From NCBI RefSeq assembly GCF_025457425.1, contig NZ_JAMXIA010000001.1, forward strand, positions 620,001 through 684,000: a stretch of 64,000 bases of DNA. The letters run 5' to 3'. A model generated the notes under the pieces. That model saw only the letters and a list, made by a program, of their open reading frames with translations, ran no database searches and was not told the DNA's origin. The translations under genes were made by a program, and so were the position numbers. This document shows, in pieces, positions 1-64,000 of the stretch. The stretch comes from Chryseobacterium foetidum (lineage in GTDB: Bacteria > Bacteroidota > Bacteroidia > Flavobacteriales > Weeksellaceae). The first letter of the stretch is position 1, and each line of letters opens with the position of its first letter.

Positions 1-2027
1 GAAGCCATCGCATAACCATAATCAAATCCTAAAACTCCGTACTCGGAAAGGTGAGAATTGAAAACGTCAAATCTGCTGTCTGAAACTTCTTTTAAAGGAA
101 CATATTCTTCTTCAGTATCTTCAGTTTTTACAACAGCGTGTCTGTGAGAGAATGTTCCTCTTTCCACATCTTCACCGGAAATTCTGATGTTGTGACCTTC
201 TACCAAAAGTGTAGCATAAGCCAGCCATTCTCCAAGAGCCCAATCTAAATTGTTCCCTTCGATAGCTTTAATTCTGTTATCAAAAAGTCTCGTAATTTTG
301 TTCAAGAACTTTTTATCAGCCGGAAGAGTTGACATTTTGATTGCCAATTCTTTCAGTTTTTCCAAGTCATATTTTGTATCAACAGCTTCCTGTACTGCAC
401 CTCTTTTTCCGATTGGGAAATTGGTCCAGTCATCCGCCATGAAAATATCCATTACGTTTTTCTCGATTTCTTTAGAAGCATCAAAATCCTTATCTAAAAG
501 TTCTTTGAAATCCGCTTCCATTTTAGCAATCAGATCATTGGAAACTACATTTTCTTTCAACAAAAGATCTTTGTATATTTCTCTTGGATTTGGGTGCTTG
601 GAGATTTTCTTGTATAAATTAGGTTGGGTAAATCTCGGTTCATCCCCTTCGTTATGACCATATTTTCTGTATCCCAACAGATCGATGTAAACATCTTTAC
701 CAAACTTAGCCCTGAAATCAGCGGCAAAATGAATTGCGTGAACAACAGCTTCTGCATCATCTGCGTTGACGTGCATCACCGGAGATTCTGTAACTTTTGC
801 AATATCTGTACAGTAAGTAGAAGATCTCGCATCCATATAATTGGTGGTAAACGAAACCTGATTATTCACAACAATATGAACCGTTCCACCGGTCTTGTAA
901 CCTTCCAAAGTCATCATCTGGGCAACCTCGTAAGCGATACCCTGACCAGCCAATGCACCGTCACCGTGAATGATGATTGGTAAAACTTTAGAATATTCTT
1001 TGTATTTATCATCCACTTTTGCACGGCAGATACCTTCCACCAAAGCGGCAACCGTTTCTAAGTGAGACGGGTTTGGAGTTAAATTGATAGAAACTTCTTC
1101 ACCCGAAGCCGTTTTTATTTTTTTAGATGAACCCAAGTGATATTTCACGTCACCTGAGAATACATCCTCTTCAAATTCTTTTCCTTCAAATTCCGAGAAA
1201 ATCTGTTTGTAAGATTTGCCAAAAATATTGGTCAACACATTCAGTCTTCCTCTGTGAGCCATCCCCAAAACAACCTCATCAACACCAAGCTGAGAAGATC
1301 TTGAGATCAACTGATCCAAAGCCGGAATTAAAGTTTCGCCACCTTCCAGTGAGAATCTTTTCTGACCTACGAATTTTGTATGAAGATAGTTTTCAAATGC
1401 AACAGCCTGATTTAATTTAAGTAAAATCTCAGTTTTTTCATTAGCATTAAGAACCGGATGATTTTCGTTCACCTGAATCCACTGCTTGATAAAATCTTTC
1501 TCTTTTACATTATTGATGTGCATATATTCTACCCCGATAGAATCGCAGTAGATGTTTTCAAGATGTGTAATGATTTCCTGTAATGAAGCAGGACCTTTCA
1601 TCCCTGTTTCAACGGCACAGTTGAAATTTGTGTTTAAATCTGACTTTTCAAGACCGAAATTTTCGATGTCCAAAGTTGGAGTGTGATGTCTTCTTTCACG
1701 TACAGGATTTGTTTTTGTGAAAAGGTGACCTCTCGTTCTGTACGCCTCAATAAGATTTACAACCTTAAACTCCTTCTTGATGTGCTCCGGAACTTCACCG
1801 TTTGAAGCTGCCTGTGCAATCTGCTGAACTGCCGCAGGAGAAGAATTCCCTGAATTTTTTATCTCACGGATGTCTTCTTCATCAGAATAGTTCTCTAACG
1901 CAAAATCAAAGCCTTGAAAAAAGGCTTTCCATGATGGTTCTAAAGAGTCCGGAAATTTCAGGTATTGTTGGTATAAATCCTCAATTAACTGAGAATGAGC
2001 TGCGTTTAGGAATGAAAATCTGTCCAT
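1..2027 (-). CDS. sucA: 2-oxoglutarate dehydrogenase E1 component, 3' end cut by window edge
   Basis: This is the thiamine-diphosphate-dependent E1 subunit of the 2-oxoglutarate dehydrogenase complex, which decarboxylates 2-oxoglutarate in the TCA cycle. About 675 N-terminal residues are visible and no stop is reached. The ATG at 2027 opens with MDRFSFLNAAHSQLIEDLYQ, the typical E1 N-terminus. Internal family motifs include GMAHRGRLNVLTNIFG, HGDGALAGQGIAYEV and GYRKYGHNEGDEPRFTQP, which form the cofactor and substrate regions. Full-length family members are about 930 residues, so roughly a quarter is missing. The E2 gene usually follows and would lie outside the window. The E3 gene lpdA is separate, at 53790-55193. 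Confidence 0.95.
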   Translation of the reverse strand, partial: MDRFSFLNAAHSQLIEDLYQQYLKFPDSLEPSWKAFFQGFDFALENYSDEEDIREIKNSGNSSPAAVQQIAQAASNGEVPEHIKKEFKVVNLIEAYRTRGHLFTKTNPVRERRHHTPTLDIENFGLEKSDLNTNFNCAVETGMKGPASLQEIITHLENIYCDSIGVEYMHINNVKEKDFIKQWIQVNENHPVLNANEKTEILLKLNQAVAFENYLHTKFVGQKRFSLEGGETLIPALDQLISRSSQLGVDEVVLGMAHRGRLNVLTNIFGKSYKQIFSEFEGKEFEEDVFSGDVKYHLGSSKKIKTASGEEVSINLTPNPSHLETVAALVEGICRAKVDDKYKEYSKVLPIIIHGDGALAGQGIAYEVAQMMTLEGYKTGGTVHIVVNNQVSFTTNYMDARSSTYCTDIAKVTESPVMHVNADDAEAVVHAIHFAADFRAKFGKDVYIDLLGYRKYGHNEGDEPRFTQPNLYKKISKHPNPREIYKDLLLKENVVSNDLIAKMEADFKELLDKDFDASKEIEKNVMDIFMADDWTNFPIGKRGAVQEAVDTKYDLEKLKELAIKMSTLPADKKFLNKITRLFDNRIKAIEGNNLDWALGEWLAYATLLVEGHNIRISGEDVERGTFSHRHAVVKTEDTEEEYVPLKEVSDSRFDVFNSHLSEYGVLGFDYGYAMA

Positions 2028-2073
2028 TATTACAGTATATCTGTTATTTAAATTTATGTTTCGAATTAATCTT

Positions 2074-2081
2074 CAAATTTA
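2074..2081 (-). promoter_or_regulatory. Candidate -7 box for sucA
   Basis: On the minus strand this reads TAAATTTG, an exact match to the flavobacterial -7 consensus TAnnTTTG, about 47 bases upstream of the sucA start codon. No convincing -33 TTG or TTTG was seen at the usual spacing, so support is moderate to weak. Confidence 0.3.
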
Positions 2082-2151
2082 ACAAAAAAATGTGAGGTAA
2101 AATGTTAGAAAAACCTTAAAAAATGAAAAGAAAAATATGATATTTGACATT

Positions 2152-3192
2152 TTATTTAAAAACTGACAAAGAAATCTTCAAATTGACATTCTGATTCTCA
2201 ACGGGCGGCTCAATGAATGTAAAAGACACATCGCCATATCTGAATTCATCTTTTTTTGCTTTCTGCACCAGTTGCTGAACAGCTTTCACAGAACTTTCAA
2301 AACTTCCCCGATAATAGATGATGTACTTTTCTGCACCATTCACAGTTCTGAAACTGAAGTTATTGTCTGTAACGCCTTCTTTTTTGCTCAACGGTATTCC
2401 GAGATAGTAGGAAATTTCTTTGTCTTTAAAATTATCCGGATCGGCAATCATCACTGGAAATCCAAATTCGTCGTCTTTTTTACCTAAATCAATGGTCACA
2501 AAATTGTAGACTTTATTGAAGTTCATCAGAAGGTTTCTGTACAGCGCATCTTTTTTGTTGGATGCACTCACATTAATTCCCAAAAGCATCTGGCTTTCGT
2601 CTTTTTCAACCATGATGCTGTCATATTTGATAGCGGCAAGCTGATTGTCTTTCTCCACTTTATTTCCGAGCACATTTTTCAGACTGACCATGCTTTTATT
2701 GATATTTTCGGTAAAACGGTCTTCAGTCCAGAAGTTCTGTACCCTCGTCCAAACCGGAAGTTTCGGGGTGTGTACCATCCACTTGATATGCGTTTGATTT
2801 TCTGAAACTTTTTTGAACTTAACCTCAATTACAGTCGGATTTTCATTATTATCCTCAAAAAGCTGATACCGCAACCCTTTGTCTTTACTTGCGAAACGGA
2901 TAAACATTTCACCATCACTTTCTTTAGCCGGATCGGTGTAACTGATGGCACTTCCCTCACCTTCATAAGGCGAATAATAGTCAATCTTAATGGTTTTTGA
3001 ACTTGAAAAATAATTATTCCATCTGGTAAAATTCTGCAGATTATCAAACTGAGAATATACTTTCTCCAAAGGATAATCTACCTGTCTTTCGATGGTAAAA
3101 TCTTTGTTTTCATCCACGAAAAAATACATGGAAGCAGTGTAAGCTCCGAGCAAAAGCAAAATTATAACCGCTAAAAATTTCAGTAAACGCAT
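2152..3192 (-). CDS. Membrane-anchored SRPBCC-domain protein of unknown ligand
   Basis: A 346-residue protein with an N-terminal hydrophobic segment at about residues 4-26. A START/SRPBCC-like region follows (about 35-165; VDYPLEKVYSQFDNLQNFTRWNNYF is characteristic of polyketide-cyclase/SRPBCC proteins). The C-terminal half (about 190-346) resembles a GyrI/effector-binding fold, with paired domains and a final RYGDVSFTFIEPP segment. Such proteins bind hydrophobic or small ligands, and the function here is unknown. It lies downstream of the glycogen operon on the same strand, but a strong hairpin at 3213-3246 separates them, so it is probably its own transcript. The lone ATG at 3192 precedes the membrane segment directly. 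Confidence 0.75.
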   Translation of the reverse strand: MRLLKFLAVIILLLLGAYTASMYFFVDENKDFTIERQVDYPLEKVYSQFDNLQNFTRWNNYFSSSKTIKIDYYSPYEGEGSAISYTDPAKESDGEMFIRFASKDKGLRYQLFEDNNENPTVIEVKFKKVSENQTHIKWMVHTPKLPVWTRVQNFWTEDRFTENINKSMVSLKNVLGNKVEKDNQLAAIKYDSIMVEKDESQMLLGINVSASNKKDALYRNLLMNFNKVYNFVTIDLGKKDDEFGFPVMIADPDNFKDKEISYYLGIPLSKKEGVTDNNFSFRTVNGAEKYIIYYRGSFESSVKAVQQLVQKAKKDEFRYGDVSFTFIEPPVENQNVNLKISLSVFK

Positions 3193-3212
3193 GACGCAAA
3201 AATAGGATAATT

Positions 3213-3246
3213 AAAAAGAGTGACCAATATGTTGATCACTCTTTTT
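3213..3246. terminator. Intrinsic terminator after the glycogen operon
   Basis: A 15-bp stem (AAAAAGAGTGACCAA paired with TTGATCACTCTTTTT, one wobble) encloses the loop TATG. On the minus strand it ends in a T run. It lies 135 bases beyond the glgC stop and 21 bases before the SRPBCC start, so it most likely ends the glgBAC transcript. Confidence 0.75.
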
Positions 3247-3249
3247 AGA

Positions 3250-3372
3250 GGGGTGCTGGATGCTGGATGAAGGGTGTTTAATCTTGCATTTTAAATTAAA
3301 TTTATTTTAAAATCAACTCAAAAAAACTTCCTAACTCCAATCGTCAGACTTCCATCTTCCATCATCAGACGT
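3250..3372. repeat. Degenerate short-word intergenic repeat
   Basis: Near-tandem words occur here: GTGCTGGATGCTGGATGAAG on one side, then a C/T-rich stretch with repeated CTTCCATCTTCCATC and two CGTCAGAC/ATCAGACGTC segments. There is no coding signal. Similar word-like tracts occur in other gaps of this window (53085, 53738, 55285). Confidence 0.5.
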
Positions 3373-3380
3373 CCCGCTTT

Positions 3381-4649
3381 TTAACCGATGTGCGTTCCCG
3401 AATGCAGAACAGCTCCTTTTTTCACAACGACAATTCCATCCTGAACGGAGTGCGTGCCATAGTCGCCATCAGGAATGTGTCTGCCTCCAATGATTCTTAC
3501 ATTGTCTCCGATGTAGCAGTTTTTATCGATGATTGTTTTTTCGATGTAGCAATATTTTCCGATACCCATATTTGGATAGCCGTTTTTATCATTTTCTACA
3601 ATTTCTGCAGTATTCTGATAGAAATCTGACCCCATTACGTAGGAATTTACAATCGTGCTTCCCTTATCAATTCTGGTACGGTTCCCAATCAAAGAATTTT
3701 CGATTTTATCTGCCATGATGATGCATCCGTCACCAAAAACAGCCTTGCTTACGTAAGATCCGTTAATCTTTGATGGTGGAAGCATTCTTGCTCTTGTAAA
3801 GATTGGAGAACTTGAAAATAAATTAAACTGAGGGAAATCCTGACATAGATCTAAATTGGCCTCGTAGAAAGATTCGATGGTTCCGATATCCGTCCAGTAC
3901 CCTTCATACTGATAACTTAAAGTCGTATATTTTCCGATAGCGTTCGGAATAATATCTTTTCCGAAATCATCTCCTGCACCATCTTCAAACATTTTTTTCA
4001 GCATCGATTTGGTGAAGATATAAATTCCCATTGATGCGAGATATTCTTTTCCTTTACTTTTATTTTCTTCTGAAACTTCAGACTGCAGACCGTTTAGCAT
4101 GTCGTAACCTGGTTTTTCAACGAATGAAGTGATGTTTCCGTCATCATCTGAACTTAAAATCCCGAAACCAGTTGCGTCTTTTGCATTAACCGGAATAGTT
4201 GCAATAGTTACATCACCGCCTTTCTCAATATGGAAGTCAAGCATTTCCTTAAAATCCATTTGGTAAAGCTGGTCTCCCGATAAAATAAGAATATATTCGT
4301 AGTCATATTTGTCTAAATGCTTCATAGACTGTCTCACGGCATCTGCAGTTCCCTGATACCAGTTTTCGTTTTCCACATTTTGTTCAGCAGCAAGAATATC
4401 TACAAAACCTTTGCTGAAGATGTCGAAATGGAAAGAATTTTTGATGTGTGAGTTGAGCGATGCTGAATTAAACTGGGTTAAGACAAGAATCTTGTTCATC
4501 CCCGAATTCAGACAGTTTGAAATCGGAATATCTACCAATCTGTATTTCCCTGCAATAGGAACAGCCGGCTTTGATCTTGAATAAGTAAGCGGAAACAATC
4601 TTGTACCTCTGCCACCTCCTAAAACAATCGATATTACATTTTGATTCAT
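3381..4649 (-). CDS. glgC: Glucose-1-phosphate adenylyltransferase (ADP-glucose pyrophosphorylase)
   Basis: Makes ADP-glucose from glucose-1-phosphate and ATP, the committed step of glycogen synthesis. The 422-residue length is normal for the family. The nucleotidyltransferase signature GGGRGTRLFPLT is at residues 11-22, followed by SKPAVPIAGKYRLVDIPISN. The sugar-phosphate region includes GTADAVRQSM. The C-terminal third is a left-handed beta-helix (repeated turns such as GDGCIIMADKIENSLIGN and GKYCYIEKTIIDKNCYIGDN). It is the last gene of the glgB-glgA-glgC operon and follows glgA after 131 bases. Allosteric control by glycolytic intermediates is usual for the family but was not tested here. 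Confidence 0.97.
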   Translation of the reverse strand: MNQNVISIVLGGGRGTRLFPLTYSRSKPAVPIAGKYRLVDIPISNCLNSGMNKILVLTQFNSASLNSHIKNSFHFDIFSKGFVDILAAEQNVENENWYQGTADAVRQSMKHLDKYDYEYILILSGDQLYQMDFKEMLDFHIEKGGDVTIATIPVNAKDATGFGILSSDDDGNITSFVEKPGYDMLNGLQSEVSEENKSKGKEYLASMGIYIFTKSMLKKMFEDGAGDDFGKDIIPNAIGKYTTLSYQYEGYWTDIGTIESFYEANLDLCQDFPQFNLFSSSPIFTRARMLPPSKINGSYVSKAVFGDGCIIMADKIENSLIGNRTRIDKGSTIVNSYVMGSDFYQNTAEIVENDKNGYPNMGIGKYCYIEKTIIDKNCYIGDNVRIIGGRHIPDGDYGTHSVQDGIVVVKKGAVLHSGTHIG

Positions 4650-4780
4650 AAATTAGTTTTGGTTTTCACCTTTTGGTTTGTTTATTATTAAATTTTATCT
4701 CTATAAAGTGATGTTTTCTGATAGTGAAACTGAAAATTTTAAGCTCACCATCTTTCATTTTCCTAAGTTCTTCTAAAATA

Positions 4781-6187
4781 CTAATTTTTATAAAGACTGA
4801 TGTATTTTTCCGCAGATTTTTCCCATGCAAAATCAAAACTCATATTCGCTTTGATAAGGCTCTGCATCACGTCTTTCTTGTAATACATTCCCACTGCCCT
4901 GTTGATTGCATGAAGAATGTCATCCACTCCCGGATGTGTGAAATTAATTCCCGCACCTCCTGTTGAAATATCTTTAACCGTATCTCTTAATCCACCCGTG
5001 TAACTTACAACCGGAATGGTTCCGTAGCGCATCGCATACATCTGATTAAGCCCGCAAGGCTCGACTCTGGATGGCATCAACAAAAAATCTGCCGAAGCAT
5101 AAATTTTATGCGAAAGATATTCTTTATAACCCAGATCCAGTGCGAAATTGCTGAAAGAGTAGCTCAGTTCCGAAAGTCTTTCTTCAAGATATTTGTTTCC
5201 TGAACCCAAAATAATGATGTTCAGACCACCATAATTTTGCTGAATGCTTCGCCAAACCACATCAGGCAAAAGATCAGCTCCTTTTTCCGTCGCAAATCTT
5301 CCTATAAACCCGAACAGAGGTAAATCAGGATTTAACCCGTACTCTTTACAAAGTTTTTCTTTGCTTAATTTTTTCTTTTTGAAAACATCTCTTTTGGTAA
5401 AATTGTAATCCAGCATTGTGTCTGTTGCAGGATTCCAGACTTCGGTATCAATTCCGTTGATAATGCCGTGGGCTTTGTAATGTTCATCTCTTACCAGATT
5501 TTCAAGACCTTTAAAGCTTTCAAACAATTCCTGAAGATAACCTTCCGAAACAGTTGTGAATGCATGGGCACATTTGATCATCGATGCCAAAGGATTAATC
5601 ATTCCGTCCCAATCCAGAAGTCCCCATTTATACTGGTCGAAAGAAGGGAAATAATTCGCCATTCCCCAGCTCATCCAGCCTTGATATTCTCCGTTATGAA
5701 TTGTGGCAACTGTTTTCACTCCTTTTAAAAATCCAAATTCCGGACAGTTTTCTATCATAAAAGGAACCAGTCCGGTGTGATAATCATGACAGTGAAGCAC
5801 ATTCGGACGAATCTGCATCGCAGTCAGCCAATGCAGCAAACCATGCTGAAAAGCCAGAAACTGAAAGCTTTCATCCTGATAACCATAAGGATTATCCCGA
5901 TCCAATAGTCCGGGAATTCTGACCATGAAAAGTTCAAAACCCAGCACATCAGTTTTTTCCTTTAAAACCTGTACCTGAAGCATGTTTCCGCCCTGATGAA
6001 TCCACCCGTCAAAAACAATTTCAAAATCGTGATCGAACACGAAAGGCTTGTTGTAAAATGGCATTACGACTTTAGCGTTGATACCTTTTATCTTATTCTG
6101 ATATTTCGGTAAAGCACCGACGACATCGGCAAGTCCGCCCACTTTGGCGACAGGATAACATTCTGTACTGAGGTGATATATATTCAT
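4781..6187 (-). CDS. glgA: Glycogen synthase (ADP-glucose, GT5)
   Basis: Transfers glucose from ADP-glucose to the non-reducing end of a growing alpha-1,4-glucan. It has 468 residues, the normal size for bacterial GlgA. The N-terminal domain carries KVGGLADVVGALPK (about 15-28), the ADP-glucose binding motif with the essential Lys-x-Gly-Gly. The C-terminal GT-B domain holds GFIGRFATEKGADLL and the EPCGLNQMYAMRYGTIPVV motif with the conserved glutamate. The start codon lies 3 bases after the glgB stop, so the two genes are transcriptionally linked. Confidence 0.97.
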   Translation of the reverse strand: MNIYHLSTECYPVAKVGGLADVVGALPKYQNKIKGINAKVVMPFYNKPFVFDHDFEIVFDGWIHQGGNMLQVQVLKEKTDVLGFELFMVRIPGLLDRDNPYGYQDESFQFLAFQHGLLHWLTAMQIRPNVLHCHDYHTGLVPFMIENCPEFGFLKGVKTVATIHNGEYQGWMSWGMANYFPSFDQYKWGLLDWDGMINPLASMIKCAHAFTTVSEGYLQELFESFKGLENLVRDEHYKAHGIINGIDTEVWNPATDTMLDYNFTKRDVFKKKKLSKEKLCKEYGLNPDLPLFGFIGRFATEKGADLLPDVVWRSIQQNYGGLNIIILGSGNKYLEERLSELSYSFSNFALDLGYKEYLSHKIYASADFLLMPSRVEPCGLNQMYAMRYGTIPVVSYTGGLRDTVKDISTGGAGINFTHPGVDDILHAINRAVGMYYKKDVMQSLIKANMSFDFAWEKSAEKYISLYKN

Positions 6188-6190
6188 CTG

Positions 6191-8143
6191 CTATTTTTTA
6201 ATTTTAAGTTTTGATTTAAGTTTTTTTGTAACAATTGTTTTTGATTTTCTTAAAACCACTCCCGAAAGTGCCGGAAGATTAATGCTTATTGTGTTTGTTT
6301 TGTTTTTCCACTCTTCTTTATCTTCACTGAAGATATTCGCAATAACGCCGCTACCTCCATATTTTTCATCATCAGAATTAAAGATAACTTCCCATTTTGA
6401 ATTTTCATCAACTCCAACCTTGTAATCAATAACCCTTGGCGTAAGATTAAGAATTGTCATTAAAATGTCATCTTCATTTTTGCCTTTTCGTAAATAAATT
6501 AGAACAGAATTATCGGTATCATCTGCTTCCACCCATTCAAAACCATAAGGATTAAACTGATTTTCATAGAGTGCCGTTTCGTTTTTATACAAATGATTCA
6601 AATCCTTTACAGCTTCCCTCAACCCTGAATGAATCGGATATTCCAAAAGATGCCAGTCTAAACTCTGTTTAAAATTCCACTCGCTCGTCTGCCCAAATTC
6701 ATCTCCCATAAAAAGCAGTTTTGCTCCCGGATGCGTGTACATATAAACATACAAAGCTCTGAGATTGGCAAATTTCTGCCATTCGTCTCCGAACATTTTA
6801 TAGATCAAACTTGCTTTTCCGTGAACAACTTCGTCGTGGGACAGAGGCATCATATAATTTTCATTATACATATACATCGACGCAAAGGTGAGCTTGTGAT
6901 GAAAATGCTTTCGGTTGATCGGATCTTCCTTAAAATATTTGAGCGTATCGTGCATCCAACCCATCATCCATTTCATTCCAAAACCTACTCCACCGTCATG
7001 AACAGGTTTGGTAAGCATTGGAAAATCCGAACTTTCCTCTGCGATGGTCATGATGGAATCGCCAAATTCTTTATAAACTGCGGTATTGAATTCCTGAAGA
7101 AAGGTTTTGGCTTCAAGATTCACATTTGTTCCAAAAATATTGGGCTCCCACTCGCCCTCGTTTCTCGAATAATCTAAATGCAACATAGATGTTACAGCAT
7201 CTACACGCAATCCGTCTGCATGATAACGGTCGAGCCAGAACATGGCGTTGGAAATCAGGAAAGATTTAACCTCATTTCTGCCGTAATTGAAAATGTAGGA
7301 TTTCCAGTCCGGATGAAAGCCCTTTCTTGGATCTTCATGTTCGTACAGATAAGAACCGTCGAATTTGTGCAAACCGTTGGCGTCGCCCGGAAAATGGGAC
7401 GGAACCCAGTCGAGGATTACACCAATATTATTTTTGTGAAGTTCATTAATTAAAAACATCAGATCCTGGGGCGAACCGAATCTTGACGTTGCTGCAAAAA
7501 ATCCGGTAATCTGATAGCCCCAGCTTGGATCATAAGGATATTCCATTACAGGCATGAATTCTACGTGCGTGAAACCCATTTCCAGAATATACGGAACGAG
7601 CTTTCCGGCTATGTCGCGGTAATTTAAAAACTGTTTTGGATTATCGCCAAAACGCAACCACGAACCAATGTGCATTTCATAAACGGAAATCGGAGCATTA
7701 AGACTGTTGTTTTTCCAGCGGTTCTGTATCCAATCTGTATCATCCCAATCGTAATAAGTTGTGGAAATAAGCGATGCAGCCTGAAGATTCTGTTCCCAGC
7801 TCAGTGCATACGGATCACTTTTCTCGAGAATTTTGCCCTCTTTGGTTTCGATGGCGTATTTATACAAAGTTCCCCATGTGAGACCTGCAATGAAGCCTTC
7901 CCAAATGCCGGATTCATCCCATCTCGGTGAAAGAACAGCTTCGGAAGGGTTCCATTTATTAAAATTACCAATCACCGAAACTTTTGTGGCAAAAGGTGCC
8001 CAGACTGAAAAGTAAACACCTTCCACTCCATCTTTAGTTACGGAATGAGCGCCGAATTTATCATACAGTTTATAGTGTTTACCTTCCTTGAAAAGATAAA
8101 TATCATGCTCGGTAAAAAGTGAATAGTTTTGTACAGACTTCAT
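6191..8143 (-). CDS. glgB: 1,4-alpha-glucan branching enzyme (GH13)
   Basis: Creates alpha-1,6 branches in glycogen. It has 650 residues: an N-terminal CBM48-type beta-domain (about 35-135; VYFSVWAPFATKVSVIGNFN), a GH13 catalytic barrel, and a C-terminal beta-domain. Catalytic motifs are GLRVDAVTSML with the nucleophile Asp315, TIAEESSDFP with the acid/base Glu (about 369), and MPLSHDEVVHGK with the third carboxylate. The last residues are a lysine-rich tail. It is the first gene of the minus-strand glycogen operon and is divergent from the esterase at 8435. Confidence 0.97.
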   Translation of the reverse strand: MKSVQNYSLFTEHDIYLFKEGKHYKLYDKFGAHSVTKDGVEGVYFSVWAPFATKVSVIGNFNKWNPSEAVLSPRWDESGIWEGFIAGLTWGTLYKYAIETKEGKILEKSDPYALSWEQNLQAASLISTTYYDWDDTDWIQNRWKNNSLNAPISVYEMHIGSWLRFGDNPKQFLNYRDIAGKLVPYILEMGFTHVEFMPVMEYPYDPSWGYQITGFFAATSRFGSPQDLMFLINELHKNNIGVILDWVPSHFPGDANGLHKFDGSYLYEHEDPRKGFHPDWKSYIFNYGRNEVKSFLISNAMFWLDRYHADGLRVDAVTSMLHLDYSRNEGEWEPNIFGTNVNLEAKTFLQEFNTAVYKEFGDSIMTIAEESSDFPMLTKPVHDGGVGFGMKWMMGWMHDTLKYFKEDPINRKHFHHKLTFASMYMYNENYMMPLSHDEVVHGKASLIYKMFGDEWQKFANLRALYVYMYTHPGAKLLFMGDEFGQTSEWNFKQSLDWHLLEYPIHSGLREAVKDLNHLYKNETALYENQFNPYGFEWVEADDTDNSVLIYLRKGKNEDDILMTILNLTPRVIDYKVGVDENSKWEVIFNSDDEKYGGSGVIANIFSEDKEEWKNKTNTISINLPALSGVVLRKSKTIVTKKLKSKLKIKK

Positions 8144-8434
8144 CGTTTATGTTTTTCTCCTGAATTGAGTTGCAAAACTCCTACTGCAAGAGTTATACCC
8201 CACATCAACTAATTTTTGGGATTTACGTAAATATATAAAATTTTATTATGCAAAACACAGTTGTAACAAAATTTTAATATTGATTTTAATTTAAATTAAT
8301 TCAAACACCTTTGACAATGTTTAATCCTGAAAAAAATCTGTTGAAATTTTTAATATTTAAAAAACACAGAACCTTCTTCAGTTTAAAAAAAGTTTTTATA
8401 AATTTAAACAAACAAAAAATATTTCAGAACATAC
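8144..8434. promoter_or_regulatory. Divergent intergenic region of glgB and the glycogen-linked esterase
   Basis: This 291-base very AT-rich gap separates glgB from the divergent esterase and must contain both promoters. On the minus strand a TTTG (8251-8254) precedes TATATTTA (8228-8235), a near match to the flavobacterial -33/-7 pair. The spacing is only 15 bases, shorter than usual, so the match is weak. No ORF or RNA gene was seen. Confidence 0.4.
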
Positions 8435-9544
8435 ATGATATTTAATTTAAAGACACAGGAAAATGATGACAGACCGATTTACATTACAGGTAACTTCAAC
8501 AGCTGGAATCCTAAAGATCCAAAATTCAGGCTTTGGAAAAAAGAGCCACAGCATTCATTAATAGAAATTCACGACAATCTTTTACCCGACATTATAGAAT
8601 ACAAATTCACGAAAGGCGGTTGGGAAAATGTGGAATTGGACGAATACGCCAAAATAACACCAAACCGGAGAATTGAAAAAAGCAGACAAAATTCTGATGA
8701 CGTCGTAACCAAATGGCGTTACAATTGGGGACCTTTTAAAAAAGAACTTTATCCTATTGCAGAAATTATTTCTGAAGAATTTTACATCCCGCAACTCGAC
8801 AGACACCGTAAAATCTGGGCTTTGCTTCCACACGATTATTATTCGACGGAAAAAAGCTATCCGGTGCTTTATCTTCAGGATGCTCAGAACCTTTTCAACG
8901 AAGGTAGTGCCTACGGGAACTGGGAAATCGACAAAAAACTATCTGTACTCTCAGAATACGGTCGCGGCGATGTCATCGTCATTGCCATTGAGCACGGAAG
9001 CGAAGATCGCATCAAAGAATATATTTTCGACAACGACAGTGTTGCCAATGGCTCGGAAGGTAAAAAATACATCAGATTTATTACTGATACTTTGAAACCG
9101 TACGTAGACGCGCATTACAGAACAAAAAAAGACCGTGACAATACAGGAATCGGCGGCAGCTCACTGGGCGGACTCATCAGTATTTACAGTGGATTTCTGT
9201 ATCCTGAGGTTTACTCTAAACTTTTGATTTTTTCGCCAAGCCTTTGGATTGAACCCAATAACAATTTCCCGATGATGAACTTCAGGGTTCCTTTTAAAAC
9301 TAAAATTTACCTCTACGGAGGCGAAAAAGAAGGTTCAAAAATGGTTAACCGCATCAATGTTTTTGAGCAATATCTTAAAATATGGGAGAAGAAAAACCTC
9401 TTTGATTTTGAATTTAAAACCAATATCAACCCAGATGGCGAACATAAGGAATTTTACTGGTCGCAGGAGTTCCCAAGGGCTATAGAGTGGCTTTTTTACA
9501 ACAATACAGAAAATCCGGTGGAAGTAACTCCGCATCAGGATTAA
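8435..9544 (+). CDS. Esterase-family alpha/beta hydrolase with N-terminal glycogen-binding-like domain
   Basis: A 369-residue two-domain protein. Residues 1-90 resemble a CBM48/AMPK-type starch-binding domain (PIYITGNFNSWNP, then IIEYKFTKGGWENVE). Residues about 115-365 are an esterase D/enterochelin-esterase-like hydrolase. They include KIWALLPHDYYSTEKSYPVLYLQDAQN, the nucleophile elbow GGSSLGG (Ser243) and a late His in DGEHKEFYW. No signal peptide was seen. It is divergent from the glycogen operon, which with the glucan-binding-like domain suggests a glycogen-associated or sugar-ester substrate (inference). Its last bases run into a short non-coding gap before the aminopeptidase gene. Confidence 0.8.
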   Translation: MIFNLKTQENDDRPIYITGNFNSWNPKDPKFRLWKKEPQHSLIEIHDNLLPDIIEYKFTKGGWENVELDEYAKITPNRRIEKSRQNSDDVVTKWRYNWGPFKKELYPIAEIISEEFYIPQLDRHRKIWALLPHDYYSTEKSYPVLYLQDAQNLFNEGSAYGNWEIDKKLSVLSEYGRGDVIVIAIEHGSEDRIKEYIFDNDSVANGSEGKKYIRFITDTLKPYVDAHYRTKKDRDNTGIGGSSLGGLISIYSGFLYPEVYSKLLIFSPSLWIEPNNNFPMMNFRVPFKTKIYLYGGEKEGSKMVNRINVFEQYLKIWEKKNLFDFEFKTNINPDGEHKEFYWSQEFPRAIEWLFYNNTENPVEVTPHQD

Positions 9545-9714
9545 AAATGAATGATCCTCAACAATTTATAATAACTGAAAAACCTTCGAGAGCATTTGCA
9601 AGTTTACGGCTTTGTGAACCTTTAAATAATATATTATTGCAAAACCTTGTGAACTTTGCGTTCAAAAAGCATTATTATAAAGAATATATATATTCTAAAA
9701 AAATTAAATATAGA

Positions 9715-11130
9715 ATGAAACTAATCAATAAAAAAAACAAAAATTACGCACAGATCTTTCAACTTTTTACAGAAGAAAAATGGACTGAAAGCGCAAAAAA
9801 TTTTAATAAAAACATTTCACTTTTGTTTTCAGGAAAGAAAAATGAAGTGCATATTCAAACAAATGAGGATACTGTCATTTTTTTTATAGGCTTAGGGAAA
9901 GCAAATGCTGCCAATTTTGAATTTCAGCAGGTTGGACAGAAGTTTTCCCAGACTCAAAAAGAAAAGATACAGCCTGTTCCCACGCAGATCATTTGTGAGA
10001 ATATCACCGAGAAACAGTTTGAAGAGTTTTTTAAAGGACTTTATCTGGGTACTTACACTTATAATTTCGACAAATCTAATACCCTTTGGAACGAGAAAAC
10101 AGAACTTCATTTTGAAAATTTCAGCCAAAAGAAATTAGATCAGATAAAAGATAATACCAATGCAATCTGTGAAGGTCAGTTCGCCTGCATGGAATGGCTT
10201 AATAAACCTGCAAATCTTAAGAAAACAGATGTTTTGAGTGCAGCTTTAAAAGATCTTTCTAAAAAGTATGATTTTAAATACACGTCATTCAACAGAAAAA
10301 AATGTTTGGAACTTGGTTTGGGCGCTTACTTAGCCGTTAATCAAGGCAGTGAGCAGGATGCAGCTTTTACCATTCTGGAATATAAAACAAAAGTAAAAAA
10401 TGCCAAAACCATCGGTCTTGTCGGCAAATGCGTAACTTTTGATACCGGCGGAATTTCCATCAAAGCATCAGACAATATGCACTACATGAAATCTGACATG
10501 GGTGGAGCTACAGCTGTGATTGGAGCACTGATTTACGCAGCGGAAAAGGAACTGCCTGTTAACATCATCACTGTTTTGCCGATTACTGACAATGCGGTTT
10601 CAGAAAACGCTTATCTACCGAGCGATGTTATTAAGGCATACAACGGAAAAACGATTGAAGTTCTCAATACAGATGCAGAAGGCAGAATGATTTTGGCAGA
10701 TGCACTCTCCTATTTATCTAAAAATTATAAAACCGATGTCATGATTGATTTGGCAACCCTCACAGGAAGCAGCGTGCGAATGTTTGGCGATACCTGTGGA
10801 GCGATGTTTTCAAATAATGACAGATTAAAAGATCTGCTTCTGAAAACCGGTGATCAGACCAACCAAAGGCTTTGGAATCTACCACTCTGGGATGTCTGGA
10901 AAGATGATTTCAAATCTGATGTCGCCGATGTAAAAAACATTTCGATGAAACCCATCGGAGACTGCATTGTTGCTGCAAAATTTTTGGAAGAATTTATAGA
11001 AGGTCACCAAAACTGGGCACATCTGGATATTGCCGGAGTAGCATTTGGAAATACGGGATATTCAAAAGAAAAGGCAGCAACGGGTTACGGCGTTCAATTA
11101 TTAGCCGAATTAATTGAAAATTATCACTAA
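9715..11130 (+). CDS. Leucyl aminopeptidase family protein (M17)
   Basis: A cytosolic metallo-aminopeptidase of the M17 family, which removes N-terminal residues from peptides and dipeptides. The start chosen is ATG 9715 (MKLINKKNKNYAQIFQLFTE), giving 471 residues. The frame is open further upstream, but that part is intergenic-like and unlike the family. The C-terminal catalytic domain has FDTGGISIKASDNMHYMKSD, with the metal-binding Lys and Asp, and NTDAEGRMILADAL, the family signature. The gene sits between the glycogen-linked esterase and the amidoligase cluster. A role in breaking down peptide products of that cluster is possible but unproven. A terminator follows. Confidence 0.9.
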   Translation: MKLINKKNKNYAQIFQLFTEEKWTESAKNFNKNISLLFSGKKNEVHIQTNEDTVIFFIGLGKANAANFEFQQVGQKFSQTQKEKIQPVPTQIICENITEKQFEEFFKGLYLGTYTYNFDKSNTLWNEKTELHFENFSQKKLDQIKDNTNAICEGQFACMEWLNKPANLKKTDVLSAALKDLSKKYDFKYTSFNRKKCLELGLGAYLAVNQGSEQDAAFTILEYKTKVKNAKTIGLVGKCVTFDTGGISIKASDNMHYMKSDMGGATAVIGALIYAAEKELPVNIITVLPITDNAVSENAYLPSDVIKAYNGKTIEVLNTDAEGRMILADALSYLSKNYKTDVMIDLATLTGSSVRMFGDTCGAMFSNNDRLKDLLLKTGDQTNQRLWNLPLWDVWKDDFKSDVADVKNISMKPIGDCIVAAKFLEEFIEGHQNWAHLDIAGVAFGNTGYSKEKAATGYGVQLLAELIENYH

Positions 11131-11152
11131 AAATTAGTTTTTTAGAAAATTT

Positions 11153-11206
11153 ATCCCTATACTTGATAAGAAATTTTTAAAATCATATCAATTAGGGATT
11201 TTTATT
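11153..11206 (+). terminator. Intrinsic terminator after the M17 aminopeptidase
   Basis: ATCCCTATACTTGATA (11153-11168) can pair with TATCAATTAGGGAT (11186-11199) with a small bulge. A run of T follows. The hairpin lies 22 bases past the stop codon and separates the aminopeptidase transcript from the ATP-grasp cluster. Confidence 0.6.
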
Positions 11207-11270
11207 AAAAAGTCTCAAACAATTGTTTGGTTTTGTTTTTAATAATCAACCTAAACCCTCAAAACACTAT

Positions 11271-12482
11271 ATGGAGAAGAAAACTATTGTTTGCATTTCC
11301 TGCTATTACAAAGGCTATGATTTCATGGAGGAAATGAAAAATCTTGGCAACAAGGTCATCCTCATCACCTCAGAAAATCTCAAGGAAAAAAACTGGCCCT
11401 GGCACGCGATAGATGAAGTTTTCTACATGCCCGAACTTAAACCTTCGGTGTGGGATCTTGAACATTTGGTACAGGGATTTTCCCACCTGATGAAAACACG
11501 GAAAGTCGACGCAGTAATTGCTCTCGACGATTATGATGTGGAAAAAGCAGCGCTTGTACGGGAAACTTTCAGAATTCCAGGTATGGGACAGACAACCCAC
11601 AGATACTTCCGTGATAAACTGGCAATGCGGCAGAAAGCAAAAAGTTCAGGGATTGATGTTCCGGAATTCACGGCAATTTTTAATGACGCCGAAGTATCTG
11701 AATTCATCCAAAAAGTTCCTGCACCATGGGTATTGAAACCCAGATCTGAAGCTTCAGCAAGCGGAATTAAAAAATTAAAATCAGAAGAAGAACTTTGGAG
11801 AGCCCTTGAAAATCTGGGCGACGAAAGACATCTTTTTCTTCTGGAAAGCTTTAAGCCTGGCGATGTCTATCACGTAGACAGTCTTACATTCAATGCCAAG
11901 ACGGTTTTCACATCTTCATCCAAATATCTCGCACCTCCAATGCAGGTTTCGCACGAGGGCGGAGTTTTCAGAACGAGAACTCTAGGAAGATATTCTGATG
12001 AATTTAAAGCTTTGGAACTTGCCAATGAAAAAGTTTTGACCAATTTTGGGCTTCAAAACGGAGCCACGCACACAGAATTTATCCGTGGAAAGGAAGATGG
12101 AAAATGGTATTTTCTGGAAACTTCTTCACGCGTCGGCGGAGCACATATTCCTGATTTGGTGGAAGCGTCGAGCGGCATCAACATCTGGCATGAGTGGGCA
12201 AAAATAGAGGATGCTCTTTTGAAGGGTTTGGATTATTCCATCTCAAAACCTACAGGATACTATGCCGGACTTATCATTGCGTTAATCAAAGAAAAACATC
12301 CTGATTACCAATATTTCGAGTCGGAAGAAACAGTAAAGTTCTTACCAATCGATTATCACGTGGGAATTGTCTACAAATCTGCAGATTCTGAAGTCATTCA
12401 GACGAGACTTGATGAAACTGCAGAAAAAATCAATGCTGAAATGCTGAGTATTATTCCGCCAAAAGACAAACCGACATCTTAG
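11271..12482 (+). CDS. ATP-grasp enzyme 1 of the amidoligase cluster
   Basis: A predicted carboxylate-amine/thiol ligase of the ATP-grasp superfamily. It activates a carboxylate as acyl phosphate and joins it to an amine; the substrates are unknown. The start chosen is ATG 11271 (MEKKTIVCISCYYKGYDFME), giving 403 residues. An in-frame upstream start exists but adds only unlikely residues. A pre-ATP-grasp domain spans about 1-110. The ATP-binding strand PWVLKPRSEASASGIKKL is at about 152-169, and the metal-binding region ETSSRVGGAHIPDLVEASSG is near 290-310. This is the first gene of a same-strand run with gaps of 30, 45, 21 and 32 bases, suggesting an operon. It resembles carbamoyl-phosphate-synthase-like ATP-grasps used in peptide-like metabolite synthesis. 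Confidence 0.85.
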   Translation: MEKKTIVCISCYYKGYDFMEEMKNLGNKVILITSENLKEKNWPWHAIDEVFYMPELKPSVWDLEHLVQGFSHLMKTRKVDAVIALDDYDVEKAALVRETFRIPGMGQTTHRYFRDKLAMRQKAKSSGIDVPEFTAIFNDAEVSEFIQKVPAPWVLKPRSEASASGIKKLKSEEELWRALENLGDERHLFLLESFKPGDVYHVDSLTFNAKTVFTSSSKYLAPPMQVSHEGGVFRTRTLGRYSDEFKALELANEKVLTNFGLQNGATHTEFIRGKEDGKWYFLETSSRVGGAHIPDLVEASSGINIWHEWAKIEDALLKGLDYSISKPTGYYAGLIIALIKEKHPDYQYFESEETVKFLPIDYHVGIVYKSADSEVIQTRLDETAEKINAEMLSIIPPKDKPTS

Positions 12483-12512
12483 ATTTTATTAAATTTTCAA
12501 ACACTAAATTTT

Positions 12513-13226
12513 ATGCCGCAAATCACGCATACAGATTACTATTCGCATATATTAGGAACGAGCCTGAAAGTGGAAGTGACAGGTCATTATGGTTACCCAA
12601 TCATTATGTTTCCTACTTCACAAGGTCAGTATACCCAGAACCATGATTTCCATCTTAACGGAAGCATCAATTGGTTTATAGAGCAGGGAAAGGTAAAACT
12701 ATACAACATTCAGACGATTGATGCCTGGAGTTTTTATGACAACAACATTTCGCCGCGCCAGAGAATTAAAAACTATGAACTGTATGTACAGTTTCTTTTA
12801 AAAGAGTTTGTGCCATACGTTCAGAAAATGCATCAGACCCATCGTGTAGCAGTTGCAGGGGCAAGTTTTGGAGGTTATCATGCTGCCAATTTCGCTTTCA
12901 GATTTCCGGATTTGGTTTCTCACCTTTTCTGTCTTTCGGGAGCATTCAGCATCAGAAATTTTATGGACGGATACAGCGATGATCTTGTTTTCTTTAATTG
13001 CCCGAGAGAATTTGTCCGCACAGACGAAGCGTGGAAATACAAACACATGCACATCGTTCTCAGCACTTCAGACGAAGACATCTGTAAAGATAAAAACATC
13101 GAAATGGCAGAAATATTAAGTTCAAAAGGAATTGATTTCTGGTATGATGAGCGCAAATGGATCAACCACGACTGGCCGCTCTGGAGAATGGTTTTCCCAA
13201 CATTTATAGGTCGGTTTTTCTCTTAA
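12513..13226 (+). CDS. Esterase-like alpha/beta hydrolase of the amidoligase cluster
   Basis: A 237-residue alpha/beta hydrolase of the putative-esterase family. The nucleophile elbow GASFGG is at residues 116-121 (Ser118), and the candidate His lies in KWINHDWPLWR near the C-terminus. No signal peptide was seen, so it is probably cytoplasmic. It sits 30 bases after ATP-grasp 1 and 45 bases before ATP-grasp 2. In such neighbourhoods a hydrolase could cleave or transfer an ester or amide intermediate. The reaction cannot be read from the sequence. Confidence 0.8.
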   Translation: MPQITHTDYYSHILGTSLKVEVTGHYGYPIIMFPTSQGQYTQNHDFHLNGSINWFIEQGKVKLYNIQTIDAWSFYDNNISPRQRIKNYELYVQFLLKEFVPYVQKMHQTHRVAVAGASFGGYHAANFAFRFPDLVSHLFCLSGAFSIRNFMDGYSDDLVFFNCPREFVRTDEAWKYKHMHIVLSTSDEDICKDKNIEMAEILSSKGIDFWYDERKWINHDWPLWRMVFPTFIGRFFS

Positions 13227-13271
13227 AATTATTTAAATCTAAACAATATTAAACACATTAAAACTATTATT

Positions 13272-14225
13272 ATGGCAAAAAAAGTAGGAATTCTTTTTGG
13301 AATGGAAGACACATTTCCGTGGGCATTCATCGATAAGGTAAACGAATTGGGCAAGGGAGACATCGTTGCAGAACCCGTAATGATAGATAAGCTCGAGCAG
13401 GGCGTTGATTACGGATACGCTGTTATCATCGACAGAATTTCTCAGGATGTTCCTTTTTACAGAGCGTACCTTAAAAACGCAGCTTTAAACGGAACGTATG
13501 TCATGAACAACCCTTTCTGGTGGAGCGCAGACGAGAAATTTTTCAACAATGCTTTGATGTCGAAACTCGGAATTCCACTTCCTAAAACGGTTTTACTTCC
13601 TTCGCATGAAAGACCGAGCAACACATCTGAAACTTCATTCAGAAACCTGAAATTCCCTCACGACTGGGATTATATTTTCGATTACGTAGGCTTTCCGGCT
13701 TACATGAAACCTCACGACGGTGGAGGTTGGAAAAGCGTTTATAGAGTTGAAAGTCCTGAAGATCTTTGGGATAAACTTTCAGAAACAGAGCAGTTGGTGA
13801 TGATGGTACAGGAAGAAATTGTATTTGATGATTACTACAGAGTTTACTGTTTAGGTAAAAAGCACGTTCACATCATGCCTTACGAACCAAGAAATGAACA
13901 TCATTTAAGATATGCGACGACTCATCAGACTTCGGGTGCTAAACTTAAAAAGTTACTGAAAACCATTCACGATTACACTATCAAGATGAATGAGGCTTTA
14001 GGATACGATTTCAATACTGTGGAATTTGCGGTAAGAGACGGAATTCCTTATGCTATCGACTTCTGTAACCCAGCGCCGGATGCTGATAAAAACTCTGTTG
14101 GAGAAGAAAACTTCAAATGGATCGTAGAAAATGCAGCAAAATTTGCGATTGAGAAAGCCAAAGAATATGTTCCTGGAAAAGCAAATATCTCATGGGGAAC
14201 TTTCGTGAAGGACTCTGCGAAATAA
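13272..14225 (+). CDS. ATP-grasp enzyme 2 of the amidoligase cluster
   Basis: A 317-residue ATP-grasp protein from a different subfamily than its neighbour at 11271. The ATP-binding motif FPAYMKPHDGGGWKSV is at about 141-156. The metal-binding strand NTVEFAVRDGIPYAIDFCNPAPDAD lies near 245-270, with the Glu and Asn expected for Mg coordination. It probably forms an amide or peptide bond, with unknown substrates. It is in the middle of the five-gene run and 21 bases before the YbdK-type ligase. A fused accessory domain is absent. Confidence 0.85.
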   Translation: MAKKVGILFGMEDTFPWAFIDKVNELGKGDIVAEPVMIDKLEQGVDYGYAVIIDRISQDVPFYRAYLKNAALNGTYVMNNPFWWSADEKFFNNALMSKLGIPLPKTVLLPSHERPSNTSETSFRNLKFPHDWDYIFDYVGFPAYMKPHDGGGWKSVYRVESPEDLWDKLSETEQLVMMVQEEIVFDDYYRVYCLGKKHVHIMPYEPRNEHHLRYATTHQTSGAKLKKLLKTIHDYTIKMNEALGYDFNTVEFAVRDGIPYAIDFCNPAPDADKNSVGEENFKWIVENAAKFAIEKAKEYVPGKANISWGTFVKDSAK

Positions 14226-14246
14226 TTAATTTCAAAAACACAAAGT

Positions 14247-15365
14247 ATGCACACATTTACCATAGGAATTGAAGAGGAATATCAAATCATAGACGTTGAA
14301 AGCAGAGATCTTATTTCTCACGTTTCCAAAATTATTGAGGGCGGTAAAGCGGTTTTAAGTGAAAATTTAAAACATGAAATGCACGAATCCATGATTGAAA
14401 TGGAGACTGGAATCTGCCAGAATATCCAGCAAGCCAGAGAAGAGCTCACGAGCCTTCGCAAACATCTTATTGCGACAGCCCATGAACAGGGACTTCGTGT
14501 CTCGGGAGGCGGAACACATCCGTTCTCCAACTGGGAACACAACACGATTACCAACGGCGAGCGTTACAATAAAATTGTGGATGATATGGGCGACGTGGCA
14601 AGAGGAAACCTCATCTTTGGTCTGCACGTACACATCGGAATTCCTAACCGTGAGGAAGGCGTGAGAATACAGAACGTAATGCGTTATTTTCTGCCCCACG
14701 TTTATGCATTATCCACCAATTCACCTTTCTGGATTGGAAGAAATACCGGATTTAAATCTTACAGACAGGAGATTTTTGTAAAATTTCCGAGAACGGGTAT
14801 TCCGAGTTATTTTAATTCTCTTTCTGAATTTGACAGCTATGTTGATCTACTGGTAAAAACAGGAACGATTGATAATGCCAAAAAAATATGGTGGGATCTT
14901 CGTGTGCATCCTTTCTACCCGACAATTGAGTTCAGAATCTGCGATATGCCGATGAGAATAGACGAAACTGTCTGTCTTGCTGCAATTATGCAGTGTCTCG
15001 TGGCGAAAATCTATAAACTTCATCAGCAGAATTTAAGTTTCAGAAGCTACAGAAGATTGTTGTTAAATGAAAACAAATGGCGCGCTTCCAAAGACGGAAT
15101 TGATGCCCATTTGATTGACTTTGGTAAAGAGGAATCTGTTCCTTACCGCGATCTTTTAAAAGAACTTTTAGAATTTATCGACGATGTCGTAGATGAATTA
15201 GGCTGCCGAAAAGAAGTGGAATATGCATGGCAGATTATTGAAAACGGAACCGGTGCAGACCGCCAGCTGAAGGTGCTTCAGGAAACGGGAGACTTGAAAA
15301 AAGTAGTGGATTATATGATCTCTGAAACAGAATTTGGTATCACACACAGCGAGGCTGCTTTATAA
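14247..15365 (+). CDS. YbdK-type carboxylate-amine ligase (GCS2 family)
   Basis: A member of the glutamate-cysteine ligase 2 (COG2170) family, which activates a gamma-carboxylate with ATP and joins it to an amine. It has 372 residues, the usual size. Typical motifs are FTIGIEEEYQIID at the N-terminus, GTHPFSNWE, GLHVHIGIPNREEGVRI and FRICDMPMRIDE. Most such enzymes have unknown natural substrates, and weak glutamate-cysteine ligase activity is known for the E. coli homologue. Its place between ATP-grasp 2 and a glutamine amidotransferase points to synthesis of an amide-linked metabolite rather than glutathione. Confidence 0.9.
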   Translation: MHTFTIGIEEEYQIIDVESRDLISHVSKIIEGGKAVLSENLKHEMHESMIEMETGICQNIQQAREELTSLRKHLIATAHEQGLRVSGGGTHPFSNWEHNTITNGERYNKIVDDMGDVARGNLIFGLHVHIGIPNREEGVRIQNVMRYFLPHVYALSTNSPFWIGRNTGFKSYRQEIFVKFPRTGIPSYFNSLSEFDSYVDLLVKTGTIDNAKKIWWDLRVHPFYPTIEFRICDMPMRIDETVCLAAIMQCLVAKIYKLHQQNLSFRSYRRLLLNENKWRASKDGIDAHLIDFGKEESVPYRDLLKELLEFIDDVVDELGCRKEVEYAWQIIENGTGADRQLKVLQETGDLKKVVDYMISETEFGITHSEAAL

Positions 15366-15373
15366 AAATTTTA

Positions 15374-15381
15374 TAACTTTG
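15374..15381 (+). promoter_or_regulatory. Candidate internal -7 box
   Basis: TAACTTTG matches the flavobacterial TAnnTTTG box 16 bases before the amidotransferase start codon. No -33 element was found at the expected spacing, because that sequence is inside the preceding gene. It may be an internal promoter or a chance match. Confidence 0.25.
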
Positions 15382-15397
15382 TTCAAATTATGAAGTT

Positions 15398-16225
15398 ATG
15401 AAAGAGATAAGAATTGCGCTGCTGGATATGAATAACAACAAGAAAAATCAGGGTTTTAAAAACATCCGTGAGATTTCTGAAAGTTTTAAAGCAAATTCTG
15501 AAGAAGAAATTAACATTACCAATTTTGACATAAGACATCTGAACGAGATGCCGAAACTGGAAGATTTTGACATCTTTATTTCATCAGGAGGACCAGGAAA
15601 TCCGCACAGAGAAGGACATGAATGGGAAGAGAAATTCGCCGGTCTTTTAGATGGTATTTTTAGTCACAACAAGGTTTCAGAGAACAAAAAATATATGTTT
15701 CTGATCTGTCACTCGTTTCAGATTGCCAGCATTCACTGGAAACTCGGAAATATTTGTGAAAGAAAATCTTACTCATTTGGTGTGATGCCTGTTCACAAAT
15801 CTGAAGAAGGAGAAACTGATTTTTTACTTAAAAATCTGCCGGATCCTTTCTATGCAGTGGATTCGAGAGCTTATCAGTTTATCGAGCCGGATCAGCAAAG
15901 ATTTGATGAGTTGGGAATGAAAATAATGGCACTGGAAAAGTTCCGCCCGCACATCAATCTTGAGAGAGCAGTGATGGCGATTCGTTTTTCAGAGGAAATT
16001 TTCGGTACTCAGTTTCATCCGGAGGCAAATCCTGAAGGAATGCTGGAAAACCTGAAAGATGAAGAGAACAAAATCGCTATGATTGAAAACTACGGTATCG
16101 AAAAATATCTGGAAACGCTCGACAGAATGGATGATGAGGATAAAATAAAACTGACTCAGGCACAGATTCTCCCAAGATTTTTGGAAGATGCAAAACAAAA
16201 AATTCTACAGCCGGAAACTGTTTAG
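15398..16225 (+). CDS. Class I glutamine amidotransferase-like protein
   Basis: A 275-residue class I (triad) glutamine amidotransferase-like protein, able in principle to release ammonia from glutamine or to hydrolyse a gamma-glutamyl bond. Visible features are SSGGPGNP (62-69) as the oxyanion strand, the nucleophile Cys104 in MFLICHSFQIAS, and FHPEANPEG with His207 and Glu209. The elbow CHSFQ departs from the usual G-x-C-x-G-H-Q, so the enzyme may use a modified substrate. It is the fifth gene of the amidoligase run and is followed by a terminator. It may feed ammonia to a partner ligase or hydrolyse the product. Confidence 0.8.
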   Translation: MKEIRIALLDMNNNKKNQGFKNIREISESFKANSEEEINITNFDIRHLNEMPKLEDFDIFISSGGPGNPHREGHEWEEKFAGLLDGIFSHNKVSENKKYMFLICHSFQIASIHWKLGNICERKSYSFGVMPVHKSEEGETDFLLKNLPDPFYAVDSRAYQFIEPDQQRFDELGMKIMALEKFRPHINLERAVMAIRFSEEIFGTQFHPEANPEGMLENLKDEENKIAMIENYGIEKYLETLDRMDDEDKIKLTQAQILPRFLEDAKQKILQPETV

Positions 16226-16234
16226 AAATACAGC

Positions 16235-16262
16235 AAAATCGGGCACAGCGCCCGATTTTTTA
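16235..16262 (+). terminator. Intrinsic terminator after the amidotransferase gene
   Basis: A perfect 10-bp stem AAAATCGGGC/GCCCGATTTT with loop ACAGC runs into a T tract. It lies 10 bases after the amidotransferase stop and only 20 bases before the next gene. That gene therefore depends on read-through or on a promoter upstream of the hairpin. Confidence 0.8.
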
Positions 16263-16281
16263 ATTAAAAAAAACATCAGGG

Positions 16282-17466
16282 ATGATTCCAAAATACAGAA
16301 AAAAATTCAATTCAGAATTCTCTAATGAGAAATACCAAAATGTAAATTCAATCCTTACCGAAAAAAGCGGAATACAGACAGGATTCAGACTTTCTGAAAG
16401 TCCGGTTTTTTTGACTCACGATTTTAAAAATAAACTTACGGATGCCAGCGAAAGTATTTTGGACCAAATCATTGCGATGTCGCCGGAAGCTTTACAGATT
16501 GCCATTCCCGACAATTGTCAAGTTCCGAATGATACTTTAAAACCTCACTTTTTTACCATCGATTTCGGGATCTGTAAAAATGCAAAAGGCGAAGTTGAAC
16601 CTCAGCTGATCGAACTTCAGGCATTTCCGTCTCTATATGCTTTTCAAAAAGTATATGAAGATGCTTTCTGCGAAGTCTACCCTTTTTTGAGTGATCTGAA
16701 AAGCAAAATGAGCGATGAAGAATTTCTGTCTCAGATGAAAAATCTCATTGTAGGAAATGAAAATCCCGAAAATGTAATTCTGCTTGAAATTTATCCTGAA
16801 AAACAGAAAACCTCAATTGATTTTAAACTTACAGAAAACTTTTTAGGCATAAAAACCGTTTGTCTTACCAAAATAAAAAAAGACGGAAAAAAACTTTTCT
16901 ATGACAATGACGGAAAACTTACGGAGATCCGAAGAATCTACAACCGTGTAATTTTTGACGAACTCGACAGAATTCCGGATCTGAAAACTGAATTTGACTT
17001 CAGGGAAGACGTTGATGTGACCTGGGTGACGCATCCGAACTGGTTTTTCAAAATTTCAAAATATCTTTTGCCATTATTAAAACATGAATTTGTTCCTAAA
17101 AGTTACTTTCTCAACGAATTTCCAGCCGATGAAAATCTAAATGATTTTGTTTTAAAACCTCTGTTTTCTTTTGCAGGAAGCGGCGTCAACCTTCACCCGA
17201 CATCAGAAATTACAGATAAAATTGAAGATAAGGAAAACTATATTTTACAGAGAAAAGTAGAATATGCTCCGGTTTTTGAGGACATCAACGGAGAATTTTC
17301 GCGTGCGGAAATCCGGCTTTTGTATGTGTGGCAGGAAAATGAGGAGCGTCCGGTTTTGGTTCAGTATCTTGTAAGAATGACAAAAGCGGAAATGGTGAAC
17401 GTAGATTTCAATAAAAAAGACGCCATTTGGATTGGCAGTTCACATGCCTTTTTTGGGGAAGAATAA
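16282..17466 (+). CDS. ATP-grasp-like protein of unknown function
   Basis: A 394-residue protein I do not recognise as a named enzyme. Its C-terminal third has ATP-grasp-like features: NDFVLKPLFSFAGSGVNL with a candidate ATP-binding lysine, then a YILQRKVEYAP strand. The region IDFGICKNAKGEVEPQLIELQAFPS in the N-terminal half has the look of the metal-binding part of a circularly permuted ATP-grasp, as in glutathionylspermidine-synthetase-like proteins (inference). It ends convergently against cphA, with a shared bidirectional terminator. Its position between the amidoligase run and the cyanophycin genes suggests a link to one of them. Confidence 0.65.
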   Translation: MIPKYRKKFNSEFSNEKYQNVNSILTEKSGIQTGFRLSESPVFLTHDFKNKLTDASESILDQIIAMSPEALQIAIPDNCQVPNDTLKPHFFTIDFGICKNAKGEVEPQLIELQAFPSLYAFQKVYEDAFCEVYPFLSDLKSKMSDEEFLSQMKNLIVGNENPENVILLEIYPEKQKTSIDFKLTENFLGIKTVCLTKIKKDGKKLFYDNDGKLTEIRRIYNRVIFDELDRIPDLKTEFDFREDVDVTWVTHPNWFFKISKYLLPLLKHEFVPKSYFLNEFPADENLNDFVLKPLFSFAGSGVNLHPTSEITDKIEDKENYILQRKVEYAPVFEDINGEFSRAEIRLLYVWQENEERPVLVQYLVRMTKAEMVNVDFNKKDAIWIGSSHAFFGEE

Positions 17467-17468
17467 AC

Positions 17469-17506
17469 AAAAAATCGGGTGAAACGTTGTCTCACCCGAT
17501 TTTTTT
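17469..17506. terminator. Bidirectional terminator between convergent genes
   Basis: AAAAAATCGGGTGA (17469-17482) pairs with TCACCCGATTTTTT (17492-17505), with poly-A and poly-T flanks on both strands. It serves the plus-strand ATP-grasp-like gene and minus-strand cphA. Confidence 0.85.
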
Positions 17507-17526
17507 GTTTTAAACTTATTTTAAAT

Positions 17527-20157
17527 TTAAAGTCCTTTATTTTCCTCAAGCAATTCTCTCGCCTGATATTCCTGTACAAGATCGATTGCATTAGATATAA
17601 CATCGCTCAAAGCAGTGATAAAAGTGCCGTCTTCAGCCATTCCCATTGCATGTTTTAACGCTTCAATTTCCTTTGGAATCGTTTCATAACTTACGTCTCT
17701 TCCGGATTCCTGCATGCCTTCGATGATTAAATTGTTAATCTCATCTTCAGTTCGTCCACGCAAATGTTTCTCGTTGCGGATGATGATGTGATCAAACATT
17801 CTGCCGGCAATTTTACCGCAAAGTTTGATGTCTGCATCTCTCCTGTCGCCAACACCGGAAATAATACCGATTTTCTTGGTGGCTTCCACATTTTTGAGAT
17901 AATCTTCAATCGCTTCATATCCCGCCGGATTGTGTGCGAAGTCAATTAAGACTTTAAAATTCTTAAAATTAAAGACATTCAGCCTTCCTGGCGTCAGCTG
18001 TGCACTTGGAATAAAAGTTCTGAGTGAATTGGAAATATCTTCAATTGCAAATCCGTAAAGATAACAGGCTAAGCTTGCTGCCAAAACGTTTTCAATCATA
18101 AATTTCGCCTTGCCTTCCATCGTAATCGGGAAATCTTTGGCTTTACCAATTCTGATTTTCCAGTCGCCTTTTTTGATGGTTACAAAACCTTCTTCGTATA
18201 CGCAGGTCGTTTTGCCTTCTTTCGCATACTTTTTAATGAAAGGATTGTTCTCATCCATGCTGAACAGTGCAATATTGCTGTCGAGATCATTAATAATTCT
18301 CATTGAATATTCGTCATCAGCATTCATTACACTCCACCCGTTCTTTTTCACGCTGTCGAGAATCACACGTTTTACCTTCGTAAGATCTTTCAGGTTGTGA
18401 ATATCGTTGATGCCTAAGTGATCTTCTTTAATATTGGTTAAAACCCCGATATCACAGTTGGAGAAACCTAAACCTGATCTTAAAATTCCGCCTCTGGCAG
18501 TTTCAAGAACGGCAAATTCTACAGTGGGATCTTTAAGGATGAATTCTGCAGAGATCGGACCGGTGGTATCCCCTTTCGTCAACATTGTATTTTGGATATA
18601 AATACCGTCTGAAGTGGTAAAACCAACTCTGTAACCGTTGTTTTTAACGATATGGGAAATCAGCCTTGTTGTTGTTGTTTTCCCGTTGGTACCTGTTACT
18701 GCAATGATCGGAATAGTAAACGGCTTTCCTGGTGGATAAAGCATATCAACCACAGGAGCGGCAACGTTTCTTGGCAATCCTTCGCTTGGTGCGAGGTGCA
18801 TTCTGAATCCTGGTGCAGCATTTACTTCAATGATGGCAGCACCACTCTCTTTTAGGGGCTGGGTAAGATTTTCAGCCATAATATCGATTCCGCAAACATC
18901 AAGACCGATGATTTTTGAAATTCTTTCTGCCATTGTGATATTTTCCGGATGCACCATATCGGTAACGTCGATGGAAGTGCCACCCGTTGAAAGATTGGCA
19001 GTTGATTTCAGATAAACTACTTCACCTTTTTGAGGAATCGTATCTAAGGTATAATGAAGTTTATCTAAAAGCTCTGTCGTGTCTTTGTCTATCGTGATTT
19101 CAGTAAGTACATTTTCATGACCGTAACCTCTTCTCGGATCCTGATTTTCTTTATCGATAAGTTGCTGAAGATTCAATTCCCCGTCGCCGATGACGTGAGC
19201 AGGAACTCTTCGTGCTGCAGCAATCATTTTATTATTAATCACCAAAACCCTGAAATCGTAGCCAGTGATATATTTTTCGACAATTACTCTGGTTGAATAA
19301 GTTTGTGCATGTGCCAGACCAATTTTGGCCGCCTCCCAGTCGCTTACATTGATTGAAGAGCCTTTTCCGTGATTTCCGTCAAGTGGTTTTATGACGATGG
19401 GATAGCCAATTTTTCTCACAACTTCATCCAATCCTTCCTCATCAGTGATCAGTTCACCAACAGGTACCGGAATGGCAGCGTCATGCAGCATTCTTTTGGT
19501 TAAATCCTTATTGCAGGCAATATCAACACCGATACAACTTGTATTTCCTGTAATTGTGGCCTGAAATCTCTGCTGATTGACACCATAACCCAACTGAACC
19601 AGCGAATTGGTTCCCAACCTAATCCATGGAATTTTTCTGGAAACCGCTTCCTCAACGATACTTCCCGTGGAAGGACCAAGGCGTACTTTCTCCCGTATCT
19701 CCTTTAATTTCTGAATGCAGGCAGGCAAGTCATAGTCTCTTCCTTCAATAAGAGCCTCAGCGATTTTTACTGATTCTTCAGCTGCAAAAATTCCTGCATT
19801 TTCTTCAAGATAATTAAAAACCACATTGTAAACTCCCGGAGTTCTGGTTTCCCTTGTTCTCCCAAAGCCTACATCCATGCCGGCCAGTGTCTGGATTTCG
19901 AGTGCGATATGTTCTATCACATGCCCCATCCAGGTTCCTTCTGCAATACGGTGAAAAAATCCACCCTCTACGCCCTCAGAACATCTGTGTGTGAAAAGTG
20001 ACGGAATCAGCTGCTCTATGCGCTCGCGGAAGCCATCAATTTTGTTGGTAGGAAAATTTTCCATTTCCTGAAGGTCCAGTCTCATCTGGATCAGTTTCTT
20101 TCTTTTAATGCTCCAAATGTTTGGCCCTCTTAGTGCCTGTATCTTCTCAATGTTCAT
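17527..20157 (-). CDS. cphA: Cyanophycin synthetase
   Basis: Polymerises aspartate and arginine into cyanophycin (multi-L-arginyl-poly-aspartate) in an ATP-dependent, ribosome-free way. It has 876 residues, the normal length. Three parts are visible: an N-terminal region (1-160), an ATP-grasp module with GYPIVIKPLDGNHGKGSS (251-268) and IIEVNAAPGFRMHLAPSEG (442-460), and a Mur-ligase-like module with the P-loop VTGTNGKTTTT (487-497) and a late DFAHNPAGYEAI motif. The two ligase modules add aspartate and arginine, respectively, in known enzymes. It is divergent from cyanophycinase, and a good promoter sits at 20200-20231. Confidence 0.96.
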   Translation of the reverse strand: MNIEKIQALRGPNIWSIKRKKLIQMRLDLQEMENFPTNKIDGFRERIEQLIPSLFTHRCSEGVEGGFFHRIAEGTWMGHVIEHIALEIQTLAGMDVGFGRTRETRTPGVYNVVFNYLEENAGIFAAEESVKIAEALIEGRDYDLPACIQKLKEIREKVRLGPSTGSIVEEAVSRKIPWIRLGTNSLVQLGYGVNQQRFQATITGNTSCIGVDIACNKDLTKRMLHDAAIPVPVGELITDEEGLDEVVRKIGYPIVIKPLDGNHGKGSSINVSDWEAAKIGLAHAQTYSTRVIVEKYITGYDFRVLVINNKMIAAARRVPAHVIGDGELNLQQLIDKENQDPRRGYGHENVLTEITIDKDTTELLDKLHYTLDTIPQKGEVVYLKSTANLSTGGTSIDVTDMVHPENITMAERISKIIGLDVCGIDIMAENLTQPLKESGAAIIEVNAAPGFRMHLAPSEGLPRNVAAPVVDMLYPPGKPFTIPIIAVTGTNGKTTTTRLISHIVKNNGYRVGFTTSDGIYIQNTMLTKGDTTGPISAEFILKDPTVEFAVLETARGGILRSGLGFSNCDIGVLTNIKEDHLGINDIHNLKDLTKVKRVILDSVKKNGWSVMNADDEYSMRIINDLDSNIALFSMDENNPFIKKYAKEGKTTCVYEEGFVTIKKGDWKIRIGKAKDFPITMEGKAKFMIENVLAASLACYLYGFAIEDISNSLRTFIPSAQLTPGRLNVFNFKNFKVLIDFAHNPAGYEAIEDYLKNVEATKKIGIISGVGDRRDADIKLCGKIAGRMFDHIIIRNEKHLRGRTEDEINNLIIEGMQESGRDVSYETIPKEIEALKHAMGMAEDGTFITALSDVISNAIDLVQEYQARELLEENKGL

Positions 20158-20199
20158 ATAAACGGTGGTGGGTTAATTATCAATTTTTCGTTTTATACT

Positions 20200-20231
20200 C
20201 AAAGATAATGCAAAACATTAAATGATTGCAA
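20200..20231 (-). promoter_or_regulatory. cphA promoter, flavobacterial type
   Basis: On the minus strand TTG (20229-20231) is followed after 21 bases by TATCTTTG (20200-20207), an exact TAnnTTTG match. The box lies about 43 bases upstream of the cphA ATG. Both elements and the spacing agree with the known Bacteroidota consensus. Confidence 0.6.
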
Positions 20232-20353
20232 TATCAGTTTAAATATTTCTTAAAACAATAAATATTATAGTAAGCAATCTCTAATGAAAATCAATTCGTT
20301 AAATATAGATTAACATTTTATTAACCCACAAATATTTTTTAATTTTGCTGGCT

Positions 20354-21238
20354 ATGAAACCTGTGGGAAAACTTATTATTATCGGAGGAGCTGTAAATAA
20401 AGGCAGTTTCACAGAAACCGAGTACGACCAAAATGTAGAAAAAAACCTTAATTTTTTTGAAAGAGGAATTTTAAGAAAAATCATTGCAGAATCTAAACAC
20501 AAGGAAGATTCTGTAATTGAAGTGATTACAACAGCTTCGCAAATACCTAAAATCGTAGGTGCTGAATATAAAAAGGCCTTCGAATATCTTGGTGCTAAAA
20601 ATGTAAATATTCTTGATATACACAACCGTGAAGAAGCCAATTCTGATGCGCTTGTTGCCAGAGCCAACGCTGCGGATGTAGTAATGTTTACCGGTGGAGA
20701 TCAGTTAAGGCTGACTTCCATTTTGGGTGGAACAAGATTTCACGACACTATTTTACTGAAATATCAGGAGCAGGATTTTATCTACTCCGGAACTTCTGCG
20801 GGTGCAGCAGCGGCCTCTGAAAATATGATTTATCAGGGAAGCAGTTCTGAAGCTTTGCTGAAAGGTGAAATCAAAACAACACAAGGCTTAGGTTTAATTG
20901 ATAATGTGGTGGTAGACACCCATTTTGTTCAGAGAGGAAGAATAGGCAGACTTTTTCAGGCGGTTGTGAGCAATCCGAGGACTTTGGGGATCGGTTTGGG
21001 AGAAGATACAGGTCTTTTTATTCACAACGACGTGATGACAGCCGTAGGATCCGGACTTGTAATCTTGGTGGACGGAAGATTCATTAAAGATACCAATTTA
21101 ACCAATATCAATCTCGGAGAGCCAATTTCAATTGAAAATCTGACGGTTCATGTGATGTCGATGAATGACCATTACAACCTTACGACAAAGGAAATGACAA
21201 TTGAGAATTCTCAGTTTAATCCGATTCCGCAAACATAA
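20354..21238 (+). CDS. cphB: Cyanophycinase
   Basis: A serine exopeptidase of family S51 that splits cyanophycin to beta-Asp-Arg dipeptides. The start is taken at ATG 20354 (MKPVGKLIIIGGAVNKG), giving 294 residues; the TTG nine bases earlier is less likely. The nucleophile elbow GTSAGAA puts Ser148 at the active site. A conserved FTGGDQLRL precedes it, and DTHFVQRGRIGRL and GIGLGEDTGLFI follow. A TAATTTTG sequence (20340-20347) only 6 bases before the ATG resembles a -7 box and would give a nearly leaderless message. The next gene, isoaspartyl peptidase, completes polymer breakdown. Confidence 0.95.
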   Translation: MKPVGKLIIIGGAVNKGSFTETEYDQNVEKNLNFFERGILRKIIAESKHKEDSVIEVITTASQIPKIVGAEYKKAFEYLGAKNVNILDIHNREEANSDALVARANAADVVMFTGGDQLRLTSILGGTRFHDTILLKYQEQDFIYSGTSAGAAAASENMIYQGSSSEALLKGEIKTTQGLGLIDNVVVDTHFVQRGRIGRLFQAVVSNPRTLGIGLGEDTGLFIHNDVMTAVGSGLVILVDGRFIKDTNLTNINLGEPISIENLTVHVMSMNDHYNLTTKEMTIENSQFNPIPQT

Positions 21239-21246
21239 GTGATGTT

Positions 21247-21305
21247 TGATGAATGATGAATGATTTTTAAACGCATTATTTGAAACAATCAATCATCATT
21301 TATCA
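21247..21305. repeat. Imperfect inverted repeat between cphB and iaaA
   Basis: The arms 21247-21265 and 21287-21305 are complementary at 17 of 19 positions and are built from the repeated word TGATGAA/TGATAAA. It could form a long RNA hairpin, but there is no T tract directly after it, so it is not a classical terminator. The same words recur at about 33340-33368 upstream of hisS. Confidence 0.5.
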
Positions 21306-21340
21306 CTTATCAATCATATCAAAAACATCCATTACATTCT

Positions 21341-22183
21341 ATGAAAATCATCATCCACGGAGGTTTTTTCTCTGAAAGCGACCAGAGCAACGAAGTAAAA
21401 GTTGCCAAACAAAACTCGCTGAAAAGCATTGCTGAAAAGGCTTATCAACATTTAAAAACTAATTCTGCAGTGGATACTGCGGCTTACGCAGTTTCACTTT
21501 TGGAAGATGACGAACTGTATAATGCCGGAATTGGTTCGCAAATTCAAAGCGACGGGATCATCAGAATGAGTGCTGCTCTGATGGATGGTGAAACGCAGAA
21601 AATGAGCGGTGTGATCAATATTCAGGATGTGAAAAATCCGATTTTTGTGGCGAAGGAGCTGATGAATGAAGATGACAGGGTTTTGGGCGGAAATGGTGCA
21701 AAAATTTATGCAATTGACCATGGTTTTGAAAATTTCTCAACCGAAATTCCACAAAGAAGAAAAGAATACGAAGCCAAAATGAACAACGGCGGCAAAGGAA
21801 CTGTGGGTTGCGTTGCCATCGACGAAAAAGGCAAACTGGCAGTGGCCACCTCAACCGGAGGCAAAGGTTTTGAAATCCCCGGAAGAATCTCTGATTCTGC
21901 GACTGTTGCAGGAAATTACGCCAACGAATTTTGCGCTGTAAGCTGTACCGGAGTGGGCGAAGACATCGTGAGCAACGCCACTTCAGCAAAAATTGTGACG
22001 AGAGTGACTGACGGAATGAGTCTGGAGCAAGCTTTCGACAAAACTTTTACCGAGCTGAAAGCAATTGACGGTTTTGCAGGAGCAATTGCTATTGATAAAG
22101 CCGGAAATATTTTCCATCAGGATTCTTATCCTAAAATGGTTTTTGCGAGCTTTGACGGAGAAAATTTTGAGATTTTTGAATAA
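21341..22183 (+). CDS. Isoaspartyl peptidase/L-asparaginase (Ntn hydrolase)
   Basis: Hydrolyses beta-aspartyl dipeptides, including the beta-Asp-Arg released by cyanophycinase, and often L-asparagine. It has 280 residues, a little shorter than typical IaaA proteins. The autocatalytic cleavage site is Gly153-Thr154 in NNGGKGTVGCVAID; Thr154 would become the N-terminal nucleophile of the beta subunit. STGGKGFEIPGRISDS and GDS-like substrate loops follow, as does a GVGEDIV segment. Placed 102 bases after cyanophycinase on the same strand, it supplies the last step: free aspartate and arginine. Confidence 0.93.
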   Translation: MKIIIHGGFFSESDQSNEVKVAKQNSLKSIAEKAYQHLKTNSAVDTAAYAVSLLEDDELYNAGIGSQIQSDGIIRMSAALMDGETQKMSGVINIQDVKNPIFVAKELMNEDDRVLGGNGAKIYAIDHGFENFSTEIPQRRKEYEAKMNNGGKGTVGCVAIDEKGKLAVATSTGGKGFEIPGRISDSATVAGNYANEFCAVSCTGVGEDIVSNATSAKIVTRVTDGMSLEQAFDKTFTELKAIDGFAGAIAIDKAGNIFHQDSYPKMVFASFDGENFEIFE

Positions 22184-22321
22184 TCTGGCAAACACATAAG
22201 CCATAATAGTTTTTTGTTTAAGTGAATTGGATTTTTCAGAAAATACAAGATGAAAATCAAGATTTGATATTTAGACCAATCCTTAAAATTTTAACAAAAC
22301 TTTAAATGTCATAAAAATTCT

Positions 22322-22338
22322 TTGGCACAGATTTTACA
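22322..22338 (+). promoter_or_regulatory. Candidate sigma-54-type promoter
   Basis: TTGGCACAGATTTTACA resembles the sigma-54 -24/-12 consensus (TGGCAC-N5-TTGC). The -24 GG is intact and the spacing is exact, but the -12 GC is AC. It lies about 44 bases before the ATG of the small YtxH-like gene. An RpoN gene is not in the window. Confidence 0.35.
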
Positions 22339-22381
22339 TATTTCCTAATATCAATTAATTACAAATTAAAAAATAGAAATC

Positions 22382-22624
22382 ATGGGAAATAAAACAAAAG
22401 GTTTATTGGCATTGGTAGGTTTAGGCGCATTGGCATATTGGAGATACAACAAAGCTACGCCGGAAGAAAAACAAGCGGTAAAAGATAAGATCAACAACGC
22501 AAAAGATAACATCAACAAGTGGGGAAATGATCTGAAAGACAAAGCAAACGAGGTAGCGTCACAGGCTCAAAGCAAATTTGATGAGGCAAAATCTGTTGCC
22601 GAGCAGAAGGTCAATCAAAACTAG
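22382..22624 (+). CDS. Small YtxH-like stress-type protein
   Basis: An 80-residue protein with an N-terminal glycine-rich hydrophobic stretch (KGLLALVGLGALAYW, about 6-20). A long charged amphipathic helix follows, with repeated Lys/Asp/Asn heptads (KDKINNAKDNINKWGNDLKD). This layout is shared by YtxH-family and LEA-like general-stress proteins in Bacteroidota. It is probably membrane-tethered with the helix in the cytoplasm or periplasm. The molecular role is unknown. It stands alone, with a possible sigma-54 promoter upstream. Confidence 0.75.
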   Translation: MGNKTKGLLALVGLGALAYWRYNKATPEEKQAVKDKINNAKDNINKWGNDLKDKANEVASQAQSKFDEAKSVAEQKVNQN

Positions 22625-22674
22625 TAATTAGTTAACATTCATATATACGGGAGAAAAGGTAAGTTTTTTATAGC

Positions 22675-23466
22675 TTATCTTTTCTTTGCTTTTATGGCGT
22701 ACACCAACGGAATTTTATTCCCAAACTTTGTGATTCTCCACTTCCCTTTTTCAAATTCCTCCACGTGACGGAAGCACGCGTATGGCGACCAGTCGAATTC
22801 CCTGAAATGTTCTAAAACTAAATCTTTATCAATCAGACTTTGCAGGACATCAGACAAAGGATGATTCCACGAAACATAATCCTGAACGATTTCAGCTGAT
22901 TTGTCTGCATAGGTGCCTTCTGTAGTTTCAATAATGGGTTTTTCATTAAAATAATTGTAGGCGACTCCATCGAAATCATCGTCATACATCCAGACCACGG
23001 GATGAAATTCTGCCATGACAAATTCTCCTTCAGGTTTTAAAAAATGACTTACTACTTCTCCCCATTTATTTAAATCGGGCAACCAGCCAATCGTTCCGTA
23101 GCTTGTAAAAACGATGTCGAATTTTTCATTTAAAACATTTGGTAAATTATAAACATCAGTACATATAAATTCGGAATCGGTTCCACATTGTTTTGCCAAA
23201 TCGCTCGCAGCGTCAATTGCTTTATCCGACAAATCGACTCCGGTAACTTTTGCACCCATTCTTGACAACGAAATAGAATCCTGCCCGAAATGGCACTGCA
23301 AATGGAGAATACTTTTCCCTTTTACGTCTCCCAACAAATCCAGTTCGATTGAATTGAGAGAATTTCTTCCTTTTAAAAATTCATCTACAAAGTAAAAATC
23401 TGATTTCAGATGAGGCTCTACTCTGGCGTTCCAAGAGTTTTTGTTGATGTCTAAATAGTTTTCCAT
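22675..23466 (-). CDS. Class I SAM-dependent methyltransferase
   Basis: The start is taken at ATG 23466 (MENYLDINKNSWNARVEPHL), giving 263 residues; the longer frame adds 12 unlikely residues. The Rossmann SAM-binding motif I is GKSILHLQCHFGQDSISLSR, motif II is GAKVTGVDLSDKAIDAA, and motif III is FDIVFTSYGTIGWLPDL. The WSPYACFRHVEEFEKGKWRI C-terminus is typical of a family often annotated as small-molecule methyltransferases. The substrate is unknown. It is monocistronic and divergent from the Ter operon. Confidence 0.85.
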   Translation of the reverse strand: MENYLDINKNSWNARVEPHLKSDFYFVDEFLKGRNSLNSIELDLLGDVKGKSILHLQCHFGQDSISLSRMGAKVTGVDLSDKAIDAASDLAKQCGTDSEFICTDVYNLPNVLNEKFDIVFTSYGTIGWLPDLNKWGEVVSHFLKPEGEFVMAEFHPVVWMYDDDFDGVAYNYFNEKPIIETTEGTYADKSAEIVQDYVSWNHPLSDVLQSLIDKDLVLEHFREFDWSPYACFRHVEEFEKGKWRITKFGNKIPLVYAIKAKKR

Positions 23467-23708
23467 GCTTAATATTTTGTGTAAATATAATTTTTTTTGC
23501 AAAAATTAGCCTAAATGCGATATGCCGTAAAGAACTATAGAATTTTTAAAATAGATCTGGTAAAAATTTATTTATTCATTTGAAACAATAATTTTCATTC
23601 ATTTTTCCCTCTTATTTGATAAAAAAAATTATATTTATAAATATTTAATTTTCAATAATAACGAAGGAAATTAAATGTAAAAATGATACTTAATACTAGC
23701 AAATAAAT

Positions 23709-24281
23709 ATGATTAATTTACAGAAAGGTCAGAAAATTGACATTGGATTGAGCAAAATGACGATTGGTTTGGGATGGGATCCCAGCGAAGGAACGGCTTT
23801 CGACTTCGATTTGGATGCTTCCGCATTTATGATTGACGAAAGGAGGCAGATCCCGAGCGAACCGTTTTTTATTTTTTATGGAAACACAGATTCTCCGGAC
23901 GGCGCTTTGAGACACACCGGCGACGACCCAACAGGAGGAAACAGTGCCGACGGCGATGATGAAAGCATCGAGGTTGATTTATCTAAAGTTGACCCAAGAA
24001 TCAACGAAATTCTTATTGTAGTAACCATTCACGAAGCTATCAACAGAAAACAAAACTACGGACAGGTAAGAAATTCATACATCAGAATCGTAGATGACAG
24101 CAACGGTCAGGAAGTGGCAAAATATGAGTTAGGAGAAGATTTTTCTATTGAAACTGCCGTTGAATTCGGAAGACTTTACAAAAGAAACGATCAGTGGAAA
24201 TTTGAAGCTTCAGGAATTGGCTACAGAGAAGATTTAGCTTTCTTTTTATCAAAATATTACAGCGGACAAATTATCAAGTAA
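23709..24281 (+). CDS. TerD-family calcium-binding stress protein 1
   Basis: A 190-residue TerD-domain protein, first gene of the Ter operon. TerD domains bind Ca2+ through acidic clusters. Here the motifs are DFDLDASAFMID, GDDPTGGNSADGDDESIEVDLSKVDP and ETAVEFGRLYKRNDQWKFEA. The family is associated with tellurite, oxidative, phage and general chemical stress responses. The second TerD starts 5 bases after its stop. The 206-base gap upstream, shared with the divergent methyltransferase, must carry the operon promoter, but no convincing -33/-7 pair was identified there. Confidence 0.93.
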   Translation: MINLQKGQKIDIGLSKMTIGLGWDPSEGTAFDFDLDASAFMIDERRQIPSEPFFIFYGNTDSPDGALRHTGDDPTGGNSADGDDESIEVDLSKVDPRINEILIVVTIHEAINRKQNYGQVRNSYIRIVDDSNGQEVAKYELGEDFSIETAVEFGRLYKRNDQWKFEASGIGYREDLAFFLSKYYSGQIIK

Positions 24282-24286
24282 TAAAT

Positions 24287-24958
24287 ATGGCAATCAATTT
24301 ACAAAAAGGTCAAACCATCGATTTAAGAAAAAATGACCGTGGAGAAAGCGTTTACGACCTTTCACAGGTGACTATCGGTTTAGGATGGGATGTCCGTCAA
24401 AAACAAAGTGGTTTTTTCGGAAAAATATTTGGAGGAAAAGAAGAAGAATACGATCTGGATGCTGTAGCTTTTCTTCTCGACAGCAGCGGAAAAGTAGCTG
24501 ATTTAGGGAGAACTGCTACTGTAGGTGGTAGAAACGTAGCTTTATACGGAGGCGACGTAATTTATTTCAACTCCATGAGACATCCAAGCGGAAATATCTG
24601 GTTGACGGGTGATAACAGAACGGGTGCAGGAGATGGAGATGACGAGCAAATCATTGTTCAGTTAGACAAACTCGATCAGAAATATCAGAAAATACTATTT
24701 GTGGTCACTATTTATCAGGGAAGACAGAATAATCAGCATTTCGGAATGGTAGACAATGCCTTCATCAGAGCTGTTGATGCCCGTGGAAAGGAAATTACAA
24801 AATACAGTCTTTCTGGCGATGTATCAATGAACGGAATGTGTTCCATGGTTTTTGCTGAAGCGTACAGACATAACGGCGACTGGAAATTCCGTGCACTGGG
24901 TGAACCCGGACAAACCGATAACTTCGTTGATCTTTTAGCAAAATACGCCTACAAATAA
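24287..24958 (+). CDS. TerD-family calcium-binding stress protein 2
   Basis: A 223-residue TerD paralogue. Compared with its neighbour it has an insertion near the N-terminus (QKQSGFFGKIFGGKEEEYDLDAVAF). The acidic Ca-binding motifs DLDAVAFLLD and GDNRTGAGDGDDEQIIVQLDKL are intact. The C-terminus MNGMCSMVFAEAYRHNGDWKFRALGE is typical. The genes lie 5 and 6 bases from the neighbours on each side, so they are co-transcribed and possibly translationally coupled. Confidence 0.93.
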   Translation: MAINLQKGQTIDLRKNDRGESVYDLSQVTIGLGWDVRQKQSGFFGKIFGGKEEEYDLDAVAFLLDSSGKVADLGRTATVGGRNVALYGGDVIYFNSMRHPSGNIWLTGDNRTGAGDGDDEQIIVQLDKLDQKYQKILFVVTIYQGRQNNQHFGMVDNAFIRAVDARGKEITKYSLSGDVSMNGMCSMVFAEAYRHNGDWKFRALGEPGQTDNFVDLLAKYAYK

Positions 24959-24964
24959 TTAAAT

Positions 24965-25603
24965 ATGAGAAGATTACCCGTTTATTTATTATTAGACACC
25001 TCAGGTTCAATGACCGGAGAGCCGATTGAAGCTGTAAAAAACGGAGTTCAGATGATGCTGCATTCGCTTCGTCAGAATCCACAGGCTATTGAAACCGCTT
25101 ACGTGAGCATCATTACGTTTGACAGTGAGGCAAAACAGATCGTTCCTCTTACCGACTTGGCTTCGTTTCAAATGGTGGACATCAAAGCTTCAGGTACAAC
25201 ATCACTTGGTGCAGCTTTAGGCTTATTAGCCGACAAATTAAATACTGAAATTACCAAAACTACCCTTGAGCAAAAAGGCGACTGGAAACCAATGACCTTC
25301 ATCATGACCGACGGTATTCCAACAGATGACTGGCAAAGCGGATTTTCTAAATTAAAATCTGCAAATAAAGGTTTAATCGTCGGATGTGCAGTGGGAAGCG
25401 GTGCCGATGATAAAATTCTGAAACAAATTACAGAATCTGTTATCAGACTTGATAATGCCGATTCTGAAAGCATCAGCAAATTTTTTCAATGGGTAACAGA
25501 TTCTATTTCTACCACCTCAACCAAAGTGGAAGAATCCGGAAAAGAAGTTACCGGTTTGGATCAGCTTCCTCCTCCACCGTCTGAGTTGGTAATCGTTGCA
25601 TAA
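24965..25603 (+). CDS. TerY-like von Willebrand A protein 1
   Basis: A 212-residue single VWA domain. The MIDAS metal site is Asp11-Thr-Ser13-Gly-Ser15 in LLLDTSGSMTGEPI, with later Thr in SGTTSLG and Asp in TDGIPTDDW. TerY proteins are predicted to scaffold the phosphatase and kinase of the Ter system. The C-terminus LPPPPSELVIVA is shared with its paralogue downstream, so it may be a docking tail (inference). The next gene starts 2 bases after its stop. Confidence 0.92.
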   Translation: MRRLPVYLLLDTSGSMTGEPIEAVKNGVQMMLHSLRQNPQAIETAYVSIITFDSEAKQIVPLTDLASFQMVDIKASGTTSLGAALGLLADKLNTEITKTTLEQKGDWKPMTFIMTDGIPTDDWQSGFSKLKSANKGLIVGCAVGSGADDKILKQITESVIRLDNADSESISKFFQWVTDSISTTSTKVEESGKEVTGLDQLPPPPSELVIVA

Positions 25604-25605
25604 TT

Positions 25606-26244
25606 ATGAACAGACGACTATTAGCCTATTTTTTATTAGACACTTCAGGATCGATGAGAGGTGAGCCGATTGCTGCCCTGAATAATGGATTCAATGGTTT
25701 GGTAAGCATGCTCAGATCAGATCCGCAGGCTATGGATTCTTTGCATCTCAGCGTGATTACGTATGACCGTGAGGTAACCAATTTGATTCCGCTTGTTGAT
25801 TTGGCCAGTTTTCATCCGGTAGAAATTACCTGTCCGGAAAGTGGACCTACACACACAGGGCAAGCGCTGGAAATGGTTTACAACCTCGTAAAAAAGGAAG
25901 TGATCAAAGGCTCAGCTGACAGAAAAGGCGATTGGAAACCCTTACTTTTTATTTTCACTGATGGTAAACCTTCAGATTTGCAGAAATACAAAGAGATGAC
26001 TCCTTTAATCAAAAGTTTAGATTTTGGAGTCATTGTGGGCTGTGCCGCAGGTCCAAAAGCCGAAGTAAGTTTTCTTCAGGAACTCACGGACAACGTCGTA
26101 AAGCTGGATACGACAGATTCCAGCACGCTTACTAATTTCTTTCAATGGGTAAGTTCGTCCATCGAAATGGGAAGTAAAACGCAGGGAACCGGAGAAAGTA
26201 TGACCTTACCGCCACCGCCAAGTGAATTGAATATTATTGTTTAA
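25606..26244 (+). CDS. TerY-like von Willebrand A protein 2
   Basis: A 212-residue VWA paralogue of the gene just upstream, with the MIDAS motif FLLDTSGSMRGEPI and FTDGKPSDLQKY. The C-terminal tail LPPPPSELNIIV repeats the proline-rich end of the first paralogue, which supports a recent duplication or a shared binding function. It lies 2 bases after the preceding stop and 9 bases before the third TerY gene. Confidence 0.92.
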   Translation: MNRRLLAYFLLDTSGSMRGEPIAALNNGFNGLVSMLRSDPQAMDSLHLSVITYDREVTNLIPLVDLASFHPVEITCPESGPTHTGQALEMVYNLVKKEVIKGSADRKGDWKPLLFIFTDGKPSDLQKYKEMTPLIKSLDFGVIVGCAAGPKAEVSFLQELTDNVVKLDTTDSSTLTNFFQWVSSSIEMGSKTQGTGESMTLPPPPSELNIIV

Positions 26245-26253
26245 AACTAAAAC

Positions 26254-27297
26254 ATGAGAAGATTACCAATTTATTTCCTCATCGATGTTTCAGAATCGAT
26301 GGTGGGAGAACCCATAGAGCAAGTTCAGGAAGGAATTGCCACCATCATCAAAGAATTAAAAACAGATCCTTACGCTTTAGAAACGGTTTGGGTTTCCATT
26401 ATTGGCTTTGCGGGAAAAAGTAAAGTTGTCACGCCTCTTCAGGATGTCATCACTTTTTATCCTCCGAAAATTCCGATTGGTAGCGGAACTTCTTTATCTA
26501 AAGGTTTGGAAGAACTAATGAATTCCATCGACAGAGATGTTGTGAAAACCACTTACGAAAGAAAAGGCGATTGGAAACTTGTCATATTTTTATTCACAGA
26601 CGGAATTCCGACCGATGATACTTCAAAAGCAATTGAAAGATGGAATGCCGATTACCGCACGAAATCCAATTTAATTATCGTTTCAATTGGCGACAATACC
26701 AACGTGAATCTTTTAGGTAAATTATCTGAACAGGTTTTGATGTTTAACAATACCGACAGCAATTCCTATAAAGAGTTTTTCAAATGGGTGACGGCTTCTA
26801 TTAGGGCAACAAGTGAAAATATCAACAACAATAATGCGGATGGAATTAATTTAAGCAAATCAAATCCTGAATTGCTTGAGAAAATCGATTTAAGCAAAAA
26901 CTATTCTGTTCCCGATAATAATTTTGTGGTTTTGAATGGAAAATGTTCCACGAATGACAAACTGTATTTATTAAAATTTAAAAAATCACTTCAGGAATCT
27001 CGCGTTCCCGGTTTTGATACGAGATTTTATAAAATCGAAGGCGCTTACAAAATTGATGAAAATTCGTACAGAGAATATTCTGAAGGTGGTTCCAACAACA
27101 ACAAAATTTCCAGCGAAGAACTTTACGGAAATCCGAGCTGCCCATCTTGTGGAAACAGTTTTGCTTTGGCAACCTGCGTTTGTGGGGGAATTCACTGCAT
27201 CGAAGGCGACGGCGTCGCAAAATGCCCATGGTGTGGAAATGCCGGTCAATACGGTGCTGCAGAAGGTGGGTTTGACATCAACAGAACTTTAGGTTAA
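26254..27297 (+). CDS. TerY-like VWA protein 3 with C-terminal zinc ribbon
   Basis: A 347-residue protein. The N-terminal VWA domain (1-195) has a slightly changed MIDAS, IDVSESM (Asp11, Ser13, Ser15). A middle region (about 200-285) is less conserved. A cysteine-rich C-terminus near 292-330 contains CPSCGNSFALATCVCGGIHC and CPWCG, a double zinc-ribbon or TerY-C type module. The next gene starts 1 base after its stop. The cysteine-rich tail is shared in kind, not in sequence, with the kinase downstream. Confidence 0.9.
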   Translation: MRRLPIYFLIDVSESMVGEPIEQVQEGIATIIKELKTDPYALETVWVSIIGFAGKSKVVTPLQDVITFYPPKIPIGSGTSLSKGLEELMNSIDRDVVKTTYERKGDWKLVIFLFTDGIPTDDTSKAIERWNADYRTKSNLIIVSIGDNTNVNLLGKLSEQVLMFNNTDSNSYKEFFKWVTASIRATSENINNNNADGINLSKSNPELLEKIDLSKNYSVPDNNFVVLNGKCSTNDKLYLLKFKKSLQESRVPGFDTRFYKIEGAYKIDENSYREYSEGGSNNNKISSEELYGNPSCPSCGNSFALATCVCGGIHCIEGDGVAKCPWCGNAGQYGAAEGGFDINRTLG

Positions 27298-27298
27298 T

Positions 27299-28756
27299 AT
27301 GAAAAGTTTATTGCAGGACGTCTTAAAAGAAAATCAAATCGATAGCAGCAAAATAGTGGACATCACTGTTGAAAAGCTTACCGATAATGCAAAGATCTAC
27401 GAATTATCGAAAACCATCAAAGACCTGAAGTCACAAATATTACAAATTTTCACAATGCACAAAGACAGAGAAGAATTTAGGGAAAGTTACATCACGATTC
27501 CGAATGCCAATGTTAAAAAGGAATATAATTTCAAATTCGACCTTTCAAAACATCCTTCGATTGTCATTAAAGAAATTAAAAATCTTGATGGCGTGGGATT
27601 GCAGTTTGATGCAGAGAAAAGTTGTATTCATGGTACTCCGGCCAATGCCAACACGATAGAAATTCAGATTGTTTTCTTCAATAAAAATGATGAAAATTTG
27701 CAGGAAGACATCAAAACAATTCCGTTTATCGTCAATGCAGATCCGAAAGATTTGTGGCTCAACAAACCGAGTCCGAAAGACAGCAGATTTCCGAAAGAAG
27801 ATCAGGCGACTTTTAAATCTACATTTTTAGACAAAAAAATTGTGGTGGCTTCTAAAAGAGGGAGATCTCATGCTCATGAAGGCACTTTCAGGGATGATGA
27901 TTTTCTGGTTAAAGATTTACCCGGTGATTGGGCAATTGTTGCGGTGGCAGATGGCGCAGGTTCAGCAAGATTTGCGCGTGCGGGATCTCAGTTTGCCACA
28001 GATTTTATTGTGAAAAATTTTGACGATGAATCTCTTTTAAATAAATTATCAGATGCTGTCACTGTCTATTTTTCTAACGAAACCAAGGAAAACTTAAATG
28101 AAGAAAATGAAATAATTAATGAAGATTCAAATAATTCTGAAAATTCTTTAAATTCAAATTCTGCAGGCGATGAAAAAATAAAAAGCAAAAGTTTTATCAT
28201 CAACTCCCTTTATCACAACGTGAAAAATCTTCACAGCGGGCTTTCGCAGATGGCAACTGAAGAAGGTGCGACATTAAAAGATTTTCATACTACCTTGATT
28301 TTTACTTTGGTGAAAAAGTTTGATTTTGGATATGTGATTTTAAGTTTTGGCGTTGGTGACTGCCCTGTCAATGTTTTAAACAGAGAAAATTCAGAGGTAA
28401 AACTTCTCAACTTTCTGGATGTCGGCGAGAGCAGCGGAGCGACCCGTTTCATTACAATGCCTGAAATCTTTGGTAAACCTGATATGGCTGAACGGTTTAA
28501 AATCAACTGTTTTGAAGATTTTTCCAAATTATTTCTGATGACAGACGGCATTTACGATCCCAAGTTTGTAGTAGAAAGCAAACTGGAAAATCTGGAAACC
28601 TGGAAGAACTTTTTAAGAGATTTAAATGGCGAAAATGAAGACAAGACAAAAGTAGATTTCGTGGAAGATTCAGATATTGAAAATCAACTGTCTGCGTGGA
28701 TGGATTTTTGGAGTAAAGGCAATCATGACGACAGAACTTTGGCTGTAATTTATTAA
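27299..28756 (+). CDS. PP2C-family protein phosphatase with N-terminal Ig-like domain
   Basis: A 485-residue protein. The C-terminal PP2C domain (about 178-485) shows VVASKRGRSHAHEGTFRDDDF, VAVADGAGSARFARAGSQ (Asp218-Gly219), SFGVGDCPVNVL, LMTDGIYDPKF and HDDRTLAVIY. These are the metal-binding motifs of Ser/Thr phosphatases. A low-complexity Asn/Glu/Ser insert (about 258-300) interrupts the domain. Residues about 65-146 look like a cadherin-like or He_PIG-type fold (LQFDAEKSCIHGTPANANTI). It is the P member of the predicted TerY-phosphatase-kinase triad and should dephosphorylate operon or stress targets. Confidence 0.9.
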   Translation: MKSLLQDVLKENQIDSSKIVDITVEKLTDNAKIYELSKTIKDLKSQILQIFTMHKDREEFRESYITIPNANVKKEYNFKFDLSKHPSIVIKEIKNLDGVGLQFDAEKSCIHGTPANANTIEIQIVFFNKNDENLQEDIKTIPFIVNADPKDLWLNKPSPKDSRFPKEDQATFKSTFLDKKIVVASKRGRSHAHEGTFRDDDFLVKDLPGDWAIVAVADGAGSARFARAGSQFATDFIVKNFDDESLLNKLSDAVTVYFSNETKENLNEENEIINEDSNNSENSLNSNSAGDEKIKSKSFIINSLYHNVKNLHSGLSQMATEEGATLKDFHTTLIFTLVKKFDFGYVILSFGVGDCPVNVLNRENSEVKLLNFLDVGESSGATRFITMPEIFGKPDMAERFKINCFEDFSKLFLMTDGIYDPKFVVESKLENLETWKNFLRDLNGENEDKTKVDFVEDSDIENQLSAWMDFWSKGNHDDRTLAVIY

Positions 28757-28760
28757 GAAT

Positions 28761-30272
28761 ATGAGTGTAGTAAAGGTAAAATCAATCATAGATTCCACAA
28801 AAACATACGAGTATGTAGATGATGGAAATCCGAAAAAAGGCGGTGTAAAAGATGTTTATTTTTCGCCTGACAGAAAATATGTTGTGGCTTTTTTCCGCGA
28901 TCCGCTTGACTTTAATCAAAAAGACAGAATCAAAAGAATTGTTTCACTTTATCTTGAAAATATTAAAAAAGGAAACAGTGCGGATTATTTTTTAGATGAA
29001 ATTTTCAGATGGCCTTACGATGCGGTAGAACTAAACGGCAAAACAGGTGTGATTGTTCCTATTTATAATTCCAAATTTTTCTTTAAAAAAGGTTACAAAT
29101 CCAACGAACTCATCAAAGGTGGCGAAAAAGTGGGCAAATGGTTTACCACGCCTTCTTTTAGAGACAATCAATACCCTTTGTCATTAGATAAAACCGAGCT
29201 CGGGGATTGGTTGAGTTACTTCCAGATTGCCATCAACATTTCACGAGGCGTGAAAAAAATGCACCAGATGGGTTTGGCGCATTCTGATTTATCCTACAAC
29301 AACGTTTTGGTAGATCCCGTCACAAAATCTGCTGCAATCATCGACATTGACGGATTGGTTGTACCTGGATTATTCCCACCTGAAGTAATTGGAACTGCCG
29401 ATTTTATCGCTCCTGAAGTTTTAAAAACAAAACATTTAAAATTACAGGATCCTGGCAGAATTCTACCTAATCAAAAAACAGATTTACATGCTTTAGCCAT
29501 TCTTATTTACATGTATTTGCTCCGAAGACATCCCCTGCGTGGCGGAAAAATCTGGGATTTAGAATCTGAAAAAGATGAAGTTTTGTCGATGGGAGAAAAA
29601 GCTTTGTTTGTAGAACATCCTACAGATGACACCAACCGCGTGAAAGCAGATCATTTAAAAGTCTGGAATAAGTTTTGGGGTGATCCGTCTAGAATTCCTT
29701 ACACTGTAACTGGTCCTTACCTGAGCGAATTATTTAAAAAAGCCTTTATCGACGGACTTCACAATCCTATACTTCGCCCAATTGCCAATGAATGGGAAAC
29801 AGCTCTTTTGAAAACCGTTGATTTAATACAGCCGTGCAGCAACCCCAACTGTGACGAAAAATGGTATGTTTTCGACAATACATCAAAACCAAAATGCCCA
29901 TTTTGTGGAACGCCTCACAAAGGAACTTTACCCGTTGTAGATTTATATTATAAATTCAAAGACGATGTCTGGAAACCTGAAAACCACCGATTGATGGTGT
30001 ATCACAATCAGTATCTCTTTAAATGGCATGTGTCCAAAAAAGTGATTCGAAATGAAAGTCTGACAGCAATTGACAAAAAACCTGTTGGATATTTCACATT
30101 TTACCAAAATAAATGGGTGCTTGTAAACCAAAGTCTGACAGCATTGAAAGATATTACAGAAGACAAATTGATTCCCGTAAATTCTATGGTTGAGCTCACA
30201 GACGGTAAAAAAATCATGCTTTCTGATGAAGAAGGTGGCCGCCTGATGTATATAACTTTGACGAATACATAA
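28761..30272 (+). CDS. Ter-associated Ser/Thr protein kinase with zinc ribbon
   Basis: A 503-residue kinase-like protein. The catalytic loop is HSDLSYNNVLV (His174-Ser-Asp176, Asn181) in place of canonical HRD. The metal-binding motif is DIDG (195-198) instead of DFG, and APEV follows. These variants are usual in bacterial lipopolysaccharide-kinase-like and Ter-associated kinases, so activity is plausible. A zinc ribbon with CSNPNC and CPFCG (about 357-380) leads to a beta-rich C-terminal domain ending LMYITLTNT. It is the last gene of the operon and starts 4 bases after the phosphatase; a terminator follows. Confidence 0.9.
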   Translation: MSVVKVKSIIDSTKTYEYVDDGNPKKGGVKDVYFSPDRKYVVAFFRDPLDFNQKDRIKRIVSLYLENIKKGNSADYFLDEIFRWPYDAVELNGKTGVIVPIYNSKFFFKKGYKSNELIKGGEKVGKWFTTPSFRDNQYPLSLDKTELGDWLSYFQIAINISRGVKKMHQMGLAHSDLSYNNVLVDPVTKSAAIIDIDGLVVPGLFPPEVIGTADFIAPEVLKTKHLKLQDPGRILPNQKTDLHALAILIYMYLLRRHPLRGGKIWDLESEKDEVLSMGEKALFVEHPTDDTNRVKADHLKVWNKFWGDPSRIPYTVTGPYLSELFKKAFIDGLHNPILRPIANEWETALLKTVDLIQPCSNPNCDEKWYVFDNTSKPKCPFCGTPHKGTLPVVDLYYKFKDDVWKPENHRLMVYHNQYLFKWHVSKKVIRNESLTAIDKKPVGYFTFYQNKWVLVNQSLTALKDITEDKLIPVNSMVELTDGKKIMLSDEEGGRLMYITLTNT

Positions 30273-30301
30273 TTTTAGCTGGCTTTCTGTTTAAAAAAAT
30301 T

Positions 30302-30331
30302 ATGTTTGTCATAAAAGGCAAACATTTTTTA
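30302..30331 (+). terminator. Intrinsic terminator of the Ter operon
   Basis: TGTTTGTC (30303-30310) pairs with GGCAAACA, with loop ATAAAA, followed by a T run. It lies 30 bases after the kinase stop. Confidence 0.65.
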
Positions 30332-30670
30332 TCTAAAACCATGATTACCAAGACAAAATTTCAATAAAAATACAGCAAAATATAAATCTAAATCCGAAAT
30401 GAAGGAAAATTTCTGAAAATAAGGATTCACGTCAAAGATTGTCATTTAAAAATATTTATTTTGCATAGATGATCAATTTAAGTTATGAAATGATAATCTG
30501 CATAAATAATGTAAATATTTAACTTACAATTCAAATTTATAGATTTATTTTTACTTATTTTTGAAAAACCAAAATTACTTATTATTATTAGAATATTAAA
30601 AAAAACAAACACTATAATCAGATTGAAAGAGTGTATAAATTGATTTGATAACCCTGATAACCACGACTCT
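30332..30670. other. AT-rich gap without a recognisable gene
   Basis: No ORF with coding character, tRNA or clear repeat was seen. It must hold the promoter for the divergent TerD-like gene at 30671, but no good TAnnTTTG match was identified. Confidence 0.5.
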
Positions 30671-31321
30671 ATGACTCCACTTTTACTAAAAAATGAAACG
30701 CTGGACCTCTGCAAGGATTTTAAAACTCCGCTGACAAACTTTTCAATTGCAGTAGATTGGGCATCCGTAAAGTCTCCTGTACGCAACTTTTTAGGATTTA
30801 AGACAAAAAGAATTTCTGACCATATTGATCTTGGGCTTACATGCGTATTGTTTGATAAACAGAATAAAATGATCGATCTCGTTTGTTCATCAAGATTTAA
30901 CAGCTGGCTGATTAAAAACAGCTTTCCGTTAGGAAAAAGCATATCCCGGGATAAGGCTTTTAGACATTTTGACAACAAATCGACAGTAGATATTCTTTAC
31001 AAGCAAGTAATATCCGTAGATTTGCTGAATGTCAACAGCGAAACTGACCACATTTTCTTTTATTTAAGTTTTGATCTCAGAAAAAATAAATCTCCTGACT
31101 TTTCTGCGGTAGATTCATTAAAACTTATTACTCTTGAAACTGTCTCACCAGATCGGGTGATTTCTGAATATGCCATTTCCACACAAAATACCCGCAGCAA
31201 AAACGAGGGCATCCTCATACTTGCCAGAGTTTACCGCGAAGATGAAGGCTGGAAATTTGCTACCGAAGGAAAATCGATTACTGAAAGTGGTTTCATTAGA
31301 TTTACGAAAGGTATTCAGTAA
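30671..31321 (+). CDS. Divergent TerD-like protein
   Basis: A 216-residue protein with a TerD-like outline: an early FSIAVDWASV strand, DHIDLGLTCVLFDKQNKM at the position of the DLDASAF motif, a central SVDLLNVNSETDHIFF, and a C-terminal LARVYREDEGWKFATEGKS. Most acidic residues of the Ca sites are missing (DLGLTCVLF against DLDASAFLL). It may therefore not bind calcium, or may bind a different ligand. It is separated from the Ter operon by a terminator and a 398-base gap but is probably functionally related. TerX/TerZ-like naming is possible. Confidence 0.75.
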   Translation: MTPLLLKNETLDLCKDFKTPLTNFSIAVDWASVKSPVRNFLGFKTKRISDHIDLGLTCVLFDKQNKMIDLVCSSRFNSWLIKNSFPLGKSISRDKAFRHFDNKSTVDILYKQVISVDLLNVNSETDHIFFYLSFDLRKNKSPDFSAVDSLKLITLETVSPDRVISEYAISTQNTRSKNEGILILARVYREDEGWKFATEGKSITESGFIRFTKGIQ

Positions 31322-31619
31322 ACAGTACTCAAAAAGATCGCAAAGATTAGGAAAATTCTATCATGCTGAGAATCTTAAATTTTGGGTTCATATACAATAA
31401 AATGAAAAAAAGTATGAAATATTTTTTTCATCTAAATTGATGGAAATCAGAAAAAGCTAAAGAATTTATGAAAAATAAATAATTGATAACCAATTATTTA
31501 AACTATTAATATTTTTTTCTAAAAATCGGTCAGCTTTATAATAAATGAATAATTTAATAAAAAATTAGAAAAAACAGGTAAACTGCGGTATCACGTAAAA
31601 AACTTCCAAAAAGCCTGAT
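31322..31619. other. AT-rich gap without a recognisable gene
   Basis: No coding, RNA or repeat signal was recognised in this stretch. A candidate small RNA follows at 31620-31730. Confidence 0.4.
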
Positions 31620-31730
31620 TATCTTTGCAGAAGTAGATTTCTTCGGAATCTGAAAACACAATAACAGATATATTTTAGAAGAAACACAGGTGATGAAAAA
31701 ATTCCGGCTCAATGCGGGCCGGAATTTTTA
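31620..31730 (+). ncRNA. Candidate small RNA or leader with its own promoter and terminator
   Basis: TATCTTTG at 31620-31627 is an exact -7 box. About 100 bases later a strong intrinsic terminator stands at 31697-31730. The transcript between has two mutually exclusive hairpins: AGATTTC-TTC-GGAATCT (7 bp) and ATCTG-N12-CAGAT, which share the AATCT segment. No -33 box is clear and no known RNA family was recognised. It could be a trans-acting sRNA or an attenuator for the 72-residue gene at 31743. Confidence 0.45.
31697..31730 (+). terminator. Strong intrinsic terminator 13 bases before a small gene
   Basis: AAAAATTCCGGC pairs with GCCGGAATTTTT around a loop TCAATGCGG, with 12 bp of stem and a T tail. 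Its place directly upstream of a start codon, rather than after a gene, is unusual. Confidence 0.8.
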
Positions 31731-31742
31731 TGTTCTGATATT

Positions 31743-31961
31743 ATGAAAAATATACTTTTAGTTACCTTGGTTGCCATTTTGAATCTGAATGGATCAACAC
31801 TCAAAAAATCTGATGTTTATCTTTGTGACAGTCCGGATGGAAAGAAATACCATTACACCAAAAACTGCCGTGGATTGTCTAACTGCAAGCATGAAATCAT
31901 TAAAGTTAGTCTTAAAAAAGCACAGACTTTAGGGAAAACACTTTGTGGTTGGGAAGATTAA
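31743..31961 (+). CDS. Small cysteine-rich secreted or membrane protein
   Basis: A 72-residue protein with an N-terminal hydrophobic stretch (about 3-18) typical of a signal peptide. The remainder, YLCDSPDGKKYHYTKNCRGLSNCKHEIIKVSLKKAQTLGKTLCGWE, has four cysteines in a conserved-looking C-x(n)-YH-x4-CRGLxxC pattern. The pattern resembles the small Ada-like metal-binding motif seen in short Bacteroidota proteins. The function is unknown. It is converging with hisS, with only 3 bases between stops. Confidence 0.7.
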   Translation: MKNILLVTLVAILNLNGSTLKKSDVYLCDSPDGKKYHYTKNCRGLSNCKHEIIKVSLKKAQTLGKTLCGWED

Positions 31962-31964
31962 AAT

Positions 31965-33332
31965 CTAACCTAAAAACTCTTCCAGAGAAACTGTTTTCTG
32001 TTCTCCTGCTTTAAGATTTTTAAAAGTTACATTACCATTTTTAATTTCTTCTTCGCCTAAGAAAACAAGATTTTTAATTCCTTTTTTCTCAGCGTAAGTG
32101 AACTGCTTGTTGATCTTTGCACTTTCAGGATAAAGCTCTGCAGAAATACCTTTTTGTCTTAACTGAATAATCAATTTTAAAGCTTCAATCGTTTCTTCAC
32201 CTCCAAAGTTTGCGAAGAGATATTCTACGTTGGAAGTGGCATCTTCAGGGAAAAGATTTAACTCTTCCATTACCAGATAAATTCTGTCCAAGCCAAAAGA
32301 AATACCGATTCCCGGCACATTTTTTACGCCAAAAACTTCTGTAAGATTGTCATATCTACCTCCTCCACCGATCGATCCCATTTGCGCTTCGTCGGCTTTC
32401 ACCTCAAAAATTGCTCCGGTGTAATAATCTAATCCTCGTGCTAAAGTAATGTCAAATACTAAATTCTGAATATCAACCCCTACATTTAAAGATTGGGTAA
32501 TGACAAATTCTAATTCCTCAACACCTTTCAAACCAATTTCGTTTCCTGCAAATTTTTCTTTTAACTGAAGAAGATTTTCCAGAGCATCATTTGACTGTGT
32601 GAAAAGGAAATCAAGTTTATCGATTGATTCCTGAGAAATATTTCTTTCTAAAAGTTCCTTCACTACTCCATCTTTGCCGATTTTATCAAGCTTGTCGAGA
32701 GCGACAGTAAAATCAATGAGTTTGTCTGTAATTCCGGCGTATTCTGCCAAACCGGAAAGGATTTTTCGGTTGTTGATATGAATGGTCACTGAAACTTTTA
32801 ATTCAGCAAAAGATTTTAAATACAGCTGAACCAGCTCCACTTCCTGCCAAAGGCTTTCGCTTCCTACGACATCCGCATCGCACTGGTAAAACTCTCTGAA
32901 TCTTCCTTTCTGTGGGCGGTCTGCTCTCCAAACCGGCTGAATTTGATAACGTTTGTAAGGGAAAGTAAGTTTCCCGTGGTTCATGGCTACAAATCTTGCG
33001 AAAGGAACTGTAAGGTCATAGCGTAGAGCTTTGTCAGTGATATTTTCAGAACTGAAAGGTTTGTCTAAAGCTTTCTGAAAATCATTCATCATCTGAGTTT
33101 TTTTCTCATCTTTAGCTTCATTGATGCTCGAATTTAAAATCTTAAAAATCAAACGGTCACCTTCCTCTCCATACTTTCCAGTTAAAGTTGAAAGATTCTC
33201 AAAGCTTGGTGTTTCCAGAGGCTGAAAACCAAAAAGTTCAAAATTTTTCTGTAGTATATTGATGATGTATTTTCTTCTTGAAACTTCCAGTGAGGTAAAA
33301 TCTCTTGTTCCTTTTGCTAAGCTTGGCTTCAT
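31965..33332 (-). CDS. hisS: Histidyl-tRNA synthetase
   Basis: Charges tRNA-His. The start is ATG 33332 ([20 protein letters not shown]), giving 455 residues; the upstream in-frame stretch is intergenic. Class II motifs are visible: [34 protein letters not shown] and the His-specific [14 protein letters not shown] and [25 protein letters not shown]. The C-terminal anticodon-binding domain is present. It lies downstream of ssb and the HRDC gene on the same strand, 141 bases away. Confidence 0.96.
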
Positions 33333-33473
33333 TAGTATGAATGATAATTGATGGTTGATAAATGATATTCTCTGCAAAAATAAGGAATTGAAAGGACTTT
33401 TAAATGCATAAAAAGCCACAGAACATTTCCGTGGCTTTCTCACAAATTTATTTTCATCATTTAATTTTCAGAA

Positions 33474-33926
33474 TCACACGCTTTCCAGAATTTCTATGAT
33501 TTCTTCGCCGTAATTTTCTATCTTATGTTTTCCGAAACCTTTAATATCTAGGAGTTCCTGCTTCTTTGAAGGCTTGTATTTGGCTACGGAAGTCAATTCT
33601 TTATTGGTTGCAATAAAATAGGTAGGAAGATTCTGTTCTCTTGCCTTTTCTGACCGCCACAATTTCAGCGCTTCAAAAATTTTGATTTCACTTTCGGTTA
33701 AGACATCGTCATCAGCAGAATATTTTTCAGACTTTGTTTCTTTTACAAAGTTGGCAGTTTCGGGAAACCTTCTGTAGTAAAGGATTACAGACCACGACTG
33801 ATCTTCATTCACAAAAGCCGTTTCAAACTTTACAACCTCATTTTCGACAAGAAAATGATCTACTTTCTGCTGATCTCCCATGAGAAACTCTTCAGCAATT
33901 CTCACTTTAAAAACTTTAATATGCAT
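33474..33926 (-). CDS. HRDC-domain protein
   Basis: A 150-residue protein. The C-terminal half (about 75-150) is an HRDC nucleic-acid-binding helix bundle: EALKLWRSEKAREQNLPTYFIATNKELTSVAK and LLDIKGFGKHKIENYGEEII. The N-terminal part (1-70) is a beta-rich strand region I do not recognise. It follows ssb after 17 bases on the same strand, suggesting a DNA-repair or replication link. Stand-alone HRDC proteins of this size occur in Bacteroidota, with no defined function that I know. Confidence 0.8.
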   Translation of the reverse strand: MHIKVFKVRIAEEFLMGDQQKVDHFLVENEVVKFETAFVNEDQSWSVILYYRRFPETANFVKETKSEKYSADDDVLTESEIKIFEALKLWRSEKAREQNLPTYFIATNKELTSVAKYKPSKKQELLDIKGFGKHKIENYGEEIIEILESV

Positions 33927-33943
33927 GGCTGAAATTTTTAAAA

Positions 33944-34279
33944 TTAACCCTGTCTGTGGCCAAGAAGCACCAGTTCATCCACTCTTATTTCTGTGATGAA
34001 CCTTTTGTTTCCATCTTTGTCGTCATACGATTTGTAGACAATTTTTCCTTCCACGGAAATCTCTTTTCCTTTCTGTACATATTTCTCCATGATGTCGGCG
34101 AGTTTTCCGTTGGCAACGAGATTGTGCCATTGTGTTTCTTCAACCTTCTCACCTTTTGCATTGGTGTAATAATCGTTGGTAGCAAGCGATACTTTTGCAA
34201 TTTTACCATTTTCGAAGTTTACGATTTCAACTTCTTTTCCTGTGTAACCGATTAATGTTACTCGATTTCTTAGTGACAT
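33944..34279 (-). CDS. ssb: Single-stranded DNA-binding protein, short form
   Basis: An OB-fold SSB of 111 residues: MSLRNRVTLIGYTGKEVEIV, ETQWHNLVANGKLADIMEKYVQKGKEISVEGKIVYKSY and ITEIRVDELVLLG. The acidic C-terminal tail that recruits replication proteins in E. coli SSB is missing, since the chain ends at HRQG. It may be a second, specialised SSB. It is the first gene of an ssb-HRDC pair with hisS beyond. Confidence 0.88.
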   Translation of the reverse strand: MSLRNRVTLIGYTGKEVEIVNFENGKIAKVSLATNDYYTNAKGEKVEETQWHNLVANGKLADIMEKYVQKGKEISVEGKIVYKSYDDKDGNKRFITEIRVDELVLLGHRQG

Positions 34280-34672
34280 AATTTTGTATTTTTATTTGAT
34301 TAATTATTCAGATAAGAGAGCTTCACTTTGTTTTCTCAAATCTCTGTTGCAAAGATTCATCAGGTTTGGAAAATTAGTCGGTTGTAAACTATTTAAATTC
34401 GTTTGTAGTCGTTTGAAAACGAATAAATTGATGGAAATCATTGTTTTATACAATTAAATAATTTATGTAATTTTTTGATTGATTGTGTAATTTTGAACGT
34501 TAGCCGTAATTATATAACATAAGCACATAAAAGTACATGCTTAGGTTTTTCGAAGAAATCTTATTATAATAAACAAGTTCAGCAAAAAATTGACTTTATT
34601 CAGCAATTTTCAATAGATTAGAAACATCTCACATATTACTAAAATGCAATCAACAAGGTCAAAATTGAAACT
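34280..34672. promoter_or_regulatory. Divergent gap with an inverted repeat
   Basis: This 393-base gap contains no coding sequence. It carries the inverted repeat ATTCGTTT...AAACGAAT (34398-34425) with an inner GTCGTTTGAAAACGA element. A related TCGTTTACAAACGGA occurs at 39400-39415. It may be an operator for ssb or the secreted gene at 34673. Promoter boxes here are unclear. Confidence 0.35.
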
Positions 34673-35305
34673 ATGAAGTACAATTTTATAACATTTTCAT
34701 TCACTTTCCTGTTGTGCCAGATCAATGTGTTGGCTCAGGATATTAAGGTTAAAAGCAGTTTTGATTATGTTGTAAGAAGTGAGCAAGGAGACTTGAATAA
34801 TGACGGAAGAAAGGATAGAATTATGGTAGAAATGGATACTGTTGATGCTACACGTCCTCTACGATTGCAGATTTTTCTTTCAAAACCAAACGGAAAATTA
34901 GCTTTAAAAGTATCTTCTACACATATTATAGAAGCTCAGTATCCTCCAGAAAAACAAGCACAGTACAATGGATATCAAATTCCGGATTTTAGAATTGAAA
35001 ATGGAAATCTATTGATGTGGAGCGAGATTAAAAATGGAAATATAAGCTACGAATTTAAATATCAAAAAGGAAATTTTAAATTGATAAGTGTCGAAAAGTT
35101 AACTAATAATTCTACAAAAGGCTATATTGACGAAAATACTTTATTTACTCAAACTAAATTTAATCTGGTGACAGGAATTAGAATCGAGACAGACGATACC
35201 AACTCAGAAAAAATACCGAAAAATAACATACGCAAACGAAGAGTACTCATAAAACCTTTACCGAAAATACAGGATTTTAAATTTTCAGATAAATACCTAC
35301 ATTAA
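34673..35305 (+). CDS. Secreted protein of unknown function
   Basis: A 210-residue protein with a signal peptide at about 1-22 (FSFTFLLCQINVLAQ, signal-peptidase-I site after AQ). Near residue 38 it has GDLNNDGRKDRIMVEMD, an EF-hand or FG-GAP type calcium loop. The rest is beta-rich with no recognised domain and a basic, Lys/Arg-rich C-terminus. It has no close gene partner. It is likely periplasmic or outer-surface, and the role is unknown. Confidence 0.65.
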   Translation: MKYNFITFSFTFLLCQINVLAQDIKVKSSFDYVVRSEQGDLNNDGRKDRIMVEMDTVDATRPLRLQIFLSKPNGKLALKVSSTHIIEAQYPPEKQAQYNGYQIPDFRIENGNLLMWSEIKNGNISYEFKYQKGNFKLISVEKLTNNSTKGYIDENTLFTQTKFNLVTGIRIETDDTNSEKIPKNNIRKRRVLIKPLPKIQDFKFSDKYLH

Positions 35306-35490
35306 AAGCAATTGTAATCCTGAAAATCACCAGAGAGTTATCCAGATCATAATTGCTGAATCCTCAAATCTGTTTAATAAATAAAAAAACTTCAGTGGTA
35401 ATTTTTAATTGATTTTTAGCAATAATTTCTACTTTTGTACAGGAAAAAGTAAAAAATACAAAACAGGAAACTCTGCTTTAACAAAACAGC

Positions 35491-36474
35491 ATGACTAAAG
35501 GAAAATTTGTAATATCTCTGGATTTTGAGCTGATGTGGGGCATGAGAGATATAGAAGATATCGCATCTTATGGCAAAAGTATTCTTGCAGTACATGATAT
35601 AATTCCTAAGTTGTTGAATATTTTTACAAAGTATGGCATTAGTGCTACGTTTTCCACGGTAGGTTTTTTGTTTTTCGAAAAAAAGGAAGATTTGATTGCC
35701 AACATTCCGTCTGTAATTCCTGATTACGAAGATCAGAATCTGTCACCGTATTTAGGTTACTTTGATGTTGTAGGCGAAAATTATTTACAAGATAGATACC
35801 ATTTTGCTCAAGATTTAATCCGGGAGATCCAAAAATATCCTCAACACGAAATTGGCACTCACACTTTCTCTCACTATTACTGTCTTGAACCCGGACAAAC
35901 AACCGAGGCTTTTAATGAAGATTTAAAAAGTGCTGCCAGTATTGCAAAAAAATACAATATCAATTTGACTTCTCTGGTTTTTCCACGAAATCAGTTTAAT
36001 GAAGAATATCTAAAATTATGTACAGAAAATGGTATTCTCTGCTACCGTGGTAACGAACGGTCATGGATTTACAAAGCCAAAAGCCGAGAGAACGAAAATT
36101 TATTTCGCCGTGGCGTGAGATTTTTGGACGCATATTTTAATATTTCCGGACATAACTGTTACTCAGATCGGGAACTTAAAGGTAAGTTACCATTAGACAT
36201 TCCATCTTCAAGATTTCTCAGACCATTTTCAGAAAATATTCAATTTTTAGAAGGGTTGAGACTTAAAAGAATAAAAACGGGAATGACGCATGCTGCAAAA
36301 AACAATCTCACTTATCATTTGTGGTGGCATCCTCACAATTTTGGCTTAAATCAAGAGGAAAATTTCAAATTTTTAGAAGAAATTCTGATGCATTATCAAT
36401 ATTTGAATTCTAAATATGATTTTGAAAGTTATACCATGACCGCTTTGGCTAAATTAATTCTCAATGGAAAGTAA
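35491..36474 (+). CDS. Polysaccharide deacetylase family protein
   Basis: A NodB/CE4-type deacetylase fold of 327 residues. Motif 1 is SLDFELMWG with a catalytic Asp-Phe-Glu instead of the usual TFDDG. Motif 2 is EIGTHTFSHYYC with the His-x3-His metal site. A late THAAKNNLTYHLWWHPHNFG supplies a further His. No signal peptide was seen, so it may act in the cytoplasm on nucleotide sugars or lipid-linked sugars. Its 3' end overlaps the formyltransferase gene by 11 bases, so the two are an operon and probably one pathway. Confidence 0.85.
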   Translation: MTKGKFVISLDFELMWGMRDIEDIASYGKSILAVHDIIPKLLNIFTKYGISATFSTVGFLFFEKKEDLIANIPSVIPDYEDQNLSPYLGYFDVVGENYLQDRYHFAQDLIREIQKYPQHEIGTHTFSHYYCLEPGQTTEAFNEDLKSAASIAKKYNINLTSLVFPRNQFNEEYLKLCTENGILCYRGNERSWIYKAKSRENENLFRRGVRFLDAYFNISGHNCYSDRELKGKLPLDIPSSRFLRPFSENIQFLEGLRLKRIKTGMTHAAKNNLTYHLWWHPHNFGLNQEENFKFLEEILMHYQYLNSKYDFESYTMTALAKLILNGK

Positions 36475-37237
36475 AAAAATAGTTTTATTAGCCGGTAAAG
36501 GTATTTCTACCAGCATTGTTTTTAATTCTATCCATCAGAATTTTGGCGTTGAAACTGCCATAATTGAAGAGCCTGAAAACCGAAAAATATTTCTAAGAAG
36601 AAGACTGAAAAAACTCGGGTTTGCAAGGGTTTTGGGTCAGGTTTTATTTCAGATTTTAATTTCAAAACCACTTTCAGTTTTATCTAAAAAAAGACATCAG
36701 GAAATTATCTGTCAATTTAAATTAGATCCTTCCGAAATTCCCGCTGATAAGGTGGTGAACGTAATTTCGGTAAATTCTAAAACAACGATAGACTTGTTAA
36801 AACAGATCAATCCAGACCTCATTATCGTCAACGGGACGCGGATTATTTCTAAAAAAGTTCTGTCGTCCGTCAATTGTAAATTCATTAATACCCATGCTGG
36901 CATTACCCCAAAATATCGCGGTGTACACGGCACCTACTGGGCTCTCGTCAACAGTGATCTGGAAAACAGCGGTGTGACAGTTCATTTTGTGGATGAAGGA
37001 ATAGACACCGGAAACATTATCGCTCAAAGCCAGGTCTTACCGACTGAAAATGATAATTTTTCATCTTATCCCTTACTTCAGCTGGGTGAAGGCTTAAAAA
37101 TTTTAAATACTGCAGTACAGGATTTTACAGAGGACAGACTTATTGCCAAAAAAGAAAAAAAACTGAAAAGTTTTCTGTGGTACCACCCTACTTTATGGCA
37201 ATATTTATACTTCCGATTAAGAAAAGGTGTAAAATAA
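36464..37237 (+). CDS. Formyltransferase-fold protein
   Basis: A 257-residue protein with a methionyl-tRNA/sugar formyltransferase fold. NTHAGITPKYRGVHGTYWAL carries the catalytic Asn and His, and VDEGIDTGNII the catalytic Asp. The N-terminal GKGISTSIVFNSI region is less typical. The short length and lack of the tRNA-binding C-terminal domain favour a sugar or other amine as substrate rather than initiator tRNA. It overlaps the deacetylase by 11 bases. The pairing resembles the formylation/deformylation logic of ArnA and ArnD but is not proof. Confidence 0.8.
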   Translation: MESKKIVLLAGKGISTSIVFNSIHQNFGVETAIIEEPENRKIFLRRRLKKLGFARVLGQVLFQILISKPLSVLSKKRHQEIICQFKLDPSEIPADKVVNVISVNSKTTIDLLKQINPDLIIVNGTRIISKKVLSSVNCKFINTHAGITPKYRGVHGTYWALVNSDLENSGVTVHFVDEGIDTGNIIAQSQVLPTENDNFSSYPLLQLGEGLKILNTAVQDFTEDRLIAKKEKKLKSFLWYHPTLWQYLYFRLRKGVK

Positions 37238-37247
37238 AACCTGAAAA

Positions 37248-38294
37248 TCAGATAAGTCTCAAATCAAAATTGCGCTTAAAAGTTTCATGGTTTTTTCTGA
37301 AATTTGCGTGTTGTGTCGCCGTAAAATAATCACAGAAAATCTGATAAATTAGAGAATCTGTATGCGTAGCTTTAATTCCCAACTGAAAATAAATCTCCAG
37401 AATCTGATGCGATAATCTCTCCACCAAATCAGCTGCGAAAATGTGAATTTCAGATTGCTTTTCGGAAGAAACTGTTTCAAAATCATTCAGAATATCTTCT
37501 ATTTCATTTGCAAAATCAAAAGTTTTGTCCAATTCATTATTAATCATTTTGTTAAATGAACTTAAATCAAGATTTGATCTGATTTTAATCGCTTCCTCAG
37601 AAAAATGAGCTGCCATCCCGAGATAATTGACCAGCAAAGTCAAATCTGCAAAAATCCTGAACGGAATTTTATCTAAAACATCGTCCGTAAAAAATTCATC
37701 GTAAACAAAACTGTATTCTTCCGAAACTTTCACATTTTCTGCTTTAAACGAATACGTTCCGGTAGCTTTCATGCCCATTGATTTCCAGTTGGGAATAATT
37801 TCAACTTTATCTTTAGAAATAACAAACGACCTTATCATTTCAGAACCCGATTTATCAAGCAGAGGAATTCCGTTCTCCAGCAATTTTGCATTTAATGTGA
37901 AATGGCTCAAATGTGGCGCTCCCGTCGCAAAATGCCAAAGTCCGTTGATCAAAAAAGTTTCGTCAGATTGCTTTTCTGCCGTTCCGCCAATCATTCCGCT
38001 GCCACCGAAACAGGTTTTTGAATCTGAAAAAAGTTCTTTTGCGATGTCCGGTTTTAAATTTCTTGAGAAAAAATTGGCTCCTGAACATAATGTGAGCATC
38101 CAGCCCAAGCTTCCATCGATTTTAGACCAATCGAAAAGAATTTGCAAACCTTGATTTAAACGAAAACCCAATCCGCCATACATTTTCGGAACCCAAATCT
38201 GAAGCAGTCTCTCCTGATGAATCTGGTCAATAATCTCAGAAGGAACTTTTGAAATCTGATGCATCTTTGCTGTGATTTCTTTGGGTGTAAACAT
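37248..38294 (-). CDS. Acyl-CoA-dehydrogenase-fold flavoprotein (probable monooxygenase)
   Basis: A 348-residue protein with the acyl-CoA dehydrogenase/group D flavin monooxygenase fold. It includes VPKMYGGLGFRLNQGLQI, DGSLGWMLTLCSGANFF, GGTAEKQSDETFLINGLWHFATGAPHLSHF and a C-terminal helix bundle. The catalytic glutamate of true dehydrogenases is not obvious, and the sequence looks closer to HsaA/DszC-like oxygenases. It lies 104 bases downstream of the riboswitch-controlled transporter, with a repeat between them. Co-transcription is possible but unproven. Confidence 0.75.
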   Translation of the reverse strand: MFTPKEITAKMHQISKVPSEIIDQIHQERLLQIWVPKMYGGLGFRLNQGLQILFDWSKIDGSLGWMLTLCSGANFFSRNLKPDIAKELFSDSKTCFGGSGMIGGTAEKQSDETFLINGLWHFATGAPHLSHFTLNAKLLENGIPLLDKSGSEMIRSFVISKDKVEIIPNWKSMGMKATGTYSFKAENVKVSEEYSFVYDEFFTDDVLDKIPFRIFADLTLLVNYLGMAAHFSEEAIKIRSNLDLSSFNKMINNELDKTFDFANEIEDILNDFETVSSEKQSEIHIFAADLVERLSHQILEIYFQLGIKATHTDSLIYQIFCDYFTATQHANFRKNHETFKRNFDLRLI

Positions 38295-38317
38295 TATTTG
38301 AAGTGTGTTTAAGTGAA

Positions 38318-38395
38318 TGCTTTTATCTCTCGCTAATCAAGCAGATGTTGCAGATAAAAATCAGCTCAATTTGCTAAATCTGCGTGAACTTTATA
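38318..38395. repeat. Intergenic repeat with the word (C)AGAT-TGC
   Basis: The tract reads as alternating words such as CTCGCTAATCAAGCAGATGT, TGCAGATAAAAATCAGC and TTTGCTAAATCTGCGTGAAC, which are inverted copies of an A/GCAGAT unit. I recall similar AATCTGCG words in intergenic regions of related Bacteroidota. There is no coding signal. Confidence 0.4.
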
Positions 38396-38398
38396 TAA

Positions 38399-38995
38399 TC
38401 AGGCGACTTTTAAAGATTTAGATTTGATAATTTTCCGCCACTCAAAATATCCCGAAATCGCAACGATAAATAAGAAAGCCGTCAAACCTGCGTACAGATA
38501 CAATTCTTTATGAATCAACAACGGAATTGCGATGATGTTGCTGATATTCAATAAAATCCAGTTTTCAATTTTTCTTCGTGCCATCAGCCACATTCCAGCC
38601 CATGCAAATGCACTGACCAACGAATCAACAACCGGAACATCAGAATCGGTAAACTTTGTGAGACAAATCCAGAAAAGGCTGAAAGTTCCAACTACAATTC
38701 CCGCCGTAATGAATTTCTCCTGACTGTTGGTTTCCGAAATTGTGGTTTCCGATTGACGTTTCCCAAATTTCCAGTAAAGCCAGCCGTAAATACTCATCAC
38801 CAAATAATAGAGGTAAAGGGTGAACTCGGCGTACAGTTTAGACTGCATCATCACATAAAGTGAGAGTGAAATTCCGGCAATACCGAAAAGATAATTGTTT
38901 GAATTGTTTTTTCTGGCCAGTAAAACCTGAAAAATTGAAAAGAAGACACCCAGCCATTCCTGCCAGCTTGTTTGTTGTAAAATTTCCTGCATCAA
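38399..38995 (-). CDS. pnuT: PnuC-family transporter, probable thiamine transporter PnuT
   Basis: A 198-residue integral membrane protein with six to seven hydrophobic segments. The family motif SIYGWLYWKFGK is at about 90-101, and a second Trp-rich segment SLVSAFAWAGMWLMARRKIENWILLNI follows. PnuC-family members import nicotinamide riboside, riboflavin or thiamine. A TPP riboswitch directly upstream makes thiamine the likely substrate, hence PnuT. Annotation pipelines often call it nicotinamide mononucleotide transporter PnuC. No thiamine kinase gene lies beside it in this window. Confidence 0.85.
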   Translation of the reverse strand: MMQEILQQTSWQEWLGVFFSIFQVLLARKNNSNNYLFGIAGISLSLYVMMQSKLYAEFTLYLYYLVMSIYGWLYWKFGKRQSETTISETNSQEKFITAGIVVGTFSLFWICLTKFTDSDVPVVDSLVSAFAWAGMWLMARRKIENWILLNISNIIAIPLLIHKELYLYAGLTAFLFIVAISGYFEWRKIIKSKSLKVA

Positions 38996-39039
38996 ATTAA
39001 CTTATATAAATTAAATGATGAGATGATAAATCATAAAAA

Positions 39040-39122
39040 ATCCCTACGTCGGCATTATCCGAATCAGGTGTGGAAAAAAATTCCCGGGTATCATCTCAGC
39101 CGCAATCTTGCAGCACCCCATT
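39040..39122 (-). ncRNA. TPP riboswitch
   Basis: On the minus strand the leader shows the THI-box signature in order: GGGGTGC, GGCTGAGATGATACCCG and ACCTGATTCGGATAATGCCGACGTAGGGA, with the conserved pairing of the ends. It lies 45 bases before the transporter ATG. TPP binding should reduce expression. No intrinsic terminator was identified after it, so translational control is possible. Confidence 0.93.
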
Positions 39123-39194
39123 GATTGGGCAAAAGTGAGGATTTTTTTTGAAAAATGAAAGGTTTTTGTTTTTACATATTAAGAGTATTGTTAT

Positions 39195-39245
39195 ATTTCA
39201 TAAAAATTATTTCCCCGACCCTAAAGGGAGTAATTTTTATGAAAT
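39195..39245. repeat. Palindromic intergenic element, about 20-bp stem
   Basis: ATTTCATAAAAATTATTTCCC (39195-39215) pairs with GGGAGTAATTTTTATGAAAT (39226-39245) with one or two mismatches. The loop contains CCCTAAAGGG. This is typical of a short palindromic (REP-like) element. Confidence 0.5.
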
Positions 39246-39253
39246 TTTCGACA

Positions 39254-39345
39254 GACAAGTTTGTCATTCTGAAACCTTCAGGTTCGACGAGTCAAAGAAT
39301 CTAATTAAGATTGTCGGGATGCTTTCAGCAAGACAAAATCCATGT
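39254..39345. repeat. GTCATTCTGAA-type intergenic repeat
   Basis: Contains TTTGTCATTCTGAAACCTTC and GAGTCAAAGAATCTAATTAA, then GTCGGGATGCTTTCAGCAAG. The GTCATYCYGAA core also appears in the repeats at 45441-45589. The ORF over it is not a gene. Confidence 0.45.
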
Positions 39346-39445
39346 TCAGAAGTACCGGAGGAAATTCTTATAAATTAATTTAACAATTTATCACAGTCGT
39401 TTACAAACGGATAATTTTTGTATCTTTAAATTCAAATAAATCCAT

Positions 39446-40015
39446 ATGAAGAAAACGCTGAAAAGAACCTACCGTGTATCAAAATATGTAATCTACAGAG
39501 AAACGCTTGTTGATTACAAAGAACATTTCTGGTCTTTTCTCGGTGCATTTTTCGGAATTGGAATTATCGCTTTTCTACAGTCGCAATATCTTTTGGAGCA
39601 GGAAAATGTCTTTCTCATCGGTTCGTTTGGAGCCTCCAGTGTTTTGATCTACGGAGCAATTCAAAGCCCGCTGGCTCAACCGAGAAATCTTGTTGGCGGT
39701 CATGTGATTTCAGCTTTGGCAGGTGTGACAGTTTATCAGATTGTTCCCGATATTTTGTGGCTTTCTGCACCGTTGGCAGTGGCTTTTTCGATTATTCTGA
39801 TGCAGTACACCAAAACCCTTCATCCTCCGGGCGGTGCAACAGCTCTGATTGCCGTGACCTCTCCCGGAAAAATTGCTGATTTAGGCTATTGGTACGTGCT
39901 TTCTCCGGTTTTGTCAGGTTGTCTTATTTTACTTATCACTGCTTTGATTTTTAACAATATGACCAAAAACAGAACTTATCCGACGAGTACAAAGTGGAAG
40001 CGGCTTTTTAAATAA
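39446..40015 (+). CDS. HPP family membrane protein
   Basis: A 189-residue protein with four to five hydrophobic segments. The family motif TLHPPGGATALIA is at about 132-144, and SFGASSVLIYGAIQSPLAQPRN near the middle. Some HPP proteins transport nitrite in plastids or cyanobacteria; the substrate here is unknown. It is a single-gene unit facing away from the riboswitch. Confidence 0.9.
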   Translation: MKKTLKRTYRVSKYVIYRETLVDYKEHFWSFLGAFFGIGIIAFLQSQYLLEQENVFLIGSFGASSVLIYGAIQSPLAQPRNLVGGHVISALAGVTVYQIVPDILWLSAPLAVAFSIILMQYTKTLHPPGGATALIAVTSPGKIADLGYWYVLSPVLSGCLILLITALIFNNMTKNRTYPTSTKWKRLFK

Positions 40016-40049
40016 AAAAACATAAACACAATTGAAAAATTAATTAATC

Positions 40050-40391
40050 ATGGAATGTATCGAATGCGGCGAAAAAATCATTGGCAGATCCGACAAAAAA
40101 TTCTGTAACGATGCATGCAGAAATGCTTTTAACAATAAACAGAATAAAGATTCCAGCAATCTTATGCGGAATGTGAATAACAAACTTCGGAGAAATTACA
40201 GGATTCTGAGCGAAATCAATATTGAAGGCAAAACCAAAATCGCCAAAGCAAAACTCGATGGCTTGGGATTTGATTTCAATTATTTCACGAATCTGAAGGT
40301 GTATAAAAACGGTTCAGAATACAAATTTGTTTACGATCATGGCTACAAAATGCTTGAAGAAGATTTTGTTCTGATTGTAAAAAACTCCTGA
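40050..40391 (+). CDS. Small zinc-finger-like protein
   Basis: A 113-residue protein. The N-terminus MECIECGEKIIGRSDKKFCN plus DACRN gives a C-x2-C...C-x3-C zinc site, similar to short treble-clef motifs. The rest is basic and beta-rich, with a conserved-looking end KMLEEDFVLIVKN. It is common as a hypothetical protein in flavobacteria. It starts 34 bases after the HPP gene and ends 4 bases before the epimerase gene. Confidence 0.75.
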   Translation: MECIECGEKIIGRSDKKFCNDACRNAFNNKQNKDSSNLMRNVNNKLRRNYRILSEINIEGKTKIAKAKLDGLGFDFNYFTNLKVYKNGSEYKFVYDHGYKMLEEDFVLIVKNS

Positions 40392-40395
40392 ATAA

Positions 40396-41301
40396 ATGAA
40401 AGAAACAGTCCTGATTACCGGAGCCGGCGGAAGCATCGCCAGAAAGCTGGCAGAAACATTACAAAACGATTTTGAAGTCAGATTTCTAACCCGAAAAAAG
40501 AAAAATCCAAACGATTTTGAATGGGATCTGAAAAATAAAACCATTGAAGAGAAAGCTTTGGAAAATGTTTCGCACATAATCCATCTCGCAGGTGCCAATA
40601 TCGCCGAAAAAAAATGGACTCCCGAAAGAAAACAGGAAATCATTCAGAGCCGCACGGATTCTGCACAACTGCTTTCAGATACTTTACAGAAGAAAAACAT
40701 CAAATTAAAATCTTTTATTTCTGCTTCCGGAATCAACTATTACGGAACTAAAACTACAGAAAAAATTTTTAATGAAAACGATTCTGCGGGAAATGATTTT
40801 TTGAGTAAAGTTGTGATTTTATGGGAAAAATCTGCTGATCAGTTTAAAGAAAATAATGTTGCTGAAAGAGTTGTAAAACTAAGAACTGCAGTTGTACTGA
40901 CCGAAAACGAAGGTGCACTTCCGAAAATGTCAACACCGATAAAAATGGGAATCGGTTCGCCAATCGGAACTGGAAAACAATACATGCCGTGGATTCACAT
41001 TGATGACATTTGTAGAATTTATGAATTTGCCTTAAAAAATGAATCTCTTGAAGGCGCTTTCAATGCTGTAGCTCCGGAACACGCAACAAATCAATATTTA
41101 ACCAAACATATTGCAGAAGTTTTGAAGAAACCTTTATTCATGCCGAATGTGCCTGCTTTCGTTTTAAAACTTTTGTTTGGTGAACTTTCAGTTGCACTTT
41201 TAGAAGGTTCCCGGGCGTCATCAGAAAAAATACAAAAAGCCGGATTTGAATTTAAATTTCCGAAACTGGAAAATGCCTTGAGAGATTTGTTTAAAAAATA
41301 A
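40396..41301 (+). CDS. TIGR01777-family SDR epimerase
   Basis: An extended short-chain dehydrogenase of the TIGR01777 (YfcH-like) family, 301 residues. The Rossmann nucleotide motif is ITGAGGSIARKLAE (about 5-18), followed by HLAGANIAEKKWTPERKQEI and a SASGINYYG motif with the catalytic Tyr region. The C-terminal DUF1731-like part is FVLKLLFGELSVALLEGSRASSEKIQ. The substrate is not known. It is the middle gene of a tight forward run (40050-42503). Confidence 0.9.
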   Translation: MKETVLITGAGGSIARKLAETLQNDFEVRFLTRKKKNPNDFEWDLKNKTIEEKALENVSHIIHLAGANIAEKKWTPERKQEIIQSRTDSAQLLSDTLQKKNIKLKSFISASGINYYGTKTTEKIFNENDSAGNDFLSKVVILWEKSADQFKENNVAERVVKLRTAVVLTENEGALPKMSTPIKMGIGSPIGTGKQYMPWIHIDDICRIYEFALKNESLEGAFNAVAPEHATNQYLTKHIAEVLKKPLFMPNVPAFVLKLLFGELSVALLEGSRASSEKIQKAGFEFKFPKLENALRDLFKK

Positions 41302-41320
41302 TTAGCTTTAAAAATAGAAA

Positions 41321-41902
41321 ATGCTGCAATCTACCATAAACATTGAAAAAACAGAGATTTTATCCAATAACTGGTACACTCTGAAAAAAGTAACCTTCAA
41401 CATCAAAAAAGAAAACGGACAAACCGAAACGCAAAGTCGTGAAGCCTACGACAGAGGAAATGGAGCCGTAATTTTACTGTACAATATCAATTCTAAAAAC
41501 GTAATTTTGACGAGACAATTCCGTCTTCCCACTTACATCAACGGAAATCCGACAGGAATGCTGATCGAAGCCTGTGCCGGACTTTTAGACAATGATAATC
41601 CTGAAGACTGCATAAAAAGAGAAACAGAAGAAGAAACCAGATACAAGATTTCAAAGGTTGAAAAAATTTTTGAAGCCTACATGTCGCCGGGATCTGTCAC
41701 CGAAATTCTGTATTTTTTCATCGCTGAATATTCTGATGAAATGAAAATAAATGACGGTGGCGGAGTTGAAGAAGAGGGAGAAAATATCGAAGTTCTGGAA
41801 ATAAATATTGACAAAAGTTTGGAAATGATTGACTCCGGAGAGATAAAAGATGCAAAAACGATTATGCTGCTTCAGCATTTGCGTCTTAAAAATTTAGTTT
41901 AA
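41321..41902 (+). CDS. nudK: GDP-mannose pyrophosphatase NudK-type Nudix hydrolase
   Basis: A Nudix hydrolase of 193 residues. The Nudix region AGLLDNDNPEDCIKRETEEE matches the unusual spacing of NudK rather than that of generic Nudix proteins. EAYMSPGSVTEILYFFIAEY and GEIKDAKTIMLLQHL are also NudK-like. NudK hydrolyses GDP-mannose and related sugar nucleotides. It sits 19 bases after the epimerase gene. Confidence 0.85.
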   Translation: MLQSTINIEKTEILSNNWYTLKKVTFNIKKENGQTETQSREAYDRGNGAVILLYNINSKNVILTRQFRLPTYINGNPTGMLIEACAGLLDNDNPEDCIKRETEEETRYKISKVEKIFEAYMSPGSVTEILYFFIAEYSDEMKINDGGGVEEEGENIEVLEINIDKSLEMIDSGEIKDAKTIMLLQHLRLKNLV

Positions 41903-41921
41903 ATTTATTAAATCACTGATT

Positions 41922-42503
41922 ATGAAAGTTCGTCTTTTGATGATATTCTTTTTAAGTTTTTCGGCGGTGGCAATGGCTCAGAAAAGTCAGGCTTTAAGCT
42001 CTAAAGACAAAAAAATCATCGAATATTTTGAGAAAAATTATAAAAAACAAAATTATAAAAGATTTGACGGCAAAATTACCGTTAACAATAATTCCGTAAA
42101 TTTTGACAAGAAAACAGTGAGCTTTGATGCTGCTGAAAAAAACATTCAAACCATTCTGAGAAAGGGATTAATTTATCCTCAGCTCATTTCAGAATATCAG
42201 GCAGAAAAATACAAAAAAGAAACTACAGACCGCACCCAGAAGCGTTTTATGAAAATTCAAAAAGGCTGGAAAGCGGCATTTGATATTCAAAGTATGAGAT
42301 TAAGCCAGCTTCAGGAGCTTCAATATTTCAAAAATAATATTCAGGTAAAAAGGTTTAAGATCATTTCAAAAAACAGCAATCTTCCCAATTCTGTTACTTA
42401 TTATTTTGAACTGACCAATGATAAAGCCAATGCCCAAACAAATTTGGAAGATTTTGTAAATGGTGCGAAGCTGACTTTCTTTGAGCAGGAGTGGTATGAG
42501 TGA
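41922..42503 (+). CDS. Secreted protein of unknown function
   Basis: A 193-residue protein with a signal peptide at about 1-20 (LLMIFFLSFSAVAMAQ). The mature part is Lys-rich and helical with no recognised domain. It starts 19 bases after nudK, so it may be co-transcribed. It is probably periplasmic. Confidence 0.6.
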   Translation: MKVRLLMIFFLSFSAVAMAQKSQALSSKDKKIIEYFEKNYKKQNYKRFDGKITVNNNSVNFDKKTVSFDAAEKNIQTILRKGLIYPQLISEYQAEKYKKETTDRTQKRFMKIQKGWKAAFDIQSMRLSQLQELQYFKNNIQVKRFKIISKNSNLPNSVTYYFELTNDKANAQTNLEDFVNGAKLTFFEQEWYE

Positions 42504-42594
42504 TTTAAATAAAGTATACAATTGAATCTTATTAATAACAGATGTTTGCCTTGATTTTTTGGATTTAGAAAATACTTTTTTAAAGTAAAATTTT

Positions 42595-42614
42595 ATATTT
42601 TTGAATCAAAATAT
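42595..42614. promoter_or_regulatory. Palindromic promoter-operator of the restriction gene
   Basis: ATATTTTTGAATCAAAATAT is a near-perfect inverted repeat that includes TATTTTTG (42597-42604), an exact -7 box for the nuclease at 42630. No -33 box was clear. A palindrome over the -7 box could bind a regulator, for example the methyltransferase HTH. Confidence 0.4.
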
Positions 42615-42629
42615 AAAATACTCGTTGCT

Positions 42630-43394
42630 ATGGCAAATAAATATGTAGAATTTGTGTCTGATGAACATTTATTAGAGTGTGTGAAAAATCTCCACAATTC
42701 CTATTTAAAAGCCAAGAATAATATTTCTAAAAAAAGTTTTTATTCGAATAAAGTTGACACTTTTAAGTTGACTTTTGACTCAAAGTTTAACGATATCAGT
42801 GAAGAAGATTTGATTCAGTCTGAAATTCTCAGACAAATAGATAAATCAATCAACAACTCTATTGGAACTTTTCACGAACAGGTTTTAGGAGGAATTGCTG
42901 GGTTTGAAATTGGAAACCTCAGTGGTTTTGATGTAAAAGCAACTGATAATACTCTGTTTGCCGACATTAAAAATAAACACAACACCATGAACAGTAGTTC
43001 TGCCGAAGCATTATTTCAGAAGTTGGCACGCTATGCAGATGATTACAAAAAGGCGAAATGTTATTGGGTACAAATTTTAGCGAAAGGTAGTTTTGAAGAA
43101 AGCTGGAAAGGCGATATTAATGGAAAAGAATATGGTCACAGCAGAGTTTTTAAAATCTCCGGAGATCGTTTTTATGCACTTTTATCGGGACAAGATGATG
43201 CTTTAATACAACTATATAAGTCATTACCATTAGTAATTTCTGACCACTTAAATGAAATTGAAAAGGGAGATTTAGTTAAGGAAAATTCAGCTCTAGAAGA
43301 AATTACGTCCGCAACCGAAACGTCTAACAAATCAATTTTAGATCAGATAACTTTTGAAAATTTCAGCTATTATTTAGGCTTTGACAAATTATAA
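42630..43394 (+). CDS. Eco47II-like type II restriction endonuclease
   Basis: A 254-residue protein with the Eco47II-family start KYVEFVSDEHLLECVKNLHN. Its core region NLSGFDVKATDNTLFADIKNKHNTMNSSSA is consistent with a PD-(D/E)xK active site (candidate DIKNKH). Eco47II cleaves GGNCC, and the same specificity is expected only by homology. Its end overlaps the convergent methyltransferase gene by 25 bases, a compact R-M arrangement. There is no own control protein. Confidence 0.88.
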   Translation: MANKYVEFVSDEHLLECVKNLHNSYLKAKNNISKKSFYSNKVDTFKLTFDSKFNDISEEDLIQSEILRQIDKSINNSIGTFHEQVLGGIAGFEIGNLSGFDVKATDNTLFADIKNKHNTMNSSSAEALFQKLARYADDYKKAKCYWVQILAKGSFEESWKGDINGKEYGHSRVFKISGDRFYALLSGQDDALIQLYKSLPLVISDHLNEIEKGDLVKENSALEEITSATETSNKSILDQITFENFSYYLGFDKL

Positions 43395-44605
43395 TAAGAA
43401 TTCAAAAACTTAATTATAGAATATCCTACTTCTCTACCCAAATTTACAGGAACCGCATTTCCAATTTGCTTGTATTGTTGAGCCAACGAGCCTGCAAATT
43501 CCCAATCATCCGGAAAAGTCTGAATTCTTGCATATTCACGGACGGTAAAAGGTCTTGTTTCGTCAGGATGACATCTTTCGGTTTGCTTCTGAGCAGGGCT
43601 GCAGGTTAGGGTTAAACTTGGCTCGTCCCAGCCAATTCTTCTTGCCATTCCTGTTTTTCCTCCACCCAAAAAGAAACTTCCGCCCATGTACTCTTTCTGA
43701 ATTTCGAGAGGTAAATCTCTCCAATATCCCTTTGGTGGTACTAAATCTAAAACGACTTTTTTACTTTGAGGATATTTTGCACCGCCTGAAATTGGAACAT
43801 CTGTATCAAACAATTCTCCCTTTTTTAAAGCATCTTTTAAATTATAAATTTTATTAAATGGTTTTGGGTAATCAAATTTAACATGAATATCTTTTCTAAT
43901 TCCTACCAGAATTAATCGTTCTCTTTTTTGAGGAACTTTGTAATTTACAGCCTTTAAAACCTCAACAGGAACTACATTATAGCCAATCTCATCCAGGATG
44001 GAAATCATTCCACTTAAAGTGTTTCCATTTTCGTGATTTAAGAGACCTTTTACATTCTCTCCAATACAAATTGGAGGATTAACTTCCCGAACAGCTCTGG
44101 CAAATTCATAAAAAAGTGTTCCTCTTGCATCTTCTAAACCTAATCTTTTCCCTGCATAACTAAATGCCTGACAAGGAAATCCACCAGTAACAACATCAAT
44201 TTTATCTTTGTATTCTGAAAAACTAAAGTTTTTAATATCACCTTCGAAAACTTTCCAATGAGGTCTGTTTTGTCTTAAAGTCTGACACGCAAATTTATCT
44301 ATCTCATTTAAAGCTTCACATTTCAATCCTGCTTTTTCTAAACCAATTGCCAGACCACCTGCTCCAGCAAAAAGCTCTAATACTTTATAATCATTATCAG
44401 CTTCCACATAGTTATTTAAATGATTATTTTCTTCGACCAAAAAATCCGGAAACAGACTCTGAATATCATTTCGATGATATACACGATAATTACTCATAGG
44501 CTCTCTTACGGCAACCAATTTACCTTCATCATCCCATCTTCTGAGTGTTTTTGTGCTCTTATTTAAAAGTTCAGCAGCTTCAGAAATTGTATAATAATCT
44601 TTCAT
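43370..44605 (-). CDS. DNA cytosine-5 methyltransferase with N-terminal MerR-like HTH
   Basis: The modification partner of the nuclease. The start is taken at ATG 44605 (MKDYYTISEAAELLNKSTKT), giving 411 residues; an in-frame ATG lies 18 bases upstream. Residues 1-60 form a MerR/excisionase-like helix-turn-helix (SEAAELLNKSTKTLRRWDDEG). The C5-methyltransferase motifs are LELFAGAGGLAIGLEKAG, the catalytic GGFPCQAFSYAG (Cys145), GENVKGLL, the RPFTVREYARIQTFPDDW region and QQYKQIGNAVPVNLG. The fused HTH probably represses its own promoter, which carries palindromes at 44606-44635. Confidence 0.92.
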   Translation of the reverse strand: MKDYYTISEAAELLNKSTKTLRRWDDEGKLVAVREPMSNYRVYHRNDIQSLFPDFLVEENNHLNNYVEADNDYKVLELFAGAGGLAIGLEKAGLKCEALNEIDKFACQTLRQNRPHWKVFEGDIKNFSFSEYKDKIDVVTGGFPCQAFSYAGKRLGLEDARGTLFYEFARAVREVNPPICIGENVKGLLNHENGNTLSGMISILDEIGYNVVPVEVLKAVNYKVPQKRERLILVGIRKDIHVKFDYPKPFNKIYNLKDALKKGELFDTDVPISGGAKYPQSKKVVLDLVPPKGYWRDLPLEIQKEYMGGSFFLGGGKTGMARRIGWDEPSLTLTCSPAQKQTERCHPDETRPFTVREYARIQTFPDDWEFAGSLAQQYKQIGNAVPVNLGREVGYSIIKFLNSYYNLSKPK

Positions 44606-44644
44606 AACCAAGTTGTACAACATTAGACATTGGTTACAAATTTA
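44606..44644 (-). promoter_or_regulatory. Promoter-operator of the methyltransferase
   Basis: On the minus strand TAAATTTG (44637-44644) is an exact -7 box. Downstream lie the perfect 10-bp palindrome GTTGTACAAC (44612-44621) and the inverted repeat AACCAA/TTGGTT (44606-44611 and 44630-44635). The elements sit between the likely start site and the ATG, an ideal place for autorepression. Confidence 0.5.
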
Positions 44645-44795
44645 GATGAAATTTTATTATTTTACAATAACATATTCTAATTATTTTATTCTATAGATTA
44701 GTATGTAAATTTAATAATTCATCCAGCTAAATAAGTTTAATTAACTTCAAATAAATTAATAATCAAAAACTTACGGTTTTTAAAATTAAAAAGCC

Positions 44796-44803
44796 TACTT
44801 TTG
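44796..44803 (+). promoter_or_regulatory. -7 box of the DnaJ/KTSC gene
   Basis: TACTTTTG matches TAnnTTTG and is followed by GCACCG, 25 bases before the start codon. No clear -33 TTTG was found. Confidence 0.4.
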
Positions 44804-44828
44804 CACCGCGAAATAAGGATTGTACGTT

Positions 44829-45275
44829 ATGAAAAAAATAGGTGATTACAGAAAACTTCTTGAAGTAGATAATACTGCTACTTTGAAAGATTTAAAAACA
44901 ATTTACAGAAATGTGATGAAAGATACGCATCCTGATAAATTTGTAAATAATGAAGAAGGGAAACTTGAAGCTGAGGAAAAAAGCAAATCTGTGATTGAAG
45001 CCTATCATTTTTTGGTAAGCATCAATCCTGAAACTCAGGAAAAATACAAAGAAGAATATACAGAAACAATCACAACTTCTATTATTACTGATTTTTATCT
45101 TGAAAAATCGATTTTAAAAGTTCAGCATTTGAACGGTAAAATGTTTGAATACATCGGAGTTCCAAGAAATACATACATCAAAATGGTGAATGCTGATTCT
45201 CCGAGCCGTTTTGCAAGAAGACATATCTATGGTAATTTCATCTTTAGAAAGTCTGGTGAAGTGATGGCAGATTAA
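44829..45275 (+). CDS. DnaJ-like protein with C-terminal KTSC domain
   Basis: A 148-residue protein starting at ATG 44829 (MKKIGDYRKLLEVDNTATLK). The J domain (about 4-60) holds DTHPDKF, the HPD motif needed to stimulate Hsp70 ATPase. A KTSC domain follows (about 95-140; LNGKMFEYIGVPRNTYIKMVNADSPSRFARRHIYGNFI). KTSC modules are small and of unknown role, often attached to nucleic-acid-related proteins. It lies next to the methyltransferase but has its own promoter and terminator. Confidence 0.9.
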   Translation: MKKIGDYRKLLEVDNTATLKDLKTIYRNVMKDTHPDKFVNNEEGKLEAEEKSKSVIEAYHFLVSINPETQEKYKEEYTETITTSIITDFYLEKSILKVQHLNGKMFEYIGVPRNTYIKMVNADSPSRFARRHIYGNFIFRKSGEVMAD

Positions 45276-45297
45276 TCTTTTGATTTAAAATATTTTT

Positions 45298-45330
45298 AAA
45301 GCTTTCGGTTTGTTCCGGAAGCTTTTTTTT
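45298..45330 (+). terminator. Intrinsic terminator of the DnaJ/KTSC gene
   Basis: AAAGCTTTCGG pairs with CCGGAAGCTTT around TTTGTT (one wobble), with an eight-base T run. Confidence 0.8.
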
Positions 45331-45440
45331 GCTAAATTCTTTAGGTTTTGATTCAAAATGCAAAATTGCAAGAATTACAAGCAAACATTTCCACCCACTT
45401 TGTCATCATTTAGGGATATAAACAACATTTGTGTGTTATT

Positions 45441-45589
45441 CTTCGTTGAATGACCCGAGCCGAGTTCCCTTCGGGATGACAAACATGGCGGTCATCTACT
45501 TTTCTTATTTTTTTATGAAATCGCTGCAACGTTTTGTGTGAGATGTTACACTGAATGATTCGAGCCGAGTTCCCTGCGGGATGACAAAC
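45441..45589. repeat. Two direct copies of a GTCATCCCGAA-type repeat
   Basis: The words GAATGACCCGAGCCGAGTTC and CCTTCGGGATGACAAAC (45449-45484) recur, nearly unchanged, at 45553-45589 (GAATGATTCGAGCCGAG, TCCCTGCGGGATGACAAAC). Each copy is about 37-40 bases. The 65-base spacer has no coding signal, and the ORF read across it is not a gene. Confidence 0.6.
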
Positions 45590-45632
45590 ACACCGATCAA
45601 GTTTTTTTTGTATTCGAAGCAATATTTAGATA

Positions 45633-45668
45633 AAAAAACCCGCATCAACGAATTGATGCGGATTTTTG
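45633..45668 (-). terminator. Intrinsic terminator of the RND efflux operon
   Basis: CCGCATCAA and TTGATGCGG form a strong stem with loop CGAA. On the minus strand the 3' side runs into a T run, 22 bases past the permease stop. Confidence 0.8.
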
Positions 45669-45689
45669 GGTTAATCAAAGGTTGTCATA

Positions 45690-48600
45690 TTAATCTATGT
45701 GTTTCGGGGTGTATCCGTCTTCACTTAGTTCTCTGTGCTCATAATCTGCTTTCATTTCAGCGTCATAATCTACTGGTTCACCTTTGCCCATTCTTCTCAA
45801 TATTGAATCGAATAGTGAATAAACCACCGGTACGATAATCAATGTCAGGAATAATGATGATGTCAAACCACCGATGATTACCCAGGCAAGACCATTGTTC
45901 ATCTCGGCTCCTGCTCCTTTTGCGATCGCAATCGGAATCATACCGAAGATCATCGCAATCGTCGTCATCAAAATCGGACGGAGACGGGCGTGGTTGGCCT
46001 GAATCAAAGCGTCGTGGGTGTTTGCTCCCGCTGCTTTTCTCATATTGGCAAAATCGACAATCATAATCGCGTTTTTCGCCACCAAACCAATCAACATGAT
46101 CATCCCCAACATCGTAAAGATGTTTAATGAATTTCCGGTAATGGCCAGGATTACCATTACCCCAATCAATGCCAATGGAATTGAGAACAATACTACGAAA
46201 GGATATACAAACGAGTCATATAAAGAAACCATTACCAGATAAACCAATACGATAGCCGCCAGTAAAGCAATTCCTAATGTACCGAAACCTTCAGTCTGGT
46301 TTTCCATATCTCCACTCCAGATGTACGTTACGCCTGCAGGTTTTGTTTTTTCGTTGTCCATAAACTGAGCTGCCCATTCGTTGGCAACATCCCCAACAGG
46401 ACGGCCTACAACTTTGGATTTTACTTTCACAGAAGGCGCTTTGTCTCTACGCTCAAGCAAACTCGGTCCTGAACCCATTTTCACATCTGCAAATTGGCTA
46501 AGTCTGATCTGTTCTCCCGAAGGATTTGTGAACATAAGGTTTCTTACGTCATCAATCGACTGTCTGTTGGCATCTCCAAAACGGATGTTGATGTCATATT
46601 CATATTCTCCGGCTCTGAATTTTCCGTCGGTATTTCCACTGAATGCGGTCTGCATCGTCTGTCCTACACTTGAAAGATTTAAACCTAAAGCAGACATTTT
46701 ATCTCTGTCGATATTCACCTGAACTTCGGGGTTTCCTGAGTCGGTGGATAATTCTGCATCTACAGATCCCGGAACTTTTTTAAGCAATTCCAGAATTCTG
46801 TTGGCTTCCTTGTTCGCCGTGGCATTATCCTGAGCGGTTACTACCATTTCGATTGGTGCAGCATCCGCCCCCATCAAACCGATTGGTGCTGTTTTGAATT
46901 CCACTCCGGTGAACTTTTCTTCTAAATCTCTTTTGATTTTAGCCGATTTAATGTCTGTACTTTCGGTTCGTTCGGATTTATCAACCAAAATTACCTGAAT
47001 TTCCGACTGATATAAAGTTGCCTGAGCCCCTCCAAATCCTGATGACTGCTGACCTACCGTGGTAATCATATCCACCACATCTTTGTCATTTCTCAGATAT
47101 TTTTCAACAGCCAAGGTCAACTGGTTGGTTTTTTCTACAGAAGCATCTTTTGGTAATTCCATCTGAACGAGGAACTGACCTCTGTCCATTTTAGGGAAGA
47201 ATTCTCCTCCGATGAATCCGAATGCAACCAACATGAATGAAGCGATCAAAATAATAAATGTCACTACAACAACCATTATTCTTCTCAGTCCTGATTTTAA
47301 AGCCCACTCCAGAATTCCTGAAATCCAATGTGTGAATTTATCCAACTGCTTTTCAAACCAAAGGATAAATTTCTCGAAAGGATTTTTACCTGTTAAATGA
47401 ACCAGTTTTCCGAATCTTGAAGACAACCACGGAATAATGGTGAACGATGCCAGTAATGAGAACATCGTCGCAATTACTACCGTGACGCAGAACTGAGCCA
47501 AAATATCTGAAACCAAACCTGAACTCATCGCAATCGGTAAGAATACCACCACGATTACCAAAGTAATTGCTGTTACGGTAAATCCAATTTCTGAAGCACC
47601 GTCGAAGGCTGCACGGATTCTGCTTTTTCCCATTTCCATGTGACGGTAAACGTTCTCCAAAACCACAATCGCATCATCCACAAGAATACCGACAACGAGT
47701 GAAAGTCCCAATAAACTCATTAAGTTTAAGGTATATCCCATCAGATACATTCCGATTACCGTGGCAACTAATGATACTGGAATTGAAACCATTACGATAA
47801 ATGCGTTTCTGATGTTGTGAAGGAATAATAACATTACTACTGCAACCAAAATAATCGCCAGGAACAAGTCGAAAATTACGTGATCAGCAGCTTCAAGGGT
47901 AAACTCCGTACTGTCATCAACAATATTTACTTTTACCCCTTGTGCCTTATAGTTTTCCTGAACCTGAGCAATTGTTTTCTGAACCAATTCTGAAACCGCT
48001 ACTGCATTCGCATCAGACTGTTTTTTCACCTGCATCAAAATCGTAGGATTCTGGTTGAATCTCGCTACTTTTTCTACATCTTTCTGAGTATCAAAAACCG
48101 TTGCCACATCTGAAAGACGCACCTGCACCCCATCTTTATTGGAAACCACAAGATTATTCATCTCAGCAATATCTCTGTATTTTCCTGAAAGTCTGATGGT
48201 AGATCTTGAAGTTCTTGTCTTCAAAGCTCCGGTAGGGAAATCTAAATTGGAGGAAAGAATCGCCTGCTGCACATCTCCGATAGAAAGACCGTAACCCTGA
48301 AGTTTCATTTCATCAAGACTTACCTGAATTTCTCTTTCCTGTCCGCCCACAAGGTCAACCTGAGCCACACCGTTCACACGGGAAAAAATCGGCTCTACTT
48401 TTTTATCTAAAAGATCGTACAGTTCTTTATTATTCAGTTTATCACTGGTGATACTCAATGTCATGATCGGTAAATCATCCAAAGAGAATTTTTGCAGTGA
48501 CGGCGGGTCTGCATCTTCCGGAAGGTCTGCCAAAATAGCGTTTACCTTTCTCTGAGCATCATTCAGAGCATAATTTACATCGGCTCCGGTGTTCAGCTGA

Positions 48601-48878
48601 ACCATGATTACCGATAAACTTTCGTAAGATGATGACTCTACTTTTTTTACGTTTTCCAAAGAACCTACAGCATCTTCAATTTTACGCGTCACCGAAGTTT
48701 CAACCTCTGCAGGCGAAGCTCCCGGATACACCGTAGAAATCGTAACCATATTGGTTTCAAACTTCGGAATCAATTCGTACCCCATCATGGAGTAACTTAA
48801 CAAACCTCCCAACGTAAGGATCGTAAATAATACGATAACCAGGGACGGTCTTTTAATGGATATTTCTGCTAACTTCAT
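45690..48878 (-). CDS. RND efflux permease (HAE1/AcrB type)
   Basis: The inner-membrane proton-drug antiporter of a tripartite efflux pump, 1062 residues, the normal size. The N-terminal helix is followed by two porter halves: VSTVYPGASPAEVETSVTRKIEDAV, a transmembrane charge-relay helix LVVGILVDDAIVVLENVYRH, and in the second half LIGLVAKNAIMIVDFANMRK. Substrates cannot be inferred. It is the last gene of the tetR-tolC-adaptor-permease operon, 7 bases after the adaptor. Confidence 0.96.
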   Translation of the reverse strand: MKLAEISIKRPSLVIVLFTILTLGGLLSYSMMGYELIPKFETNMVTISTVYPGASPAEVETSVTRKIEDAVGSLENVKKVESSSYESLSVIMVQLNTGADVNYALNDAQRKVNAILADLPEDADPPSLQKFSLDDLPIMTLSITSDKLNNKELYDLLDKKVEPIFSRVNGVAQVDLVGGQEREIQVSLDEMKLQGYGLSIGDVQQAILSSNLDFPTGALKTRTSRSTIRLSGKYRDIAEMNNLVVSNKDGVQVRLSDVATVFDTQKDVEKVARFNQNPTILMQVKKQSDANAVAVSELVQKTIAQVQENYKAQGVKVNIVDDSTEFTLEAADHVIFDLFLAIILVAVVMLLFLHNIRNAFIVMVSIPVSLVATVIGMYLMGYTLNLMSLLGLSLVVGILVDDAIVVLENVYRHMEMGKSRIRAAFDGASEIGFTVTAITLVIVVVFLPIAMSSGLVSDILAQFCVTVVIATMFSLLASFTIIPWLSSRFGKLVHLTGKNPFEKFILWFEKQLDKFTHWISGILEWALKSGLRRIMVVVVTFIILIASFMLVAFGFIGGEFFPKMDRGQFLVQMELPKDASVEKTNQLTLAVEKYLRNDKDVVDMITTVGQQSSGFGGAQATLYQSEIQVILVDKSERTESTDIKSAKIKRDLEEKFTGVEFKTAPIGLMGADAAPIEMVVTAQDNATANKEANRILELLKKVPGSVDAELSTDSGNPEVQVNIDRDKMSALGLNLSSVGQTMQTAFSGNTDGKFRAGEYEYDINIRFGDANRQSIDDVRNLMFTNPSGEQIRLSQFADVKMGSGPSLLERRDKAPSVKVKSKVVGRPVGDVANEWAAQFMDNEKTKPAGVTYIWSGDMENQTEGFGTLGIALLAAIVLVYLVMVSLYDSFVYPFVVLFSIPLALIGVMVILAITGNSLNIFTMLGMIMLIGLVAKNAIMIVDFANMRKAAGANTHDALIQANHARLRPILMTTIAMIFGMIPIAIAKGAGAEMNNGLAWVIIGGLTSSLFLTLIIVPVVYSLFDSILRRMGKGEPVDYDAEMKADYEHRELSEDGYTPKHID

Positions 48879-48885
48879 TCTTATC

Positions 48886-49947
48886 TTACTTTACGATATT
48901 GATTTTCGAACCATTGTCAAGGTTGATCTGGCCGCTGGTAACTACCTGCTCACCTCCGTTCAGTCCGCTGATGATCTGTACTTTGTCACCATACACTTTT
49001 CCGGTTTTTACAGTAATCATTTTTGCTGTTCCGTTCTGAACGATAAAGATTTGTCCTGAACTTACACCATTGGCAAATGCCTGAGCAGGTATAGTAAGCA
49101 TATTCTGAGTCTCTGCACCATTGTTGGTTTTAAAGGTTGCTGTAGCATACATACCTGCTTTCAGATTCCCTCTGTTCTGAACTTCAATCTCTACAGGGAA
49201 ATTCAGTGAAGCATCACTTTTTGGAGCGATAAATGTAATTCTTCCGCTGAAAGATTCACCAGGCAATACATTTACATTGATTGAAACTTCCTGACCCAGC
49301 TGAATTCTTCCGATCTGGCTTTCATCCACCAAAACTGAAAGTTTCAGTGAATTAATATTTACTATTTCAAATAAAGCTGTTCCCGGTGCAACCACCATTC
49401 CCGGCTCTACCATTTTCTTGTTAATGGTTCCGCTGATTCCTGCTCTGATGCTGGTATCGTTTACTCTCACGCTCTGAGCTCTTACCGCAGCCTGCATATT
49501 TTTAAGCTGCAATCTTGAGTTATCCAACTGCTGTTTAGTCACACCTCCAGTTTTGAAAGCATTTTCATAACGTTGGTTGTCTGCAATGGCATTCTGTAAG
49601 TTATTCTGAGCCTGAGTAACGTCTACTTCGATCGCATCTCTTTTGATGGTTGCCAAAGTTTGTCCCGCTCCTACTCTTGAACCTTCTTTTACGAAAACGC
49701 TTACTACACGCCCTGAAATATCAGCCGACTGATTCATTTCCTGTTTCGGGATGAAAGTACCGTTTGCGGTGTAATCTGTGTTGATATTAGACCTTGATGC
49801 AGTAACTACGTTGACGTTGATTTTGTCAACCTGTTTTGCCACCTCTTTTACCTCAGTTTCCTGCTTCTTTTTGTTGTCTGAAATCTTCCATGCCGCCAAA
49901 CCTACAAGTACAGCTGCAACGATGATATATATTATAGTTTTTTTCAT
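48886..49947 (-). CDS. RND efflux periplasmic adaptor (membrane fusion protein)
   Basis: Bridges permease and outer-membrane channel. The start at ATG 49947 (MKKTIIYIIVAAVLVGLAAW) places a signal anchor at 1-20, giving 353 residues. Lipoyl/barrel-sandwich halves flank a coiled-coil hairpin (DVTQAQNNLQNAIADNQRYE and KQQLDNSRLQLKNMQAAVRA). SGTINKKMVEPGMVVAPGTALFEIVN and GLNGGEQVVTSGQINLDNGSKI are typical of AcrA/MdtA-like proteins. Confidence 0.95.
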   Translation of the reverse strand: MKKTIIYIIVAAVLVGLAAWKISDNKKKQETEVKEVAKQVDKINVNVVTASRSNINTDYTANGTFIPKQEMNQSADISGRVVSVFVKEGSRVGAGQTLATIKRDAIEVDVTQAQNNLQNAIADNQRYENAFKTGGVTKQQLDNSRLQLKNMQAAVRAQSVRVNDTSIRAGISGTINKKMVEPGMVVAPGTALFEIVNINSLKLSVLVDESQIGRIQLGQEVSINVNVLPGESFSGRITFIAPKSDASLNFPVEIEVQNRGNLKAGMYATATFKTNNGAETQNMLTIPAQAFANGVSSGQIFIVQNGTAKMITVKTGKVYGDKVQIISGLNGGEQVVTSGQINLDNGSKINIVK

Positions 49948-50011
49948 TTCTGGTAATGATTTTTTTAATGTGAACTGCAATCCTTACTGATGAAGATTAC
50001 AATCATTTTTA

Positions 50012-51364
50012 TTATGGTTTTTGAAGAGTATTAAGTTCGCCTTTCGCTTTTATAAGTTTAATTTCAGCCTGTTTGTAGTCTAATAAAGCGTTTGCGTAGT
50101 TCTGTTTTGCCTGCGTTAATGCATTTTCAGTGTCCAGAACTTCCGTCAATGTCGCCAAACCGTATTGATAATTGGCTTGCGTATCTTTCTGAACTTTCTC
50201 GGCAAGACCAACGTTGTTCTTCATACTTTCGATGTTGATTAAAGAATTTTCCATGTTTGTGATGGCATTTTTATAATCAAGACTTAGCTGAAGCTCAGTA
50301 TTTTCAATATCTAAATCTAAATCATCGATATCAATCTGAGCCTGAGCAATTTTAGACTTCGTAGCTCCACCCGTGAAAATCGGAATGTTTATATTTAAAC
50401 CAATTGCAGAGAAATCACTCCAAAGTACTCCGTTCTGTAAACCGTTGGTTAAAGGAAACTTCGCACCCGTAGCACCCCAACCGTAGTTGGCAACCAAATT
50501 GACTGTTGGATAAAGATATGCTTCAGTCGCTTTTTTATTGAAAACCAAAAGTTCTCTGTTTTTCTGAAGAACTTTTACCTCTGAACGGCTTGTTAAATCT
50601 ACATTTGAAGCTAACAATTCAGGTCTTGGCTCGATTGTTTCCTCTTCAAGCGTAATTTCAGTTTCAATCGGAATTCCCATGTAGAATTTCAATGAATTTT
50701 TTGAAAGCTCCACACTGTTGATCAACGTCTGTTTGTTTGAACCGATGTTAGTCAACTGAACATTCGTTCTGTCTAAATCGATTTTTTTAGCCAAACCATT
50801 ATCTACCAGACTCTTGATTACGTTTCTTACTTTTTCAGTATTTGCGTAGCTTTGATTTACTGTCTCCAGATTTTCTTCCTGTACAAACACCTGATAATAA
50901 GCCGTTGCTACGTTTTCAATCAATTGCTCGTTTGTCAGCTGAGCGTTAAGAATATAAAATTCTCTGGTCGACTTCGCAGCCTTTAAACCTGTGAAAACTC
51001 TCTGGTCGAAAATCGCCTGCTGAACCTGAGCTGTAGAAGTGGTCTGCCAAGGCTGTCCCAGTTTTGCAATAATTCTTTCTCCGCCGAATTCCAGTAAAGA
51101 TTCCTGAATTACCGGATTGTAAGTAAGACCAGACGTGATACTGATTTGTGGCAAAGCTCCGGCTCTGGCCTCGGCAATTTTGTATTCAGCTTTTTTGATC
51201 TGCAAAGCTGCTTTTTTGGCTTCTGCTTTATTTTGCAGTGCCTGCTTAATGGCCTCCTGCAAAGACACCTGTTGCTGCGCAAAAGCAGATGTAGAGCCGA
51301 AAATCATAAATGCTGCAGCTATCCCAATTTTTAGCTTTTTTGCAGTTATAAGTTTTCTATTCAT
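50012..51364 (-). CDS. TolC-family outer membrane efflux protein
   Basis: The 450-residue outer-membrane channel component. The signal peptide is at about 10-29 (LKIGIAAAFMIFGSTSAFAQ). Two outer-membrane-efflux repeats follow, each with the long heptad helices of the TolC tunnel, such as ALQNKAEAKKAALQIKKAEY and TEVLDTENALTQAKQNYANA. It is the first structural gene after tetR, 92 bases downstream of it. Confidence 0.93.
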   Translation of the reverse strand: MNRKLITAKKLKIGIAAAFMIFGSTSAFAQQQVSLQEAIKQALQNKAEAKKAALQIKKAEYKIAEARAGALPQISITSGLTYNPVIQESLLEFGGERIIAKLGQPWQTTSTAQVQQAIFDQRVFTGLKAAKSTREFYILNAQLTNEQLIENVATAYYQVFVQEENLETVNQSYANTEKVRNVIKSLVDNGLAKKIDLDRTNVQLTNIGSNKQTLINSVELSKNSLKFYMGIPIETEITLEEETIEPRPELLASNVDLTSRSEVKVLQKNRELLVFNKKATEAYLYPTVNLVANYGWGATGAKFPLTNGLQNGVLWSDFSAIGLNINIPIFTGGATKSKIAQAQIDIDDLDLDIENTELQLSLDYKNAITNMENSLINIESMKNNVGLAEKVQKDTQANYQYGLATLTEVLDTENALTQAKQNYANALLDYKQAEIKLIKAKGELNTLQKP

Positions 51365-51456
51365 AATTTATTACTTCGTTTATTTTTTGTTTTCTTTGTT
51401 AAAATCTTTACTCCTAAAGGACGAGTGAATTCTTAAAATACTTTAAATTTTTTTAA

Positions 51457-52050
51457 TTAATTCTTAAAAAGCATATTCAGTATGATATCTTTTCGATCTG
51501 CAATCAGAAGATCAAATTCTTTATCACTGATCATCATATTTTCCAGAAAAAGAGGCCTTACAGCACTTGGAAATACCAAAAGTGCGATCATATTCATTAC
51601 AAACTGTATCGGCGCCATTTTTTCTATGTTTCCCAGTTCCATTTCTTTATCAATATCTTCATAAAGTTTCTCGAGTTCGTGCTTCTCTACATCTCTTTTG
51701 TGACAGCTGCCACTATTGATCTGCGAAACAATGTACGTCTCCAGATAAGGGTATGTAAGACTTGTTTTTAAACTTCCGTCAATGAAATTGGCAATCTTCT
51801 CTTTGAAAGGAAGATCTGAATTCATAATTAATTCAGATTTTTGTTTTTCCACTCGGTGAGCTTCATCAAAAATAATCTGAATCAAATTATCCCGTGATCT
51901 GAAGTAGTAGTTGATCAATGTTCTGTTAACACCGGCCTCATCCGCAATCTCTTGTGTAGTTGCGTTAAATTTCCCCTGCACAAAGAATAAATTCTTGGCA
52001 GTCTCCTTGATTAATTCCTGAGTTTGGTCTTTCTTTTCTTGTTTTGACAT
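51457..52050 (-). CDS. TetR/AcrR-family repressor of the efflux operon
   Basis: A 197-residue TetR-type regulator. The N-terminal HTH is TQEIADEAGVNRTLINYYFR, followed by the usual all-helical ligand domain. It is the first gene of the operon and is preceded by an operator-promoter with paired TTGTTAAACAA sites at 52051-52115, so it is very likely autoregulated and co-regulates the pump. The inducer is unknown. Confidence 0.94.
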   Translation of the reverse strand: MSKQEKKDQTQELIKETAKNLFFVQGKFNATTQEIADEAGVNRTLINYYFRSRDNLIQIIFDEAHRVEKQKSELIMNSDLPFKEKIANFIDGSLKTSLTYPYLETYIVSQINSGSCHKRDVEKHELEKLYEDIDKEMELGNIEKMAPIQFVMNMIALLVFPSAVRPLFLENMMISDKEFDLLIADRKDIILNMLFKN

Positions 52051-52115
52051 TTTTGTTAAACAATTTTGTGCAAATATATATCAATCATTTGTTTTGACAA
52101 AATTGTTAAACAAAA
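52051..52115 (-). promoter_or_regulatory. Promoter and twin operators of tetR and the efflux operon
   Basis: On the minus strand TTTG (52098-52101) and TATATTTG (52071-52078) form a flavobacterial promoter with 19-base spacing. The word TTGTTAAACAA occurs at 52053-52063 and again at 52103-52113, exactly 50 bases apart. The longer arms 52051-52069 and 52097-52115 are complementary at 18 of 19 positions. One site covers the start region and the other the -33 box. Confidence 0.75.
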
Positions 52116-52149
52116 TAATTAATGATTTTCTCGTGATTATTATCATAAA

Positions 52150-52177
52150 AAAAGTCCGGAACAAATGTTCGGACTTT
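52150..52177 (-). terminator. Intrinsic terminator after the CvfB-like gene
   Basis: AAAGTCCGGAAC and GTTCGGACTTT form a stem (one bulge) with loop AAAT. On the minus strand the hairpin is followed by seven T. It separates the CvfB-like gene from tetR. Confidence 0.8.
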
Positions 52178-52199
52178 CAATTTTATTTTGAGAGTATTT

Positions 52200-53024
52200 T
52201 TAAACCAACTTTATTTTATCATCCATTATTTCGACGATTTTATCTTTGTACAAACCACCAAGAGCCTTTTTAAAGTTCTTTTTGCTCATTTGAAGCTCTT
52301 CTTTAATCTCTTCCGGCGTAGACTTGTCTGAAAGATGAAGCAGACCGTAATTTTCTTCCAGCTTATCCAAAATTTTCTGTTTAAACTCGTCGATATTTTC
52401 AAAGCCCTGCGGCTGTAATGAAATATCAATCTTTCCATCTTCACGGATGTCTTTGATGAAACCACTTTCCTCTGATAAAGGATATAGTTTTTTGAAAACA
52501 TCAGAAGCGTAGATCAGCCCGATGTATTTTTTGTTGATAACCACATTCCAGCCCAGTTCGCTTTCGTTCATCATGATTAAATCTACCTTATCACCTTTCT
52601 GGAAAGGTAAATTTTCATACTGAGGATTTCTTTTAAACTTCGTAGTTCCGGTAATTAAATCAAGATCTTCATCAACATAGAGATAGACCAAATATCTTTT
52701 TCCATCAAGAATTTTTGTTTTCTGCTGTTTGTAAGGGATGAATAGGTCTTTGATGATTCCCCAATCCATAAACGCACCTGTCGGAAGGCTTTCCACACAG
52801 CTCATCACGGCAAATTCGCCTACCTCAGCCAATGGAATCTCTGTTGTTGCCTTTAACTTATGATCATCCTGAAAAACAAAAACTTCAACCTCATCACCAA
52901 TTTCTTTTTCTTCACGGATAAAAACTTTAGACATGAAAGCCGTTTTGCCGGATTCTGATTCAAGCATCCATCCTGAATGATTTTTTTCTGAAATTTTTAA
53001 AGTCTGGGTTTTTCCGAGTTGCAT
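52200..53024 (-). CDS. CvfB-like S1/RNA-binding protein
   Basis: The start is ATG 53024 (MQLGKTQTLKISEKNHSGWM), giving 274 residues; the upstream frame is not supported. Repeated S1-like OB domains are visible (GDEVEVFVFQDDHKLKATTE, GAFMDWGIIKDLFIPYKQQK, LIYASDVFKKLYPLSEESGFIKDIREDGKIDISLQPQG). A C-terminal winged-helix-like part follows (TPEEIKEELQMSKKNFKKAL). CvfB of Staphylococcus aureus is an RNA-binding virulence regulator with this layout. The role here is unknown. Confidence 0.85.
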   Translation of the reverse strand: MQLGKTQTLKISEKNHSGWMLESESGKTAFMSKVFIREEKEIGDEVEVFVFQDDHKLKATTEIPLAEVGEFAVMSCVESLPTGAFMDWGIIKDLFIPYKQQKTKILDGKRYLVYLYVDEDLDLITGTTKFKRNPQYENLPFQKGDKVDLIMMNESELGWNVVINKKYIGLIYASDVFKKLYPLSEESGFIKDIREDGKIDISLQPQGFENIDEFKQKILDKLEENYGLLHLSDKSTPEEIKEELQMSKKNFKKALGGLYKDKIVEIMDDKIKLV

Positions 53025-53084
53025 TGATGATAATTTAGTTGGCAAAGGTAAGGAAAATAAGTTGGAGATTTTTTGAGTTTTAGG

Positions 53085-53155
53085 GTTGGAAGGTTTTAGA
53101 GTTCGAGCGTCTGAGGATTGGAGTGTTGAAGAGTTGGAGGATTGGAGTGTTTTGG
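53085..53155. repeat. Degenerate G/T-rich tandem words
   Basis: The 15-mer GAGGATTGGAGTGTT is repeated exactly at 53113-53127 and 53137-53151 (24-base period), within a longer run of related words (GGTTGGAAGG, GAGTTGGAG). There is no coding signal. Confidence 0.6.
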
Positions 53156-53181
53156 AATTACATGGTATATTGATTTTAAAT

Positions 53182-53670
53182 TTAATGCTTATAATTTTTT
53201 AAATGATTAATCAAATTTTTAGATTTTTTTAAATAATCTGTTTTTTCATCATCATCAAATTTCCCGATGCTTTTAATAAGTTGATCTTTCTCATAATAAT
53301 TTCTTGATTCAGACAAAAATTGAGGTTGTTTCAAATAACCATTTTCATCGAGCGTCTGGTATTTTTTTGAATGAACAAAAACCAACTTCCCGTTTTCCGA
53401 GAAAAAATATTCTGTAATGATGTTCCAGGCAGACAAGCCAACCCAATGTTCCATTTTTCTGAGTTTTCCGTTTTTGTAAAATCCCTTTAACTCAATTCCG
53501 TTATCTGTAAGCTCAGATTGATCCATAAAATAAGAGTATGGAACTGTTCTAATTTTAAAATCTTTGGTTTGATTGATTTGCTGAACAAGCTTTTTTACCG
53601 GCTCAATATTCTGTCCGAAAAGCATTCCGGAAAAAGCAATCATTAAAAATAAGGTCAGTTTTTTCATCAT
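53182..53670 (-). CDS. Secreted protein of unknown function
   Basis: A 162-residue protein starting at ATG 53670 (MMKKLTLFLMIAFSGMLFGQ). The signal peptide is at 1-20. GFYKNGKLRKMEHW and FFSENGKLVFVHSKKY are short NG-KL repeats of the type found in YwqK/MORN-like proteins. Nothing else is recognised. It is probably periplasmic. Confidence 0.65.
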   Translation of the reverse strand: MMKKLTLFLMIAFSGMLFGQNIEPVKKLVQQINQTKDFKIRTVPYSYFMDQSELTDNGIELKGFYKNGKLRKMEHWVGLSAWNIITEYFFSENGKLVFVHSKKYQTLDENGYLKQPQFLSESRNYYEKDQLIKSIGKFDDDEKTDYLKKSKNLINHLKNYKH

Positions 53671-53695
53671 CAGTAATTTAACTAAAAAATACAAA

Positions 53696-53723
53696 AAAAA
53701 AGAGAAGCCAAAACTTCTCTTTT
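53696..53723 (-). terminator. Intrinsic terminator of lpdA
   Basis: AAAAGAGAAG and CTTCTCTTTT form a stem with a six-base loop. On the minus strand it is followed by T-rich sequence. Confidence 0.7.
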
Positions 53724-53737
53724 AATATATATAATCC

Positions 53738-53789
53738 AACCTGACTCTCTTAACTTTCAACCTGGCTCTTTTTACTTTTACCTTGACTC
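53738..53789. repeat. 21-base tandem repeat next to the lpdA stop
   Basis: Two units are AACCTGACTCTCTTAACTTT(C) at 53738-53758 and AACCTGGCTCTTTTTACTTT(T) at 53759-53779. A partial third, ACCTTGACTCTTACA, runs into the lpdA stop codon. Confidence 0.6.
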
Positions 53790-55193
53790 TTACATGTGCA
53801 AAGCTCTCTTCCCTGTAGCATCCAAAGCAGCTTCTTTCACCGCTTCAGCATACGTTGGGTGTGCGTGAGAACTTCTTGCGATATCTTCAGCACTTGCACG
53901 GAATTCCATTGCAATTACACCTTCAGCAACCAAATCTGCAGCTCTTGCTCCAATCATGTGGAAACCTAAAACCTCATCTGTTTTTTCGTCAGCAATAATT
54001 TTTACCAAACCATCGATGTCACCACTTGCACGGCTTCTACCCAGAGCTCTCATTGGGAAGGTTCCGATTTTGTAAGCAACACCTTCTTCCTTCAACTGCT
54101 CTTCAGTTTTACCAACTCCGGCAACTTCCGGCCATGTGTAAACCACTCCAGGAATTAAATTATAATTGATGTGAGGTTTTTGTCCGGCTAAAGTTTCAGC
54201 AACAAAAACACCTTCTTCTTCAGCTTTGTGAGCCAACATTGCTCCTTTAATTACATCTCCAATGGCGTAAATATTTGCCACGTTGGTCTGCAAATGGTCG
54301 TTTGTTTTGATTCTTCCTCTTTCGTCCAATTCAACACCTGCTTTTTCCAAACCAAGTCCATCTGTGAAAGGTCTTCTTCCCACAGAAACCAAACAGTAAT
54401 CTCCTTCAACAGTTACCTCCTCTCCTTTTTTATCTTTCGCTGTAATTTTTACGGAATCTCCGTTTCTTTCAACTGCTGAAACCGCTGTAGAAAGCATGAA
54501 TTTCATTCCCTGCTTTTTCAGAACTTTAGTCAATTCCTTGCTTAAAGCTCCATCCATTGTAGGAATGATTTTATCCATAAATTCAACTACAGTCACCTGA
54601 GCGCCAAGTCTTAAGTAAACTGAACCTAATTCAAGACCGATAACTCCACCACCGATCACTACCAAATGCTTAGGAATTTCTTTTAAATTTAAAGCTTCAG
54701 TAGAAGTGATCACTCTTTCCTTATCTAAAGTGATGAACGGGAGCGATGAAGGTTTAGAACCCGTTGCGATGATGGTATATTTTGATTCGATAGTTTCAGA
54801 TGAACCATCGTTTTTAGTCACTTTTACCTGAGTTGCAGATTCAAAGCTTCCAAGACCTTCAAAAACAGTGATTTTATTTTTGTCCATCAGGAAGTTGATT
54901 CCTTTTGTAGTCTGCTCTACCACTTCATTTTTTCTCGCAATCATTCTTGCGATGTCGGCTTTTGGCTCGTTAATGATAATTCCGTGGTTTTCGAAATTGT
55001 GTTTTGCATTTTCGAAATGCTCAGAGCTGTCTAAAAGCGCTTTTGAAGGAATACATCCAACGTTAAGACAGGTTCCGCCTAAAGTTGAATACTTTTCAAT
55101 AATTGCTACTTTGAAACCTAATTGTGCAGCGCGGATTGCAGCTACATAACCTCCGGGACCAGAACCTATTACGGTAACATCGAATTGACTCAT
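53790..55193 (-). CDS. lpdA: Dihydrolipoamide dehydrogenase (E3)
   Basis: The FAD-dependent E3 subunit shared by 2-oxo acid dehydrogenase complexes; it reoxidises lipoamide with NAD+. It has 467 residues, the normal length. FAD motif VTVIGSGPGGYVAAIRAAQLG is at the N-terminus. The redox disulphide is GGTCLNVGCIPSK, the NAD motif is VVIGGGVIGLELGSVYLRLG, and the C-terminal active-site SSHAHPTYAEAVKEAALDA carries the catalytic His-Glu pair. It is monocistronic here, away from sucA at the left edge. Confidence 0.96.
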   Translation of the reverse strand: MSQFDVTVIGSGPGGYVAAIRAAQLGFKVAIIEKYSTLGGTCLNVGCIPSKALLDSSEHFENAKHNFENHGIIINEPKADIARMIARKNEVVEQTTKGINFLMDKNKITVFEGLGSFESATQVKVTKNDGSSETIESKYTIIATGSKPSSLPFITLDKERVITSTEALNLKEIPKHLVVIGGGVIGLELGSVYLRLGAQVTVVEFMDKIIPTMDGALSKELTKVLKKQGMKFMLSTAVSAVERNGDSVKITAKDKKGEEVTVEGDYCLVSVGRRPFTDGLGLEKAGVELDERGRIKTNDHLQTNVANIYAIGDVIKGAMLAHKAEEEGVFVAETLAGQKPHINYNLIPGVVYTWPEVAGVGKTEEQLKEEGVAYKIGTFPMRALGRSRASGDIDGLVKIIADEKTDEVLGFHMIGARAADLVAEGVIAMEFRASAEDIARSSHAHPTYAEAVKEAALDATGKRALHM

Positions 55194-55279
55194 TTTATAT
55201 TTTAATTTATTTATTATCTGATGATTAATTCTTACAAATTTACTGATTAATTTAGAAGGAACAAAGTGAGTTTTGTCAA

Positions 55280-55375
55280 GTTTTTGGGAGCGGGGTGTGG
55301 GGCGTTGGGTGCGGGATGTTTAAATGATTGAGAATACTTTTGATTTTGCGACTGCAGATCTCCCAGCTTCCAGCT
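55280..55375. repeat. G-rich and C/T-rich intergenic words
   Basis: Contains GGGAGCGGGGTGTGGGGCGT and GGGTGCGGGATG, then TCCCAGCTTCCAGCTTTAGC and CTTCCAGCTTT. The next gene (minus strand) ends inside the latter. The words resemble those at 3250 and 53085. Confidence 0.5.
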
Positions 55376-55732
55376 TTAGCCTTCCAGCTTTAAATTCAGT
55401 TTTCCTTCTCCAAATTCTTCTTTATTTCCAAAAAACTCACCTCCGCAAATGTACCAGGGAAGATTTTCTAAATATTCTACAGCATTTTCAGGTTTCATTT
55501 CTGCCACTTCTTTTTTGGCGATAATTCCTTTAAACCATCTGTTTAAATTGGAAGAATTTGCAGATTCAACGGTATATTTAAGCCAGATTCTCTGACAAAG
55601 TCTGCATTGAATAATGCTTACTTCGGCATTCCTGTCTTCTGTCAAATCTTTTCCTATGATTGAAGTTCTGTATTCGGATTCAATCAGGTCGTGTTTTTCG
55701 CATGCACATCCTAATTTCGGGAGTTTTTTCAT
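55376..55732 (-). CDS. Small cysteine-containing protein
   Basis: A 118-residue protein, not recognised. KLGCACEKHDL at the N-terminus and IIQCRLCQRIWLKYTVESA form a possible four-cysteine zinc site. NLPWYICGGEFFGNKEEFGE follows. The last residues (KLNLKLEG) come from the low-complexity repeat, so the natural stop may have been altered by the repeat. It has no close partner. Confidence 0.6.
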   Translation of the reverse strand: MKKLPKLGCACEKHDLIESEYRTSIIGKDLTEDRNAEVSIIQCRLCQRIWLKYTVESANSSNLNRWFKGIIAKKEVAEMKPENAVEYLENLPWYICGGEFFGNKEEFGEGKLNLKLEG

Positions 55733-55788
55733 GAATGAAATATGAGTTTAATTTTTTAGAAATTCAAATCTAAGGAAATGCTTGAAAT

Positions 55789-56247
55789 TTAATTGATTAT
55801 TATTCCGTCAAAATAGCTTTTACACTCTGCTTTATAAATTTTTACCTGTTCTCGAAAATCACTTTTCCATTCAAATAAATCATCACTTTTAAATGAATAT
55901 GAAATGTGATAGCTGTAAACAAAAAGCAACAACAAAATAATCTGCAGGAATGAATATGTTTTTAAAATAAACTTCTGATTTTTTAATAATTTAATTAAAT
56001 AAAAATCAAAAATTAAAAGAAGAGTCGCGATAACTAAACCATTAAGCAGAATTCCTGAAATGTAGAAATTTTCGGCCATTGAAGAAGCTAAAGAATCACT
56101 TTTATACACAAAAGGAAAAGCATAATACTTCGGAAAAACATCATCCTTGCAACTGCATTCAAAAACTAAATTTACCCAGGCAAATTTCAGAAGAAAGAAG
56201 CCAACTGAAAATATATAAAAAGAAGTAACTTTTAGAAAAATCTTCAC
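55789..56247 (-). CDS. Small integral membrane protein
   Basis: A 152-residue protein with three hydrophobic segments (about 6-28, 65-87 and 97-117). A short extracytoplasmic loop contains FECSCKDD. No family was recognised. It lies 4 bases downstream of the glycosyltransferase gene on the same strand and may be co-transcribed. Confidence 0.6.
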   Translation of the reverse strand: MKIFLKVTSFYIFSVGFFLLKFAWVNLVFECSCKDDVFPKYYAFPFVYKSDSLASSMAENFYISGILLNGLVIATLLLIFDFYLIKLLKNQKFILKTYSFLQIILLLLFVYSYHISYSFKSDDLFEWKSDFREQVKIYKAECKSYFDGIIIN

Positions 56248-56251
56248 CAGC

Positions 56252-57340
56252 CTATTTTTTATGCATCAAATCCAGCAAAACCTTTTCATAATTATCCAAA
56301 ATAATTTCCTTTGAAAACCTCGATTTTATAGAATTTTTTATGGCATCATGATCGTAAGACCGATGCAGAATCTGCATAATTTTTTGTGAGAAATCTTCGT
56401 GATTTTCAATATCAGAAATTTCGCCGTTCGTTTCGTGCTGAATGATTTCATTGATTCCGCCAGGACAGTTGTTGGCTAAAGAATACGTTCCGCAGGCTCC
56501 TGCTTCGAGTAAAACATTGGGAAAACCTTCGTACCGTGACGATAGAATAAACAGGTCAGCATATTTCAAAAACTCATACGGATTCTCCTGCTTCCCGTGA
56601 AAAAACACATTTTTCAGACCCAGAAAATCTTTCATTTGGTGAAGAATTTCACGATCTCTGCCATCACCTAATATGTGTAACAAAATTTTTTCATTTTTTA
56701 ATCTTGAAAAAACTTTCAGCAAATTATCAAAACCTTTTCTGGCAGACAGATTGCCGATGGCTACAACATTTTTATAATTGTATTTAAAACTCTCAGGTTT
56801 GCGGGAGATTGTTAACTTTTCGTCAATAAACTCAAAATCTACAGGATTATTGATCTTGACAATTTTCGAACGGTTGACTTTAAAATTTCTGACCAGATCG
56901 TGCATCATATCATCACTCTGTGCGATAATCTGCTGGTAATTATTGTAGAAATGGTAGAAAAATTTAATTTCCTTCTTGGTTACATGTTGCGAGACAACAT
57001 TGGTTTCTCTCGCAATGAATTTTGTTTTCGGGAAAAGTTTGATAAACATCGAAAGATACGCATTCACCTCTCCGTATCCGGAAAAAACAATATCCGGTTT
57101 TCGGCGGTAAATTTCTTTAAGAATTGGTTTTAAAGAGTGACGAATCCTTTCGGTATTGATATCGATAATTTCGACATCTTTTTTCAGAAAGTTCAGGTAA
57201 CCGCCTTCTTTGCGTAAAAGCAAAATCTTCGGTTCAAAACGATCTCTGGAGAGATGATTTGCAATGGTGGTAACGATTCTTTCTGCACCTCCGGTCTCAA
57301 GATCCGGCAGAATAAATATGACAGAAATTTTCTTGTTCAT
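56252..57340 (-). CDS. GT4-family glycosyltransferase
   Basis: The start is ATG 57340 (MNKKISVIFILPDLETGGAE), giving 362 residues; the longer frame adds unlikely residues. The GT-B fold is shown by the LPDLETGGAERIVTTIANHLSR N-terminal part and the donor-binding half: AIGNLSARKGFDNLLKVF, LHILGDGRDREILHQM and RYEGFPNVLLEAGACGTYSLANN with the conserved Glu pair. It probably builds a cell-surface glycan. Donor and acceptor are unknown. Confidence 0.92.
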   Translation of the reverse strand: MNKKISVIFILPDLETGGAERIVTTIANHLSRDRFEPKILLLRKEGGYLNFLKKDVEIIDINTERIRHSLKPILKEIYRRKPDIVFSGYGEVNAYLSMFIKLFPKTKFIARETNVVSQHVTKKEIKFFYHFYNNYQQIIAQSDDMMHDLVRNFKVNRSKIVKINNPVDFEFIDEKLTISRKPESFKYNYKNVVAIGNLSARKGFDNLLKVFSRLKNEKILLHILGDGRDREILHQMKDFLGLKNVFFHGKQENPYEFLKYADLFILSSRYEGFPNVLLEAGACGTYSLANNCPGGINEIIQHETNGEISDIENHEDFSQKIMQILHRSYDHDAIKNSIKSRFSKEIILDNYEKVLLDLMHKK

Positions 57341-57420
57341 TGTAAATTTTGTTTGAAAAAACCTTCTGTTTAAAGTATTTTTTCTCTTCAAAAAGCTAAC
57401 GATATCGAGCTTTTTTTAAA

Positions 57421-57744
57421 TTACATCAGCTCGGGAAATTCCTGAGAATGATTGTTGATAATATGATTGATCAAAAACTGATTGTCTTTTTGGTCATAAA
57501 AGATAAACCAGGAAGTCCGGTGATTGGCTTTGTATTTAATAAATATTTTACCAAATTTCTGAAGTGCTTCCGGTGTATTTCTGCCGATTGGTTTATGAAT
57601 ATTATAATCTACAAAATCATAAATTTTCTCAGCATATAATTGGCAGTCTATTTCAAAGCCAAAATATTCTTTTACATATAAAATCCTAATCAGATTTTCT
57701 ATAGACTCATGAAATTCATCCGAATAGACAATTATTTCACCCAA
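57421..57744 (-). CDS. RelE/ParE-like toxin candidate
   Basis: A 107-residue protein. The start overlaps the end of the preceding gene by 13 bases. The layout (short helical N-terminus, NHRTSWFIFYDQKDNQFLINHIINNH near the C-terminus) resembles RelE/ParE-superfamily toxins. Similarity is by shape rather than by a strong motif. Together with the upstream gene it looks like an antitoxin-toxin unit. Confidence 0.55.
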   Translation of the reverse strand: MGEIIVYSDEFHESIENLIRILYVKEYFGFEIDCQLYAEKIYDFVDYNIHKPIGRNTPEALQKFGKIFIKYKANHRTSWFIFYDQKDNQFLINHIINNHSQEFPELM

Positions 57745-57980
57745 GACAATTTTGAAATAAATTCTCTCGTTTTTTTCCTCGATTCTGCTGAATTCAGACC
57801 TTTTGCAAAACGCTCATCGAAATCATCTTTTACCAAATATTCAGTATGAGGTTCCGAAAAAGTTTCTGCGGTTGCCCTTTTTTCTTTTAAGTCAACTAAT
57901 TCTGCAATTACCTCGAGATCATCCAGTCTGTTTATCCAGTGGATTAACTCTTTTTTTGATTGTAGAATGGGATTTTCCAT
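57732..57980 (-). CDS. Putative antitoxin
   Basis: An 82-residue protein, acidic in the middle, with a helical N-terminus (SKKELIHWINRLDDLEVIAELVDLKE) resembling short antitoxins. It is translated first and overlaps the toxin candidate by 13 bases, which is the usual antitoxin-first order. It sits 18 bases after recQ on the same strand. Confidence 0.55.
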   Translation of the reverse strand: MENPILQSKKELIHWINRLDDLEVIAELVDLKEKRATAETFSEPHTEYLVKDDFDERFAKGLNSAESRKKTREFISKLSWVK

Positions 57981-57998
57981 TTTAATTTTATTTAAAAA

Positions 57999-60203
57999 TC
58001 AATTGGCAACGTCGCTGATAAATTTTATTCTCAGCATTCTCACTTCTTCGTCAGACAGTTCATCGCCAAACTCATCAAGCAAAACTTTCATGCTGTCACT
58101 TTCAGATTCATTCATAAATTCCATGAACTCATCCACCATATCTTCATCGAAATTTTCTTCGATATAATAATCAATATTCAATTTAGTACCCTGATAAACA
58201 ATACGTTCCATTTCTTTCAACAGATCATTCATCGAAAGATTTTTGGCTCGTGCAATATCTTCAAGGTCAATCTTTTTATCCGTATTTTGGATGATAAAAA
58301 CTTTGTGGCTCGATTTATTCGCCACATTTTTCAACACCATGTCCTGAGTACGCTCAATATTGTTATCTTCAACGTATTTTGAAATAAAATCCGCAAATTC
58401 TTTACCGTATTTCTTGGCTTTTCCTTCTCCTACTCCGTAAATTTTGGCAATTTCTTCAACTGTAATCGGATACTGAACGGTCATGTCTTCCAGACTCGGA
58501 TCCATAAAAACCGTGTAAGGCGGAATGCTGTGCTTTTTGGCCACTTTTTTTCTGAGTTCCTTTAAAAGTGCAAACAAGTTTTGGTCTAAACCTCCACCCG
58601 ACTGTTGCTGCACCTGATCGCTTTCTGCTTTGGTCTGTGAAAGGTCAAACTCACGGTCCTCGGCAATCATAAATGAACTTTCCAATTCGCCCTTGAGTGC
58701 CTGTCTTCCCTTTTCCGAAATTTTTAAAACACCATAGGTTTCAATATCTTTCTGAAGGAAATTCTGTACAGTTGCCTGTCTTAAAATGGTTTTCCAGTAA
58801 TTTTCTTTTTCGTCTTTACCAAACCCAAAGTGCGGCGTTTGCTCTAATTTATAGGATTTAGTAACCGCATTTTCTTTTCCGACGATCGTTGATATCAAAT
58901 CCTTAGATTTAAATTTTTCTCCTGTATCATTGATGAGATGCATTACTTTCTTAAAATCTTCCGTAGCATCTGTCAGTTTGGGAGGATTTGATGCATTATC
59001 ACACATCTTCGCTCCGTCTCCGTTTTCAGGATCGAAACTTTCTCCGAAATAGTACAGAATATACTGTCGTCTGCTCATGCAGGTTTCAGCGTAGCCTACA
59101 ACTTCATTCAATAACTGAAGACCAATTTCTCTTTCGGAAACAGCTTTTTGGGCTAAAAACTTTTCCAGTTTCTCAATATCTTTAGGATCGTAGAATGCGA
59201 GGCAGTGACCTTCGCCACCATCTCTTCCGGCTCTTCCGGTTTCCTGATAATAGCTTTCAAGAGATTTTGGGAAATCATAATGGATAACGAAACGCACATC
59301 CGGTTTATCGATTCCCATTCCAAAAGCGATGGTGGCAACGATTACATCAGCTTCCTCCATCAAAAATTTATCCTGATTAGCGACCCTTATTTTTTGGTCA
59401 AGACCTGCGTGGTAAGGAAGTGCATTGATCCCGTTTACCTGAAGAAGCTGGGCAAATTCCTCCACTTTTCTTCGGCTTAAACAATATACAATACCAGATT
59501 TTCCTTTGTGCTGATTGATAAATTTTACAATTTCCTTGTCAACGTTTACTTTCGGTCTTACTTCGTAATAAAGGTTAGGCCTGTTGAAACTTTCCTTGTA
59601 GACCGCTGCTGAAGTCATCCCCAAAGTTTTCTGGATATCATCCTGAACTTTCGGAGTAGCAGTTGCGGTTAAAGCAATCACCGGAACATCGGCAATTTTA
59701 TCTATAATTGATTTTAAATTTCGGTATTCAGGTCTGAAATCGTGACCCCATTCTGAGATACAGTGCGCCTCATCAATGGCTACAAACGATATTTTTACCT
59801 CTTTGAAAAATTCGAGATAATCTTCTTTTATCAGCGATTCCGGAGCAACGTAGAGCAGTTTGGTTTTTCCTGCTTTAATATCGTCAAAAACCTTTTTGGT
59901 CTGAGTTTTGTTAAGTGATGAATTCAAAACATGGGCTACACCTTCATCTGATGAGAGTCCGTTGACTGCGTCCACCTGATTTTTCATCAGAGCAATAAGC
60001 GGTGAAACCACGATGGCAGTTCCCTCAGAAATCAGTGCAGGAAGCTGGTAACAGAGAGATTTACCTCCACCTGTAGGCATAAGGACAAAAACATCCTTTC
60101 CGTTCAGTAAATCTTCTATGATTTGCTCCTGCTGACCTTTGAAGGTAGAAAATCCAAAGTATTTTTTTAATTCGCCTGATATATTGGCTTTTTTTGCGCT
60201 CAT
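57999..60203 (-). CDS. recQ: ATP-dependent DNA helicase RecQ
   Basis: A 3'-5' DNA helicase of recombination and repair, 734 residues, somewhat longer than E. coli RecQ (about 610). The helicase motifs are [45 protein letters not shown] and [11 protein letters not shown] RecQ zinc-binding region has [14 protein letters not shown] and MCDNASNPP. The HRDC domain is [27 protein letters not shown] final acidic extension (about 630-734) is typical of Bacteroidota RecQ. The downstream genes 57421-57980 may be read on the same transcript. Confidence 0.95.
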
Positions 60204-60235
60204 CTAATTTTGTATTGCTAAATTTGCATCTATTC

Positions 60236-60243
60236 CAAAGTTA
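60236..60243 (-). promoter_or_regulatory. Candidate -7 box of recQ
   Basis: On the minus strand TAACTTTG matches TAnnTTTG and is 32 bases upstream of the recQ ATG. No good -33 element was found. Confidence 0.3.
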
Positions 60244-60349
60244 TAAAAATTTTGCTTAAAATAAAAGCGAACGAATTTATAAAAATAAAATTTATAGTAA
60301 ATATAAATAGATTCTGTGTCTATTTTTTCAATTGTAATATACGACAAAA

Positions 60350-61309
60350 ATGTATACAAACGACATTATTTCCAACGCAAAAAAAACACTTGAAATAGAA
60401 ATTGCCGAGCTCGAAAAACTGAAAAACAGAATTGACGGCGATTTTGAAAAAGCGGTGCAAACCATTCATGCTGCCACGGGAAAACTCATCGTTGTAGGGA
60501 TCGGAAAATCTGCCCACGTAGCCAATAAAATGGTTGCAACGCTGAATTCTACAGGAACACCTTCTCAGTTTCTTCACGCTTCAGAAGCTATTCATGGTGA
60601 TTTGGGTGTAATCCAAAAGCAGGATGTGGTTTTATGCATATCAAATTCGGGAAATTCTCCTGAGATTGTGAGCCTTGTTCCTTATTTAAAAGACTATTCT
60701 TCTTCTTTAATAGGAATGACAGGGAATAAAAGCAGTAAGCTAGCTGAATTTTCAGATATTATTCTTGATACACACGTTGATGTGGAAGCATGCCCAATCA
60801 AACTTGCTCCGACGAGCTCAACAACCGTTCAGATGGCTTTGGGAGATGCTTTGGCAGTAAGTTTAATGGAACTGAATGATTTTAAGGCTAATGATTTTGC
60901 TAAATTTCATCCAGGCGGAAGTCTGGGTAAAAACCTGATTTCAAAAGTTGATGATTTCCTATCTTCACAAAAACCTCAGGTTTCTGAAAATGACAGTGTG
61001 AAAGATGTCATCATTTCCATAAGCAGTTCAAGACACGGAATTACCGTCGTCACAGACAACGAAAATATTATTGGAGTGATTACCGACGGCGATCTTCGAA
61101 GAATGCTGATGAATGAAATTAATATTTCTGAAGTATCAGCAAAAGACATTATGTCTCTGAATCCCAAGACGGTCGAAAGAAATTCCCTGGCAAAAGACGC
61201 TATGAAAATCCTGAAGGACAACAACATCGGTCAGCTTGTCGTAACCGAAAACGGAAAATATTTCGGTATTATTGATTTACATAAACTCTTGGATGAGGGG
61301 ATTAATTAG
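60350..61309 (+). CDS. Arabinose-5-phosphate isomerase family (KpsF/GutQ/KdsD)
   Basis: A sugar-phosphate isomerase, 319 residues, making arabinose-5-phosphate from ribulose-5-phosphate for Kdo synthesis. The SIS domain is GKLIVVGIGKSAHVANKMVATLNSTGTPSQFLHASEAIHGDLG and CISNSGNSPEIVSLVPYLK. Two CBS domains follow (about 205-319; DVIISISSSRHGITVVTDNENIIGVITDGDLRRML and DAMKILKDNNIGQLVVTENGK). This is the normal architecture. It supports LPS core biosynthesis. It is divergent from recQ. Confidence 0.93.
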   Translation: MYTNDIISNAKKTLEIEIAELEKLKNRIDGDFEKAVQTIHAATGKLIVVGIGKSAHVANKMVATLNSTGTPSQFLHASEAIHGDLGVIQKQDVVLCISNSGNSPEIVSLVPYLKDYSSSLIGMTGNKSSKLAEFSDIILDTHVDVEACPIKLAPTSSTTVQMALGDALAVSLMELNDFKANDFAKFHPGGSLGKNLISKVDDFLSSQKPQVSENDSVKDVIISISSSRHGITVVTDNENIIGVITDGDLRRMLMNEINISEVSAKDIMSLNPKTVERNSLAKDAMKILKDNNIGQLVVTENGKYFGIIDLHKLLDEGIN

Positions 61310-61440
61310 GTTGAGGTTAAGGTTAAGCTAAACTTAAATGAGTAACTCAGGTTTTTAATCTTAAATATTAAATTTTGAATCTTGAATTTTAAATCTTAAA
61401 TTTTAAATCCCGAATTTCAATTAATCCTGCGCTTAACACC
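61310..61440. repeat. Low-complexity AATCTTAAAT/GAATCTTG tract
   Basis: After GGTTGAGGTTAAGGTTAAGC come near-tandem words TTAATCTTAAATATTAAATT, TTGAATCTTGAATTTTAAAT and CTTAAATTTTAAATC. It lies between the isomerase gene and tatC and has no coding signal. Confidence 0.55.
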
Positions 61441-61480
61441 CGCTTTTTTTCCTAAATTTGAAAAACTTAAAAAATATTTT

Positions 61481-62305
61481 GTGAGCGAAGGTAAAGACAT
61501 GTCTTTCTGGGGACATATTGGCGAGCTGAGAGGACATCTCATCCGCGCAATTATAGCGATTATCATCGCAGCATTTATTATCGGATATAATATAGAATGG
61601 ATTATGGATCATGTGTTTTTTGGTCCTACCCGTAATGATTTCCCGACTTTCAGAATTGCCAATCACTTCTCAAGAATGATTTTGGGTGAAGACAGCATCA
61701 CGCTTCCAAAGGATTTTCCTGTGCGTGTACAAAGGCTTTATCAACAGTTTAATGTAATGATGGCAGTATCTATTTTTGGAGGTATCGTTTTGGCCTTTCC
61801 GTACATTATCTGGGAATTGTGGAGATTTATCAGTCCGGCCTTGCATCCGAGAGAGAGAAAAAATTCAATTTTTATTATCAATTCGGTTTGGATACTGTTT
61901 TTAGCAGGAGTTCTTTGCGGTTACTATCTAATTTTACCATTTGCGGTAAATTTTGGGGTGATTTTTAAGATTTCAAACATTATTATTCCGCTTTATGACC
62001 TGAGCGATTACACGACATTGTTTTTACAGGTTGTATTGGGAATGGGTGTTGTATTTTTATTCCCTATTTTGATTTACTTCCTCACATCCATCGGAATTTT
62101 AACGCCGATGTTTATGAGAACGTACCGCCGTCATGCCATAGTTTTAATAATGGTGGTTGCAGCGATTATTACTCCGGCAGACGTTTTAAGTATGATGATG
62201 GCAGCCTTGCCACTTCTTGCTTTATATGAGTTCAGTATTCTGGCTTCGGGATACACTTACAAGAGAGTGCAGAAGGCAAATGCAAGACTCGCAAAACAGG
62301 ATTAA
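61481..62305 (+). CDS. tatC: Sec-independent protein translocase TatC
   Basis: The core membrane receptor of the twin-arginine translocase, 274 residues with six transmembrane segments. The start is GTG 61481; an internal ATG at 61499 would only remove six residues. The N-terminal signature DMSFWGHIGELRGHLIRAI matches the TatC start. FISPALHPRERKNSIF lies in the first periplasmic/cytoplasmic loop, and ITPADVLSMMMAALPLLALYEFSI is near the C-terminus. Genes for TatA/TatB are not in the window. Confidence 0.95.
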   Translation: MSEGKDMSFWGHIGELRGHLIRAIIAIIIAAFIIGYNIEWIMDHVFFGPTRNDFPTFRIANHFSRMILGEDSITLPKDFPVRVQRLYQQFNVMMAVSIFGGIVLAFPYIIWELWRFISPALHPRERKNSIFIINSVWILFLAGVLCGYYLILPFAVNFGVIFKISNIIIPLYDLSDYTTLFLQVVLGMGVVFLFPILIYFLTSIGILTPMFMRTYRRHAIVLIMVVAAIITPADVLSMMMAALPLLALYEFSILASGYTYKRVQKANARLAKQD

Positions 62306-62330
62306 AGAAAATTTCAAACAAATTATATTG

Positions 62331-62363
62331 AGCAGTTTTATTAATTTAAAGCTGCTTTTTTAT
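62331..62363 (+). terminator. Candidate terminator of tatC
   Basis: AGCAG...TTT pairs with AAAGCTGCT (one bulged base) and leads into TTTTTTA. The AT-rich loop weakens the call. Confidence 0.45.
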
Positions 62364-62398
62364 TTTAATTTGATATAAACTGTTACTTCAAGAACATT

Positions 62399-62433
62399 TT
62401 TGCGACTTACCAAAAATTAATTCTCTATTTTTG
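62399..62433 (+). promoter_or_regulatory. Promoter of the M1 peptidase gene
   Basis: TTTG at 62399-62402 is followed after 23 bases by TATTTTTG (62426-62433), 15 bases before the ATG. Both boxes agree with the flavobacterial consensus. Confidence 0.5.
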
Positions 62434-62448
62434 AAATATACATAACCT

Positions 62449-64000
62449 ATGAAAAAAATCACTTTCTCGCTGCTTTTCGCCTCATCACTAGCTTTCGGGC
62501 AGTTTTTTGAGCATGGTAAAACCTTTACAAAACAGGATACTTTAAAAGGTTCAGATACCAAATTCAGGAATTTCTGGGATGTAAAAAGGTATGATCTTTC
62601 AGTTGAACCGGATTTTGCTTCAAAAAGTATTAAAGGAAATAATAAGATCAGTTTTGAAATCACAAAAGACATTTCGAACCCCGTTTTTCAGATTGATTTG
62701 CAAAAACCAATGAAAGCCGATAAAATTGAATGCAGTTTCCCTACGACAAATGTTTTTAAGCAAGATGGAGATTTTATTTTCATTTCCACCAAAAAGAATT
62801 TTAAAAAAGGAGAAAAATATACGATTGACGTAACGTATTCCGGAAAACCGACGATTGCCAAGCGTGCTCCCTGGGACGGTGGATGGGTTTTCACAAAAGA
62901 TGAGAAAGGAAACCCGTGGATGAGCGTTGCTGATGAAGGAATTGGCGCCTCCGTATGGCTTCCGACAAAAGATATCTGGAGCGACGAGCCTGATCAGGGA
63001 ATCACGATGAAAATTATTACTCCGAAAGATCTCGTTGGTATCGGAAACGGAAGACTGATCAGCAAAAAAGAGGAAGGTAACAAAACCGCTTATATCTGGG
63101 AAGTTAAAAATCCAATAAACGCGTACTCTATCATCCCCAACATAGGAAAATACGTGAATTTTAAAGACACATACAATGGCGAAAAAGGAAAGCTTGATTT
63201 GGACTATTGGGTGATTGACTATAATTTAGATAAAGCAAAAAAACAGTTTCAGCAGGTAAAACCGATGCTTGAAGCTTTTGAATATTGGTTCGGTCCCTAT
63301 CCTTTTTATGAAGATTCTTACAAACTCGTTGATTCGCCATATTTAGGAATGGAACATCAGAGCAATATTGCGTACGGAAATCAATATATGAACGGTTATC
63401 TGGGCAGCGACTTATCCGGAACGGGAGTAGGTTTAAAGTGGGATTACATTATTGTTCACGAAAGTGGTCACGAGTGGTTTGCCAACAATATCACCGCAAA
63501 AGATCAGGCAGACATGTGGGTTCATGAAGGTTTTACGATGTATTCTGAAGTGCTTTTTACCGAAAAATATATGGATAAAAAATCCGCCGAGATTTATGCT
63601 CAGGGAGTTCAGCGTTCGATTAGTAATGATGTTCCAATTATTGGGAAATATGGTGTAAGAAATGAAGGCAGCGGCGATATGTATCCTAAAGGTGCGAGCA
63701 TGCTTCACACCATCCGTCAGGTGATTGATAATGATGAGAAATTCAGACAGATTTTACGAGGTTTAAATAAGGATTTTTACCACCAGACAGTTACCACAGA
63801 GCAAATTGAAAAATACATTTCTGATAAATCGGGAATCGACTTTTCGTCGGTTTTTAATCAGTATTTAAGAACTACAGATGTTCCGGTTCTGGAATATTCT
63901 CAAAAAGGAAATGAACTGAAATTTAAATACAGCAAAGTCGTTAAAAATTTTAAACTTCCTTTAAAAATTAGCGGCGAATGGATAAAACCTACTGAAGAAT
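62449..64000 (+). CDS. Secreted M1-family metallopeptidase, cut by the right edge
   Basis: About 517 residues are visible from ATG 62449 (MKKITFSLLFASSLAFGQFF) and no stop is reached. The signal peptide is at about 1-18, with cleavage after FG. The N-terminal beta domain of M1 aminopeptidases follows (RYDLSVEPDFASKSIKGNNK). The zinc site is IIVHESGHEWFANNITAKDQ (HExxH) with the third ligand in MWVHEGFTMYSE. LGMEHQSNIAYGNQYM is the substrate-recognition GxMEN-like motif in variant form. It is probably periplasmic or outer-membrane associated and digests peptides for uptake. Confidence 0.93.
   Translation, partial: MKKITFSLLFASSLAFGQFFEHGKTFTKQDTLKGSDTKFRNFWDVKRYDLSVEPDFASKSIKGNNKISFEITKDISNPVFQIDLQKPMKADKIECSFPTTNVFKQDGDFIFISTKKNFKKGEKYTIDVTYSGKPTIAKRAPWDGGWVFTKDEKGNPWMSVADEGIGASVWLPTKDIWSDEPDQGITMKIITPKDLVGIGNGRLISKKEEGNKTAYIWEVKNPINAYSIIPNIGKYVNFKDTYNGEKGKLDLDYWVIDYNLDKAKKQFQQVKPMLEAFEYWFGPYPFYEDSYKLVDSPYLGMEHQSNIAYGNQYMNGYLGSDLSGTGVGLKWDYIIVHESGHEWFANNITAKDQADMWVHEGFTMYSEVLFTEKYMDKKSAEIYAQGVQRSISNDVPIIGKYGVRNEGSGDMYPKGASMLHTIRQVIDNDEKFRQILRGLNKDFYHQTVTTEQIEKYISDKSGIDFSSVFNQYLRTTDVPVLEYSQKGNELKFKYSKVVKNFKLPLKISGEWIKPTEE

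Follow-up and report, generated by a model that had tools for sequence, protein, structure and literature searches.

A conserved amide-ligase gene set of Bacteroidota and Acidobacteriota that may make a glutathione-like small molecule

The window, a stretch of 64,000 nucleotides from Chryseobacterium foetidum (contig NZ_JAMXIA010000001.1, positions 620,001 to 684,000), holds a trio of genes (8435-12482) joined to a pentad (12513-17466), with two cyanophycin genes beyond. The features, with the names used below, are:

8435-9544, + strand: est0, an esterase (PF00756, 87.7 bits) extended at its N-terminus by about 110 amino acids; gene 1 of the trio
9715-11130, + strand: LAP, an M17 leucyl-aminopeptidase-like peptidase (PF00883, 350 bits); trio member
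11271-12482, + strand: AG1, an ATP-grasp ligase resembling L-amino-acid ligases (PF13535, ATP-grasp_4)
12513-13226, + strand: ABH, an esterase-type alpha/beta hydrolase (PF00756, 37 bits); gene 1 of the pentad
13272-14225, + strand: AG2, an ATP-grasp ligase of RimK/LysX/Ddl fold; the commonest core gene
14247-15365, + strand: GCS2, a YbdK-type carboxylate-amine (gamma-glutamyl) ligase
15398-16225, + strand: GAT1, a stand-alone class I glutamine-amidotransferase fold (PF00117, 38.7 bits)
16235-16259, no strand: an inverted repeat of 11 pairs in the GAT1-AG3 gap, from a scan for terminator-like structures; putative attenuator
16282-17466, + strand: AG3, an ATP-grasp protein of the glutathione synthetase / glutathionylspermidine synthase / YgiC-YjfC fold group; final gene of the pentad
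17469-17505, no strand: a strong inverted repeat with a 17-pair stem and a T tail, which separates AG3 from the convergent gene cphA
17527-20157, - strand: cphA, a cyanophycin synthetase gene (family match)
20354-21238, + strand: cphB, a cyanophycinase gene (family match)

A preliminary description, made from the sequence alone, had listed the six reading frames from AG1 to AG3, and their positions, their single direction on the + strand and the gaps of 21-45 bases were all found as given there. The gaps along AG1-ABH-AG2-GCS2-GAT1 measure 30, 45, 21 and 32 bases, and 56 bases separate GAT1 from AG3. The start of LAP was shifted to the ATG that yields 471 amino acids, the length seen in its relatives. 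The repeat at 17469-17505 is likely to be a two-way terminator that closes the operon; matches in a sigma-70 promoter scan did not rise above those in shuffled sequence. The AG2 protein is 91-92% identical to those of C. contaminans, OV279 and FH2, which places the host close to Chryseobacterium. The host genome has a size of 4.0 Mb.

The families named in the preliminary description are upheld by the family searches, which give ATP-grasp_4, alpha/beta hydrolase, RimK-family ATP-grasp, YbdK, class I amidotransferase and, for AG3, a weak GSP_synth match. GCS2 lies above the curated YbdK cut-offs (NF010039, 539.9 bits vs 371; TIGR02050, 303.8 vs 176.4) and matches the YbdK structures 1r8g (E=6e-51) and 1tt4 (E=2e-52); as a GshA-type glutamate-cysteine ligase it scores 65.1 bits against a cut-off of 249 (TIGR02048). 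AG2 gives 38.1 bits (E=1e-9) with the RimK family TIGR00768, below the cut-off of 143.4, and matches no Pfam family. No matches were returned when AG2 and GAT1 were searched as single sequences against the PDB, but the AlphaFold model of AG2 (pLDDT 89.7) has the ATP-grasp fold and matches Ddl, LysX/ArgX and RimK with E about 1e-12 to 1e-14, and also PsnB. The best solved relative of AG1 is the L-amino acid ligase 4wd3 (E=3e-15), with 3vot as a further match.

For AG3, the AlphaFold model (pLDDT 89.6) finds the yeast and human glutathione synthetases as its top fold matches (1m0w, 8fbz, 2hgs; E about 1e-14), followed by 3n6x, a putative glutathionylspermidine synthase, by GSP synthase, by YjfC and by the fungal ligase Cp1B. 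The model thus predicts a glutathione synthetase fold, in the sense of a shared fold only, with modest TM-scores of 0.5-0.65. None of the GSH_synth and GshB models of Pfam and NCBIfam matches the protein, and its GSP_synth score of 20.2 stays under the cut-off of 29.3 and spans only part of the ATP-grasp module. Of the relatives by fold, YgiC/YjfC are peptidylpolyamine synthetases according to PMC12568646, which also gives the reaction of Cp1B, the coupling of epoxysuccinate with an amino acid.

In GAT1, the triad Cys104/His207/Glu209 of class I amidotransferases is invariant in 34 relatives, and the nucleophile motif reads C-H/Y-S-F/Y-Q. The triad of ABH (Ser118/Asp189/His219) is intact in most of 37 relatives. 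Its nucleophile is lost in four loci, each without GAT1 alongside, so the ABH step can be dispensed with in places.

Our survey covered 247 Bacteroidota genomes drawn evenly from the phylum, 80 AG2 neighbourhoods, and 149 relatives of one Acidobacteriaceae genome. Across the 80 mapped neighbourhoods, which come from many Bacteroidota families, the order ABH-AG2-GCS2-GAT1-AG3 recurs and defines a core pentad; the order ABH-AG2-GCS2-M29-AG3, with an M29 aminopeptidase, is found in Acidobacteriaceae MAGs and their relatives. That the set keeps its order across dozens of families, and beyond the phylum in another, is far more than chance would give. AG2 is present in 86 of the 247 genomes, GCS2 in 79, AG3 – often in an adjacent position – in 73, GAT1 in 59 and AG1 in 52. 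The preliminary description had held that absence of co-occurrence elsewhere would speak against its reading; in these genomes all pairs among the five genes co-occur, with p-values from 4e-14 to 1e-42 that ignore shared ancestry. In several families (f22, f24, f28), and in genomes such as G101 and G192, AG2, GCS2 and AG3 are all present yet dispersed in the genome, and such co-occurrence despite scattering points to a common pathway and not to mere linkage. Of the 149 genomes related to the Acidobacteriaceae genome, 49 have AG2 as well, with a strong match in about 40. About one third of the sampled Bacteroidota and Acidobacteriota genomes retain the set. Plasmid-borne relatives of AG2 or AG3 were not found.

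The trio est0-LAP-AG1 forms a second unit, which is frequently unlinked to the pentad. Its order is kept in loci L112-L117, L119 and L040 as well as in Weeksellaceae, and AG1 adjoins the module in just 8 of the 80 AG2 neighbourhoods, although it is confined to AG2-positive genomes (52 of 52 among the Bacteroidota). The gene set of the preliminary description is therefore conserved as a group, but its internal division has to be redrawn: AG3, there a "further" gene, belongs to the core, whereas AG1 belongs to an auxiliary trio with the two genes upstream.

Two positions of the module are filled by alternative genes (REPLACEMENTS: AG3/CPATG and GAT1/M29). In some families AG2 has CPATG, a circularly permuted ATP-grasp with a weak PF14403 match, as a neighbour. 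Each of the 77 firm AG2-positive genomes possesses exactly one of the two genes, AG3 in 64 and CPATG in 13 (Fisher 5e-15). This count excludes three genomes with weak AG2 matches, as well as a distant 35% match in G137 that was judged to be a different gene. Comparison of the AG3 and CPATG profiles gives a colinear alignment across 281 columns, at a probability of just 13%. The M29 aminopeptidase (PF02073) lies between GCS2 and AG3, i.e. in the slot of GAT1, in two Acidobacteriaceae MAGs, in their relatives and in the Bacteroidota genomes G055 and G093. Among the 247 Bacteroidota it is found only in these two and in G208, all three AG2-positive and GAT1-negative; an M29 in the GAT1 position is known from few lineages. 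Of the firm AG2-positive genomes, 13 lack GCS2 (among them G037, G064, G178 and eight CPATG genomes), so the gamma-glutamyl step is not universal, and these genomes must take the first step in another way. The interpretation builds on what was observed: which genes are present, their order and co-occurrence, the replacements, the predicted folds and the conserved catalytic residues.

From them we infer every substrate, the order of the steps and the product of the following scheme; a glutathione-like route is the most economical pathway that the folds allow. GCS2 would use ATP to activate a glutamate-type carboxylate, which it would then link with an amino acid or amine. AG3, or CPATG in its place, would extend the free carboxylate of the intermediate by an amino acid or amine, and AG2 would attach one more amino-acid unit. 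GAT1, or M29 instead, could then cleave off a residue, glutamyl or N-terminal, as the product matures or is turned over, while the auxiliary trio (AG1, the M17 aminopeptidase and the esterase) may make or salvage a building block. We put at about even the chances that the cluster encodes such a non-ribosomal, NRPS-independent amide-ligase pathway, whose product would be small and resemble glutathione. The likeliest candidate is a gamma-glutamyl peptide or peptide-amine of at least three units, which GAT1 or an aminopeptidase would trim. The conservation of the genes as a set supports the earlier proposal that several ligases and amide-bond hydrolases cooperate in the multi-step synthesis of an amide-linked compound.

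The likeness to known systems is partial in each case. As in glutathione biosynthesis, the module pairs a gamma-glutamyl-type ligase of GCS2 fold with a ligase of glutathione synthetase fold; unlike it, GCS2, at 65 bits, remains below the cut-off of 249 for cyanobacterial GshA, AG3 falls outside the glutathione synthetase families, and additional ATP-grasps and hydrolases are present. The host carries bshC and can be expected to produce bacillithiol, as Bacteroidetes and Acidobacteria are reported to do (PMC6282198). There is thus no need for the product to serve as the main thiol. Glutathione itself was rejected as the product on the family cut-offs and the presence of bshC. AG3 shares the fold group of YgiC/YjfC and glutathionylspermidine synthetase (7uk6, 2io7, 3n6x), but its GSP_synth match is weak and partial. 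AG1 is nearest to L-amino-acid ligases (dapdiamide synthase, BacD, 4wd3), yet its equivalog scores are 19-22 bits against cut-offs of 840-850. Finally, the match of AG2 to PsnB recalls the graspetide (RiPP) clusters, but the module in the window has no precursor-peptide gene; a cluster of this kind was rejected, since core gaps of 21-56 bases are too short for one.

Two alternatives keep the enzymes but change their task. If GAT1 were a true glutaminase that supplies a ligase with ammonia, the product would bear a primary amide, and the retained Cys-His-Glu triad, the Gln of the nucleophile motif and the common direction of GAT1 and the ligases would fit. The motif itself is C-x-S-x-Q, however, a departure from the C-x-G-x-Q usual in class I enzymes, and 22 of the 77 firm AG2-positive genomes lack GAT1. 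An aminopeptidase standing in its slot in Acidobacteriota and some GAT1-less Bacteroidota makes the role of an amide hydrolase likelier than that of an ammonia donor; we consider the donor role unlikely. Somewhat less probable again is that the ligases serve to tag proteins reversibly with amino acids or short peptides, in the manner of RimK, tubulin ligases or pupylation. Operons that combine ATP-grasps and COOH-NH2 ligases have been predicted for protein modification and metabolites alike (PMC4431377). RimK and LysX/ArgX, members of the AG2 fold group, do act on proteins, and enzymes of the GCS2 fold are related to the Pup ligase PafA. Yet a conserved small carrier or target gene was not found in the neighbourhoods examined, the fold relatives of AG3 act on small peptides, and the recurrence of two aminopeptidase families likewise fits small peptides.

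Other alternatives start from the neighbouring genes. The preliminary description took the cyanophycin genes beside the cluster as a hint at an arginine-, aspartate- or glutamate-based compound and proposed to see whether the set stays beside cphA/cphB. The two genes are indeed those of a cyanophycin synthetase and a cyanophycinase, but they lie outside the conserved unit. A role of the cluster in the modification or recycling of beta-Asp-Arg, or in the synthesis of a related polymer, could be argued from cphA, cphB and an Asparaginase_2 gene directly after the cluster in Chryseobacterium, from an Asparaginase_2 gene close to AG1 in L104/L105, and from a weak excess, for GAT1 alone, of genomes with both GAT1 and cphA (14, 7.2 expected, p=0.005). 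Against this, cphA adjoins the cluster only in the genus of the window, and Elizabethkingia occulta has the identical eight-gene run with no cph gene within the fetched stretch. Among the 247 Bacteroidota, AG2 and cphA occur together in 14 genomes where 10.4 are expected (p=0.16), AG1 and cphA in 7 where 6.3 are expected, and 72 of the 86 AG2 genomes have no cphA. This distribution largely refutes an accessory role in cyanophycin metabolism, which we regard as very improbable; a general link is rejected. Hardly more probable is a tie to glycogen metabolism, for example that the cluster decorates glycogen or makes its regulator. In four cases from unrelated lineages the module adjoins glg genes: glgC and AG1 are separated by 9 bases (L074), glgA-glgC precede ABH-AG2 (L098), glgA is convergent with AG1 (L129), and in the genus of the window glgB and est0 are divergent. 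These cases suggest a link to glycogen, but with about 4 independent cases in about 80 module loci, most of them without a glg neighbour, the evidence is too thin to claim one.

Neighbourhoods with NRPS-independent ligases are a known kind. Those of Iyer et al. 2009, as cited in PMC4431377, are of the same general type, in which ATP-grasps are linked with GS-like ligases, with peptidases and with hydrolases. A literature search, with the text of Iyer 2009 outside its scope, found no paper describing this module, and it is possible that the same neighbourhood was already predicted in that work. What is apparently new here is that genes replace one another in the module, that a trio accompanies it, that it extends into Acidobacteriota and that AG3 is predicted to have the glutathione synthetase fold.

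Returning to the glutathione-like route, we propose tentatively, at somewhat less than even chances, that a new small molecule of this kind, a gamma-glutamyl pseudo-tripeptide or peptide-polyamine, is among the products of about one third of Bacteroidota and of many Acidobacteriota. Its dedicated pathway would include a previously unnamed ATP-grasp family with the fold of eukaryotic glutathione synthetase, replaced by a permuted ATP-grasp in some lineages. The chemistry can be tested with a handful of soluble enzymes. The strict either/or exchanges, of AG3 or CPATG and of GAT1 or M29, mark obligatory steps. A multi-step pathway that is present in one third of a major phylum and has no known product is rare, and so wide an occurrence speaks for a metabolite with a housekeeping or stress function and against a niche antibiotic.

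Genes of glycogen metabolism (glgC, glgA, glgB) directly adjoin genes of the module in four unrelated families; in one such locus, 9 bases separate glgC from AG1, the L-amino-acid-ligase-like ATP-grasp. The adjacencies are located as follows:
L074:12643-15141, glgC and AG1
L098:9453-14098, glgA-glgC before the hydrolase ABH and the ATP-grasp AG2
L129:7974-10668, glgA convergent with AG1
window 6191-8143, glgB divergent from est0

The catalytic serine of ABH is missing in four loci of one family (L064, L070, L071, L072), all of which carry the module without an adjacent amidotransferase gene, GAT1, which lies elsewhere in the same genomes. In five loci of one family (L078, L084, L090, L093, L096), AG2 adjoins, in place of the pentad, a gene that, read by eye only, resembles histidine ammonia-lyase.

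Between GAT1 and the ATP-grasp gene AG3, a perfect hairpin of 11 pairs (window 16235-16259) is possibly an attenuator inside the operon. Further downstream lie:
window 21341-22183, Asparaginase_2 gene of the isoaspartyl peptidase type, after the cyanophycinase gene
window 23709-31321, TerD-family, VWA, TerY-C, PP2C phosphatase and kinase-like genes

The latter constitute a stress cluster of the ter type, and with the former the cyanophycin set of Chryseobacterium is complete (cphA-cphB-peptidase).
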